NCBI GenBank assembly: GCA_034401795.1
Contig: CM067371.1
Span: 75,598,833 to 75,662,832, forward strand
Length of the DNA: 64,000 nucleotides
From: Chaetoderma sp. LZ-2023a
Lineage: Eukaryota > Mollusca > Caudofoveata > Chaetodermatida > Chaetodermatidae
Direction of reading: 5' to 3'
Below are positions 1 through 64,000 of this stretch, one piece after another (position 1 is the stretch's first letter; every line of letters begins with the position of its first letter). The notes below the pieces were generated by a model that was given only the letters and a program-made list of their open reading frames with translations, ran no database searches and had not been told where the DNA came from. The translations under genes and the position numbers were made by a program.

Positions 1-229
1 TAGTCCTGTTATTAGCCCAGTTTTGCCGACTAATTCCTGGTTTCCGGATCTCCTAGACGTTCTTGTAGATCATCTCCCTCTGCTACTCCCTGTCTCCCAC
101 AATCCATTTTCCCAGAACATAGGCAGGATTCTCCATCAGAACCCGGAAATATTTCGCCTGTCAGTCTGGAAACTGTCGAGTTGCCCTCGCCTTCGTCAAT
201 CTTTTCAGTCAGATCTCAAGAACTATTGA
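1..229 (+). pseudogene. DIRS-type retroelement, tail of the pol region (fragment)
   Basis: The frame open from the window edge to 229 has residues of the form PTNSWFPDLLDVLVDHLPLL followed by a leucine- and proline-rich stretch and NPEIFRLSVWKLSS. This pattern is what I expect at the end of the RT/RNase H/methyltransferase polyprotein of DIRS-type elements, just before the tyrosine recombinase. It is directly followed by a recombinase relic in the same orientation, which supports the call. The frame closes with a stop at 227-229 and the element continues to the left of the window. Nothing catalytic is visible in this short piece. Assignment rests on family resemblance from memory, so moderate confidence. 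Confidence 0.5.
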
Positions 230-1300
230 AAAAATTTCTCAGATCTTCCACTCGAGACATCTATAAAGCTAGATTTGAATTTTTCAAAGAATGGTGTGCA
301 GACCATTTATCTTACCTTCTGAGGCCTCTGTAGCTCACGTCACTGAGTTTCTGTTCTTCCTCTTTGATCAGAGGAAGAATTCAGTTAATATTATTAGATC
401 CTATCTTTTTGGTATGAATTCTTTCGTCGAGTGTCTAATCGATCCTTCAGTCCAAATTCAGAAACATTTCGCTATCTCAGTAAAGGTTTGGGTATTTCTC
501 GTCCTCCGTTTAAGAGACATATTCCTTCCTGGCACCTTTAGTTTATATCACAGGTTCTAGCGGGGATTCATTTCGAAACTTTGGTTTCTGTGTGCTTTAT
601 ACGTCGTACACTAGAAACAGTTTCTTCTAGCAGTAGCATCAGCTATCCATGGCTCTGAAATCCATGCTCTTTCAGCTGAATTAGTTAGATTTCAAGTTAC
701 GGGTCATAGCCTTATTCTCTATTCCAGGGCAGAATTTTTGTTCAAGACTCAGTTTAACTCTTGAGTCAACCTTTGATAATTCATAGACTTTCTTCTTTGT
801 TGCCAGATGATTCTGTTTCCCGTTGTAGTACCCGTTGACTGGTTCCCAGTCAAGCCCCTTAATATGTATAAACTTCGTACTGATTCTAAATGATCCGACA
901 TTAGACATCTTTGGGTTACATTTGCAGACGGTCTAAATCATCCTGTCTCCTTAATCACTATTTCCCGTTGGATCGTGGATACTATTAAAATTCGCTATGA
1001 ATTAGCTTCTCCAGGCGATAATCCCCTGGTGGGAGTCAAGGCCCATTGTGTTAAGGGCCTTGCTCCATCTTGCTCTCTCTCTCTCTTTTTAATGGAGCTT
1101 CATTAGATTATATCATGCTAGTTGCTAACTGGAAGTCAGAGTACACCTTTATTAACCTCTATATTATAGATTTTAGTCCCTCTTCCTTTTTCTATAAAAA
1201 GATTCATAAGGTAACTTCAGGGACCATGACTCGTATTCCTCATTCATCATCTTCTCTTACTTCTTCATCTTCATTCTCTTTAGTCTCTAGTTGGGGTTAG
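226..1300 (+). pseudogene. DIRS-type tyrosine recombinase (integrase) relic
   Basis: Conceptual translation over three shifting frames shows the order expected of a DIRS/Ngaro tyrosine recombinase: a SAM-like N-terminal core-binding piece (SSTRDIYKARFEFFKEWC, about 250-300), a helix with FLFFLFDQRKNSVNIIRSYL (about 345-405), the first catalytic region (FLLAVASAIHGSEIHALS, about 622-680), then SRWIVDTIKIRYELA (about 965-1010), HCVKGLAPS (about 1045-1075) and WKSEYTFINLY (about 1130-1165). Normal members have an Arg just before SEIHAL, an H-x-x-R box and a terminal Tyr. Here the first Arg reads as His-Gly, the second Arg is Lys, and several stops and frameshifts interrupt the frame. The nucleophile Tyr context remains. 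It is therefore a dead copy. The enzyme would have integrated a circular cDNA by site-specific recombination, without target duplication. Confidence 0.75.
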
Positions 1301-1631
1301 TGGGAATTCATTACTTAATTCTCATGTGTGTATTTCACCCATTTTTTATATCATCTCTCTCATCACCCCTATTATTCATCTCTTTCTTGCATGTTCATCT
1401 TCTCTTTCTTGCTTCCAGGGGTCATTTATGACCTTCTTTATTATCTTCTCGTTATTCTTTAATTTCATCTCTTTCAAGATGCTTGATAGAGCAATTCTTA
1501 GAAATTGCTATCTCTTAGTATCTTCCTTACTCGTTATTTCTAACTTCATATTCTTTCTCTATTTTCACATCAATTTTGCACAGAAATTCCCCTCCCTCCG
1601 GGTTTTGTGCAATGTTGAAATCTGTATTTGA

Positions 1632-2432
1632 GCAATAGTAATACAAGGAGGTATGCTGTAATGTAGTAATAACGACCAGACGACCCGGAGGGTCTGGTCT
1701 TATGTTTTACTAATTACATATACCTACCTCCTTGAATTACGGCCCATCTCAAGCCTCCCCTCTGTTGGATTTTTCTTTGGTGGGGTGGGGGGGGGGATGG
1801 TGGCCTCGAGGCTTCGTTCTTTAGTCATACCTTGTTAGAATAGTTATATTCAGTATAAGATATTCACTATATATAGCAGCCTTAGAGTATACCCGGATAA
1901 GTCAGTTTTCGACATATTTGTGTATTTATTAAAGATTTTTTAGTCATATAATATTAAGTATTTAGGTAAATTCTTAAGTTTCAGCTTTAGTTGGATTCAG
2001 AGTCGAGTAGTGAAAGGATCATCTGCCTCTTCATGAATCTGCACAAAGCTATAATTGGATTATATGACTGGATTCGTCAAGGAATGAAGACTTGGTTGCT
2101 ACAACAAAGTCATGTGATGTTTGTCAGCCAATGAGATGATCTTTGTGCCCTATGACTCATTTAATGGCTCTGGGTTATGTATTAACCCTCTTTCTACCTC
2201 ATTCTCAGATATAGCATTCAAGCGAATTGCTATGGATCTCATCATTGGAGAGAGTATGGCGATTCCTGAAGAAGCCTTCAGTCACTCTGTAACCACTATA
2301 CACAGCAAACATTGGCTGTAAAAATTTCATCCTACTACGCTTCCCTTCAGAAACGGAAAGAGCAATAGTAATGCAAGGAGGTAGGTATATGTAATTAGTA
2401 AAACATAAGACCAGACCCTCCGGGTCGTCTGC
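1632..2432 (+). repeat. DIRS internal complementary region and right terminal repeat
   Basis: Two blocks downstream of the recombinase share sequence in both orientations. Block one (1632-1735) starts GCAATAGTAATACAAGGAGG and contains CAGACGACCCGGAGGGTCTG followed by a tail ending ACCTACCTCCTTG. Block two (2362-2432) starts GCAATAGTAATGCAAGGAGG and ends with the reverse complement, CAGACCCTCCGGGTCGTCTG. Block one is thus a direct copy of one edge plus an inverted copy of the other edge of block two. DIRS elements are known to carry an internal region complementary to the outer edges of their terminal repeats, used to circularise the cDNA. The outer end at about 2432 abuts LINE coding sequence, marking the insertion point. 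The 700 bases between the blocks hold no gene I can see. Confidence 0.65.
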
Positions 2433-2985
2433 TCGATACATGTCTGATCCTCCCTACTGAGGCTATGTATTGCATCATTATGCTGCCTGCTGGTGGTTCT
2501 TGTGGCGTTAATTATATGCTTCAGTTCTTCAAAGTCAACCTCGAGGTTGAATTGTTCTTTATTTGACCATTCCTTAGCCAGTTGATCAGCTTTGTCATTT
2601 CCTAATATGCCACAATGCGAGGGAATCCACTGCAAGTTGACATTGTTCTCCTTAGCCAGTTGCGTAAGATTTACATGAATTGAATCTGTACTTTCCTTTC
2701 CACTCTCCGGCGCCTGGAGCGCTGAGAGGGAGTCTGTCAGGAAGACAATATTTTCATTTCTGTTTTTTCGTTGTATCAGCTTTTGGCTAGCTAAGATCAC
2801 TGCCTGGATTTCTGCAGTGTAATTGCTACAGTGCTTCCTGTTGGCAAGCATGAGTCTGTTATATCTCTACATGGAAACCGAATGTGAGCACCTGTCCCTC
2901 CATTCTTGACAACCTGGATAGCTGATCCATCTGTATAAACATGTATCCACTCTTCTTCAGGGTAGTTTCCTGTAATATGACTCAA
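2433..2985 (-). pseudogene. LINE A: RNase H domain (3'-truncated by DIRS insertion)
   Basis: On the minus strand the translation runs VYTDGSAIQVVKNGG, then after a frameshift near 2830 TAEIQAVILASQKL, LTDSLSALQA and WIPSHCGILGNDKADQLAKE. These are the four RNase H blocks with the D, E, D and H/D active-site residues all present. RNase H degrades the RNA strand of the RNA:DNA hybrid during reverse transcription. It lies downstream of an RT in the same element, as in I-group LINEs. The LINE frame runs into the DIRS terminal repeat at about 2432 and reads foreign residues after EDQTCIEQ, so the last helix and the 3' UTR are not adjacent. The remainder may lie to the left of the window, beyond the DIRS insert. 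Confidence 0.8.
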
Positions 2986-3013
2986 TGCAAGAACTGCTAG
3001 ATCTCCCTTGCTT

Positions 3014-4803
3014 TCAATCCTTGGAATCTAGGGCCAGATTGAAATTGTGTTTTTCTATTTCAGAAGCTGCCCACGGTTCTCTCTCAGAGATAGCAGTTAT
3101 GTTTCTGCATCTGGGGAAGATGTCCGACTCTCTGTTTCTTTCAATTTTCTTTGAAGTTAATAAGAAATTATTCCTCTGGATCCTTCCTCTAGACATTTGG
3201 TGAGTCAGCATATGCATGGGATGGTGAGGCATCAATTTGAATTTCTCGTATTGAATCTTGGCCTTGATTTCTCGTCTCTGCTGGAGTGGCTGGATATTGG
3301 TAAGTTCTTCCATCGCTGCTATTGGAGTGATCTTCATAGAGCCTTTTATGATATGAAGAGCCTGATTTTGTACCTTATCCAAGGTCTGAAGGGTGCAGCT
3401 GTCATCCATGATGATGAGCCGTATTTGATAATGGGCCTAACTGATCCAGAGTAAACCTGTTTTAGAATTTTCATGTTGGCGCCCCATTTTGTTCCAGTGA
3501 GCTTCCGCATAACTGCCAGTCTTCGCTTGTCTATACCTTCAGCTTTTCTGATTTGTGGTTTCCAGGTTAGTCTTTTGTCAAATATCAGACCAAGATAAGT
3601 TACTTCATCCTCAAAGTGCAGAGCTGAGTCACCAAATTTCAGACTTGTCTTGTGTTCCTTTTTAGTGGATAGTGTGAATAGAGTTGCGACTGTCTTCTCT
3701 TTGTTGATCTGGACAAACCATCTTGGAACCCAATAATTGAGGTGATCTATTGCGAGTTGCATGCGGTAATTGGCTGTTGACACACTCCTCACTGCTCCAC
3801 ATCACAAGATCGTCAGCATACAATGCAGCTCTGACTCCCATTGGAAGGTTCTTCACCAGGTCATTGATGAATATTGTGAAGAGGGTGGGAGAGCCTACAC
3901 CACCCTGAGGTACGCCATGTCGTAGCAGGACTTTCTTGCTGCTCGTCCCATTCAGCTGTACTGATGCCTTTCGGTTGTGGAGATACTGGCATATCCAGCT
4001 GTATATTTTTCCAAAGATATTATTGGTCCTGAGCTTTTGGAGGAGTCCATGCTTCCATACTTTATCAAATGCCTTCTGCAGATCAACCCACACAGTGATG
4101 GTATGCTTTTTCTGTTGGAATGCCTCCTCAATAAACTGCGTCAGATACGTTGTTTGATCCTCAGTAGATCTACACTTTCTGAAGCCTGTTTGTTCATCCA
4201 CTAAGAGATTGTTGCTTTCAAGATGTCGAAGAAGTCTTTGGTTGAGGATTTTTTCCATGGCTTTGACAGTGCAACTATTCAGACTGATAGGTCGATAACT
4301 TGCCGCTTTGGATTTATTCTTGCCTTTCTTCAGTAAAGGGATCATGTTAGCCTCTCTCCAAGACTGGGGAACTTCTCCTGTGTACCAACCGTGGTTGAAA
4401 ATCTCCAAAAGCTTGTGCTTTCCAATAGTACCCAGATTCCTCAACATCTCATTGGCTATTTCATCTGGTCCAGGGGACTTCCTGCTTTTCAGAACTTTCA
4501 AGCTTTTCTCCAACTCGCTGATGGTCAGAAGCTCATCCATTCCCGTGGCATGTATTTGTGTCTCTCCGTTCCCCTTTGCAGACTTCATTGCAGCTTTTTA
4601 CAACTCACTGACACATCTAGATTGTTTACTTTCTGAAACAGACAGGCAAAGTGTTCAGCAGCAACCTCTCCTGTTTTAATTTCACAATCCTCTTCAAGAG
4701 TTATGTTTGGTACTCTAGTGTTTTCATCGTTAAGCGGCTTCACAAACCTCCAGAGTTTGTTTGTATCCTTTTCAAGATTTAAGCTTGAAGTTTTTCTCTC
4801 CAC
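3014..4803 (-). pseudogene. LINE A: reverse transcriptase (I-group-like LINE)
   Basis: Minus-strand frames give an ordered non-LTR RT. 4803-4585 is the linker before RT. 4588-3662 has SRKSPGPDEIANEML (RT motif 0/1), ASYRPISLNSCTVKAMEKIL, ADEQTGFRK-type and DLQKAFDKVWKHGLL (motif 2-A), HGVPQGGVGSPTLFTIFIND (motif B) and ALYADDLVMW (catalytic motif C, YADD). 3792-3346 is the thumb with TYLGLIFDKRLTWKPQI and PIIKYGSSSW. 3409-3014 is the stretch leading to RNase H. The YADD core, PQG box and the fingers region are intact, but at least two frameshifts (near 3790 and 3400) and one near 4588 break the reading frame. The order endonuclease, RT, RNase H suggests an I, Nimb or related clade; the exact clade needs a tree. 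Confidence 0.85.
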
Positions 4804-5006
4804 GATTCTCTGGTGGATCTGAGTATGCCTTTCAGATACTTTGCCTTGGATAGTTGGCGTCTCAGATGGTTGGCTTCTGTTGGGACATTCTCTGCACTTT
4901 CCCTTGTGTTGGACATTTCTTCGTGTAACTTTTGCAGAGACGTACTCCAGTAAGGTCTGTAGTTTTTCCTGGATTCCCTAGGAATGCATTTGTCAGCAGC
5001 AGAGAG

Positions 5007-6110
5007 TTAAGCAGAGCTAAGCTCTTCAACAACTTTATTGATGTTTTGGTTTTTGACATCAATGTCTTTTACCAATCTGTCACTGTCTTTCTGATATCTG
5101 TCCCAGTCTGTGTTCTTATAGTTCCATCGAGGGGTCTGATTTTGGTCAATCTTGACATCCATGTTAATGGTAATGAAAACAGGGTGGTGATCACTGCCTC
5201 CAAGTTGTTCCACAACAATACGCAAAGATTTTTGATGGAGATTTTCTGTTGAAAATGCTAGATCAGGAGAACTTGAGGTATGCCATGGTCTTGAGTAGAA
5301 TGTAGGGGGGGGGATCATCTCCCTTATTCAAGAGAATCAGTTTCTGCTCCTACATCAAATTTTCAATGTCCTCACCCCTCCTATCAGTAGAATGATAGCC
5401 CCATAACTGAGAATGACTGTTGAGGTCACCAGCAACGGTAATTGAATTTGGGTGAACTGGGATTTTTCCGAGATTCAAGGGTTGATTATTAGGGCAGTAC
5501 TAGTTGACAACAGTGATAGGATGTTTCTCTGGAATTATCTTGATTGTGAGAATTTCAGGTCCTTCCATGTCTCTCTGAACTACTATGGTGCTTAGGTTAT
5601 TCCGGACCAGGGTTATGACTCACCTTTTATGTCTTCCATTCCTGTCAGATCTGAAGCACTGAAATCCTCTTATACAGAATCTTCTGTTGGCATTTAGACG
5701 AATTTCTTTGATACACGCGACATCTATGCCTTTCTCCTTGAGAATTTGGCTAAGCTCCGTTTTCTTGTTAGAAACTCCTTCAGCATTCCATTGCATGATA
5801 GTCAGCAGTTTACTTACTTGTTCTTTAGGTTGGACAACCTTCTTCCTTTTTCTCCAAGGTCTACGAACTTTACCACCAGTAGCTTGGATGGGCCACTTCG
5901 AGGCTGTGGGCCCAGTGCTGCACATGCCTGACGGGAACTGACACGGTGAGCACCATGGCGGATATTCATAATATTAACTGTCATGAAAGATGAGTTGTTT
6001 AGTGCTATTTGTTGGCCACTTGCTCCAAATACCTGGCTTGGTACCCAGATAAAGTGTTACACCTCTGCGCCCGACCGAAGATCAAAGATCTTAGATCTAC
6101 TTTTAGGCCT
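5007..6110 (-). pseudogene. LINE A: apurinic-type endonuclease and end of ORF1
   Basis: The minus-strand frame 5925-5620 has MQWNAEGVSNKKTELSQIL and GIDVACIKEIRL, the start of the exonuclease/endonuclease/phosphatase fold that nicks target DNA in LINEs. The usual Q-E-T of the second motif reads K-E-I, so a conserved position is damaged, although the catalytic Glu is kept. Between 5620 and 5318 the frame is lost; the GDFN region reads on with stops. 5318-5007 has SSPDLAFS and GGSDHHPVFITI, the SDH motif that carries a catalytic Asp-His pair. Upstream (5925-6110) the strand resembles the sequence before the endonuclease in LINE B at 22382-22559, so it is probably the end of ORF1 or the ORF1/ORF2 junction. 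Confidence 0.75.
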
Positions 6111-6816
6111 AGCACTTGTAGCAGGGGCAATCAAGTCAGTGATGTCGGGAAAGACGTCATGAGTATATCAGTTTTCTTCCATGTAGGTGCGATCAAAACA
6201 ACACATACATCCATAAACAAATTAATTAAGAAATTCAGTTCATCAAAATATATCCGCCATTTATGGACACGAGTGTTCAAAACACCACCCACTCTGCACA
6301 CCATATCATCCAATACCTAAAATTTTCTGGTTATTTTATTATGTCTGATGATTTCCCAAATGTTATATCTTGTTTTTATGTAGGTTCTTTTGTGTAAGAA
6401 TGTTTAGTTTTATTTTATTTTAAAATGTGATACTCTTCCATGTATCACCTTTAAAATTATCAAATAACCCGGGAATTTACACCAAATTTACTAAAAGTAA
6501 TTTATTGCTTACCTTCCGCATCAATTTCTTCAAGATGACCCATGTCTGCAAACAACATTCTGACGATTTTTGATAAGCATCACCATCAAACCATAGTACT
6601 CGGTAGTCGATAGCAACCAGTGTCCTCATTCAAGCCAAATTCTAGTGGTGATATTGCTGATTGATTGCGTCTTGTTGAAGATAGCCACTACCTAACAATG
6701 ATATGAGCACAGTTGATCTTCTCTAGAAGTACATAGGATCATGGGGGTAGAGCGCGCTGCCTTCTAACTTTTGAGGCACGAGATTCTATGATAGTCTTTT
6801 GTAGGTATTTATTTGT
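6111..6816. other. No gene seen
   Basis: This stretch between LINE A and R repeat copy 1 is AT-rich, has only short open frames and matches nothing I recognise. It could be unique spacer DNA or an eroded repeat. Confidence 0.5.
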
Positions 6817-9734
6817 CCAGTATGCCTGTCCATAGCAATTTGGTGATCTATGGACTTACAAGAATTGATTTGGTGACCTAAAAATATAAGTCTATACAAT
6901 GAGTTTACCTAAACAATTAAAAATATGCTAGATAAAACTACAATAAGAGCATACGAAAATACGAGACATAGAGACAGGTAGATGAACTTCTAAGCATGGG
7001 GCTCCCGGAGGTACCACACAGACCCGTAGGTCCGCAAAGGTATCCCCGCAAGGGAGGCTCCCATACACGAGACTTAACTATTTAACCTATTATAAGTTCT
7101 TACACCTCTAAGCTGAAAGGAAGAAGGTTATATCAGACGAAATGTGATGTGTCTCACGCGGGCACTACTCCTAGTGCTAGTTTTGGCGAGGAGTATTATC
7201 CTGGCATGGGCCGTCGTTGCTGAATCCTTGGGCCCACTCTAATATTTCAATCAAAAATGCTTTTAGAGAGAAAAGACCATACCTAGTGAGATTATGACTA
7301 TAGGGGTGCGTACTGTTTTACGTGAAGACGGGACAGGGAATTCCCAATGGATTCCTTCATTACCGTCTTATGTGATTCTAGGTATGCTGAATTAGTAGTT
7401 GCCGCTTTATTTATGCGGGCCTTCTGCTTTGCTTAATTCATGTTAGTTGTTTTCAGAACAAGAATTATTTTAGGCTGCAACTGGCTGATATCTACCTAGC
7501 TTTTAGACACGGCTGTCATGGAGAACAGATGCCCTAAGACATCAATACTAAAGACAGCGCTCATACATGTTATGTAGCAAGATCTCCGAACTGGATACAA
7601 ATCTGGACATCCCGCCCCATAACCACATAAAACATTACAAGACATGGGTTACATTTCACGAAAGCATTATTAGGCCATTGTTCTATCATTATGGTGGGGG
7701 TAAGAGAGACGAATAGGGCGTGGCAGATCTAAATATCATGCCCAGACATTTTAACGGAATTCGGTGGGTGTATGTATCTCGCCCGTCACCGGGTCCTATG
7801 GAACTAACCATTTTACCTTTCGTTAGGTTTATACACAAGTTGCCTAGTTTTGCACTGCGGTGCGGGAGGACAGTTCAGTAAATAAAATAATAATTAATAC
7901 ATATGTTTTCGCAGTGCTTTCCTACATTGGCTTAAAGTACTAACTACTAAGTATCCGAAGATATGCGGGGAGGTGTATGTGACACCACACCCTGGCCATC
8001 ACCGCTCGGAAACCCCGATAGTTTCCCAGAGTCAGATCAGCCCATGGTGCGGATGGGGACACCCAAACAATTAAGAAGCCACAAGGCTGAGTGGAGCACG
8101 AGGAGAGACAAAGTCTTACTTATGAGTCTTACCAGAGTGCGGGGCTAGATTATCGCACTACCGGAAGAGAAGAAGAATATATTACACAGTATGTAATGAA
8201 GACAGTGTCTCTAATCGTTTTGAACCTATCCTATCAAGCTGAATAGAAAAGGTTAGTCGGTAGCATGCCGGGATAAACAGAGTTATAGCACGGGCAGCGA
8301 CCTCAGTGAAAAAGTGTTGGTGGCGGGAGAATGTGCTGCATATATAAGTGTTGCTGTATAGTGTTTCCTATGTGCACCGCAGTCCTAGATTTTCTATAAA
8401 TAAGCAAAACATATGAACGGATGGCCACTGGCATCAAATGATTAAGATACATATTTTAGTATGTGCACTATAGTGCGGTTAGCAACACTGAGAAAGTTGA
8501 TAATAATTATCGACAAATACAGAAATTATTACTATCGGTCCTAAGACCGTTGCGGTTCCTTTTAGTCATCGGGACCGTTTTTATGGATACAATATAATTA
8601 ACAAAACCTATATAGCGAAATCATTAAACTGTGAACTATAGTTACTTGAATACTTGATAGTCATTCCTAAGTTAGGCTACCGTGTTACTGAAATTGATTC
8701 CCACAAGCTGTTTTCCGCAAACAAGACTTCCGCAAGAACACTCATGGCGGGAGTGCATCGCTTAGTGCTGTAGGCCTAATAGAATGTCTAACGAGCAGTC
8801 AGTAAAAGATACGATAGTACTTTGTGGTGAAGAAAGTTCCCGTACACCGATGGCACGGACGGAAGGTGTAAACAACCCGTCACAAGCGGGGGTTGGCAGA
8901 GGCAAACGAAGATACAAAACAAAGCTACACGGTGTTGGGTATTTCAGCCAGCTCTGAAGACGCACCGGGCAGAGTTTACTTGCTGCGGTCGGACTTCGAA
9001 AGAACTGACACGATGTGTGCAGCGGCGATTGAAATACCACTTTTAGGCGTGGCCGGCAGATCCGGCGAGTCATCCATCAAAGAACATCCTGCATCTGCAT
9101 CTACATCTGTAGACTCACATATTCAGGCCATAAGTAGGGAGTCTACAAAATTGCTTTTACTGCGGTGGGTTGGCTACTGGTAGCTACGGAAACGCGACGG
9201 AAACTGAAGTCATATGCATAATATCTGTCGATCGTAGCTAGTACAGCTCCAACCTGTTCCTGCCCCTGGCCGAGGATGCTCTCGATCACTGAATCGCTTC
9301 TCCTTTTATACCCTCCGTGATATTTTAAAGATAATCATGAAGGGTTTTTCCTGGATAACTCAGCCATTTCTTCACCGATTTTGAAATGGTTTACAGATTT
9401 GAAAAGCCCGTTGAATTCTAGTCTTGATTAATGGCAGATTTAACGGGAACAGGCAATCAATAAGGATTACAGGGTCCCATCCCGGTACACTAAAAGCACC
9501 ATCATATCTAGGTCATAACTACGTGCGCCATATAAACAGCGTCCTGGCACGCGCATGCGCATCATGCGCTTTAACGAACGTAGTCGTTTTTCGACACGCT
9601 ATCTCTCCCATAGTCCTATATACGCTTATAGCTCTACCCAGAGGGGCGTGTTCAGGAAACGAATCCAGGACGACCGGGCGCGTACCCGGCTTAGCTGGTA
9701 TGGCCAGTATCCGACCGGTCGATCCGAACTACAG
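6817..9734. mobile_element. R repeat, copy 1 (left-truncated)
   Basis: This is one of three copies of a long dispersed repeat (others 18058-23177 and 51468-54920). Shared blocks run in the same order, for example CATGGGGCTCCCGGAGGTAC near 6997, GGGTGCGTACTGTTTTACGT near 7303, CGGTCACTGGG-type text, GGTCCTAAGACCGTT near 8538, GGCGGGAGTGCATC near 8744 and GATCCGAACTACA at the right end. Copy 1 lacks the first ~250 bases found in the others. No long conserved frame is present. The full copies end TGTAGCTC...GAACTACA, an imperfect inverted terminus of the TG...CA type. I cannot place it in a known class; a very long LTR or a non-autonomous DNA element are both possible. Confidence 0.75.
9303..9310 (-). 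promoter_or_regulatory. TATA box of R copy 1 (upstream elements deleted)
   Basis: CTTTTATA on the + strand reads TATAAAAG on the minus strand, at the same place as in R copies 2 and 3. Here the ~130 bases that hold the CCAAT boxes and heat-shock element in the other copies are missing: the TATA flank runs straight into TATTTTAAAGATAATC, which in copies 2 and 3 lies beyond the heat-shock element. Confidence 0.6.
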
Positions 9735-9783
9735 TATCTATGTGTGTTGTTGGTTTGCAATCCAGTTTCTATCTATATCTTAA

Positions 9784-10023
9784 GTGACTATTTCCAGGTA
9801 TGTCTACAGAAGATCAAACGTACAAGTTTATCTCATTGCTAGGCGATGGCTATGTTCAACAAGATGCAACCAATTAGCAATATCACCACTAGGATTTGGC
9901 TGGAAGGAGGACAATGGTTGTTACCAAGTGTTAGGGTTTGATGGTAATGCTTCGCCAAAACCGCTAGATGTTGTTTGCAGAGAGATCCATCTTGAAGAAG
10001 GTGATGAGGAAGGTAGGCAATGA
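9784..10023 (+). pseudogene. Coding-like fragment of unknown function
   Basis: An open frame beside R copy 1 ends with ISPLGFGWKEDNGCYQVLGF, then DGNASPKPLDVVCREIHLEE and a stop. The G-W-x-x-D-N-G and P-x-x-L-x-x-x-C spacing is reminiscent of a short segment found before cysteine-rich repeats in transposon-encoded or domesticated invertebrate proteins. The match is from memory and short. The first 30 residues look unlike coding sequence. No start, partner exon or promoter is evident. Treat as a possible broken exon of a transposon gene. Confidence 0.3.
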
Positions 10024-10699
10024 AGGACTTTTAGTAAATTTGGTGTGACTTTCCACGTTATTTGACCATTTTAGCAAGTGCGTCACTTATTTGTTTTAAT
10101 GGCGACACACAGAAGAGCTTCTCCTCTTTACACAAAGGAACCTATAAAAACAAGATATGGAGTTTGGGAAATATGGTCACATCAGAAATATCCAGAATCC
10201 TTTAGGTGCTGAATGGTGTGGATGTGCGTGGGTGGTGGCGGGGTGGGGTGGGTGGAGGGGGTTTGGGTGGATCAAGCAGCTTGTCTATATGTTTGTAAGG
10301 CGACAAGTATGCTATTCCACATACGCACGCAATCACCAACAAAAAAGCTTTCTGCATTATTAACACATTTTTGACTCGTCTGAATTGACTTATCATGATA
10401 CATCTGGCCCACTGTCAATATCTGCCTGTCTGTCTGCCCAGCTATGCATATGCTGTTTGTCTGTCCATCTGTGCCACCAATGGTCATAGGTTTTGTTATT
10501 TTGCGCATGTGTTTTGCTATAGCAGAAGACGAGGATGGTGATAGTGGCAGAGATATAGAACTTAACAGTCATGACGAGGAATAAGGCCCTATAAAGAGCT
10601 CGGGTATTTACGTCATAAACTGATGAGAAAATTACTGAAAACAAAGTCAGTATATTTTATTGAAGATCTGAAAAATAACGGGTTTATTCTTTCTGTTAT
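10024..10699. other. No gene seen
   Basis: Non-coding. It includes a G-rich stretch (10210-10270) and a block at 10494-10560 (TTTTGCTATAGCAGAAGACG) that recurs at 11128-11180 beside the left array. Confidence 0.5.
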
Positions 10700-11890
10700 C
10701 TATTATCATAACACCCGCCCGGCTCTTTGTAGTGATCTCACCACGCTTCCCACTCAGAAATTTGGTAGGATATATCATTTTGTAATCTACCATCGTACTA
10801 CTTTGGTTTGACAAAGTTTGGTCCATGTAGCATATGAGCACCCACAGCATCCCCGTATGACTCTTTGTATGGGGCCATTAAGAACTGTCTGATCACATCT
10901 TACCACTACCCAGAAATTTGGTCAGCTTTATTTTTTTGTAATCTACTATCATGCTTCTTTGTTTTGACAAAGTTTGGTCCATGTAACGTATGGGTAAGTG
11001 AACCCCCTTTTCGGGCTTTTTAAAGAGGCCCCCATTAAGGGGGTCTGACCAAATCACCGCCTTTCGAAATCTGGTCAGTTTCATTTTTTTCGTAATCTGC
11101 CATCATGCTACTTTGTTTTGACAATATTTTGCTATAGCAGAAGACGAAGATGGTGAAAGTGGCAGCGATTAAGAACTTATCATCCAGCTCATGGTGGAAG
11201 AATTCAGACCATTTCACCCAGAGGGTTTGACCCCTTAATGTTACTTAGGCCACCTAAGTCATTCACAAAAAGGTTTTTCAGCTGCTCCCCTGTTGGTGGG
11301 TCTTACCACGGGAGCACCTTGAAAAGCCCCTTCTGGGCTGTATTTACCCCATCTCATCCATGGACAAGACTTTGTCAAAACAAAGTATGATGGCAGTAGA
11401 TTACAGAAATGGAAAAGCGTACCAAATTTTTAATTGGGAGGTGGGGTGGGGGAGGGGGAGGCGGTGTCAGACCCCTACAAAGAGCCCCAAAGGGGATTAA
11501 TTAAGCTACATGGACAAAATTTTGTCCAAATAAAGTGGCGTGATGGTAGATTACGAAAATATTAAACTGATCGAATTTCAGAGGTGGGAAGATCTGGACA
11601 AACCACCCTTAAAAGGGCCTTCTACAAAGAGCCCCAAAAGCGGGCCATTTACCCCATAAGCTACATGGACCAAAATTTGTCAAAACAAAGTAGCTTGATG
11701 GCAGATTACGAAAAAATGAAACTGACCAGATTTCGGGCTGGGTGATGTGGTCAGACCACCCTTAATGGGCCCTTTATAAACGGCCCCAGAATGGGGTTCA
11801 TTTACCCCATAAGCTACATGGACCAAACTTGGTTAAAACAAAGTAGCATGATGGTAGATTACAAAAACGGTAAAGCTGACCAAATTTCCG
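10700..11890. repeat. Two head-on tandem arrays of a ~153-bp unit
   Basis: A motif containing GTAATCTACCATCATGCTAC, TTTGTTTTGACAAAGTTTGG and TCCATGTAGC occurs in + orientation at about 10782, 10939 and 11092. In reverse orientation it occurs at about 11358, 11512, 11665 and 11817. Spacing is 152-157 bases in both arrays. The two arrays point at each other around a centre near 11240. Small ORFs across it (for example 11217-11035 minus) are by-products of the repeat. The third + unit changes into the CTATAGCAGAAGACG block also seen at 10494. Confidence 0.75.
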
Positions 11891-12137
11891 AGATGCATCT
11901 TTAGCTTTGTCTTAGGATGTCTTAGGATGTTTCTGTGGACTCCGCCTGGTTTCATCCTCTATGCCCGTCTCATCTTGCTTCACGACCATTCTGCATATCT
12001 GACTTCCGGGTATATGGTAGAGCGCAGAGGGGTCGTATTTGAATTCCCATTTCCCCAAAATCTATCTAATGCTACTTCAAAAGGAAAGACCATTCTGGCA
12101 TGCACACTATCCACAGTGATGGTATTCCATATACCAT
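11891..12137. other. No gene seen
   Basis: Spacer between the array and the LINE fragment; nothing recognisable. Confidence 0.5.
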
Positions 12138-12898
12138 TTACACAATTCGTTTCCACACATTAATCCTACTACAGTGCTTGACCAAACGTAGGTCATGGCC
12201 TCTGGTGCGTCTGTTGCTTGCTACGTCCAGTAAGTCGGTTACATTTGGGTCATAGATACCATGCAGTATGTTGTACACTTCGACCATGTCCACTCTAAGC
12301 CATCTGTAGCATATAGATGGTAGCTTCATGCGCAAGAATATCCTCGTAGCTGAGGTTGCTAAATGATGGTACTTGCTTAGATGAACGTTATAGTACATTT
12401 TCGATATCCTCGCTGTCCTTCCTCAGGTATGGGCTCCATACACTCACTGCATATTTTAGGTGTGGCCTCAACAATGCCTGAAACAGTTGCTTAAACATAC
12501 CCTCATCTAGATGTGTAAAGGATCTCCTGATCAGGGCCAAGAAACTATTTGCTTTGTTGATTTGTGATCTTATGTGACTGCAGAGGTTTAGTGTATTGTC
12601 TACTATTAATCCAATGTCTTTCTCTTGTTCTACATTTTCAAGGATTGTTTTGAACCCATTTTCACCATGTAGGTGATATGATTTGCTGCTTGCCCCTTCT
12701 TGTTTTCCACGTTTGCCTTCTACTGGCAGCACCATACATTTGTCTGGGTGGAAGCTTATCCGACCAGCCCTGTAGGGAGCCTAGGTCCGCTTGTAGATCA
12801 TTTACATCATCCTCTCCTTTTATTTGCTTATATATCTTGGGTTCATCTGCAAATAAATATGTTTATGCCTCGACACAGTCTGGTAATTCATTAATATA
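12138..12898 (-). pseudogene. LINE reverse transcriptase C-terminal fragment
   Basis: Read on the minus strand, the piece starts just before the RT catalytic motif (INELPDCVEA, then YLFADEPKIYKQI, where FADD has become FADE), continues through a thumb with EKDIGLIVDNTLNLCSHI, INKANSFLALIRRSFTHLD and LRPHLKYAVSVWSPYLRKD (12735-12388), and ends with NRRTRGHDLRLVKHCSR (12398-12138). This is the C-terminal third of a Jockey/CR1-group LINE polyprotein. It is 5'-truncated at the palindrome centre, frameshifted at about 12390 and 12735, and has lost the second catalytic Asp. It is unrelated at clade level to LINE A. Its upstream end shows a short inverted duplication (see 12853-12944). Confidence 0.75.
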
Positions 12899-12944
12899 TA
12901 TATTAATGAATTACCAGACTGTGTCGAGGCATAAACATATTTAT
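12853..12944. repeat. 92-bp perfect palindrome at LINE 5' end
   Basis: Two 46-base arms are exact reverse complements around a centre between 12898 and 12899 (core TTAATATATATATTAA). The left arm is the LINE coding strand for the residues before FADE; the right arm is an inverted copy of it. A 5' inversion of this kind is a known outcome of twin priming during LINE insertion. Confidence 0.85.
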
Positions 12945-12953
12945 ATATATATA

Positions 12954-17867
<4,914 letters not shown>

Positions 17868-18057
17868 AGTGGCGTGTTGGCTCGGTTGGCAAAACCATTG
17901 TGCCGCACATGCTTGGAATTCCAATCCAAAGAGCCAGGTTCGATCCCGCGTTCAGGAATGTGATCAAGGTGTAGAAAAAACTGCGCCATTCCATACGTCA
18001 TTCACATGACACGTCCTTCAGAGGGGACATACAGCTGTCTGTCCCGTCTGTCAATAT
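17868..18057 (+). mobile_element. tRNA-derived SINE
   Basis: An RNA polymerase III box A (TGGCTCGGTTGG, 17878-17889) and box B (GGTTCGATCCC, 17937-17947) lie 48 bases apart, followed by a non-tRNA body with CCTTCAGAGGGGACATACAG. There is no cloverleaf good enough for a working tRNA. The SINE stops where R copy 2 starts (18058). R copy 3 does not have it, so it is either an independent insertion or a copy-specific head. Confidence 0.75.
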
Positions 18058-20464
18058 GTGTAGCTCACCGGGTAGTGTCGGGCCATTCCGGTGTATCATG
18101 TCGACTCGCCACGCCGCAAGTGCACGGCGAGTGATGATGCTGATTAGCATCCAGTCTCGGGGTGACAGACCGTGTACGAAACAAAAACCGGCTCCTAAGG
18201 CCAGTGGAACTCAATCGTTCCGGTGGGGGCCGTACGACCATCGTTGCAAACGTTAAACACAACAGTCTCATCCCACGAGTTTGTGTCACCAGTATGCCTG
18301 TGATATATGGACTTACAAGATTTGATTTGGTGACCTAAAAATATAAGCCTATACAATGAGTTTACCTAAACAATTAAAAATATGCTAGATAAAACTACAA
18401 TAAGAGCATACAAAAATACGAGACATAGAGACAGGTAGATGAACTTTTAAACATGGGGCTCCCGGAGGTACCACACAGACCCGTAGATCCGCAGAGGTAT
18501 CCCCGCAAGGGAGGCTCCCGTACACGAGACTTAGCTGGTTAACTTAATATAAGTTATTATAACTCTAAGCTGAAAGGAAGAAGGTTATCTCAGACGAAAA
18601 GTGATGTGCCTCACGCGGGCACTACTCCTAGTGCTAGTTTGTGTGAGGAGTATTATCCTGGCGTGGACCGTCGTTGCTGAATCCTTGCGAGAGGCAAGTG
18701 CCTTGCGCGGGCCTCCGTCTCAGGAAGGTGTCGCCACTGCTTAAAGCAGGAGAAGAATGGTAGGCAAAAATGGGCCCACTCTAATATTTCAACCAAAAAT
18801 GCTTTAGAGAAAAAAGACCATACCTAGTGAGATTATGACTATAGGGGTGCGTACTGTTTTACGTGAAGACGGGACGGGGGATTCCCGATGGATTCCCTTG
18901 TTACCGTCTTATGTGATTCTTGGTATGCTGAATTAGTAGTTGCCGCTTTATTTATGCGGGCCTTCTGCTTTGCTTAATTCCTATTAGTTGTTTTCAGAAC
19001 AAGAATTATTTTAGGCCGCAACTGGCTGATATCTACCTAGCTATTAGACATGGCTGTCACGAAGAACACATGCCCTAAGACATCAATACTAAAGACAGCA
19101 CTCATACATGTTACGTAGCAAGATCTCCGAACTGGATAAGAATCCGGACATCCCGCCTCGTAACCACATAAAATATTACAAGACATGGGTTACATTTCAC
19201 GAAAGCATTATTGGACCATTGTTCTATCGTTATGGTTGGGGTAAGAGAGACGAATACCCACCATAAATGTCCTTCCCGCAAGGGCATGGCAGATCTAAAT
19301 ATCATGCCCAGACATTTTAACGGAATTCGGTGGGGGTACGTATCTCGCCCGTCACCGGGTCCTATGGAACTAACCATTTTACCTTTCGTTAGGTGTATAT
19401 ACAAGTTGCCCAGTTTTGCACTGCGGTGCGGGAGGATTGTTCAGTAAATAAAATAATAATTAATACATGTGTTTTCGCAGAGATTTCCTACATTGGCTTA
19501 AGGTTCTAACTACTAAGTATCCGAAAATACACAGGAATGTGTATGTGACACCACACCCTCGCCATCACCGCTCGGAAACCCCAATAGTTTCCCAGAGTCG
19601 GATCAGCCCATGGTGCGGATGGAGCCATCCAAACAATTAAGAAGCCACAAGGCTGAGTGGAACACGAAGAGAGACAAAATCTTACTTATGAGTCTTTCCG
19701 GAGTGCAGGGCTAGATTATCGCACTACCAGAAGAGAAGAGTATTTTACACAGTATGTAATGAAGAAAGTGTCTCTAATCATTTCGAACCTATCCTATTGA
19801 GCTGAATAGAAAAGGTTTAGTCGGTAGGATGCCGGTCTAAACAGAGTTATAGCACGGACAGCGACGTCAGTGAAAAATTGCTGGTGGCGGGAGAAAGTGT
19901 TGCATATATAAGTGTTGCTGCATAATGTTTCCTATATGCACCGCAGTCCTATATTTTCTATGAATAAACAAAACATATGAACGGATGGCCACTGGCCATA
20001 TATATATATATACATAATCTAACCAGAACAATCAATATGGTGGTAAATGATTAAGATATATATAACAGTACAGGTTACCGAACCTACTACAGTGCCGTTA
20101 TCAACACATTGAGGAAAATGAGAATAATTATCAACAAATACAGAAATTATAACTAGCGGTCCTAAGACCGTTACGGTTGCTTTTAGTCATCGGGACTGTT
20201 ATTGAGGATACAATATAATTAACAAAACCTATATAGAGAAATAATTAAATGGTGAAGTAGAGTTACTTGAATACTTGGTAGTCATTCCTAAGTTAGGCTA
20301 CCATGTTACTGAAATTTATAGGTTGATCCGTAGTCGACGTGAAATGATGCGCTCTCCGGAAGCTGGAAAGTTGCCGCATGTGGGTTCCCGCAAGCTGTTT
20401 TCCGCAAACAAGAATTCCACAAGAACACTCATGGCGGGAGTGCATCGCTTAGTGCTGTAGGCCT
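18058..20464. mobile_element. R repeat, copy 2, left part
   Basis: Starts GTGTAGCTCACCGGGTAGTG, as copy 3 does, and follows the other copies block by block up to GTGCTGTAGGCCT at 20464. There it is replaced by LINE B sequence. The segment matching 8773-9204 of copy 1 is absent from the window at this locus. A small frame at 19650-19800 is the counterpart of the Cys-containing frame in copy 3, but shifted by one base. Confidence 0.8.
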
Positions 20465-21216
20465 GTGTGCCGGAGCTTCATGAGGAGGCCATCCTTCCAC
20501 ACCTTGTCAAATGCCTTCTGCAGATCGATAAAGGCAGCTAGCATTTCCTTCTTGGCTTGAAAGGTGTCCTCTATGACCTGTGCAAGATGTGTTGTTTGAT
20601 CTTCTGTGCTCCTGTATCTTCTGAAGCCGGCCTGCTCTGAAACTATAATGTTCTCTGACTCCAGGTACCACTGCAACCGCTGGTTGATGATGCGCTCCAT
20701 GGTCTTGCATATGCAGCTTGTAAGACTGATAGGACGGTAGCTCAGCACTTTCGTCTAGTTCTTCCCTTTTTCAGAATAAGGGTCATTCTGACTTCCTTCC
20801 AGCACTGAGGAACCTCTCCATTGGTCCAACTGAGATTTACAATGTCTAGCAACTTGCGGAGAGATGCATTACCAAGGTGTTGGATCATTTCATTCGTAAT
20901 GCCATCTGGCCCGGGAGATTTCTTCTTCTTCAATTGCCGGATAGCCTTCTTCAGTTCTGCTAAACTAATGTCAACTTTCATTGCATCATGAGTGTTGGTG
21001 TCTGTTCTTTCCTTTTGCTCTTTTCTAACCTCTTTTTGACGCATTCGTGGTATAGAAATGATGTTTTCTTTTGCATATGCCTTCGCAAAGGCATCTGCAG
21101 CCATCTTTCCTGTCAGGGTTTGTCCATCTTCTTCAAGAATAATCTTCTCTCACCCGACACCCTCATCATTCAGTGCTTTAGTCAGTCTCCATAGCTTTGT
21201 GGTGTCTCTCTCTAAA
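20465..21216 (-). pseudogene. LINE B: reverse transcriptase, 3'-truncated
   Basis: Minus-strand frames 21104-20742 and 20748-20465 carry KKSPGPDGITNEMI (RT motif 0/1), YRPISLTSCICKTMERIINQ, SEQAGFRRYRSTEDQTTHLA and DLQKAFDKVWKDGLLMKL (catalytic Asp of motif A). The frame shifts by one near 20745. The sequence ends after LRHTGLQ where R copy 2 begins, so motif B, the YADD motif, the thumb, any RNase H and the 3' UTR are missing. LINE insertions are normally truncated at the 5' end, so loss of the 3' half needs a later deletion or recombination. It is the same clade as LINE A but a different subfamily. Confidence 0.85.
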
Positions 21217-22559
21217 TTAACCCCTGCGGTCTCCCCCCCCCCCCCCGCTTCTTCTTTTCACCTCCAGCTTGGTCTTTAGATACCTGGCTTTAGTTTGTTG
21301 TAGCATGAAGTGGTTTTCATGACAGGGATTACACTCTGCCTCTTCTCTGGCCTTTTCTAGTTTATCATGTGCTGCTTGCAGTTCTGTTGTCCAGTAGGGG
21401 CGGTAGTTTTTCCCGAACCCTCGAGGAATCGCTTCGTTGGCAGCCTTGAGAATACTTGAATTAAATTCCTTGACCACATTGTTGATGTTTCTCCCTTCTA
21501 CTGCTATATTTTGGGTAAGCTCATTGGAACGATTGCCGAACAGACTCCAATTTGCCTTTTTGTAGATCCACCTTGGATGTTGAGGTGAACTTGGCGAAAT
21601 ACTTTCAGAAAGAGAGAGGAGGACTGGGCGGTGGTCACTTCCTCCTAACTGCGATCCGACCACTCTACTGAGGTTTCTGTGAATGTCTTCTGTACAAAAT
21701 GCCAAGTCTGGCGTTGTTGTCGAGTGCGACCGGCGCGAGTAGAAGGTAAGCTGATCTGTGGGATCGTTGAAAGGTGCTTTTCCTCTTGCCATACTTCAAT
21801 GTCTTCTCCTCGTTTATCAAGTATTCTGTATCCCCAGCTCTGGGACTGGCTATTAAAGTCTCCCGCAATGAGGAAGTGGCGGTCCGGGACCTGGATTGTG
21901 ACAAGTGAGAGATTCTTGTCATTAGGGCAGTAATAATTGACAATGTCAATCACAGAGTTGCTGGTTGTTACCTTGATCTTGATATATTCAGCCTCTTCCA
22001 TAAAGGTTTTGATCTGGCTGGCGTTCACGCTGTTTCGGACCAAGGTGATCACCCCGCCTTTCTTTCTTCCTCTTCGATCACACCGGAAAATCTGGTAACA
22101 TCTGATCTTAAATGGGTTTCCTTCTTGCATGTGTGTCTCTTGGATGCAGCAGATATCAATGTTGTTTTCGTACAGGAACTGTTCGAGCTCTGATTTCTTG
22201 CTGGTAACCCCTTCTGCATTCCAATGCATGATGTTGATACTGGGGTTCTCTTTGGGTTTGGTCTTCTCTTTCGGTTGGCCAGTAGCTCTCCATCCTCGTC
22301 CCCTGGCTCCACAAGACGAGTTAATGGGACCTCCAGTAGCTGAGGGTGGGCTCCTTCGAGGGCGTGGAGCCCGGCGCTGCAACTGCCTGGCGGATCCTCA
22401 CAGGTCGAGCACCATTTCGGTTGATTCGATCTCCAAGTGTCATTTCATTAGCGTTGTGCATAATGCTCTGGTCAGCCCCTCCAAATGTCTGGATTGACAC
22501 CCAGTGGGTTACACCCCTGTGCCACGTTGAGGCCGAGCATATAGTCTTAAACAGGGGAA
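21217..22559 (-). pseudogene. LINE B: endonuclease and ORF1 end
   Basis: The minus-strand frame 22382-21645 has INIMHWNAEGVTSKKSELEQ, NIDICCIQETHM (catalytic Glu), GGVITLVRNSV, IVNYYCPND and FLIAGDFNSQSQSWGY (Asp and Asn of the GDFN motif). After a one-base shift near 21790, frame 21792-21217 continues with TPDLAFC, GGSDHRPVLL (SDH catalytic pair) and the linker to RT, ending in a run of Cs at 21234-21246 that may have caused the next frameshift. All endonuclease catalytic motifs remain. 22383-22559 resembles the same place in LINE A and reads as the end of ORF1. The right edge at 22559 returns to R copy 2. Confidence 0.85.
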
Positions 22560-23177
22560 TGAAGTCATATGCGTAATATCTGTCGATCGTAGCTAGTACA
22601 GCTCCAACCTGTTCGGCCCCTGGCCGAGGATGCTCTCGATCACTGGATCGCGTCTCCTTTTATACTCCTCGCGACATCACAGGCACAGGCTGCATCCAAT
22701 CATCGTTCGAGCAACAGCCAATCAGCGTGCAGCTAATAATAGTGCAGTCGAACGTTCTAGAACATTCTAGAAGCTTTGCGTCCACATGGTTATGACGTCA
22801 CAGCAATATTTTGAAGATAATCTTGAAGAGTTTTTCCTGGATAACTCAGCCATTTCTCAGCCGCTGGTCTTGATTAATGCCAGATTTAACGGGAACAGGC
22901 AATCAATAAGGATTACAGGGTACCATCTCGATACACTAACAGCGCCATCCTATCTAGGCCGTAACTACGCGCTCCATATAAACAGTGTCCTAGCGTGCAT
23001 GCGCATCATGCGTTTTAACGAACTTAGTAGTTTTTTGACACGCTATCTCTCCCATAGGCCTATATACGCTTATGGCTCTACTCAGAGGAGCTTGTTCAGG
23101 AAACGATTCCAGGATGGGCGGCGCATACCCATGTCAGCTGGTACGGCCCGTATTCGACAGGTCGATCCGAACTACAC
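22560..23177. mobile_element. R repeat, copy 2, right part
   Basis: Resumes with TGAAGTCATATGCGTAATAT (copy 1: 9205) and ends GTCGATCCGAACTACA. It contains the best version of the R promoter. The right terminus GAACTACA mirrors TGTAGCTC at the left end of the copy. Confidence 0.8.
22657..22772 (-). promoter_or_regulatory. HSE/CCAAT/TATA promoter in R copy 2
   Basis: Read on the minus strand from upstream: a heat-shock element of five exact alternating nGAAn units (GAA 22750-22752, TTC 22755-22757, GAA 22760-22762, TTC 22765-22767, GAA 22770-22772); two inverted CCAAT boxes (22718-22722 and 22696-22700); and TATAAAAG (22657-22664). Transcription would run leftwards from about 22630. A cAMP-response-like TGACGTCA lies at 22793-22800. 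The order and spacing match animal hsp70-type promoters. The function is inferred. Confidence 0.75.
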
Positions 23178-24129
23178 CACCCCTTCTAGTTTGACATCCA
23201 TGGCAAACGATCGCGCATGGCAGATCGATGCACAGACGTACACTTGGTGAGAATTATAGACTTCCCGGGTAGGTGCGTGACCGGAGAGGGGTAGTGATGC
23301 TTTAGACGCATATTCAAGAGACAGAGCACAAAGGGGTGCCAAGAGGAGAGAGGCATACTTTTAGTTTTTAATTTTGACATGGAATTATTTTTTCAGGCCT
23401 TTCTTCTTTTCTTTGTTTTATTACTAATATTACGGTGCGTGCTATAACTTTATTTAGTAGATGATTCTAAACAATAGCTCGCATGGGTGTTCTCCTTGAG
23501 TGCGGATAATCACGATCTCCGCAAAGAACACCCAAGTTCCAACGTACCAAAATTTAAGTTTGTAAATATATATAAAAATATAATAAGAAAAAGACAAGGT
23601 ATATCGAGACCATGTAACATACCCTTACGAGGTATTTATTTATTAATCACACTGTATTACTTGCGCACCCCGGGTAAATAAAGGGGTATGCAATATGTAT
23701 CATTTAGTATTATCATTATAGAAAATATCTATTTGCGGCCCGTTATTGCAAGGCCGCAACGATCAGCTCTCGCTGGCCTCATATCCGTCCTGACATCTGA
23801 GACAGGAAGAAAAATTATAAGAAAAATAAGATATATATATAAGTATAATAACGTAAGAATTGACGGGATCGTGACATTATTACACTGTGTGGAATGTTGT
23901 ATTCTTTACATCGCACACGACGTTCTTACAACCTCGGAATCCACAGGGCTCTTTTCGTGTGAGACACAACCGGGCACTGAAGTGTGCGGTTGTGTCGGAT
24001 AACCATAGTCATCCTAAGGGCGGGATTCAATTGATCCAACATATATAATAAGAAGAAATAAGAAGTATTTAGAAAATAAAGTAATAATTAATAGATTTCC
24101 ATGAATTGCCTATTGATATTTCTGCTGAA
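23178..24129. other. No gene seen
   Basis: Non-coding, AT-rich. It holds an inverted pair at 23483-23530 (GTGTTCTCCTTGAGTGCGGA ... TCCGCAAAGAACACC). It may be the 3' part of the element whose ORFs lie at 24130-25453 on the minus strand. Confidence 0.4.
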
Positions 24130-24675
24130 TTACATACGATCACGCCTCTGCAGCGAAATTTCGCCATTGAGTCTGGGTCCCGTGACTGGCGGTGGTGGAT
24201 GCACTGTCATTGCTGAGATGCTTTCACTATTATCATTATTGGCACTATCTGAAACATCCGAAGTGATGGTGGCGGAAATATGCGCGTCTATTATGTCTCT
24301 CACAGTTACTGCTGGTTCCAATATATCCATCCTTATAGCAGCGGTGGTACTAGTGGTTGCCAATGTCGCTGATGCTGTGGTGATGGTAGCTGCTGTGGTG
24401 ATGGCGGTTGTAGCTGTTGTGGTGGTCGCTATTGCTGTTTTGGTAATGGCGGCGAGCTGTACCGTCGGCTGAAGTCGTAGTGCGGGAGCGGATACAGCGG
24501 GAGACGACATCTTCCGAAACTTAGCATACTTTAATAGACGACTTGTGGTGATGTTAGGCATGGCCTGGATATCCTGTGTGTGTGATCCGTCTCTTTCCTG
24601 CGTATGGACGTTCCGGCATGGTTCCCTTTCTGATTGCGGGGTCAGAAAGGCGAGGAGGCGGATGCTGAATAACAC
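24130..24675 (-). CDS. Unidentified Thr/Ala-rich ORF, continuation of the 25453 ORF
   Basis: This 181-codon frame overlaps the end of the upstream ORF by 122 bases in the next frame. It could be reached by a +1 shift, or the two may have been one frame broken by an indel. After NITTSRLLKYAKFRKM it becomes a low-complexity Thr/Ala stretch and then a more ordinary tail (DILEPAVTVRDIIDAHISAT). The low-complexity part is encoded by GTGGTG/GCTGTTG-type repeats, so an open frame there is weak evidence. No domain is recognisable. Confidence 0.35.
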   Translation of the reverse strand: MLFSIRLLAFLTPQSEREPCRNVHTQERDGSHTQDIQAMPNITTSRLLKYAKFRKMSSPAVSAPALRLQPTVQLAAITKTAIATTTTATTAITTAATITTASATLATTSTTAAIRMDILEPAVTVRDIIDAHISATITSDVSDSANNDNSESISAMTVHPPPPVTGPRLNGEISLQRRDRM

Positions 24676-25453
24676 GGGTCGGAGTTACACTTATTGTCAC
24701 AGGCTGCGATGGTCCTGGTCCTTCGTCTATGGAAAGTTCGGGTGGAGATGGAGACTGCGGGTAACTTGGAATGTCTATTTCCGCAGGTGTCGTAATTACC
24801 ACTGAAATCGGTTGACTGGCCAACACTGTTTGAGATACTACGCTGACGGGTGTAGCGACCGTAGCTGGATGGCTAATAACTGATGCGGGTGCTGCTGAAC
24901 TGGGTTCTGCGGGAGATTTTTGCTTCTTACTCTGCTTCAGGACCGGTGTGGATGAAGTGACAGGTACCGGCGTAACACTTCCAGATGCGGCTGTGGGCAG
25001 GATTTCACGTCTGGCTGGCGGTACATTGCTTATTATAGCCGTGGGAAGACGATGGCTAACGGGATATCTACGAGTAGTGTTCTTCATGCGGGCCATTTTC
25101 TCGGTCGGGAGAACTTTAACTGGGAGCCGAGATTCGAAGCGGGTGGCTAAAATGGCATGATCCTCGTTCTCTTCCCCAGGAACTAACGTCACTTCCAACA
25201 CACAGTGATGATAATGGAGCGTGTGTGTCACCCCATAGCGAGTAGCGGTGTAGATATACTGGGACATCACACAAAAGGCTGACTGGGAAAGATGATCCTT
25301 ATTAACATGACGGGTGTGGTCGGATTCCCTAGTGAAGGTTCTGGTACATGGCTCTCCGCTAGCTAACAATGAGTTACACAGGAACCACCTTGGAACTGGT
25401 ACCGATTCTTCTTCATATGAATCCGACAACGCTAAATCTTCAGGGAGTGACAT
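24554..25453 (-). CDS. Unidentified ORF with a zinc-finger-like N-terminus
   Basis: A 299-codon frame starting at a good ATG (25453) about 210 bases downstream of a TATAAAAG box. Residues 26-54 contain two Cys and then TFTRESDHTRHVNKDH, which resembles the second half of a C2H2 finger, but the two Cys are nine residues apart instead of two to four. Residues 55-125 look like a compact folded domain (VTHTLHYHHCVLEVTLV). The rest is Pro/Ser/Thr-rich and probably disordered. It lies downstream of a Ty3/gypsy element in the same orientation. It may be ORF1 or gag of another retroelement, or a third ORF; I cannot choose. The frame may continue at 24675 by a +1 shift. Confidence 0.5.
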   Translation of the reverse strand: MSLPEDLALSDSYEEESVPVPRWFLCNSLLASGEPCTRTFTRESDHTRHVNKDHLSQSAFCVMSQYIYTATRYGVTHTLHYHHCVLEVTLVPGEENEDHAILATRFESRLPVKVLPTEKMARMKNTTRRYPVSHRLPTAIISNVPPARREILPTAASGSVTPVPVTSSTPVLKQSKKQKSPAEPSSAAPASVISHPATVATPVSVVSQTVLASQPISVVITTPAEIDIPSYPQSPSPPELSIDEGPGPSQPVTISVTPTRVIQHPPPRLSDPAIRKGTMPERPYAGKRRITHTGYPGHA

Positions 25454-25456
25454 CTT

Positions 25457-25485
25457 GTTCCTGCATGGTAGTTAGTTGCAGGAAC
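25457..25485 (-). promoter_or_regulatory. Short hairpin just upstream of the 25453 start codon
   Basis: GTTCCTGCA and TGCAGGAAC form a perfect 9-bp stem around an 11-base loop. In the transcript it would sit 3 bases before the ATG. Confidence 0.5.
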
Positions 25486-25666
25486 TTTGTTCGAAACCTA
25501 ATGCCCTATCTCTTCATTGTTGATAACTTTCCAGGACAAATATAATAATTAAATTAATAAGAAGAAGAAAAACAGCAGAATTTTGTTTCTGAAAGAAACC
25601 TAATGCTATGTTCTTCCCTGGTGTCGAGTTTTGACGGGAAGACAAAGTTTCAGAGCGCACTTCCTC

Positions 25667-25674
25667 CTTTTATA
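25667..25674 (-). promoter_or_regulatory. TATA box upstream of the 25453 ORF
   Basis: CTTTTATA (TATAAAAG on the minus strand) in the context CTCCTTTTATACT followed by GACGTCACAGGC. The R copies have CTCCTTTTATACT and GACATCACAGGC in the same relation, so the two core promoters look related. Confidence 0.55.
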
Positions 25675-26771
25675 CTATTTGGTGACGTCACAGGCGGCGG
25701 ATGACCACACTTAAAAGTTTTAACAGGTGATTCGGTCATCCTTATATGAATGGCTCCTCGTTTTCCGGCCTGGCGTCATAGGATTAATTCCTCCCATATA
25801 AAGGGAGTACTTTTAATTATAGGAAGAATGGCTCGTTAAATTTAACTGCCTCCGATCAACATAGAAACGCGGTACTACTTTTTCTTTGCGGAGCCTCACC
25901 TTTTAATTAGCGTGAGGCGGTTCTCCAGGTTGGATGCTTATAAACTTGCCTAATTGATTTTAGGCTGGAGCGCCCGATGGGGTGTGTGGGAGCCAGGTGA
26001 CGTCAGCGGTAATCTCCCGGACTCACCCTCGCCACTCCTCCATCACGCTGTGGTAGTCGCGTTTTTGGGCAACTCCTTTATTTAAAGCGTTTGATCCAAC
26101 TTACTGGAAATAGCAGTAAATGTCACGTGGCTCTAAAAAGCACGTGGTTGATCGGAACATGTATGCTGTCTATGGCGACGGCCAAAATGCTGTTGCTGAG
26201 GTGTAGTCTGATGCAGAGGCGAGAGATAGAAATATATATGTTACATCAAGATCTTTATAATGTCCCGTATTTGCGTGAGTTCTTTAACATGCGTCTTAGT
26301 AGGTGTCTGTAATAGGTAGTTCTCAGCCCGTGTTGATTATAGACTGGAACATAAGGAAGAGAATTTTTGAAATTCTCTTTGTAATTTCACTGTCAGTTTT
26401 TTTATGCCCCTTTACCGGCCCATGCGCTAATGATTTGTAGCACGGTAGAGCAGTTGTGCTTTTAATCAAAAGTTTAACAATAAAGTTGTAAGTAATTTTG
26501 ATGTGTGGTATAAACAGTTCTATTCATGCGATAGATCAACATTACTGATCCTGTCAAGATAGCTGTGTTTTCCGAGCAGGAGGGCTGGCCAAGCATTCTC
26601 CTCAATGGGTAGAACTAGCTCCTGTCCCAGCCTAGACCAAACACATTAGTACCATTTTAATAATGGTTAAATGACAGTACAACTCGCAAAAATGTGTGCC
26701 ACAGTTATCACAATTACAATGCCGTCATTCGGAGATTGTGAATACAGTCAACCTGAGTGTCTGTGTTTCTG
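25675..26771. other. Non-coding region between gypsy pol and the 25453 ORF; possible LTR
   Basis: No gene is seen. It lies 3' of the gypsy integrase and contains the TATA box region, so a long terminal repeat is possible. I could not find a second copy of it beyond the 5' end of gag near 32400, so the LTR status is not shown. Confidence 0.35.
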
Positions 26772-27673
26772 TCATGTTGGTGACTTGAATCTGATATGCG
26801 TGACTGGTTTTCTGTGGATGGTACTTGCGCTATGGTGAAGGTGACGTGCGGTGCGGGATGCCACCTCCTCTGTTGCAGCAGTCTCTCTCATATCTGAAGA
26901 TTGAGGGTCAACAGATGACGAGTGGAGTGTGAAATGGACTGGGCTGGTGATGTCCGAGCTTGGTGTGTAGATAAGGGACACTAATTGGAGTGATGACGGT
27001 GGCGGGACTATTGGAGAGGGTCTCCCTTGGTGGGGGGGGGGGTTGTGGTTTCGCGATTTCGGGAATTGGTCGGGTACACCTTGTTGTATGGTTCTGCGGT
27101 TCTAGACACGCCAAGGCTTCATCCAGCCTCTTCACTTCCATGCTATTCACCACATGTTCCACCCCATAGGAAGCATGGCTTGGGTCAGCCTCAGCTTCCA
27201 CTTGTGGTAACTCTATGATGGGGGGCATAACATGAAGTGGGTGGAAATGGGATGAGATCGGAGGAACAACTTTCCCATTCGGTCCCTTGGACAAAACAAA
27301 CACAAAGTTCTTCAGATATGACTTCCCAGATCGAGTAGACCCATGCTGAGGAGGGAGAGGGCGAGTACGTATCTCGTCATCGTCGTCAGCGTTAGCTGCC
27401 TGTTCATCCACGTTCTGGCTTGGTAGAACTGGGGCTGAACTATCACCGCAGTGCTCTGCGCTAAATGTGGGAATACTAATTTTCGTAGAAATATCTGTCT
27501 GGGTACCGGTGTCATGAGAAACGCCCAGCCCGAGCTCTGGTGCTGGGTCATCACTGACACAAGGTTTAAGTCGATCGAAGTAGATGACTGAGGTCAGGCC
27601 ATCCGAAGAATGGACATGGTAGGTCACGTCGACGTCTTACCTACTACCACATAGGGGCCTTTCCACTGGTAAC
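26772..27673 (-). pseudogene. Gypsy integrase C-terminal tail
   Basis: Frame 27627-26908 begins with YHVHSSDGLTSVIYFDRLKP, which resembles the small beta-barrel (the region after the DDE core) of gypsy integrases. It is followed by a Pro/Glu-rich low-conservation tail (residues ~30-239). A shifted frame continues to 26772. It has no recognised domain beyond the barrel. Confidence 0.65.
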
Positions 27674-28600
27674 TCAGTTTACTTGGCACGTTTGCAGACC
27701 GTCGTGAATCGTGTACCCTCCTGCTTCATATGGATCTCCATGCACTCTCCGGTCATACCATGTCTTTTGCTGCCAGTGTGCAGTGGATAATGTTTCTCTC
27801 ACTAACTCATGGGCTTGTTCTATCCTTTGCCGCAAGAGTCCGACATAGAGAGATGGTGAATTTTTCTCTCCTGGTATTCGTGGCATGGCCAGATCCAGGG
27901 GTAATGCTAATTCACGGCCTAACATTAACCGAGCAGGGGTGTAGCCCATGCTGGAATGTTCTGAAGTGCGGTAAGTCATGAGTACATACGGGAGCCATAG
28001 ATCCCAGTCTCTACAATCAAGGCGTGTTTCCTTGGTAAGAATCCCCGCGAGAGTTCTATTGAATCTCTCTACCATCTCGTCGCTCCCAGGGTGGTATGGA
28101 GTTGTCCTTGTTTTGACGATATGGAATAATTTGCAGAGCTCTGATATGAGCCGGCTCTCAAAATTATTTCCTTGATCGGAGTGCAACTCATAAGGCATAC
28201 CAAAGCGGCAGAACACATTGCTGGCCAAGACCTCCACTACGGTGGATGCCTCTTGGTCCGGCAAAGCAAATGCTTCTACCCACTTCGTAAAATAATCTTG
28301 CAACACGAGGATTTATTTATTTCCATCATCCGTCATATTCAAGGGTCCGAGCACATTGATAGCCACTCGCTCCCATGGTGCACCAACAATCTTAGTTTGC
28401 GATGGTGCGATATGGTGTTGGCCAACAGCACGTTTTTGGCATGGGATACATTTGGCAACCCATGCCTTGACACTATCGCGAATTCCGGTCCAGTGGAATC
28501 TCAGTTTGATACGGGCAACAGTCCTTTCCACAGCCAGATGTCCAGTGTTATCATGTAGTTGTTTCAATATAAGTTCACGATAACTTTCCGGGACTACCAA
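27674..28600 (-). pseudogene. Gypsy integrase (HHCC and DDE core)
   Basis: Frame 28600-28313 carries the zinc-binding domain: H in LKQLHDNTGHLAVERT and CxxC in WVAKCIPCQKRA. Frame 28306-27674 carries the catalytic core: the first Asp in DYFTKWVEAFALPDQ, the second Asp in ELHSDQGNNFES and the Glu in DEMVERFNRTLAGIL, then WLPYVLMTYRTSEHSSMGYT. All three acidic residues remain. The two frames meet at an in-frame break near 28310, which includes a run of T/A (GGATTTATTTATTTCC). The enzyme inserts the element's cDNA into the host chromosome. Confidence 0.9.
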
Positions 28601-28633
28601 ATGGTCATTAAAGTATAGAACGTTATTTATTAA

Positions 28634-30130
28634 TCAACATTCTTCGAACCGTTGGTAATAATATTCAGCCATGGTGGATAGAGGTGTTACCGATTCCTTA
28701 GGAGGACGTACCCCCTCCTGAATCCAAGCGTATATATTCCGTGTCTTCACGTCTGTTGTTTGGTGGTATGCGATTTTCTCTGGATTCCACTCTGCGCACC
28801 TCAATTCGGGGAACTCCGGAGATGGCTGTGTTGACTGTGTCATGGTGGCAGCCTCTTCATGTTCAACCTCCGCGCCGATTCTGCTACGGGCATAGGCATT
28901 TCCATGCAATTTGCCGGGACGGTGAACAACGTTAAAGTTATAGGCCTGCAGGGATTCCTGCCATCTTGCTACCTGGCCCTCCGGATTTTTAAAGTTCCTG
29001 AGCCAACGTAGCGAGGCATGGTCTGTACAGAGTGTAAAAGGGCGCCAGTACAGAAAGTGCTTATAATACTTGAAGAAATGGACTGCCGCCAATAGTTCTC
29101 GCTTGGTGGTTGCATATCTTCTCTCAGTTTTATTCAGAGTACGTGAACCGTAACCCAACACCTGCTCTGTTCCGTCTTCGGGGACCTCAGATAGAACCGT
29201 GCCCATAGTGAAAGCTGACATGTCCATGTCTAAGATGAAATCGAGGTTTGGATTGGGATGAGCAGGAATTGGGGCGGTCATCAAGAGTTCCTTCAGTGCC
29301 CCAAAGGAGCCTTCACACTCACTCATCCACTCAAATGGTCGATCTTTCTCGGTGATCTTGTAGAGGGGTGAAGCAATCTCGCTGAAATGTCGGATGTACC
29401 GGCGATAGTACTGGCATAGGCCAAGGAAACTCTGTGTCTCCGTAACTGAAGAGGGCCGAGGCCACTCTGCTACTGCCTTAGTTTTCGATGGCTGTGTAGC
29501 CACTCCATCACCAGATATGACGTGTCCCACGAACTCAACGCTCTGTCTGAAGAGATGACATTTCTTCGGTTTGAGTTTCAAATTGGGCGTGCGGAAATGG
29601 GAAAGCACGGTGTCCAAATTGATCACGGTTTGCTCAAACGTTGGTCCAAAGACTATTACGTCATCAATGTAACAGAGACAGATCTCCCATTGCAGGGTGG
29701 TTAATACCTGCTCAATGAGTCGTTCAAAAGTTCCGGGAGCATTGCACAACCTGTACGGCATCTTGCGGAATTGGAAAAGGCCGTCCCTACAAACGAATGC
29801 CGTCTTTTCCATATCAGCTTCATCCGTGGCTACTTGCCAGTAACCTCTAGCTAAATCAAAGGTACAAAACCACTCGGCTCTGGACAAGGAAGGCCTGATC
29901 TATCCGTGGTAACGGATAAGCGTCTTTAATGCTAAGATCATTAAGGCGGCAGTAGTCAATGCAAAACAGCAAGGTTCCATCCTTTTTGCCTGCTAGCACT
30001 ATAGGGCTAGCCCATGGAGATGCTGAGGGTTCAATAATACCAGTCCGCAACATGTCGTTCACTTGTTGGTGTGCTTCTGCTTCCTTGTGAATGGGAAGAC
30101 GTCGTACCGGTTGTCACACGGGGTGATTAT
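28634..30130 (-). pseudogene. Gypsy reverse transcriptase and RNase H
   Basis: Frame 30062-29856 has the RT start (MLRTGIIEPSASPWASPIVL, KKDGTLLFCIDYCRLND). Frame 29887-28634 has FDLARGYWQVATDE, AFVCRDGLFQFRKMPYRLCN, CLCYIDDVIVFGPTFEQT (YIDD catalytic box at residue ~73), FLGLCQYYRRYIRHFSEIAS (connection), DMSAFTMGTVLSE (first RNase H Asp), KRELLAAVHFFKYYKHFL (Glu) and CTDHASLRWL (Asp). Pro in MPFGL-type text reads MPYRL. A frameshift near 29870 splits the RT. The RNase H is followed by the linker to integrase. Confidence 0.92.
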
Positions 30131-30149
30131 TGCCTGTATCGATGGAGTG

Positions 30150-31715
30150 TCATACGAGATGAGTCTCTCTGAGATCCATGTCTGCGGAGGAAAAACCATC
30201 GCGATATTTATGTAGTAGTTTCCGAATTTCTCGTTTTTGTGATTGCAGTAATCCAACGGTGGCACGTAGATATAAATCGTGTACATGTTCGGGCAAATCA
30301 TCAGTCATTTGCGGTGTTATGTCAGAAAGTGCAGGTGATTCCAATGAGATTATGTCCACTAAATGGCTGCAGCGTACCCCGGGTTCCAGAGTGATGGGAT
30401 CTGCGGTACCATTGAGCACTCTAAAAGGTATTTTTTCCTTATTACTAGTGTCCACTATTATGCGGGGACTTGCGCATTGTGAGGCGATCATATAATCAGG
30501 GTCGGGTTCCAGCATGCCGATGTGTGAGTTGCTTCCTAACTGTGGCGCGGTGGCCCTTAAGATCTGTTCCTGTCCCCACTCAGCTGTGGCGGTACTTGAT
30601 AATATAACCGCACACGTATCGTACCATGACGATGCTGGTCCGAGAGGTATCCGTCGGCCATGTATGTCGTGTTCCTGTTGTCTGCAGTGTATGATGGCTT
30701 CGCTGGCACTGAGAAAATCAGAGCCAAGTAGGGCGTCGTTGTCAATAGAAGCGATGACAACTTTCTGAATGAATTGCATTTCCTCTATTTGGATAACTAA
30801 ATTAACTGCACCGCCTACAGGTACATTTGCTCCCGTAGCCGTCTGTAGGTAAATATTTGTAGGCTTAAGGGGAGGCTTTTTATGAGGTGGGATGCTCTCA
30901 TATAAGCGCTGGTTAAATACTGTGATAGAAGCACCGGTGTCGACGGTGGCACTAGTGGAAACGCCACTAAACAGACAGGCACATTTGTATATTACTTTGC
31001 GATGTACCTGCGGAAGAGTTTCCAATGATGCTGTCCGTGATAATGGCATTGGAGCAGCATCACTCTGTATGTATTCCGACCGTTTCCGTATTGCTTCTTG
31101 TAAGGTTGTAGATGGCTGAGTGAGGAAAGGACCAGTTCGCCGTCGCCACTGGTGTGTAGACTGCGGTGAAGACGGAGCTGGGGGTAGCAATGGTGGTGGT
31201 GATGTTGCTGTTTCGGTGTAGGCGGTATTAGCATAGACGGCGGCGTGTACGGGATGACGGATAAGCTCTACCTGCGCAAGCCATTTCCTACAATCCTTCA
31301 TAGGATGCTTTGGTGAAGCGCAGAAGAAACAATGATATCTCCATGGATGTGCGTTCCTCCGTTTATGTCGGCGCTTGCGGATCCATGAGGCGGAGTGAAT
31401 CATCTCTCCTGAATCGCTAATGTCTGTGGATGTTGAAGATGATGCTGGCGGGGGTGATGTTCTGCATACCACCAGAGGGCACCGAGAATATAGTGCCTTG
31501 GTGGCGGAACGTGGTGCTTTCAAAAACGTTGTCTCAGCGGAGGTGCTACAACCTACCACTGCCGTTTTACACAGGAAAGAAGGCTTGTCATGTGCAGAAA
31601 AAGTGGGGGATGTCCTTGCTGCGGATGGGGGAGGCATCGTAGGCACTGACATATGTGAAGCCGTACATTTTGGTGTTGGTGTGAAAGCTGATTTCTGTGG
31701 ATGATGGTTAGCCAC
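30150..31715 (-). pseudogene. Gypsy gag C-terminus/protease polyprotein
   Basis: A 521-codon frame. Residues ~130-145 have CFFCASPKHPMKDC, a CX2CX4HX4C zinc knuckle. Residues ~244-275 have CACLFSGVSTSATVDTGAS, the DTGA aspartic protease active site, followed by ITVFNQRLYESIP and the family's ALLGSDFLSA (flap and C-terminal region). The last ~150 residues lead toward RT and end at a stop in the position where RT should begin. The N-terminal 120 residues are Ser/Pro-rich and may not be coding. A second CCHC knuckle lies upstream in another frame (31900), which is unusual. Confidence 0.85.
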
Positions 31716-31795
31716 TGAACGTTGTTGCGTGAAAGCTGCAGTTGAGCCGGGAGGTGGATACGGGCACCGAAGTGGCTCTGTGTGATTCGGTGTCC

Positions 31796-32380
31796 TTAGG
31801 AGTTTGACTGTTTCTTCGGTTGCGGTGTGCTACGGTCTGGAGCAGGCGTTGTAGAGGGAGGTTGGTTAGGACACCGCTCCCTCCAATGTCCTGGCTGACC
31901 GCATCCGAAACAGGTGTTCGGTGGCGGTGCGGTGTTGGTGGTCTTTGCTGTCCTAAACTGCGTGGTGGCGAGGTTGGTGCTGAGTGTTGTAACCAAATTA
32001 CTGAGTGCAGAGATTTGTTTGTTAATCTCTTCTATCCGCTCTCTCATGTTGCCGTTGTTGTTGTTGTTTTACTGGTTCCCACGCCTGGGAGCTCCGTTGT
32101 ACCCTCCTCTATGGGCACAGCTCCTTCCTCCAGGCGCTTGATTCTGATTGGAATTCTGCACATCCGGTGGTGGTGGTGTTGTCTGTGTGGTCGGTGTCGA
32201 TGATCTGGGGGGGGGGGGCGGAGCACTAGCGGGTGGGGCGATAGCTGCACCCTCTATCTCGTTGATATGATGGAGTTGGCGGCGGTTATTCTTTTCCCAC
32301 TCCAGAAGGTTCTCAATGCGAACCGTGGTTGCCGTTAGTGCGGTGGGTTGGCTACTGGTAGCTACTAGGTCGTTTCGCAC
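31796..32380 (-). pseudogene. Gypsy gag fragment with zinc knuckle
   Basis: Frame 32380-32069 (LVATSSQPTALTATTVRIEN then a Pro/Gln-rich stretch) and frame 32047-31796 (MRERIEEINKQISALSNLVT, a coiled coil, then CFGCGQPGHWRERC, a CX2CX4HX4C nucleocapsid knuckle). The frames are offset by one. The usual capsid domain is not seen, so either gag is very diverged or its 5' part is missing. The segment at 32339-32366 matches R copy 1. Confidence 0.7.
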
Positions 32381-32420
32381 CGGGTCGATTCGCTCCCTAG
32401 TCTAGGTCGTTTCGCACCCC
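32366..32420 (-). repeat. Short GGTGCGAAACGACC repeat
   Basis: TAGGTCGTTTCGCACC occurs at 32366 and 32403 with a diverged copy (GGTCGATTCGC) between. The same motif in the other orientation forms the array at 35393. Confidence 0.8.
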
Positions 32421-32600
32421 TTTGAAATGGCGTGTGTGCGAACTGGAATGGCGAGTGTAGTTGAATTGAATTGATGTGCCTTTGTAATACCGATGCCGTT
32501 TCAACCTTTGGTGTATTGGCGACCTGACCATTTCAAGTTATTCTAAGTGATGTTAATTGCTATTATATATATATATATATTTTAAGTTTGCTATTAATAA

Positions 32601-32793
<193 letters not shown>

Positions 32794-32838
32794 TATTTAT
32801 TCATCAAATTTTCTTTAATTCAAGATATTTTTGAAATT

Positions 32839-32981
32839 TTAACACTGGAATGACGGGCTGGGTCGAGCTCATCATTACAGTGGTGAAATTGTCAAACATA
32901 GTCTTATCTTGGCCTGCAAATGGGCATTCCCCAAGAACACTACAGAGGCCGGTTTTGCCGGCTTCGTCGTGAAAGGGTTAA
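32839..32981. repeat. MITE family B, copy 1
   Basis: Starts TTAACACTGGAATGACGGGC and ends GTGAAAGGGTTAA. Internal text CATAGTCTTATCTTGGCCTG and CAAATGGGCATT recurs in three more copies (46168, 57418, 62878). TTAA at both ends would fit piggyBac-type insertion. Confidence 0.65.
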
Positions 32982-34365
32982 AAAGAATTTGACAGACCAA
33001 CCTACCAACTGACAGACGGAAACAAAAGATGAGTATATTCTATACTAAATAAACTAGTTTTATTGATTTACTTAGTGCCGCATGTGCGTACTATAATCTC
33101 TCGCTGTTAGGTATGGTTGTAAAATCTTAAATGATACATTACTAATCCGTCCGTCCATTCATCCGTCCACTCATCTACCCGGCCGTTCGTTTGCCCATCT
33201 GTCCATCTCATTTCCGATAAAGCTGCCTAAATTGCAACTATAAATGGTAGTGGCTCACTTGTTTAAGTCTTTTGGGACAGTTGATGCAGTGCATAAAGGA
33301 CTAACTACATTCAGCTTATTTGTTTCCAAAATGTATGGATAATCATGTCTGAGTTAATAATTTTTCTGATAAAATTCTGAGATTATATGAATTTTATTTA
33401 TAATTTGAGTAACCTCCTTCGCCATCTTCTGTTGGCAGCTAATTAGAAAAAGTAATGGCTTAATTAGCGCTGCTTTCATCAAAGCGTGAGAGTGTGTGCC
33501 AACACACGCGTGCGTCTGCGCGTGTACGCGATAATTACTCAATTACTCAACGATTCACGCACAATAATTGTAGGCCTACTCTGATCTTGCTAAAAATGCA
33601 ATGTGTGATGGATGGATGAATGGATGGGCGGATGGATGAAAACTGACATACGGGACGCATAGAACAAACACGAGAGTTTTTAATTAAAAACTGTTATGGA
33701 AATAAAAGAAACGAGATCATGCAGATTGCATCAAATGAATGATTACACATGTTGATGGATGTATGGATGGTGGGTGGGTGGATGGATGGATGAAATAGCA
33801 GATAAGATGGGTATGGTGGATGAATGGACGGACGGATGGATGGATGGGCCCGTGGACTGACGGATGGACGGGCTGGGGGGTGGATGGATGGACGAAAGGC
33901 AATGTAAATGATTTAGTGTAGTTGTACATGTACGGACTACACGTTGCTACAGTATATTTGATGAATAATGAGTAATCTTCAGGCGGCATAACTGAACCAG
34001 GAAACCATGCCAATGTATAAACGTGTTCGGGAAAACTTACTCAGGCACCAGGATGAGTGATGTTTTGGCGGCATAATCCTACAATGTTAGGCTATGCCTA
34101 TCATCTAATTACAAATGAGTTCAGAAGCCAAACATCATTAATATCTGCTTTCCAATCACGATCAAACAACTGAATGCGGTCAGTTCGTTTTTCTTTGAAT
34201 GTTGCCAACACCAATATCCTATATAATATTCGACTTCCAGTTGAACAATCCATAACGTCTTACTCGCATATCGCTTTTCATCATTTAAATAAATTACGTC
34301 GGTTAAGATAGCCCATAGTATACGTTTTTTGGGGGAAACTTCATCTTCAGTGGTAGCGTCATTAT
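32982..34365. other. No gene seen apart from simple repeats
   Basis: Short frames only. The 98-codon minus frame at 34013-33717 is largely translated GGAT repeat and is not a gene. Confidence 0.6.
33595..33895. repeat. (GGAT)n minisatellite region
   Basis: Interrupted runs of GGATGGATGGATGAAT and variants at 33607-33640 and 33752-33896. A CCAT/CCGT-type run in the other sense lies at 33150-33205. Confidence 0.9.
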
Positions 34366-34442
34366 CATCATCACCATACTCATCATCATCATTTCATCAT
34401 CATCATTTCGTCATCATTATCATTATTTCATCATCGTCGCCG

Positions 34443-34479
<37 letters not shown>

Positions 34480-34548
34480 TTTGTTGCTGTTATCATCATC
34501 ATCATTTCGTTGTTGTTATTATCGTTGTCGTCGTCGTCGTCGTCGTCA
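34366..34548. repeat. (ATC)n/(GTC)n trinucleotide repeat
   Basis: CATCAT runs, interrupted by TTCGTC and TTGTTG, ending in (GTC)n. The Ser/His-rich frame 34329-34562 is translated repeat. Confidence 0.9.
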
Positions 34549-34557
34549 AAATGTTAT

Positions 34558-34650
34558 GTTGAGTATTTTGGACTTAGTTTGATTGGAAGCCATTGTTGCC
34601 TTAGGCAGCATTAATGGCTTCCAATCAACTTACGTCCAAAATATTTAACA
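34558..34650. repeat. Foldback hairpin family C
   Basis: TTGATTGGAAGCCATTGTTG and its mirror ATGGCTTCCAATCAA close over GCCTTAGGCAGC. Six further full or partial copies occur in the window. Confidence 0.8.
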
Positions 34651-34697
34651 GTCTGTTTCATTTTGTTTTGGAAACGTGTTAAGTTATGTCTGAGCCG

Positions 34698-35392
<695 letters not shown>

Positions 35393-35504
35393 TGGGCGAA
35401 ACGACTTAGGGCGAACGGGAATAGGGGGCGAAACGACCTGGGGCGAACAGGACAGGGCGCGAAACGATATGGGTGCGAATGGGATAGGGGGCGAAACGAC
35501 CCGG
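35393..35504 (+). repeat. GGGCGAAACGACC short tandem array
   Basis: GGGCGAAACGAC at about 35394, 35430 and 35489 with GGGCGAACRGG and GGGTGCGAATGGG in between, unit about 18 bases in an alternating two-part pattern. Related copies lie inverted at 32366-32420. Confidence 0.85.
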
Positions 35505-35650
35505 ATTCCTGTGAATACGCTCTGATAGTGTAAATAGATGTCAGACGTCAGTCCTGCCATCAGTGTCTCCATGACGCCATTAAGGCCCTTACAGTAGTAG
35601 AAGTACAGGTGGCGACGCCATAGTTGACGCTTACAGTAGTAGAAGTATAG

Positions 35651-35985
35651 GTGGTGGAAGAATACATTGAAACAATATTTATCGAAATTCCGATTCAAAA
35701 AGGTAGAAATAAAATTGTTGGTACAATCTACAGGCCTCCTGACAGTGACAACAAACAATTCATTGAAGCTTTTAGCAGAATTCTGGATACAATACAAAAG
35801 GAAAATAAAACAGCCTACCTTATGGGTGATTTCAATATTGATCTACAGCAACAGAAATGTCGTCATACCAAAGACTTCATTAACTTATTAAATACCTACT
35901 TTTACTATCCGACAATAACTAAACCAACTAGAATAACAGAATCTACAGCGACCGTCATTGACAACATATTCTGCAATAGCACGTG
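35651..35985 (+). pseudogene. LINE C: endonuclease fragment
   Basis: The frame from 35651 reads EEYIETIFIEIPIQKGRNKI, GTIYRPPDSDNKQFIEAF, AYLMGDFNIDL (GDFN with the catalytic Asp) and ATVIDNIF. This is the middle of an endonuclease of a CR1/L2-group LINE. The N-terminus with the QET motif is absent (5' truncation near 35640) and the SDH end is absent, because the frame jumps straight into RT text at about 35985. Two copies of CTTACAGTAGTAGAAGTA stand just before the start. Confidence 0.85.
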
Positions 35986-37325
35986 TTACACCAATTTATA
36001 AAGCCAAGGATTCTACTAACTTCTCAAACTACAGACCAGTCTCCATACTTCCACTTTTCTCCAAGTTACTAGAGTGCCTTATGTACAATCGACTGACAAA
36101 TTACCTGGACAAAAAGTCCATTTTATACAAATCGCAATATGGATTTCGTGAGAAACATTCAACAATGCATGCAATAGCCGAAATGACAGAAAAAATTATT
36201 GAATTACTGGAAAAAACCCAAAGTATAATAGGCATCTTCTTGGACCTTTCGAAGGCTTTCGACACTATCAACCACCAGATCTTACTAGAAAAGCTTGCCT
36301 ATTATGGTATAAGAGGCAGTGCACTCACCTGGTTCCAGAACCACCTAAGTAAAAGAACACAATGCGTACAATATAATGAGATATGCTCTGAAAACAGGCA
36401 ATTAACTTGTGGTGTTCCTCAGGGATCTATTCTTGGCCCATTGCTGTTCCTTCTTTACATGAATGATCTACCTAACATATGCAAGCACATGTCATTAATA
36501 CTGTTAGCTGATGACACAAATGCTTTTTGCTGCGATGGCAACATAGAAACCTTATACAGAAAAACAAATAAGGAAATGGAAGAAATTACTGACTGGTTTT
36601 CAATAAACAAATTATCGTTGAATGTTGACAAAACAAATTATATGTTATTTACAAATCTCAAACTAAAAAAAGATGAAATTCCAAAAATCTACATAAACAA
36701 AAAAGAAATTGAGGAGGCCCTATTTGCCAAATTCTTGGGAGTATATTTGGATAAACATTTGACCTGGGCCAAACAAATCGAGATGGTAACAGCAAAGGTG
36801 GCAAGAGGCATAGGTATCATACAAAGACTAACACCTTACATGACACCAGCTACAATTAAAACTCTTTACTGCACCCTTGTTCTTCCGCATCTCACCTACT
36901 GTAACGCTATCTGGACGAATACACACACGAGCAACCTAACAAAACTACAAAGTCTACAGTAAAAGGCACTAAAACTCTTTTCTAAACCAGCAAAGGGCCA
37001 GAATATATTCAAGCCAGAAAAGCTATTAAAACTAAAGGACATAGGCAAACTACAGATGTACACCATTGTAAAGGAGTGTCACCACAATACATTACCACAA
37101 TCCATAGCCTCCAATTTCACACTAAGCACCGACATCCACAAACACAACACTAGGACAAAACACAATTTACACACTCAATTTACACGAACAGAAATAGGAA
37201 AACGACGAATTACAATAGCAGCCACAAAACTATGGAACAGCACCAATACAAAAATATGCGATAGTATATTAAACCTGAAATCCTTTAAGAAGATTGCCAG
37301 GGAATCTATGATCGACAAATACTAA
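35986..37325 (+). pseudogene. LINE C: reverse transcriptase (CR1/L2-like)
   Basis: After the deletion junction the frame continues ARVTPIYKAKD, NYRPVSILPLFSKLLE, SQYGFREKHSTMHAIA, GIFLDLSKAFDTINHQILL (motif A), CGVPQGSILGPLLFLLYMND (motif B) and LILLADDTNAF (motif C, with Leu where Phe or Tyr is usual). The thumb follows: FLGVYLDKHLTWAKQI and LVLPHLTYCNAIW. An in-frame TAA at 36960-36962 interrupts it; the C-terminal part resumes (KALKLFSKPAKG ... 37056-37325, AATKLWNS, SFKKIARESM) and stops at 37323-37325. Apart from the internal deletion and one stop, the frame is well kept, so this is a fairly young copy. Confidence 0.9.
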
Positions 37326-38716
37326 ATTAATATATTTATACCTGATGGTCACAGATTCTCTGCTAATTAATAGTAATACAATCCTAAGACATTCCACCAC
37401 CACCACCACCACCACCACCACCACCACTATAGATAAACTAACCTAACCTAATAATTGAAGTAATAAGTCTAAACACAAACATACTTCACAGTTTACTTTC
37501 ACTACTACTACACCTAAATAGCCCACAAACGATCAACGCATATATCGATTCTTAACAACTCCAACTATCTCAACTTTATATTACAGTGATGAGCTCATCC
37601 CTGCCCCCCCCCCCACCCCACCCCACCCTCAGTAGCATACAAAAGTCCTATATAATAATAAACCACTCCAAACTAAATTGAAATAAAATGAGATAATGAT
37701 GTAATTAGGGAGTATATGTATAATATATGTTTAATTAAGTCAGTAAATATGTATGTGTGTATGTAAATATTAATGCTATAAACATGTGTTTGAATGTCGT
37801 GTGTTTTATGTTTGTGCACATAGTGGCATATATCTATGTAAACATCAAAGAAGGGACACCCCTACCCACCCACCGCTTAATGGAAGACATATATATATAT
37901 TAAATACATGTATATATGACATATATATCAAAGTTTATGTCTGGACTCCACAAAACATATCAAAATAGTCCTGGACTTCCTATTATTGGCCCTGATATCT
38001 CTAAAAACAATGATTTTAACCAAATTATATGTATTTGAACCATTTTAGACCTTCATGTTTCTAGCTTAGACTCCAAATAGCATTACCCAAAAAGTCCCAG
38101 ACTTCCTGTATTTAGAAGTTTGTTGAAACCCTGGTATGTGTGTATGTATGTATATGTATTTTTATTTTATTGACGCACTGGCAACGTGCGGCTTCAATTT
38201 CCACGTGCTAACTTAGCCGACAGTCATGCACCCATTAGTTTAATTTGTTGATCACCATCTCCTGGTCTGGGGGGGGGGGGGGGGGAGGGGGGAATCGAAC
38301 CGCCATTCTGCAACTCCGCATAGCATCAGCAACCAGGCATCTTCCCACTGGACCACCGCACCAAGACTAAAAGTCAAGGATTGGCCGACCAGCTTTCACA
38401 TGTCTAATATACTGACACACTGACGATTCATATGGGACTATCTGTGGATCCCCAAATAGGTTAATTTACTGGCTAATAATCCCAGAAAGGTAGTCAAGTC
38501 CCTGTATAAGTTTTCATATCAAGGTAGCTTTTCAGCATTCTGTCACTGTACCACTGTCTTGTGTGTCATATATATGTTAATGTATAAATATTTTGTAATG
38601 TGTGTAAGGAGTCCATCACTCAATAGGCCATGCCTTTGATGGACTGCCTGTTTAGATTATATTTGTATAGAAAAACCATGAAATAAAGCAACTTTGAACT
38701 TGAACTTGAACTTGGC
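37326..38716 (+). mobile_element. LINE C 3' region with (CAC)n and CTTGAA tail
   Basis: No gene. (CAC)n at 37398-37429, poly-C at 37606-37620. The stretch ends with AATAAAGCAACTTTGAACTT repeated as TTGAACTTGAACTTG at 38693-38715, the kind of short tandem tail found at the 3' end of CR1/L2-group LINEs. Whether this tail belongs to the LINE at 35651 or to another copy is not certain. A minus-strand SINE interrupts it. Confidence 0.5.
38166..38368 (-). mobile_element. tRNA-derived SINE (minus)
   Basis: On the minus strand a box A-like GTGGTCCAGTGGG (38344-38356) is followed by box B GGTTCGATTCC (38291-38301), then poly-G (38270-38291 on +) and an unrelated body ending near 38166. The A-B spacing is near 45 bases. 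No proper cloverleaf is formed, so this is a SINE and not a tRNA gene. Confidence 0.65.
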
Positions 38717-39111
38717 GTGGCATAGCTAGGTTGGACGTCACTGAGGTAATAGCTGGCAGCCTGCTCAAATCACTCCGACATTGGAGGCTGTTCTTCTTCA
38801 GTATACTGCGGGATCCAAATCGAATATCATTCCACAATGTTCGCCTGAAGAGTCGCTCCGAGAGGCGGGTAAATTCAATAAGAAAGAAGGGTAACTTCTA
38901 TGCAAACCCTAAATATATGCAGCCCATTCCTGACGTTAGAGGCTTGTCTGACGCCTGCTGTCAGTAGAGGATCCGTGTAAGTTCGTGTAAGTAAGTCAAG
39001 ATTCCTTTATAGAGCTCTCCTTCCAGTGGTAGTATCCCGATGAGTATTTAGACAGCCGAGTCTGCATTTCGGGTTGCCGCTTCAATTGATCCGGAATTAT
39101 CATTTTCCAAG
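38717..39111 (+). promoter_or_regulatory. Probable ATP23 promoter and 5' leader
   Basis: Only 395 bases separate the LINE-like tail from the ATP23 start codon, so the promoter probably lies here. No TATA box is seen. A CRE-like half, GGACGTCACTG, lies at 38733-38743. A 78-codon frame (38731-38967) of unknown meaning could act as an upstream ORF if transcribed. Confidence 0.35.
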
Positions 39112-39388
39112 ATGTCAGCCTCCAATGGCAACAAAACGGTAGAGAATAATTTCGATGCAAGTGAAACTAAGCAAGCTTCGAATGCTCCTACAGAAACACA
39201 AAAGCCGAAATCAAATGCTCGATTATTCGTACAAACTGAGAAAGACGACTATGGATATAATTTTTACCCAGAACGTCAAAAGTCTAGCACCGGAGAGGTG
39301 ACATCGTTTTGGGAGCAGGCAATGAAAGGACGTGGTTCCGGACGTCATTTCAACTGCCAGTCAAATATATTATGGTGCGCAAACAATC
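39112..39388 (+). CDS. ATP23: ATP23 exon 1
   Basis: Starts at the ATG in AAGATGTCAGCC (A at -3). It encodes 92 codons plus one base and ends before GTACGT (39389). Residues ~1-40 are low-complexity and polar; DDYGYNFYPERQK and NILWCANN are the conserved family part. No strong mitochondrial presequence is evident, which is normal for ATP23 members imported through internal Cys motifs. Confidence 0.85.
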
Positions 39389-42300
39389 GTACGTATTTCT
39401 CTATTTAAAATGACTGGATCATCTGGATTTAATAATATGAAAACAGGCATTGCCTATAAGCGAACGCAGACACCATTTATTGCTTAAATAAATAGGACAC
39501 ATTTGTAATTGTATAGGGTCGACATGACCTAAATACGTATGCCCATCTATAGTATTTTGAAGCTAATTTTTCGTCATGCGTGGAGGGCATTCTGGTAAAT
39601 CCAGTCCAAGATATTCACAACAATGCATCTGGCCATTGTCATTGATATCTGCCAGCATTGTTGCATCTTTTACCAGGGCCTACACCATTAATGATTAAAA
39701 TAGTTGCACCAGTCCAATGACGTTATAAAATTTGTACCGACGTATCGCGGTGCTCCTCGCTATTTGGGGGAAATACAAACAATTTCATAGTATCTATGAC
39801 GTTATAATGAAATATCGTCCGCTAGAATTTTTATAAATTGTGTTTATCCAGACATAAGCTAGAAAAAATGGGAATTAATACATGTCTGCAAGTAAACACA
39901 TGAATGCGCATTCCATCCTGGTGCGACTGGCGTGGTACCCGGCCTTAAATTTCCTTCTATCTTCGCTAAATACCAGGGTTGGCTTGATTTAAATCAATTG
40001 ATTTATATCATGATTTAAATCATGATTTAAATCACTCGATTTTTATCGAAAAAATCGTGATTTAAATCAGTTTTGCAAAAATAGAGGAATTTTCAAGTAA
40101 TTAATACAATTAACAGTAATTTTGTTAAATTAAAGTAACATAATTATTTTACTGCTTCCATGGCACTTGAACATCAACACAAAATAGAATTATACACTTA
40201 ATTGCTCATATTTGTCATCAGCAAGACTAGACCCAGTGCACGAGTCCACATCTACAATCTACATACTTGAGGTTCATGTACACAGTACATCACACATGTG
40301 TACAAAGTATGATCATTAAGTATGTGTAAGCTGTAAAGAAGAGGAGAATTCCATGTGCGTACATGTCACTACATGACCATTAAAGCAATAGTGTACATGA
40401 AAAGTCATGTATGGGCCAGTATGGCTATTACTATTAGTCTAATTCCAAAAGCACACTCTTTTAAAGCAAGACACTGTCTCTTTTTTCAGCTATGACATGC
40501 GTCTGGAGTCACTCTGGAGTGTCATTGAGTGTCTCGATTACTATTGGCTAGTGCTTATCAAGTTGGACTTTTGGGCTCCATTTTATTTAACACTAAAACA
40601 ATAAAGATTGAAATGTTATTAAATTAAGTAGTTTACTACAACTTCAAAAATCAAAATCAGTAATTGCTGAAACTGGCAAGAAACTATATACATTGTAACA
40701 CGTAAACACATCATTACATTACATTAACCCTTAGCACACTGATGTAGGAGTTTTAATTTTTCAAAATAAACATAACCCCTAGCACTCTGGAGCATGATAA
40801 TTTAAATTTTCAAATTAAATTTAAAGATAAACTGGTGTACAATTTGCAACAATTTTTGTGGACGATGCTGCTGTCTGTGACAGCACCATCTTCCACAAAA
40901 TTTGTTGAAAAACGTACACCAGTTTATCTTTAAATTTAATTTGAAATTTAAAAATTTCGACATCAGTGTGCTAAGGGTTAAAGATAAACTGGTGTACATT
41001 TTTCAACAAATTTGGTGGATGATAGAGCTGTCGCAGACAGCAACATCGTCCACCAAAATTGTTGAAAAATGTACACCAGTTTATCAATTTTAATTTGAGC
41101 ATATTTTTAAAGACAGAAGTTAACAAGGTTGATAGACTTAGACAATGATGACTTTTGCATACCTTCATAGATTTTGTGCATCTAATTAGGGCTAATTCGT
41201 TAGATTTATGCATTGCATCATTTCTGTCCTATTGCTACTCACTGTATCTGTGATGCAATTGTGAACAAAATTGAAAAATCGTTGCTAATATGACGTAATA
41301 TATAAATTTTGAACTCTATATATTATTAGTTCAAACAGTGATAATTAAAGAATAGACATCCCATCATTCGTAACATAATAAACATATTGAATATTTTGAA
41401 AGCAATTTCACTGAAAACCGTTGCTGACTTAGGCAGCAACGGCTTCCAGTGAAATTGCTTTCAAAATATTCAATATGTTATGAATGATGGGATGCATATT
41501 CTTTAATTATTCACAATTAAGTGATTAACCAGAACACTCGATATATTGACTATTGAGATACCGCAATTTTTTTATAATAACGATATCGATATTCTCTCAA
41601 GCAATATCGCGCAAACCTAACTGAGTCACAGATAGATGTGTCTGTCATCACTTTTCACTTTCAGTTTTCAATAATGCTGCAATTGTACTTCACTAGTCTA
41701 GTCAACAATCATCATTCAACTGAAACCGGAAGTCATTTTCTTTGTCACAGTTTAGGGACCGAAAAAGAAATACTAGTTTAGCCGCTTTTAAAGTTCCAAG
41801 TTTGTTTCTCAACTTACTCTGCACGAGCCCATAGCTGGAGAACACGCGCTCGACACCAGCTGACGCCGCCACAGCTGACATCAGATGCTGAGTGAATTCA
41901 AATGCTTCCAGCAGATCATCCTCGAAGTCACGTCTGTGCGACTTCCACCAATGAAGAGAGGTTACTCCATTAACAACTTCGTCGTTAAATTTAAGAATGT
42001 GAAATGGTGGTGCCATGGCCTCGAATTTGATTACCAAAGTCATCAAACCAGGGATTTCGGATGCTACGGTGAGTGCAGTTTCACGTTCTTGCTGAGTCAA
42101 GTTTCGACCACGGTATTTAGGGTGGAGTAGATTGGCCAGCATGTGGTGAGGTGTCACAGCTTGTTGATAACGCTTATCGGCCGCACGCTTTGTTGAATTA
42201 TTAGTGTCATTATGCAGGGCCGTTTTTACATCTTTCCATAATTCAACTGCTTCTGCTATTGTGCAATTGTCCGATTGAGCTTTATCGAGAGCGCAAGCTA

Positions 42301-45300
42301 CTGGTTTCAAACAAAGTCGGTATTCATCTGCAGAACGTTTGATTACTACATTACGAACTTTATTGGCAATGGCAACATCTATGCGGTCAGTATGTCCATC
42401 ACAGATTGTCACAAGTGTCGGCCATGCCTCACAATACGAGTTTAAACAATCGTACATTGTGTTCCACCTTGTATCTGCTGGCATCACTAACTTTCTGCAC
42501 GATGATTGGCGTATTTGGGCACTAGCAAAGTGGTTATTTCGGAAATACTTCACAACTTGTGTGACATGCTCCTTAACATTACCCATTTCTAAGTCCTTTG
42601 AAGTCAGATTTAGAAGATGAGGCGTGCATCCATACGCAATCATGTTGAAACCCAGTCGTTCTTTCAAGAACTCTCGCATCTTTGCTACATTAGCAGCATT
42701 GTCTGTGACGATACTACATATAATGCACCCAAAATCATTGTGCGTGTTTTCAATTGTCTGCTTCGCAATGTCATAAAGATATTCCGCTGTGTGAGGATGT
42801 CCAGAGGTGTCCGTAGTATCCACTAAGTAAATATCACCTAAGCAGGTCGTCACTGTAGCACATACGATAGGCTCGTTATGAATATTGCTCCAACCGTCTA
42901 ATGCTAGACAGACAAGTTCACCTTCCAAATTTTTTCTCGCCTTCTCCCGCTCTTCTGTGTAGATAACATCCAAATATTTCCCCCCTATGTCCTTTCTGGA
43001 TGGTGGTTGATAGCCTGGTCGTAAATCTTTTACAAGGTTTATAAAATGTCTATTTTCTACTAAGCGAAATGGGGAGTTCGTAGCATACACCATCCTAGCT
43101 ACATCACGATCTAATTCACCACGTTTTTCTGCTGAAGTTCTGATGACATAATTCTGTAGACCATAATTCAGCTTGGGTATCTTAGCGGCCAATGTACCAG
43201 CAGCTAATTGACCGTGCACTGGGCGCTTCACTGCCGCTGAAGCAGAACTTGAAGTTGACAGAGGTTCAACTTCCATCACCACCACATCGTTTTGATCAAC
43301 AACAGTTTCAACGCGCTGCTGCTGCTCAGATTGAGATGAAGTCCCCGTTTCTGTTGCGGCTACAGCTAGACCTTGAAGTGCTGGTGTTGGTGGACCTGTG
43401 CAATTGGCTGCATGTTTTTTTAACCGCTCTGGGATACCTTGGAGTTCGTGTCGGCAGACCTTGCAGACAGCCCGGACACCGGCCTTATCTGGGGTCTTCA
43501 CTTTCTCATAATGAATCCATATTGGATCTTGTTTTCGGCCGGAGTTAGACATTTTGCTAATTATGGAATTGAAAATATTTCATAGCCTTTGTCACTTAAG
43601 CAGTTTTGACTGTATTTTTCAAGAATGAAAAAATGCTTTTCTATTGCATCATTTAAAAAAAATGATGCAATAAAAAAATGATGCAATAGAAAAATGATGC
43701 AATAAAAAAATGATGCAATAAAAAATGATGCAATAATAATACTGTTAAAACTGCTTAAGCGAACAAAGTTTTTTTGTATTAAGAAACCAGCAAGCTTAAA
43801 ATTCAGTTAAAAATAAGTCATAAAAATACCACTTTATTCAGTTCCAAAATACAGTTTAGCAATGCATCTGGACCTGTATTAAGAGACCACCTGTCTTAAG
43901 AGACCACCTTCTGCGACTCCCACAGCCAGTGTCTTAATACAGGTTTCACTGTATAAGTTTTACGTAATTTCCTGGGATGTCGCGAATAAAAATCGATTTA
44001 AATCATTGAAATCGATTTAAATCAAAAAAATCGATTGATTTGATTTTTTTGAAAAAAATCGATTTTTTTCCAACCCTGCTAAATACATACGACATTGACA
44101 ACAACGACTTTCTGCAGCCATGGGTGTTAAAAATAATACGAGACAGTCAACCAAACCTCATATTGCATTTACAAACGCATAAATATGAATAAATCAAGCT
44201 TTTATCTGGTCTGCGTCAGACCATTTAATCGCTTTACATTCTAAAGTAAATGTACACTATTTCGTGATAACAATATCACACAAAGTTTGGACATTGAAAA
44301 TGCGCAGTAGGTTTCCCTAAAACAACGAGAGGAACATACGCATAATGAAGAACCATATCCTATAATCCAACAGGGGCACATGAAGAAACCACAAAAGCTA
44401 TATATCATAAGCCAAAACCTGAACCAAAAAAAAGCTCGCGACCAGAAACGAAGCTTTCTCAGTCGCATGGTATATGTATTTTAGCCTGGTTCCCTGTAGA
44501 GCTGGGCGGTATTGATATTTACATGACGGTACTGGTACCATGAAAAAATACTGCGGTACATCTGAGCTTGAGGCATGCCACGAAATTAGAACAATTTTTT
44601 CCATTTCCTTTTCTCTTCCATCTCCAATCAACGGTAAATATAGGTAAAATAAATAAATCGGCTTCCCGATTTAGAGAAGAAAAACATGGCTGTTTAGTTT
44701 CACGATTTTATTAGGTCACTATTTTTATTGACGTAATATCATTCACAGGAATATCGGTCAAAGGGTGTGGTCGACTCGATAACTATAACCCGCTGTTTGA
44801 GACATTGGGGTGCACTATTTTCAATCTGGATTGTTCTTGCTATTAATGCGTGCAACCAGCAAACGGTAAATTTTATTTTGGCAGTCAAGCGCTTTGATAA
44901 ACAGAGTCCACACAAAATCTGCGAGTATTTAAACGGGGCGAGTGTTGTACGCTTTTATTTCTGTTGGAGTCGTATATTCTGTTACTCGCGAAAACAGGCG
45001 TATACACATACATATAACGCGACATTGAATATAGCCGATTCCAAAGCTTCTGATAATTACCAAGTACTCGTTACTTGCCAGGCTTCACGTGAACAATGCG
45101 TGTAAAAAGCTATTTCCGCGAACTTCCGACGTGTAGCCAGTTGAAAAATGAATTACAAAAACTAAGACACTATAATTTTTAGGTGTCGTTACTGAAACTG
45201 GATTTAATCCGTAAAGAAATTTCTTAAAACAAGCCAGAAAAATAAAAAATAACGACTTCAACGCTGCTCTTTGTTAATAAATTAGCACGTGATCAAAACG

Positions 45301-48300
45301 GCGCGAGCAAATACTACATTTTAGTAAATTTTCATTGATAAATTCAGCATAGTAATGTATTTTCCCACGGTCTAGTTCATGAACAACCAATCAGATACGT
45401 CTTTGCGAGATTGGTGTTGTGTTTGAATACCACACAGTTTGTATGTTATTTTCTTATTCTAGTGTGTTTGTTCGGTGACAAAATGCTTGGAGTAATAAAT
45501 TACAAATAATAGAAACGGGATAGGGAATATATTATAGTGTAATTACTACCGCCGGACGGCCAGAGAATGAGTTTAGATGTTTTAAATAAAGCAATTTTAC
45601 CGTGAGACTTTCAAGACGTACGTTTGACATACAATTCTGCCTGTCATTATTTTGTAATTGACGTCTTGACGTTTGTTTTTACAACAACCCTTTCACCTGA
45701 ATTCAGATAATAATTAGGGATGCCTGTATTTTTGGCACTATTAGCACTTATTTACCATTGGTCAAGTCAGATTTTATGAATATATTTCTCAAATATTGCT
45801 CAAACATTATGGACGGTATTCACGGTATTTGGAAATGTCAACGGTCACAGTATACCGCGGTCCTCACGGTACTACCGTCAGACCGCCCAGCTCTAGTTCC
45901 CTGCCATTTTCTGGAGATTTTTCCTCATTACACGTATGTACATGTTATCTATATACACTCACTTCGTTAGCGATGGCTTCGCGCGAAACCATCGCTCACT
46001 GCATTCGTTATCAAATAGGCATTGGCTATAAACGAACGCAGACATCATTTATTTTTAAAATAAATATGACAAATTTGTATAAACTATCTCGGAGTTACGG
46101 TGGTGCAAAGAATTATGGGTAATTTCAAAGGTCAAAGCACATAAACAAATCTCTTGAGTCTAACAGGTGTATCACAGTATTGACTGGCTCGATTATTGAG
46201 TCAGTCATTCAATTGGTAAATTTTCAAAATTAGTCCTCTTGGTCTGCAAATGCACATTTCCCCCAGACGACAGCAGAAGCTGTGTTTGGCTGATATGAGT
46301 GCTAAAGGGTTAAACACTTAACTATCTTTCCATCCCTCCCTCATTCTATCCCTACCTCCCTCTTCCCAACATATACAATAAAAAACCCAAATATATTATT
46401 CTTGTGAGCAATAGACATTTCCAAGTTTATCCATCTCTCATATGACGCCATAATCAACTATGTGACATGTAGGATGACAACATAATCATGGCGTCATGAA
46501 TGTCTCGATATAGTACGTCTTTGATGCTTAATAGTCTGACACGTTGTAGCCTACGTACAAATTGTACATGTTTTTGCCATTTACTAAACATTCTGTTGAA
46601 TATCTTGAAACTAATTTGACTGGATGCCTACAGCGCCCAGTCAAATTAGTTTCAAGAAATTTCACAGCTTGTCTGTATAGTTTTCTGGAAATAGACTGTC
46701 AGGGAGTTCAGCAAGGTTGGCAGCAATTTCCCGGTGCAGGAAATACCCCCCAGTGATATCCTGACTACATTGTATGGACATTGGTGGGTGGGTGGGTGGG
46801 TGGGTGGGTGTGTGGGTGTGTGTGTGTTGCTTGAATGTCTTTGATGTTCTAGACAAAGGATTTTCAACGAAATATGTCTTAGCAAATATCCATTTTCCCG
46901 TAGCAGCTATCTACAGTGTTTCCCTACTTTCCAGTATTGGAAAAGCTGAATATTTTGAAATATGGCCAAGTCCGGGATGGCAGCCGCCCGGCCCCATTAG
47001 GGTTATACTTGTAAGTGATGATATTCGTGCTGAGGGTGAGTGATACAGGCCCCTTGGGTCTCTTGTTTAGCACTTATTTTAAAAACATGCTATGTGCACT
47101 TGTACATAATATACCTGGAGAGACAGTTCGATGAACCTCTAGCATGGTCTGTTCCAGGTACTGTCTGACTTTGTCGTCTGGAGTGCTCCGCGATGAAGTC
47201 ACTCTTTTCCAAATAAAGAAGGCCTTCAAAATCTTTGTTGTAATTTGTTTGGATTGAAGGTGCGATGCCAAGATTTCAGTGCTGAAGTGCTTAATATCGG
47301 TTAGGTGCAACGATAGTCCACGTCTGCTCTACCCTCAAATGGCTCTGAAAAAAATTTGGATGGACATGATGGGACATGGCCGATTAACACTCTTCACTGA
47401 CAGTGACTGATGAAATCCTGACACAGAAATCTCAAAACAACCATATGCAAAAGCTGTTGAATATTTTGAAAATAATTTGTCTGGAAGCCATTGTTGGCAT
47501 AGGCAGTAATGACTTCCAGACAAATTAATTTCAAAATATTCAGCATATTTCTTGCATAGTGGCTTTAAAATTGAAATAAAAGGGGTTGCATCGGTGAGAG
47601 GGTTAAGTGTCAGAGCAGACTCACACTATAATCTATAATTATTAGGGCTCCACACCTACATGTATTGGAAGCCCTAGATAGTAATCACTGAGTCTATCTA
47701 TCCACTATCTGGATCTAGACACTATCTGTCCATCCACAGTATCTCGTAAATAGCATATCATACATAGACAAATATTTTAATGAAACTTGGTGTATACCTC
47801 AGTTATAGTGCACAGATGTGCCTTTTGAAGGATTCACCTTTTTGGGCCAATATTTTGGGTGAAAATGGTCTTTTTAATGCAAGAACTCACGATTTTTGTC
47901 AATTTCTTCGTAAATACCATATCATACAGAATCGTTTAAAATAATTTAATGAAACTTGGTAGGTGGCTTCTTTACGATGGGTAGATGTGGCTTTTGAAGG
48001 ATTCACCGTTATAGGTCTAAGATTTTGGGTGAAATTTTGCTTTTTAATGCAATAACTCATGATTTTTGTAAATTTTCTCGTAAACACCATATCATACAGA
48101 ATCGCTTAAAATAATTTAATGAAACTTGATATATGCCTCAGGTATGATATGCAGATGTGCCTTTGCGCTGAAGGACTTTATAAGGCGAGGATTTTGGGTG
48201 ATAATGGGCTTTTTAATGCATAATCTCATGATTTTTGTCAATGTTCTCGTACGCAGCATAACATACAGAATTGCTTAAAATAATTTAATGAAAGTTAGCA

Positions 48301-51300
48301 GGTAACTTCTTTATGATGGGTGGAGGGACCTTTTGGAGGATTCACCTTTATAGGTCCAAGATTTTGGTTGAAAATTTGCTTTTTAATGCAAAACCTTACA
48401 AGTTTTGTAAATTTCCTTGTTTTTAGCTCATCTGGCCTGAAAGGCCAAGTGAGCTTATGCCACGGCGACCGCCCATCCGTCTTCTGTCACATTTTCCGTT
48501 AAGCAACTCGAGATCCACCAGGCCGATTTCAATTATATTTGGCAGGAAGCATCCTTAGGGTATATAGATTCAAGGTTGTTCAAACGAAGCCAATCGGCCA
48601 TCTTGGATTTTGGCTGATTTTTAGAAATGTCTAAGAATCTCCGAAACCGCTTTGGCATATAAAGAGACCTTGATTGACCAAATGGTTCGGCAGCCATCTT
48701 GGATAACCTAGTTTTCGCAAAAACGACTTCTAGAACCTCTGAAGTGATCAGGCCGAAATTTGGGAGATATGCTTAGGAACGAAGGGCCAAGGGAAGTTGA
48801 TCCATAAAAAACATGGCCGTCATTGGCCAATCAAATGTAACATGTTTGGCATCCATATTGGACTTTTTTATGGATTTTGAGACCAAAATTGGTTTTATAT
48901 ATGTTTTTGGGTATTCTGATTTCATATTTACCACTGAAAACTGTCGGATAAACGGTTTGTCGGCCATCTTCAGCCTTCTTCTCCAGAACCGCTAAATGAA
49001 TTGGGCCCAAATTTGGGAGATATCATTAGGGCCCAAGGACCATTAAACTGTGTAATGCCTTTGGCTGCTATTTTGAATTTTTTTATTTGATGAATTTTCA
49101 AGTCATGGTTTTATATAGGTTTTTGGTTATGCTGATTTCAAATTTACGACTGAAAACTGTTGGATAAATGGTTTGGCAACCATCTTTGATCATTTTCCCG
49201 CCAAAAGCTCCCATAATAAAGCACGGGGAAATTTAAAATGTCTTCTGGAGAACCAATGGACCGATTTTAAGTATATTTGGCAGGAAGCATTCTTAGGGCA
49301 TAGAGATCCATGTTTGTTCAAATAAAGCCGATCAGCCAATTTGGCCGGCAGCCATCTTGGATTTTGGCCAATTTTTATATATGTTTAAAAATCTCCGAAA
49401 GCGTGTGGGGAATTGATTTCAATCGATGAAATATCAGTTCGGGTAAGAGCTGAACTAAGTTTGTTCAAGGGAACTTGATTGGCCAAATGGTTTGGCAGCC
49501 ATCTTGGATAACCTAGTTTTTGCGAAGACACAATTTGGGAAATATGATTAGGGACTAAAGGCCATTAGAGTTTGTTTCATGGAGAATGGAGTTGTGCCAA
49601 AACAACATGTCCGCCATGAAGCAATCAAAATTTAGCTTTTTTGGTGGACATCTGGTATTTTATGCAAATTTCTGAGAAAATCATAAAAAGACAACTTATT
49701 AACCACTGGGCCAATTTTTAGTAAAACTTGACTAAACCTTCTTCACAGAAATTTGATTGGTAAATTTTTTCAGTGGTCATCTCATTTTGTTCAGTTGTGC
49801 CAGTGGTCAATAATTTCAGGTGAGCGATACTTGTTTTAAAATTGTTTATTTATTTTTATTTTTTTATATATATTTAATAATATGAAGGCTTTGAATAAAA
49901 TTGCTACTTACTACATAGAGAAGGTATTTTCAGTGCTTGTGGAGCCCTCTGAGTCAAACAACGTTTTCTAGTTCCCATGCATCTTTAAAAAAAATGGTTC
50001 AAATATTGAAATCATACCCGTCTGTCCGTCTGGCATTCTCCTCCGAAACTGGAATTCGACCAACTTTGTGAGTAACACATGCTCTCAGACTGCAAGACAA
50101 CATTTATATTAGGCTACTCCCTGGGTTGATGCGAACCATAAAAATTGGTGAAAGTTTTTGCAATGATACGCCATTGACTGTACATTCTAGTTATATCATT
50201 GGTTATGGATTCGTCATTGACTGATATGTTTTTTCTTTAGATCCATTGGTCAAGTTGATGATTGGTGCACTCAAAAGTAGAGGATGGTATGTATTTCTAA
50301 TAAACCATAACTTCCCCCTGGAACGTTCACTGAAATAAAAGTACATATCTCTATTACAATTTTAATAAATACATGACACTGTAGACACTGCAAAACAACA
50401 TGTGAGAGAAATGAAATGAGCATTCACTGTTCAGATCAAAATTCAAGGGCACCTACGCCAAATCACCAATTTCTACAAGCACATACGTTATGATATACCT
50501 GTATCTGGATACTTGATATCAGAAGGCACTGAGTGATGTGCAATTTAGTTTTTTTCATGTCCTGTCATCAGACAACTAGAAGAAAGCCACCAGACACCAC
50601 CTCCACTGTATGGCACCCTTTGACTCCTATCAGACGGGGTGAGAATGCCACAAAAAAGTCTTACACTTTACGTCCTAATTAATATATCTCTATATACAAG
50701 GCAATCACACAAAAAATGTGGTTGAATATTTTGAAATTTTTTTTTTTTTCAAAGGAGTATGTTTTACATCGGAGAGTGCCAGTTGAAGCAGTTGTGTAGT
50801 ATTCAAGGTGCTCAATTAACCCTTCTGATGCTATAGACCCAACTTCTTGTGTCGTTGCCTTGAAATTTAGATACTGGCGTGTCAATGGTGAAAATGCTAA
50901 CACAATTTGGTAGGACTTGCGCACAGGTAGCTACAGATATAAGATTTGGTAATCGTGGCCCTCCACTAATTAGCCCAGGTTTTTTAAAGAAAAGCTTGGA
51001 TTCCCGTTGTGTGTACCTGAATTGATTGTAATGCAACTTCTCCGAAACTGTAGTATTCAACCAAATTTGGGATGTGAATTACCCATATGATTGCGGATTG
51101 CAAGAGGACATTACATTTGTCTCTGCCCCCCCCCTAGGCTGCATAAATTCTATTCAGAAGTTTGATTGGTCAAATTTGTTCAGCGTCCATCTTGACTTTT
51201 CTGGAAATCCTTTAAAACATACCTACTAATCTACTTGGCAGACCTTAAAGGAAGGGAAATAACAAATGATGTTTATTCGTAATTTCATACAATATTAAAT

Positions 51301-54300
51301 AAACTACCACTGGTAAAAAATGGAAATGTGTCAGGATTATTTGAGACGAAGCATTTACTAAATCTAGGTGCGCTTAATATGGAACCAATTAGTGACATAG
51401 CTGGTGCTTCACGCTCCGCCATATGTCAACTGTGTGTGCAGGTATACTACGTACTCGAATATAACAAGTGTAGCTCGCTGGGTGGTGTCGGGCTGTTCCG
51501 ATGTATCATGTCGACTCGCCGCACCGCAAGTGCACAACGAGTGATGACGCTGGTTAGCATCCGGTCTCGGGGGTGACGGACCTTGTACGAGACTGCCCTG
51601 CGGGAAACAAAAAACGGCTCCTAAGGCCGGTGGAACTCAATCGTTCCGGTGGGCTGTGCGACCATCGTCGCGAACATTAAACACAACGGTCTCATCCCAA
51701 GAATTTGTGTCACCAGTATGCCTGTCCATAGCAATTTCGTGATCTATGGACTTATAAGATTTGATTTGGTGACCTAAAAATATAAGTCTATACAATGAGT
51801 TTACCTAAACAATTATAAATATGCTAGATAATACTACAGTAAGAGCATACGAAAATACGAGACATAGAGACAGGTAGATGAACTTTTAAACATGGGGCTC
51901 CCGGAGGTACCACACAGACTCATAGGTCCACAGAGGTATCCCCGCAAGGGAGGCTCCTGTACACGAGACTTAGCTATTTAACTTAATATAAATTATTATA
52001 CTTCTAAGCTGAAAGGAAGAAGGTTATCTCGGACGAAAAGTTATTTGCCTCACGCGGGCACTACTAGTGCTAGTTTGGGTGAGGAATATTATCCTGGCGT
52101 GGACCGTCATCGCTTAATCCTTGCGAGAGGCAAGTGCCTCGCACGGGGGTCGTCTCGGTAAGTTGTCGCCACTGCTTAAAGCGGGAGAAGAATAGTAGGC
52201 AAAAATGGGCCCACTCTAATATTTCAACGAAAAATGCTTGAGAAAGAAGACCATACCTAATGATATTATGACTTTAGGGGTGCGTACTGTTTTACATGAA
52301 GGCGGGACGGGCAATTCCCGATGTATTCCCTCGTCACCGTCTTAGGTGATTCTTGGTATGCTGAATTAGTAGTTGCCGCTTTATTTATGCGGGCCTTCTG
52401 CTTTGCTTAATTCATGTTTAGTTGATTTCAGAACAAGAATTATTTTAGGCCGCAACTGGCTGATATCTACCTAGCTATTAGACACGGCTGTCACTGAGAA
52501 CAGATGTCCTAAGACATCAATACTGAAGACAGCGCTCATACATGTTACGTAGCAAGATCTGCGAACCTTTCACGAAAGCATTATTAGACCATTGTTCTAT
52601 CGTTATGGTGGGGGTAAGAGAGACGAATACCCACCATAAATGTCCTTCCCGCAAGGGCATGGCAGATCTAAATATCATGCCCAGACATTCTAACGGAATT
52701 CGGTGGGGGTACGTATCTCGCCCGTCACCGGGTCCTATGGAACTAACCGTTTAACCTGTCGTTAGGTTTATATACAAGTGGCCCTGTTTTGCACTGCGGT
52801 GCGGGAGGTTTGTTTAGTAAATAAAATAATAATTAATACATGTGTTCGCATTGCTTTCCTACATTGGCTTAAAGTGCTAACTACTAGGTATCCAAAGATA
52901 CATGGGAATGTGTGTGATACCGCACCCTGGCCATCACCGCTCGGAAACCCCAATAGTTTTCCAGAGTCGGATCAGCCCATGGTACGGAGGGGGACATCCA
53001 AACAATTAAGAAGCCACAAGGCTGAGTGGAACATGAAGAGAGGCAAAATAGAGTTATGTGTCTTACCGGAGTGCGGGGCTAGATTATCGCACTACCAGAA
53101 GAGAAGAGTATATTACAGAGTATGTAATGAAGAAAGTGTCTCTAATCATTTTGAACCTATCCTATTGAGCTGAATAGAAAAGGTTTAGTCGGTAGCATGC
53201 CGGGCTAAACAGAGTTATAGCACGGACAGCGACCTCAGTGAAAACTTGTTGGTGGCGGGAGAAAGTGCTGCATATATATGTGTTGCTGTATAGTGTTTCC
53301 TACGTGCACTACAGTCCTATATTTTCTATGAATAAGCAAAACATATGAATGGATGGCCACTGGCCATATATATACATAATCTAACCAGAACAATCAATAT
53401 GGTATCAAATGATCAAGCTATATATATCACTACAGGTTAACGAACCTACTATAGTGCGGTTAGCAACACATGGAGAAAATTAGAATAACTATAAACAGAT
53501 ACAGAAATTATAACTAGCGGTCCTAAGACCGTTACGGTTCCTTTTAGTCATCGGGACCGTTCTTACGGATACAATATAATTAACAAAACCTTTATAGAGA
53601 AATAATTAAACTGTGAAGTATAGTTACTTGAATACTCGGTAGCCATTCTTAAGTTGGGCTACCGTGTTACTGAAATTGATACGTCAATCCGTAGTCGACT
53701 TGAGATGATGCGTTCTCCGGAAGCTGGAAAGTTCCCAGGTTGGTTCCCGCAAGGTGTTTTCCGCAAACAAGACCCGCAAGAACACTTATGGCGGTAGTAC
53801 ATCATTCAGTGCTGTAAGCCTAATAGAATGTCTAACGAGCAGTCAGCAAAAGATACGATAGTACTACTGTGGTGAAGAAAGTTCCCGTATACCGATGGCA
53901 CGGATGGAAGGTGTAAACAACCCGATCACAACCGGAAGAAGATACAAAACAAGGCTTCACTGTGCTGGGTACGTCAGCCAGCTCTGAAGACGCACCGGGC
54001 AGAGTTCACTCGCTGCGGTCGAAAGTCAAAAGAACCTACACGATATTAGTGCGGGGACGGTTGAAATATCACTTAGGCGTGGCCGGCAGATGCGGCAAGT
54101 CATCCATCAAAGAACATCCTGCCTCTACATCTGTAGACTCACATATTCAGGCCGTAAAGGCCTCACCGCGAATTTGTGTTCTGAGGTAGATATTGATATT
54201 CGTGAACAAAAGAAGTTCCAAATTACTCCCGTAAATGGGGAGTTACAAAATTGTTTTAGTGCGGTGGGTTGGACAACTGCCAGCTACGGGATAAAAACCT

Positions 54301-57300
54301 AACACGTAGCGAAGGAAAACGCGTATTGTCTGTCGCGCTGATAGCTGGTACAGATCCAACCTGTGGCCGAGGATGTTCTCGATCACTGGATCGCGTCTCC
54401 TTTTATACTCCTCATGTCGTCACACGCGCAGGCTCCAACCAATCATCGTTCGAGCAACAACCAATCAGTGCGTAGCTAATAATAGCGCAGCCGAATGTTC
54501 TAGAACATTCTAGAAGTTTTGCGTCCACGTGGTTATGACATCATGGCAATATTTTGAAGATAATCAAGAAGGGTTTTCCCGTGGATAACTCAGCCATTTC
54601 TTAACCGATTTTGAAATGGTTTACAGCACGTTGAATTCTGGTCTTGATCAATGCCAGATTTAACGGGAACAGGCAATCAATAAGGATTACAGGGTACCAT
54701 CTCGGTACACTAACAGCGCCATTCTATCTTGGTCGTAACTACGCGCTCCATCAAAAACAGCGTCCTGGCGCGCGCATGCGTTTTAACGAACTTAGTCGTT
54801 TTTCGCCATGCTATCTCTCCCATAGGCCTATATATGCTTATGGCTCTACCCAGGGGGGGGGGGGGGGGTGTGGGGGGGGTGCATGTTCAGGAAACGAATC
54901 CAGGTCGATCCGAACTACACCAGCAAACCTGAATATAGTTTCCTAAGAGGTAGAATAGTATTCTCTATAGGCGACGATCTCTAGCGATTAACTCTCTACT
55001 TTTAATTCACTATTGATCCTTTTGAAAACATTATATTTGAAAGTCACTGTTTCTGGTGGAAGCAAAGAATATCGGTCAAAATGATTTCAAAATACATTGT
55101 TGGTTTCCAAGGTCTCAACATGATGTCTACTGGATCTTGAAATTCGTGTAACTGAATGTAGATCCTGTCTCTGGAAACAATGGCTTTCAGTCAAATTGTT
55201 TTAAGATTAGACAGTGTTTTACCTGTAGGAAGTAGTGGCTAATCAGTTTAACGCGAATATAACTGAGATTATATGACCAGCTGTAGCGGGTTTGCAATAA
55301 TGCACCATTGACTGTAGACTCTAGTTATACCATTGGTTATGGATTCGTCATTGACTGATATCTTCTTTCTTTAGATCCATTAGTCAAGTTGGTGATTTTT
55401 GTTAAAGTTAAAACATTTCTCATGGAATTTTGAAAAATTCTCGGGGGAAATATCAAGGGAAACTCAGGGAATTTTATTTTGATAAAGTGCTGGGAACCCT
55501 GTCTTGGGCGTCTATAATGTTTGAAAGCTCCAGCCAGATGCAAATTGCCGCTAGGATGGACAGTACAGAAATAATACTAGCATTGTGTTTATTATTATAA
55601 TCTACATGCATTATCTGTTTTTATCATTCTGATTTCAGCGAAGTTAACTTGAGACGACATACAGCCTGTGAAAACTGTATAGGCGGCGTTAGTGGTGGCT
55701 TTGATCCAAAAGCTAAGCAGGTAATCAATGGATCTTTCAAGTTTATCTATCCGTCATATGATGTCATAATCTACTACATGACGTGTAGGATGATGTCATA
55801 ATCAATTACAGCATGAATGACTCGATTTAGTCTGTCTTAAACACTTAATAGTCCGACACGTTGTACAACTTGTATGTCTTTACTATTTAATAACGATTCT
55901 GTCAAATATTTTGAAACTAATTTGACTGAGCATTATATTTATTGTTTAGTTATGCATGATTGTATCTGGAAGCTGAAACAAAATCTATTATCTTTGACAC
56001 AAAGTGTCAGAAGACTTTTGTACCAGGTGGATGCATGTGTGTGGTGCGGTGACTGGAGCTCTATTGGCAGGACATTCACCAAGCCTGGGTGGAAGGTTGG
56101 GCTTGTGGTCCCAAACAAGTGTATTGCTTTTTGGGATAAAGAGGTCAAAGTTGTTTAAAAGAGGTCAGAAGCCATTGGTTCGTTTTGGCTCATTATCCAG
56201 GGGTCGAAAAGTTTGCCTGTCTACCTGTTATTGACATGCAGATTTTGTTGATGATGTCATGACAGTCATAAAGAAAATCTACCTGTCACACGTGACAGGT
56301 AGCTTAACTACTTTGGCGATTAATAAATAAGATTTAATTTCAATTTTTATGTGAAATAACTCTCAATTGAACTGTAATATTAAAATGTATTATAACATAG
56401 GAATTACACTCTTAACCCTTTCACTGATTAAACATGTGATTTCAATTTCAAAAGACACACACGCACGCACGCACACACGGAAGACCTGTTATGGCTTTCA
56501 CAATATTCAACAGCTTCCCCATGTTGTTGCCTTAAAATTTGAGATAAAATGGTTTCATCAGTGAAAATGATAGATAAAGTACATCTGTAGTTCTTCCTTC
56601 AAAGCCATTGAACATGTAGTACACTGAACATGACGAGTAAAACAATATTCTGACCGTCACCTGGGACAGGTAAATATGTTCAAACATTTCAACCCATGTT
56701 ATCAATTACATGTTCTAAGGGAGATAGCACTTATAAATAGCCTGTTGCTGCCCAGTACATAGTACAGTATTTATGTAAGAAGTGCCACACCCGATATGTA
56801 TAATTATGTATAGGTACAGACAATTTGAATGATATGATGCATCCATTCACCCATATATCACGATACATCTATTCGTCATCTATGGGTATATATTGATGTA
56901 TTGTCACGCACCTAAGAAATTGTCATCTAAACTGGAACCATCTCCAAACCAGGTGGATTCGTCAGTCTCTTGGGGAATGTGTGTGTGTGGGGTCGGATGG
57001 GGGTGGTGTGTGTGTGTGCGTGGTGTGTGGAGGAGGGTGTGTGTGGGGGGGGTTTGGAGAGTTTTTACTGTATAATTAAAAGTAATTATGCTAGAAATTC
57101 TTAATGAGATTAGCTTTAATTCTTACCTCTTCTTTAAATTTAATTTAAAATGGCTTATTTTGTTTCAGGTTGTGATATGTCAAAATACATCCAGGAGTAA
57201 AACTGTCTGCTGTAATATCCTCGCTCACGAGTTCATTCATGCTTTCGATTACTGTAGAGCGAAATTGGATTTTTCAAACTTACACCACCTCGCCTGCACA

Positions 57301-60300
57301 GAGGTGATATTATATTCTGTAGAGCGTGTATTTGATGCTTGATTCGACCAAAAAAACACTTCTGCAGTGGTCTTGAGAAATATGCAGTCTGTAGACCAAG
57401 ACAAGACCGTTTTGAGATTTTACAACTGGAATGACTGGCGCGGTTACCAATCTAATTACTCCAGTGATACATTTTCAAAAATAGTCTTCTCTTAGTCTGC
57501 AAATGCACATTTTCTATATGCAAATTGAAATTTCTTGAACAAATTCGAGGCTTGAAGGGTTACCACTCAGAGACCAGAGATGACAAACTCTTTATGATAT
57601 ATGCTATATTCTGTTGGTTATTTTGAAACTAAGGACCTGTTGCTACTTATATCAGTTTCAATGTACTGCACACTTTTCCTGAAATTTCAAGGGGTAAAGG
57701 GTTAATTCAGTGTTTCATTGTCTGAGCATTAGTTGACAATGTTCATAATTGTCATAATTGTATTATGGGTTAAGTATTCAAAATTGACCAAGCTTTGAAC
57801 TCGGCAATACACATGTATGTGTAGATTTATTGAACATATACTAGACAATTATCTTAAGCATTCAAAATATGTTATTTAACACTTAACACTCTGATGTTGG
57901 ACTTTCACCAAATTTGCTGAAAAATTAACCCTAGTGCATCGTTTAAAAATAATTTGACATCAGAGTGGTAAAGGTTGAATAATATTAAATTAAAATTCTA
58001 AGTTTTGGACATTCTTGTACATTTTAAGGCATTCAAAACATATTTTGACCATGCTGTTTCTAAAATCCACGAATGCACTGGTATACAGGCTGCCAACCCT
58101 GAACCTATCTGATTTAGCAACAGTTATATGTATGGACTCTCAAAGATTCTAGTTATAAATGTATCTGTAGATAGATCTATCAAATTTGGCATGTATAAAT
58201 ATTCTGCTGAATAATTTGAATCTAATTGGAATTGAAGTCATTGTTACCTTCGGCAGTTACGATGTAGATTTTAATTAGTTTTAAAATAATCAATAGGTTT
58301 TCTGAAAGGTTGCCTTAAAATAGATATATTAATTATTGGATTTCAATGGTAAAAGGGTTAATCTTTAAATTCAAACATTAAATTCATTTCTGTGTTTCAG
58401 ATTCGAGCAGCTAATATAATGCATTGTTCGATATTAGCAGCCTGGGCTGAAAGAGAGACGGGTTTAATTGACATTAAAGAAAAACATAAGGTATTGCTTA
58501 TTTTCCCCTCCAAAATTAAGTGGATCGTAGATTGTTTAGAGTAGCATGCGTGAATGAGTGCAAAATGTGTTCTCAATCATTCATAAATGTATGTTGGTCA
58601 TTTTTTTTTTAGAATCAGCACACGCTGTGGCACTTAACATGACAGGTCTCGTGCTGGTCATTGCATGCCTGTGAACTCTAAATATGTTGGCCATTGACAT
58701 TACTTATAGTGTTAGTCTGAGTGGCATGTATCCTAGTCATGTATCACCATATTTGGTAATGCACATGCTTGTGTGAGGTAGGCATTGTCAAGGATCTGCA
58801 TACTAATACCCCCAGCTCTGAACTCTGGTCTGTGTTATACGTCACTCGTATTGTTGGCCCAGGTAATCATGCATCATATTTGGTACGGCACATGCATTAG
58901 CCCAGGGTTATACATCACTAGGTCCATGAATATAGATGGTGCTTAATGAAAAAGGTTATTGTTTGTCAAGTCACAAGATGTAGTGTGATTAGGCTTAGGA
59001 GTTGTAAGATAGATGAAGTATTTAGTATGTTACATATTATCTTTCATATTAAATTGGAGTCAATAATAATTTATCGGTTGTGGCATACCATTAGATTGTC
59101 TTAATATACCGATGGGAAGAAGTGCTGGTGTTCATGGAAGAATCGTTTGTCTGGGTTGAGGCAACTTATCATGAACCTGTCACATCGGAGTCAGATATAA
59201 CCGGCCCAATGAACTAAAGAATATAGTCAGTTTCACCATCTTTGTTCCCGATTAGATGCGCGAGTTCTTTTTGTCTAGTCAAACTTTCTTGGTTATCGCA
59301 GTAACATTTACGCGAGAAATTTTGAGTAGACAAACATTTCCATTACTGGACGATTAAGTAATCTGTGTGATGCCTCCGTCGTCAGAAACCAAGCCACGAA
59401 ATCACTATGTACGTACATAATTTTTGGTTTCCATGCAATAACCTGTGCAGACTAAACAGATCTCACCCAAATTTGGAATATAACTTATAGTCATGAGATT
59501 GATTCATGGCCTGTTAGTTTTTGTCTCGCCTGCGAAGCAGAAAGTGAGACATAGGTATCACCTTTCCGACGGCAACTACGGTGTCAACATTAAGGTTCTG
59601 CGTTTAGCAAAACTTCTCAGCTTATATTTCAGGGTTGGTTAAGCCTATTGCAACTAACCTTGGATATATGGTTACCTATTAGGATAGGACGCACCATGGT
59701 GATGTTGGGGTCACAAGGTCAAAGGTCAACGGATACAAAACTCTTGTTATTTCAATATTAAGTTTTTGCGTTTAGCAAAACTTCTCAGCTTATGTTTCAT
59801 GATTGGTTAAGTCTATTGTAACTAAACTTGGGTACATGGTTACCTATAATATTAGAAAGCAGCATGATGATGTTGGGATTTACAAGGTCAAAAGTCAAGG
59901 TCACTGTCACCTTGATACAGAACTCTGCTTTTTCTACATTAAAGTTTTGCATTAACAAAACCTTTCAGCTTATATTTCAGGATTGGTTAAGCCTATTGCA
60001 ACTATACTTGGATACATGGTTACCTATAATGATAGAAAGCGGCATGCTGATGTTGGGGTCACAATCCCAAAGGTCATGGTCAATGTGACCTTGATACAGA
60101 ACTCTGTTATTTCAACATTAAGTTTTTGCGTTTGGTTAAGCTTATTGCAACTGAACTTGTGTACATGGTTACCTATAATGTGAGGAAACAGCATGATGAA
60201 GTTGGGGGCACACGGTCAAGGTCACTGTGAAATTGATACAGATCTCTTATTTCAACATTAAGTCTGCGTTTAGCAAAACGTCAGCCTGTATTTCAGGATT

Positions 60301-63300
60301 GGTTTAGCCTATTGCAACTGAACTTGGATGCATAGTTACCTATTTTCAACAATAAATTTTTCCGTTTAGCAAACTTTTCAGATTATATTTCAGGATTGGT
60401 TAAGCATATTGCAACTAAACTTAGATACATGGTTGCCTATGCTTTTACGAAACATCATGATGATACTGAGTTCAGAAGGTCAAAGTTAAAGGTCACTGTG
60501 ACCTTGATACACACTTTTTCAATGAAGTTTTTGAGTTTAGCAGAAACTCTTGGCTTATCTTTCAGGATTGGTTAATCCTATTGGAACTAAACTTGGATAC
60601 ATTGTTGTGTATTATGTTAGGCTGACACTGAAATCACAATGTAGACGGTCACGGTCATTCTCACCTCTACAAAACGTTATTTTTCAATGACTTACCAAAT
60701 CTTATCATGTTATATTTCGGGATTGCTTAACCCTAATGGAGCACAGTTTGGATACATGGTTGCTTATGCCAAGAGGATACAGGATGGTGACATGGAGATC
60801 ACCAGCTCAAAGTCAAGGCCATTCTAATATTGCTATTTGACCTCTGCTTTTTCAACCTTAAGGTTTTCCATTCAGTAAATCATTTATATTTCAGGATTGG
60901 TTAATCTTATTAGAACTAAACTTGAATACATGGTTACCTATAATGTTAGGAAGCAGCATGATAACACGGAGGTCGCAACGTCAAAGGTCAATGCGACCGT
61001 GACAAACAGGATACATGTGAGACATTTAATTCAGCATAATTCTTGTTGTTTGTATTTGCCAAAGTTATCCTCCTTGAAACTTTTTTTAATTTTTTGTTCT
61101 GTAATAATTTAAGTTAGATCTAACTGATTTGAACCAATTTCAGAATATAATAATAATATGTAAGGCAGAGGTCAAGTTCGCGTTCCATTAATCTTCGTCA
61201 ATACACATGTACTTGCAAGTGTTATTGCCCTTGAAATATACGAATTTAATTTATTCAAAACAATGAATTGTGGTGGACTAAACAGAATTGAACCAAATAC
61301 GAAATATAGATTAATGCTACGGAGGCAGGGAGCAAGTTCGTGTTTCATTAGTTTTGTGCAATATTTGCCGCCGTTATACCCACTTGAAAAATAAAAATGT
61401 TAATAGGGATATTTACAGGCAATTACTCATGCTAGACTAAACGGATTTGAACTAAAATCACAATATAGTTTTATTAATAATTCCAAGACAGCTTGCAATT
61501 TCATGTTCTATTAGTTTTCCTCCTTACATGGCAGAGTTATCACCCTTACAAAAATACAAACTTCGTTAATATGACCATTTCCGGGCAATAACTCATGCTA
61601 GGATAAACAGATTTGCACTCAATTCAGAATTTACATTAATACTATTATGACGGAGGTCAAGTTTATGTTTTGCTAATTTCTATAATATATGCCAAAGTTA
61701 TCGCCCTAAAATATACAGACTTCGTTAATTTGAAGGTTTCTGTGCAATGACTCATGCCACACTAATCAGATTTTAACCAGATTCAGAATTTAGATTAATA
61801 GTATTAAGATGGAGGTGAAGTTCGTGTTTCATTCGTTTCCATCAATATTTGCCAGAGTTATCGCCCTAGAAAAATACAAACCTCGTTAATTTGACGTTAT
61901 CCACTTGCGACAAACAGAGTGATGTAAGAACATGTATCAGTTATTGTGAGCAAGTGAATTGCCCAGATTCCTTACATGCCATTTCAACAAAAGGGGGAAT
62001 TGAGGGGACTTGTATTGCTTTCAATGCCTTGTTTATTTATAGGAATGTTAAATATACTTGTACTAAACCAATTTCATCGCTACTTTGAAATGAGACTTTT
62101 GGAAGGTCGAATAAAATTAGTCAAGTACTAAACCTATAATTGTTATTCAATGCTATGCTAGCCAATGATATTCAGAAGAACCAATTAGTTACACTAATGT
62201 TAGGGTACACAAGTACGTGTTGTTTCATAGCCCAGAGTAACTATTATCGTAACTATGTTAATTGGCCCAGCGATTGCCAAAAAAGGCCAAAGATTATTAC
62301 ATACCCGCATACCATTGTTTATGTCTTAAAATAGGTGGAAGGAGTTTGACCATGGGTTTTGAAGGTTAACCTGTCCCAGTTCCACAAATACCTTTAACAC
62401 TTAGCACACTGATGTCAATATTCTATCTTTTACGGTGTCGCTAGCAAAGAAACTAGTGTACATTTTTCAAAAATTTTGTTGGAAGATGTTACTGTCTAAG
62501 ACAGCACCATCTTCCACCAAATTTGTTGAAAAATAAACACCAGTCCATCTTTTACATTAATTTGAAAATTTAAAATTTTGACATCAGTGGTAAGGGTTAA
62601 TAGAATATTTCTCACCTGTTGTGATTCTTTGTAACCAATTTTAATCCATATAGAAATCATATTCTATGGAGGTTTGTACATGCTAGACTAATGTAGTTTG
62701 GAAAGCAATGTCGCTGTTAGATAGCAGGTAAACTACAGACACTATTTTAAAAATTTCACAAGTTGACATACTATACTTAATTTAATTGCCAAGATTTGTC
62801 AAGAAAATTGAAATCTTTATTTTATGAATGTTCATTTGCAGACCAACTGGCTTAGAGAAGAGTATTAAAAAAAAATTAGCACAGGACTGACTGGTTCAGT
62901 TATCGAGTCAGTCATTCCAGTTGTATAATTTCAAAAATAGTCTCCTCTCGTCCTGCAAATGGACATTTTACAAGACTAATGCAAACTTTGGCTATTACAC
63001 GGTTAAAAGACATTACCGATCACTAGCCTTCTTGGCTTGTGATTCAAGCTGAACACGAACTGCTTTCAAAATGTTGAAGACTTACAGTTTTGTTAATAAT
63101 TATCTGGCTATTAGTGATGCAATTGTTATTTTCTCCTGCAGGTTTGCGTAAAAAACAAAGCAGTGATGTCTATTGTCACAGTGCGCAACGTTTCTCGAGA
63201 AAAAGCCAGGGAAATTGTGGAGGAGGTGTTTCCTAAATGCTATAATGACTTAGAACCAGTCGGAAGACGGCCATGGAAAAATACTCGATCACAAGCAAGA

Positions 63301-63342
63301 GCATTAGAAGAAGGACCATTGTATGGATATTCAAACCAATAA
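39112..63342 (+). CDS. ATP23: Mitochondrial inner-membrane protease ATP23 homologue (six exons)
   Basis: Joining 39112-39388, 50241-50286, 55639-55720, 57169-57303, 58401-58490 and 63142-63342 gives a continuous 276-residue frame with a TAA stop. Every junction is GT-AG and phases match (1, 2, 0, 0, 0). The protein has an acidic, polar N-terminal ~45 residues, then DYGYNFYPER, PLVKLMIGALKSRGC, ACENCIGGVSGGFDPK, the zinc-metallopeptidase motif HEFIHAFDYCRA, LHHLACTEIRAAN, and a C-terminal domain with CVKNKAV, YNDLEPVGRRP. This is the M76 family pattern; human and yeast members are similar in length. In yeast Atp23 works in the mitochondrial intermembrane space, matures Atp6 and helps assemble F-ATPase; in mammals the name XRCC6BP1/KUB3 is also used. 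Functions here are by homology. Introns are 10852, 5352, 1448, 1097 and 4651 bases and are full of transposons. Confidence 0.92.
39389..39973. other. ATP23 intron 1, first part
   Basis: No gene. The block AGGCATTGCCTATAAGCGAA at 39446-39500 recurs at 46017-46080 as AGGCATTGGCTATAAACGAA with CAGACATCATTTATT, a repeat pair of unknown type. Confidence 0.5.
40724..40981. repeat. Foldback MITE family P, copy 1 (piggyBac-like)
   Basis: TTAA CCCTTAGCACACTGATGT at the left and CATCAGTGTGCTAAGGG TTAA at the right, with a long internal stem (AAACTGGTGTACA ... TGTACACCAGTTT). TTAA at both ends and CCC/GGG termini fit piggyBac-type non-autonomous elements. A second hairpin of the same sort is adjacent (40982-41090). 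Both lie inside the hAT. Confidence 0.75.
40982..41090. repeat. Foldback MITE family P, adjacent hairpin
   Basis: GATAAACTGGTGTACATTTT and its mirror AAAATGTACACCAGTTTATC enclose a loop with AGCTGTCGCAGACAGC. It is a second copy of the family P stem. Confidence 0.75.
41336..41515. repeat. Foldback hairpin family C, long-armed copy
   Basis: Arms of about 85 bases: TTGAATATTTTGAAAGCAAT and GTGAAATTGCTTTCAAAATA are mirrored, and the outer CATCCCATCATTC / GAATGATGGGATG also pair. Loop TTGCTGACTTAGGCAGCAA. Confidence 0.85.
41702..43552 (-). CDS. hAT transposase with BED finger
   Basis: An uninterrupted 616-codon frame. Residues 9-51 form a BED zinc finger (DPIWIHYEKV, CKVC, then H and C in HAANC). 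Residues ~130-330 match the DUF659/RNase H-like part: ALDGWSNIHNEPIV with the first catalytic Asp, IVTDNAANVAKMREFL with the second, and CTPHLLNLTSKD with the CxxH turn. Residues ~555-600 are the hAT dimerisation region (SAGVERVFSSYGLVQSKLRN). The start at 43552 is the first ATG before the BED finger. No stop or frameshift occurs, so the copy may have been active recently. The enzyme cuts out the element and inserts it with an 8-bp duplication. Expression is antisense to ATP23. Confidence 0.93.
   Translation of the reverse strand: MSNSGRKQDPIWIHYEKVKTPDKAGVRAVCKVCRHELQGIPERLKKHAANCTGPPTPALQGLAVAATETGTSSQSEQQQRVETVVDQNDVVVMEVEPLSTSSSASAAVKRPVHGQLAAGTLAAKIPKLNYGLQNYVIRTSAEKRGELDRDVARMVYATNSPFRLVENRHFINLVKDLRPGYQPPSRKDIGGKYLDVIYTEEREKARKNLEGELVCLALDGWSNIHNEPIVCATVTTCLGDIYLVDTTDTSGHPHTAEYLYDIAKQTIENTHNDFGCIICSIVTDNAANVAKMREFLKERLGFNMIAYGCTPHLLNLTSKDLEMGNVKEHVTQVVKYFRNNHFASAQIRQSSCRKLVMPADTRWNTMYDCLNSYCEAWPTLVTICDGHTDRIDVAIANKVRNVVIKRSADEYRLCLKPVACALDKAQSDNCTIAEAVELWKDVKTALHNDTNNSTKRAADKRYQQAVTPHHMLANLLHPKYRGRNLTQQERETALTVASEIPGLMTLVIKFEAMAPPFHILKFNDEVVNGVTSLHWWKSHRRDFEDDLLEAFEFTQHLMSAVAASAGVERVFSSYGLVQSKLRNKLGTLKAAKLVFLFRSLNCDKENDFRFQLNDDC
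43644..43740. repeat. Tandem AAATGATGCAATA repeat inside hAT
   Basis: Six copies of AAAAATGATGCAATA, unit 15-18 bases, just upstream of the transposase start. It could be a subterminal binding-site cluster. TAAGAGACCACC motifs follow at 43879-43905. Confidence 0.8.
44087..44496. other. ATP23 intron 1, between the two hATs
   Basis: No gene or repeat recognised. Confidence 0.5.
44497..45895. mobile_element. Non-autonomous hAT-type element (1399 bp)
   Basis: Inverted termini TAGAGCTGGGCGGT (44497) and ACCGCCCAGCTCTA (45895; AGACCGCCCAGCTCTA) are flanked by a perfect 8-bp duplication GTTCCCTG (44489-44496 and 45896-45903). A second inner palindromic set (ACGGTACTGGTACC ... GGTACTACCGT) follows. 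No transposase frame is present; a 112-codon frame at 44767-45105 (+) is not recognised. The termini differ from the 39974 hAT, so another transposase must have moved it. Confidence 0.9.
46168..46313. repeat. MITE family B, copy 2
   Basis: TATTGACTGGCTCGATTATT, GTCTGCAAATGCACATT and a terminal GCTAAAGGGTTAA match copies at 32839, 57418 and 62878. Confidence 0.65.
46410..46660 (+). repeat. Element D (copy 1) with hairpin C
   Basis: The block TTTATCCATCTCTCATATGA, CATGTAGGATGACA, TTAATAGTCTGACACGTTGT and the hairpin TTGAAACTAATTTGACTGG ... CCAGTCAAATTAGTTTCAA recurs at 55735 (+) and 63620-63850 (minus). Confidence 0.75.
46776..46832. repeat. (GGGT)n microsatellite
   Basis: GGTGGGTGGGTGGGTGGGTG followed by TGTGTG. 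Confidence 0.9.
46833..47453. other. ATP23 intron 1, no gene seen
   Basis: Short frames only; no repeat recognised. Confidence 0.5.
47454..47545. repeat. Foldback hairpin family C
   Basis: TTGAATATTTTGAAAATAAT and ATTAATTTCAAAATATTCA pair over TGTTGGCATAGGCAGTAA. Confidence 0.8.
47743..48421. repeat. Four-unit ~168-bp tandem array
   Basis: CATATCATACA at about 47753, 47918, 48088 and (as CATAACATACA) 48258, with shared TTAATGAAACTTGGT, GATTCACC and GATTTTGGGTGAAA blocks. Confidence 0.85.
48422..49830 (+). repeat. AGCTCA...TGAGCG repeat unit
   Basis: Internally repetitive: GGCAGGAAGCATCCTTAGGG at 48541 and GGCAGGAAGCATTCTTAGGG at 49280, CAGCCATCTTGGAT at 48690, 49349 and 49496. A diverged stretch of the same sort recurs at 51035-51200. 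No gene. Confidence 0.75.
49949..50240. other. End of ATP23 intron 1
   Basis: The last 84 bases (50157-50240) with the acceptor site are duplicated at 55291-55374. Confidence 0.6.
50241..50286 (+). CDS. ATP23: ATP23 exon 2 (46 nt)
   Basis: A micro-exon after TTTTTTCTTTAG and before GTATGT. With the last base of exon 1 it reads HPLVKLMIGALKSRG and leaves two bases of a Cys codon, completed by exon 3. The sequence and both phases fit exactly. A partial copy lies at 55375. Confidence 0.88.
50287..51467. other. ATP23 intron 2, left part
   Basis: No gene. It has a partial hairpin C arm at 50722-50740 and a diverged piece of the AGCTCA-type unit at 51035-51200. Confidence 0.5.
52778..53173 (+). 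CDS. 131-codon ORF in R copy 3, Cys-containing
   Basis: The frame ends CVLPECGARLSHYQKRRVYY, RVC and about 15 more residues. The three Cys are spaced C-x4-C-x16-C. In copies 1 and 2 the corresponding region is shifted by one base relative to the upstream part, so the long frame is not conserved, although the short Cys segment itself is. It may be the remnant of a transposon protein or chance. Confidence 0.25.
   Translation: MALFCTAVREVCLVNKIIINTCVRIAFLHWLKVLTTRYPKIHGNVCDTAPWPSPLGNPNSFPESDQPMVRRGTSKQLRSHKAEWNMKRGKIELCVLPECGARLSHYQKRRVYYRVCNEESVSNHFEPILLS
54400..54515 (-). promoter_or_regulatory. HSE/CCAAT/TATA promoter in R copy 3
   Basis: Minus-strand order: five exact alternating GAA/TTC units (GAA 54493-54495, TTC 54498-54500, GAA 54503-54505, TTC 54508-54510, GAA 54513-54515), inverted CCAAT boxes at 54461-54465 and 54439-54443, TATAAAAG at 54400-54407. 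Spacing equals that of copy 2. The start site would be near 54370, reading leftwards, antisense to ATP23. Confidence 0.75.
54921..55290. other. ATP23 intron 2, between R copy 3 and the pseudo-exon
   Basis: No gene. A half hairpin C arm (AATGGCTTTCAGTCAAATTG) lies at 55180-55200. Confidence 0.5.
55291..55398 (+). pseudogene. Duplicated, truncated ATP23 exon 2
   Basis: TTTGCAATAATGCACCATTG through the acceptor TTTCTTTAG and ATCCATTAGTCAAGTTGGTG repeats 50157-50265 with roughly nine in ten bases equal. The coding part would read HPLVKLV and then diverges, so the second half of the exon and its GTATGT donor are missing. A GTGATT inside could serve as a donor but would give the wrong phase for exon 3. 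It is probably a non-functional pseudo-exon that keeps a good acceptor. Confidence 0.85.
55639..55720 (+). CDS. ATP23: ATP23 exon 3 (82 nt)
   Basis: Follows TTCTGATTTCAG and precedes GTAATC. It reads (C)EVNLRRHTACENCIGGVSGG then FDPKAKQ, including the conserved CxxC and the GGFD turn of the M76 family. Confidence 0.93.
55735..55930 (+). repeat. Element D, copy 2 (hairpin right arm missing)
   Basis: Directly after exon 3: TTTATCTATCCGTCATATGA, TAGGATGATGTCATAATCAA, TTAATAGTCCGACACGTTGT and TTTTGAAACTAATTTGACTG. Confidence 0.75.
55931..57168. other. ATP23 intron 3, rest
   Basis: No gene. GT-rich low-complexity tract at 56978-57055 and a CACG tract at 56456-56477. A short inverted repeat, CTACCTGTCACACGTGACAGGTAG, is at 56280-56303 (perfect 12-bp arms). 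Confidence 0.55.
57169..57303 (+). CDS. ATP23: ATP23 exon 4 with active site
   Basis: Follows TTTTGTTTCAG and precedes GTGATA. It reads VVICQNTSRSKTVC, ILAHEFIHAFDYCRAKLDF and NLHHLACTE. HEFIH is the zinc-binding catalytic motif (HExxH); the following FDYCR is family-typical. The five-residue read-through after CTE is intronic. Confidence 0.96.
57418..57562. repeat. MITE family B, copy 3
   Basis: CAACTGGAATGACTGGCGCG, AAATAGTCTTCTCTTAGTCTG and CAAATGCACATTTTC match the other copies; the right end reads GAAGGGTTAC. Confidence 0.65.
57876..57978. repeat. Foldback MITE family P, short diverged copy
   Basis: TTAACACTTAACACTCTGATGT at the left and ACATCAGAGTGGTAAAGGTTGA at the right. The inner stem is largely lost. 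Confidence 0.6.
58198..58302. repeat. Foldback hairpin family C, diverged
   Basis: GAATCTAATTGGAATTGAAG and its weak mirror around TTGTTACCTTCGGCAGTTAC. Confidence 0.6.
58401..58490 (+). CDS. ATP23: ATP23 exon 5 (90 nt)
   Basis: Follows TCTGTGTTTCAG and precedes GTATTG. It reads IRAANIMHCSILAAWAERET then GLIDIKEKHK; IRAAN directly continues LACTE from exon 4, a hallmark pairing of the family. Confidence 0.94.
58491..59515. other. ATP23 intron 5, first part; no gene seen
   Basis: Short frames only, no recognised repeat. Confidence 0.55.
59716..59728 (+). promoter_or_regulatory. AGGTCA direct repeat, one-base spacer (DR1)
   Basis: AGGTCAAAGGTCA is a perfect DR1, the site class bound by HNF4/RXR-type nuclear receptors. 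It lies in a repeat, so function is only a possibility. Confidence 0.4.
60490..60504 (+). promoter_or_regulatory. Perfect AGGTCA inverted repeat (IR3)
   Basis: AGGTCACTGTGACCT has two perfect half-sites with a 3-base spacer, the oestrogen-receptor type palindrome. Imperfect versions lie at 59901 and 60070 in neighbouring units. Confidence 0.45.
61100..61900 (+). repeat. Five-unit ~163-bp tandem array
   Basis: CTAAACAGATTTGAAC-type text recurs at about 61118, 61276, 61437, 61603 and 61762, together with AGTTCGTGTTTCATTAGTTT and CCAAAGTTATCGCCCTTGAAA. It directly follows the previous array and probably belongs to the same element. Confidence 0.8.
61901..62393. other. ATP23 intron 5, no gene seen
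   Basis: Small frames at 61891-62088 and 62140-62334 show no recognisable feature. Confidence 0.5.
62394..62600. repeat. Foldback MITE family P, copy 2
   Basis: TTAACACTTAGCACACTGATGT at the left and ACATCAGTGGTAAGGGTTAA at the right, stem AGATGTTACTGTCTAAGACAG/CACCATCTTCCACC as in copy 1. Confidence 0.75.
62878..63006. repeat. MITE family B, copy 4
   Basis: GGACTGACTGGTTCAGTTAT, GTCAGTCATTCCAGTTGT, TCCTGCAAATGGACATT and a terminal CGGTTAA. It ends 135 bases before exon 6. Confidence 0.65.
63142..63342 (+). CDS. ATP23: ATP23 exon 6 and stop
   Basis: Follows TTCTCCTGCAG. It reads VCVKNKAVMSIVTVRNVSRE, AREIVEEVFPKCYNDLEPVG, RRPW and a tail ending LYGYSNQ before TAA. The conserved KCYNDLEPVGRRP box marks the C-terminus of invertebrate members. 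Confidence 0.95.
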   Translation, partial: VCVKNKAVMSIVTVRNVSREKAREIVEEVFPKCYNDLEPVGRRPWKNTRSQARALEEGPLYGYSNQ

Positions 63343-63419
63343 CATAATGTGTGTGAAAGGACTTATATCATGTTTCCTCCATTGCTATATCAGGAAATAG
63401 ACAAGATGACAGATTTACT

Positions 63420-63425
63420 ATTAAA
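63420..63425 (+). terminator. Candidate ATP23 poly(A) signal (ATTAAA)
   Basis: ATTAAA, the common variant signal, lies 78 bases after the stop codon. No AATAAA is closer. Cleavage is not shown. Confidence 0.35.
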
Positions 63426-63619
63426 TAATTTTGTTAAATGTCCATGGTTTGGCTACATCATTATTTGATTTTAGTTGTTACTAGTTAAATGGAGGAATCC
63501 AGCTTTAACTATGCCCTGCCCATCTTTAGCTAAGCTCTACTCATGCGTTGCCCGTGTTGGGATCGATCGATCCCCTCCACTCTGTGAATCTCAATTTTCC
63601 AGAAAACTATACAGCTAAG

Positions 63620-63860
63620 CTATTGAATTTTTTTTCACTAATTTGATTTGACACTATAGGCAGCAATAGAACCCAGTCAAATTAGTTTCAAAATATTCAA
63701 GAGCATGTTTATTAAATAGTAATGACATACAATTCATACAACCTGACAGACTATTAAGCGTTTAAGACGGACTAAATCGAGTCATTCATACATGATTGAT
63801 TATCATGTCAGCCTACACGTCGCGTAGTTGATTATGACATTGTATGATTGACTGAGAAAC
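63620..63860 (-). repeat. Element D, copy 3 (inverted) with hairpin C
   Basis: The reverse complement of copies 1 and 2: CAGTCAAATTAGTTTCAAAA, GACAGACTATTAAGCGTTTA, GACTAAATCGAGTCATTCAT and CCTACACGTCGCGTAGTTGA. It follows the ATP23 3' end. Confidence 0.75.
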
Positions 63861-64000
63861 TGGCTTCCTTAATTGTGCCAAAACTGTTTTCAGCAGAAGT
63901 GTAACAGATATGATTGTGATGATTTCCAGCCTAGCTGTACTTACACTGAACACGGAGAAGAACACGGTCGATAAAATCTCGATAGCTGCTGGTTGAGCAT
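63861..64000. other. No gene seen
   Basis: Window end; nothing recognised. Confidence 0.5.

Follow-up and report, generated by a model that had tools for sequence, protein, structure and literature searches.

A heat-shock-type promoter in the long terminal repeats of a high-copy Ty3/Gypsy retrotransposon of the mollusc Chaetoderma sp. LZ-2023a

What kind of mobile element carries a heat-shock-type promoter in the genome of Chaetoderma sp. LZ-2023a, and what would such a promoter transcribe? The question is raised by a 64,000-nucleotide stretch of contig CM067371.1 (assembly GCA_034401795.1; hereafter, the window), in which a first-pass annotation, made from the sequence alone, had noticed a dispersed repeat, R, with a minus-strand promoter retained in two copies 31 kb apart.

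The promoter and the R copies of the window

The motifs of the promoter are located as follows in the two copies that bear it, here named R2 and R3.

22793..22800, minus strand: CRE-like TGACGTCA, upstream of the heat-shock element in R2 (R position 377)
22750..22772, minus strand: perfect five-unit heat-shock element (HSE) of R2, by exact pattern match
54493..54515, minus strand: perfect five-unit HSE of R3, by exact pattern match
22718..22722, minus strand: distal CCAAT box (ATTGG) of R2 (R position 455)
22696..22700, minus strand: proximal CCAAT box (ATTGG) of R2 (R position 477)
54461-54465 and 54439-54443, minus strand: CCAAT boxes of R3 (R positions 455 and 477)
22657..22664, minus strand: TATAAAAG box of R2 (R position 513)
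54400..54407, minus strand: TATAAAAG of R3 (R position 513)

Exact pattern matching thus re-found the perfect five-unit HSE, the two CCAAT boxes and TATAAAAG in both copies, with identical spacing on the minus strand, and both promoter stretches lie exactly where they had first been placed. The HSE core pattern TTCnnGAAnnTTCnnGAAnnTTC is matched without mismatch at both sites. On the minus strand of R2, positions 22772-22750 read TTCtaGAAtgTTCtaGAAcgTTC, that is, five perfect inverted units, and the AAA found two bases upstream would need a single further base to make a sixth unit; the R3 element (54515-54493) differs only in its last spacer, which reads ca. When as many as two mismatches are allowed, the core has four matches in the window, a number that includes two overlapping each site on the other strand, compared with 0.20 expected by shuffling, and none of 100 shuffles reached four. 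The first-pass annotation had further argued that the exact units were selectively retained amid R sequence that has drifted. For two copies, this argument does not reach significance, since the 15 of 15 identical core bases, set against 177 of 202 in the remainder, give P = 0.14, and the 22 identical bases out of the 23 of the HSE give P = 0.20.

A self-BLAST of the window revealed three minus-strand R copies; the remains of a retrotransposon body adjoin one of them.

About 6805..9733, minus strand: R1, a long terminal repeat (LTR) copy without the HSE/CCAAT block and with its 3' end missing, TATA box kept
18059..23176, minus strand: R2, 3' LTR of a Gypsy element (TGTAG...CTACA), enlarged by a LINE fragment, as delimited by its ends and by alignment with R1 and R3
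20465..22559, minus strand: LINE fragment (endonuclease and N-terminal part of the reverse transcriptase, RT) inside R2, replacing about 430 bp of LTR and absent from R1 and R3
23177..23187, minus strand: polypurine tract AGAAGGGGTGG, directly before R2
23188..32337, minus strand: Ty3/Gypsy body with gag remnant, protease, RT-RNaseH, integrase, more 3' open reading frames (ORFs) and 3' UTR, its 5' part lost
32329..32365, minus strand: 37-bp LTR remnant at the 5' edge of the Gypsy element, 34 of 37 bases identical to R1
51469..54919, minus strand: R3, a 3451-bp LTR, probably solo, with flanking 4-mers (CTGG/CTTG) that agree at three of four bases

The earlier count of two copies stands for those that bear the promoter, to which R1 has to be added as a third copy with TATAAAAG and no HSE or CCAAT box. 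All three copies begin with TGTAGTTCGG, and R2 and R3 finish with GAGCTACA. About 135 bp, those that hold the HSE and the CCAAT boxes, are missing from R1. With up to three mismatches, the junction of this deletion occurs at two places in the assembly, R1 included, indicating that the HSE-less promoter has hardly spread, although a single deletion would look alike. R1 is bracketed by inverted-repeat arms (6351-6732 and 9798-10172), as if it had inserted in the middle of a long-armed inverted-repeat element.

The absence of a long ORF downstream of the promoter, as first described, does not hold for R2. The LINE fragment, whose 3' half is missing, carries an ORF (21645-22397, minus strand, stop to stop) that matches Pfam Exo_endo_phos (3e-14) and starts about 260 bp beyond the TATA box, in the sense orientation; a relative lies at about 3662-5956 of the window.

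The window harbours several other features. An uninterrupted hAT-type ORF (DUF659) of 625 residues spans 41702-43579, and its product is 100% identical over 99% of its length to the metagenome protein P0121 (sources jgi and lgn), so that host DNA may be present in a public metagenome. Searches with this hAT protein and with the Gypsy RT brought up relatives in many animals, in line with an animal host. A transposase remnant in two overlapping frames (13114-14018), one of which matches DDE_3, is presumably Tc1/mariner-like. Tandem repeats whose units measure about 150-180 bp are found at 10752-11887, 47770-48408 and 59582-61012, and palindromes of about 95-100 bp at 34557-34650 and 41380-41479; the two palindromes resemble one another as well as a stretch at 47450. 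In the assembly at large, the HSP70 family is matched best by two uninterrupted frames, on C19 (244297-246081) and C2688 (14850-16634), which could, as a guess, be bacterial DnaK from symbionts or contamination.

R as the long terminal repeat of a Ty3/Gypsy retrotransposon

R proved to be the LTR of a Ty3/Gypsy retrotransposon with a high copy number. When the 2.44-Gb assembly was searched with the 217-bp promoter block, 3376 first-look candidates were returned, and the 40 of them that were scored share 94-100% identity with it. Immediately before the LTR start, a polypurine tract (e.g. CAAACTAGGAGGGGGTGG) is present at 12 of 30 loci, R2 included. Ten of these 12 were compared with the window (its own locus and L030 being excluded), and in all ten the DNA before the tract matches the 3' UTR of the window Gypsy element up to 23180 or 23177. 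Pfam searches with the minus-strand ORFs of the window identified gag-asp_proteas, RVT_1, RT_RNaseH and rve, in the order protease-RT-RNaseH-integrase that is characteristic of Ty3/Gypsy elements. The junction of 3' UTR, polypurine tract and LTR recurs elsewhere in the genome, and the Gypsy element of the window (23188-32337) thus ends in R2; at its 5' edge, the 37-bp remnant is the sole trace of an LTR.

The opposite junction was read at 20 LTR 3' ends, 17 from loci without the tract and three from loci with it. A primer-binding site (PBS), AGTGG(T/C)GCC(C/A)GATGTGGGGC, which we take to be of the tRNA-Lys type, follows the LTR end at 6 of the 17 and at none of the three. Seven more of the 17 end in CTACA/CTAGA followed by other DNA and represent candidate solo LTRs, and four have no clear end. 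In all six copies with a PBS, a leader of 1.2-1.3 kb, which probably includes the start of gag, precedes DNA that matches the gag remnant of the window from 32337 on. Allowing two mismatches, the junction of LTR end and PBS is found at 3618 places in the assembly, and its reversed control at none. A PBS-like stretch inside R (18265-18293) was rejected as the true site because of its position, some 0.2 kb within the LTR. The family thus displays direct LTRs with TG...CA ends around one internal region, a PBS after the 5' LTR and a polypurine tract before the 3' LTR. Both the LTR and the leader are unusually long, a feature that we count against our preferred explanation.

Mate LTRs were sought at 16 loci; eight were found over more than 1 kb, two as fragments, and six were not found. 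A short target-site duplication of 4-6 bp would be expected around such an element. Exact 4-base flanking repeats, read by eye, were recognised in three cases (ATAT for L013/L052, TAAT for L019 and CTTC for L007); the other solo candidates have no exact flanking repeat, and two pairs have no readable 3' end. The window had no match in Rfam at curated thresholds, and an exact scan of IMG/VR with two LTR patterns returned none either.

Abundance and conservation of the heat-shock element

The proposal that a heat-shock-type promoter travels with a dispersed mobile element is borne out on the scale of the assembly, where it occupies the U3 of an LTR at thousands of places. Perfect five-unit HSEs number 5071 (2526 + 2545), compared with 17 (11 + 6) for the reversed-pattern control; an HSE with a sixth unit can count on both strands, and one such double occurs among the matches listed. 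In 3760 cases (1888 + 1872), or 74% of the 5071, TATAAAAG is located 80-90 nt downstream, an arrangement found nowhere with the control. Among the matches listed, which are the first on contig C1, those of the five-unit HSE and the 95 given with letters for HSE plus TATAAAAG are, judged by eye, close variants of the LTR version.

Conservation was assessed in a set of copies collected with a query from which the HSE is absent (53880-54200, downstream of the promoter). It yielded 4049 first-look candidates, of which 40 were scored, 39 outside the window; one without a promoter (L068) was dropped, leaving 38 copies that are those most like R3 downstream of the promoter and not a random draw. Five intact HSE units are present in 23 of these copies, four in 8, three in 3, two in 3 and none in 1, and at least 14 of the 15 core bases are kept in 31. 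At least three adjacent nGAAn units, the arrangement expected of ONSEN-like promoters, are located in the LTR promoter of 34 of the 38; in the window, R2 and R3 have five such units and R1 has none. The HSE lies 85 nt from the TATA box in 29 of the copies, ATTGG occurs exactly 58 and 36 nt before it in 28, and 33 contain a CRE-like site with at most one mismatch somewhere in the initial 230 bases of the upstream sequence compared. In the mate LTRs in which the HSE was found, five units are intact in 7 of 9 and four in the remaining two.

With regard to sequence conservation, the mean divergence from the majority among the 38 copies is lowest in the columns of the CCAAT boxes (0.016) and of TATAAAAG (0.016). 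It amounts to 0.035 over the 15 sites of the HSE core (0.030 at the 14 non-CpG sites), 0.053 in the HSE spacers and 0.033 at the other non-CpG sites of the HSE-to-TATA interval. For non-CpG sites, upstream U3 reaches 0.051 and downstream DNA 0.084; all other non-CpG sites together average 0.0615, and CpG-type sites 0.139. The comparison of the HSE with its flanks, proposed with the first-pass annotation as a check, therefore has a divided outcome: the core is below the other non-CpG sites (0.030 vs 0.0615), with random non-CpG site sets as low in 10.8% of draws (permutation P 0.11), and it is not clearly below the neighbouring promoter (0.033). Same-shaped windows were as conserved as the core in 63 of 395 positions, and missing cells make up 6.7% of the HSE columns vs 3.1% of the others. 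Taken together, these figures indicate that the promoter block is better kept than the rest of R, and that the HSE is not better kept than the block. A comparison of two subfamilies, which differ at 0 of 15 core sites and at 6 of 187 upstream sites, has no power.

Proposed working of the promoter, and its relatives

We propose that this LTR, present in high copy number, carries an HSP70-type promoter in its U3, composed of the CRE-like site, the five-unit HSE, the two CCAAT boxes and the TATA box, and that it is probably driven by heat shock factor (HSF) under stress. Following heat or other proteotoxic stress, trimers of the host HSF would bind the HSE, aided by CCAAT and CRE factors, and transcription would start about 30 bp past TATAAAAG, near 22630 in R2 and near 54375 in R3. 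From a 5' LTR, the product would be a genomic RNA encoding gag-pol, to be reverse transcribed from a tRNA primer, and from solo and 3' LTRs such as R3 and R2, read-out transcripts into the flanking DNA. The position of the promoter, in U3 and upstream of the predicted start, is supported as the place where an LTR promoter belongs. The identity of R as an LTR, the anatomy of its promoter and its copy number are demonstrated by the sequence; HSF-driven transcription is likely by analogy, the expected HSF binding, heat induction and start site being derived from the HSE motif and from ONSEN; heat induction may also have driven the amplification of the element. Of the two products suggested at first, genomic RNA of the element itself belongs to the correct class, because R is an LTR and its copies with a PBS precede the leader and gag. 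A non-coding product is not needed to account for R3, which lacks an ORF because it is probably a solo LTR.

The layout is that of HSP70-type promoters, in which HSE, CCAAT boxes and TATA box are located on one strand within about 115 bp; the R promoter shares this order and drives no heat-shock protein. DIRS-1 of Dictyostelium, reportedly described by Zuker and colleagues in 1984, is said to have 350-bp inverted terminal repeats with a heat-shock promoter. It uses a tyrosine recombinase and thus, although it too is a mobile element with a heat-shock promoter within its terminal repeats, differs from R in its inverted repeats and its recombinase, R having direct LTRs and an integrase. Retroelements with heat-shock promoters, a transposon that spreads HSEs and the action of HSF1 on animal retroviral LTRs are already known; a search of the open-access literature found neither an animal Gypsy LTR with an HSE promoter nor a description of the R family.

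The closest parallel is ONSEN (COPIA78), for which, according to the reports cited, HSFA2 was found to bind the LTR and induction by heat was demonstrated (PMC3907296, PMC5059998); in Brassicaceae COPIA elements, predicted four-unit HREs in the LTRs went with transcript increases of up to a thousand-fold on heat, as described in PMC5059998. These elements are, like R, LTR retrotransposons whose LTR promoter contains nGAAn units next to one another, and the HSF-driven transcription shown for ONSEN (PMC3907296, PMC5059998) would apply to R by extension. However, ONSEN is described as a plant copia element that is present in A. thaliana as eight full-length copies and whose HRE has four units (PMC3907296, PMC5059998), whereas the R element is a Ty3/Gypsy with five perfect units plus CCAAT boxes, an LTR of more than 3 kb and thousands of copies. 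In Caenorhabditis, Helitrons carrying HSEs are presented as one mobile family that supplies a large share of the HSEs of a genome, as R does (PMC6927752); they are DNA transposons, whereas the HSE of R resides in an LTR promoter at a fixed distance from the TATA box. Among animal retroviruses, HSF1 activates the BLV LTR through an HSE according to a review (PMC10236774), and the LTRs of BLV and HIV-1, which contain an HSE or an HSF1-binding sequence, are reported to be raised in transcription by HSF1 (PMC10236774, PMC9157408). The BLV site is a short TTTCCCGAAA (PMC10236774), compared with the five perfect units of R in an HSP70-like module and in thousands of endogenous Ty3/Gypsy copies.

Four other readings were weighed against the stress-driven LTR promoter. 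The HSE might serve germline or constitutive transcription, R being an HSF-dependent germline element that needs no heat; we regard this as rather improbable. A retrotransposon would gain most from expression in the germline, and the CRE-like site and the CCAAT boxes would support basal activity, but strongly stress-inducible promoters would be expected to look as this one does, with five perfect HSE units in an HSP70-like arrangement. HSF5 offers an example of an HSF that acts without stress, in the meiotic prophase of males (PMC11059408), and HSF1 is reported to lift basal BLV LTR activity as well, in a reporter test (PMC10236774).

With a similarly small chance, in our judgement, the promoter of R could be a fossil or silenced, once responsive to HSF and now, through methylation or piRNA silencing and decay, without present effect. 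The LTRs of one copy have diverged by 4-7% in the six clearest pairs (4.0-6.8% in these six long pairs; two others differ by 12-14% and are possibly not true pairs), so that the sampled copies are not fresh insertions; the Gypsy element of the window has lost its 5' LTR and much of gag, and CpG-type LTR sites are the most diverged (0.139 vs 0.0615), as expected of methylated DNA. Against such a loss of function stand the 3760 matches that combine an exact HSE and the TATA box at LTR spacing, together with the heat activation of ONSEN, for which transcriptional silencing is reported to matter little (PMC5059998).

A still less probable possibility, which concerns origin and is compatible with the stress-driven LTR promoter, is that a host HSP70 gene was the source from which the entire promoter was captured. 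The order HSE-CCAAT-TATA is as in HSP70 promoters, and long uninterrupted HSP70 reading frames are present on C7 and C12 of the host assembly, but the described precedent points elsewhere, the HRE of ONSEN having arisen when a shorter motif was duplicated (PMC5059998). Finally, that R is a non-autonomous DNA transposon or an unclassified dispersed repeat merely adjoining a Gypsy element, as its short inverted ends (9 bases in R3 and 8 in R2, each with one mismatch) and the lack of a convincing tblastn match to Gypsy coding remnants in R would allow, is ruled out for practical purposes by the recurrent polypurine-tract and PBS junctions with the same Gypsy body.

With the stress-driven LTR promoter as the preferred reading, a mobile element that senses stress would tie environmental heat to genome change, each LTR bringing the switch to its landing site. 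We tentatively suggest, as a possibility against which the odds still lie, that this genome has come to draw its strong HSF sites mainly from one Gypsy family, with thousands of LTRs that would fire together on heat, titrate HSF from chaperone genes and give nearby genes a heat-inducible read-out. On a smaller scale, such a hold of a transposon family on the HSF landscape of its host has been demonstrated with ONSEN, and it has been considered for the Helitrons of Caenorhabditis; here, about five thousand perfect HSEs, some three quarters of them with TATAAAAG at LTR spacing, provide a direct test of whether a transposon can dominate HSF binding. If so, the heat response of the host would be partly set by a retrotransposon.
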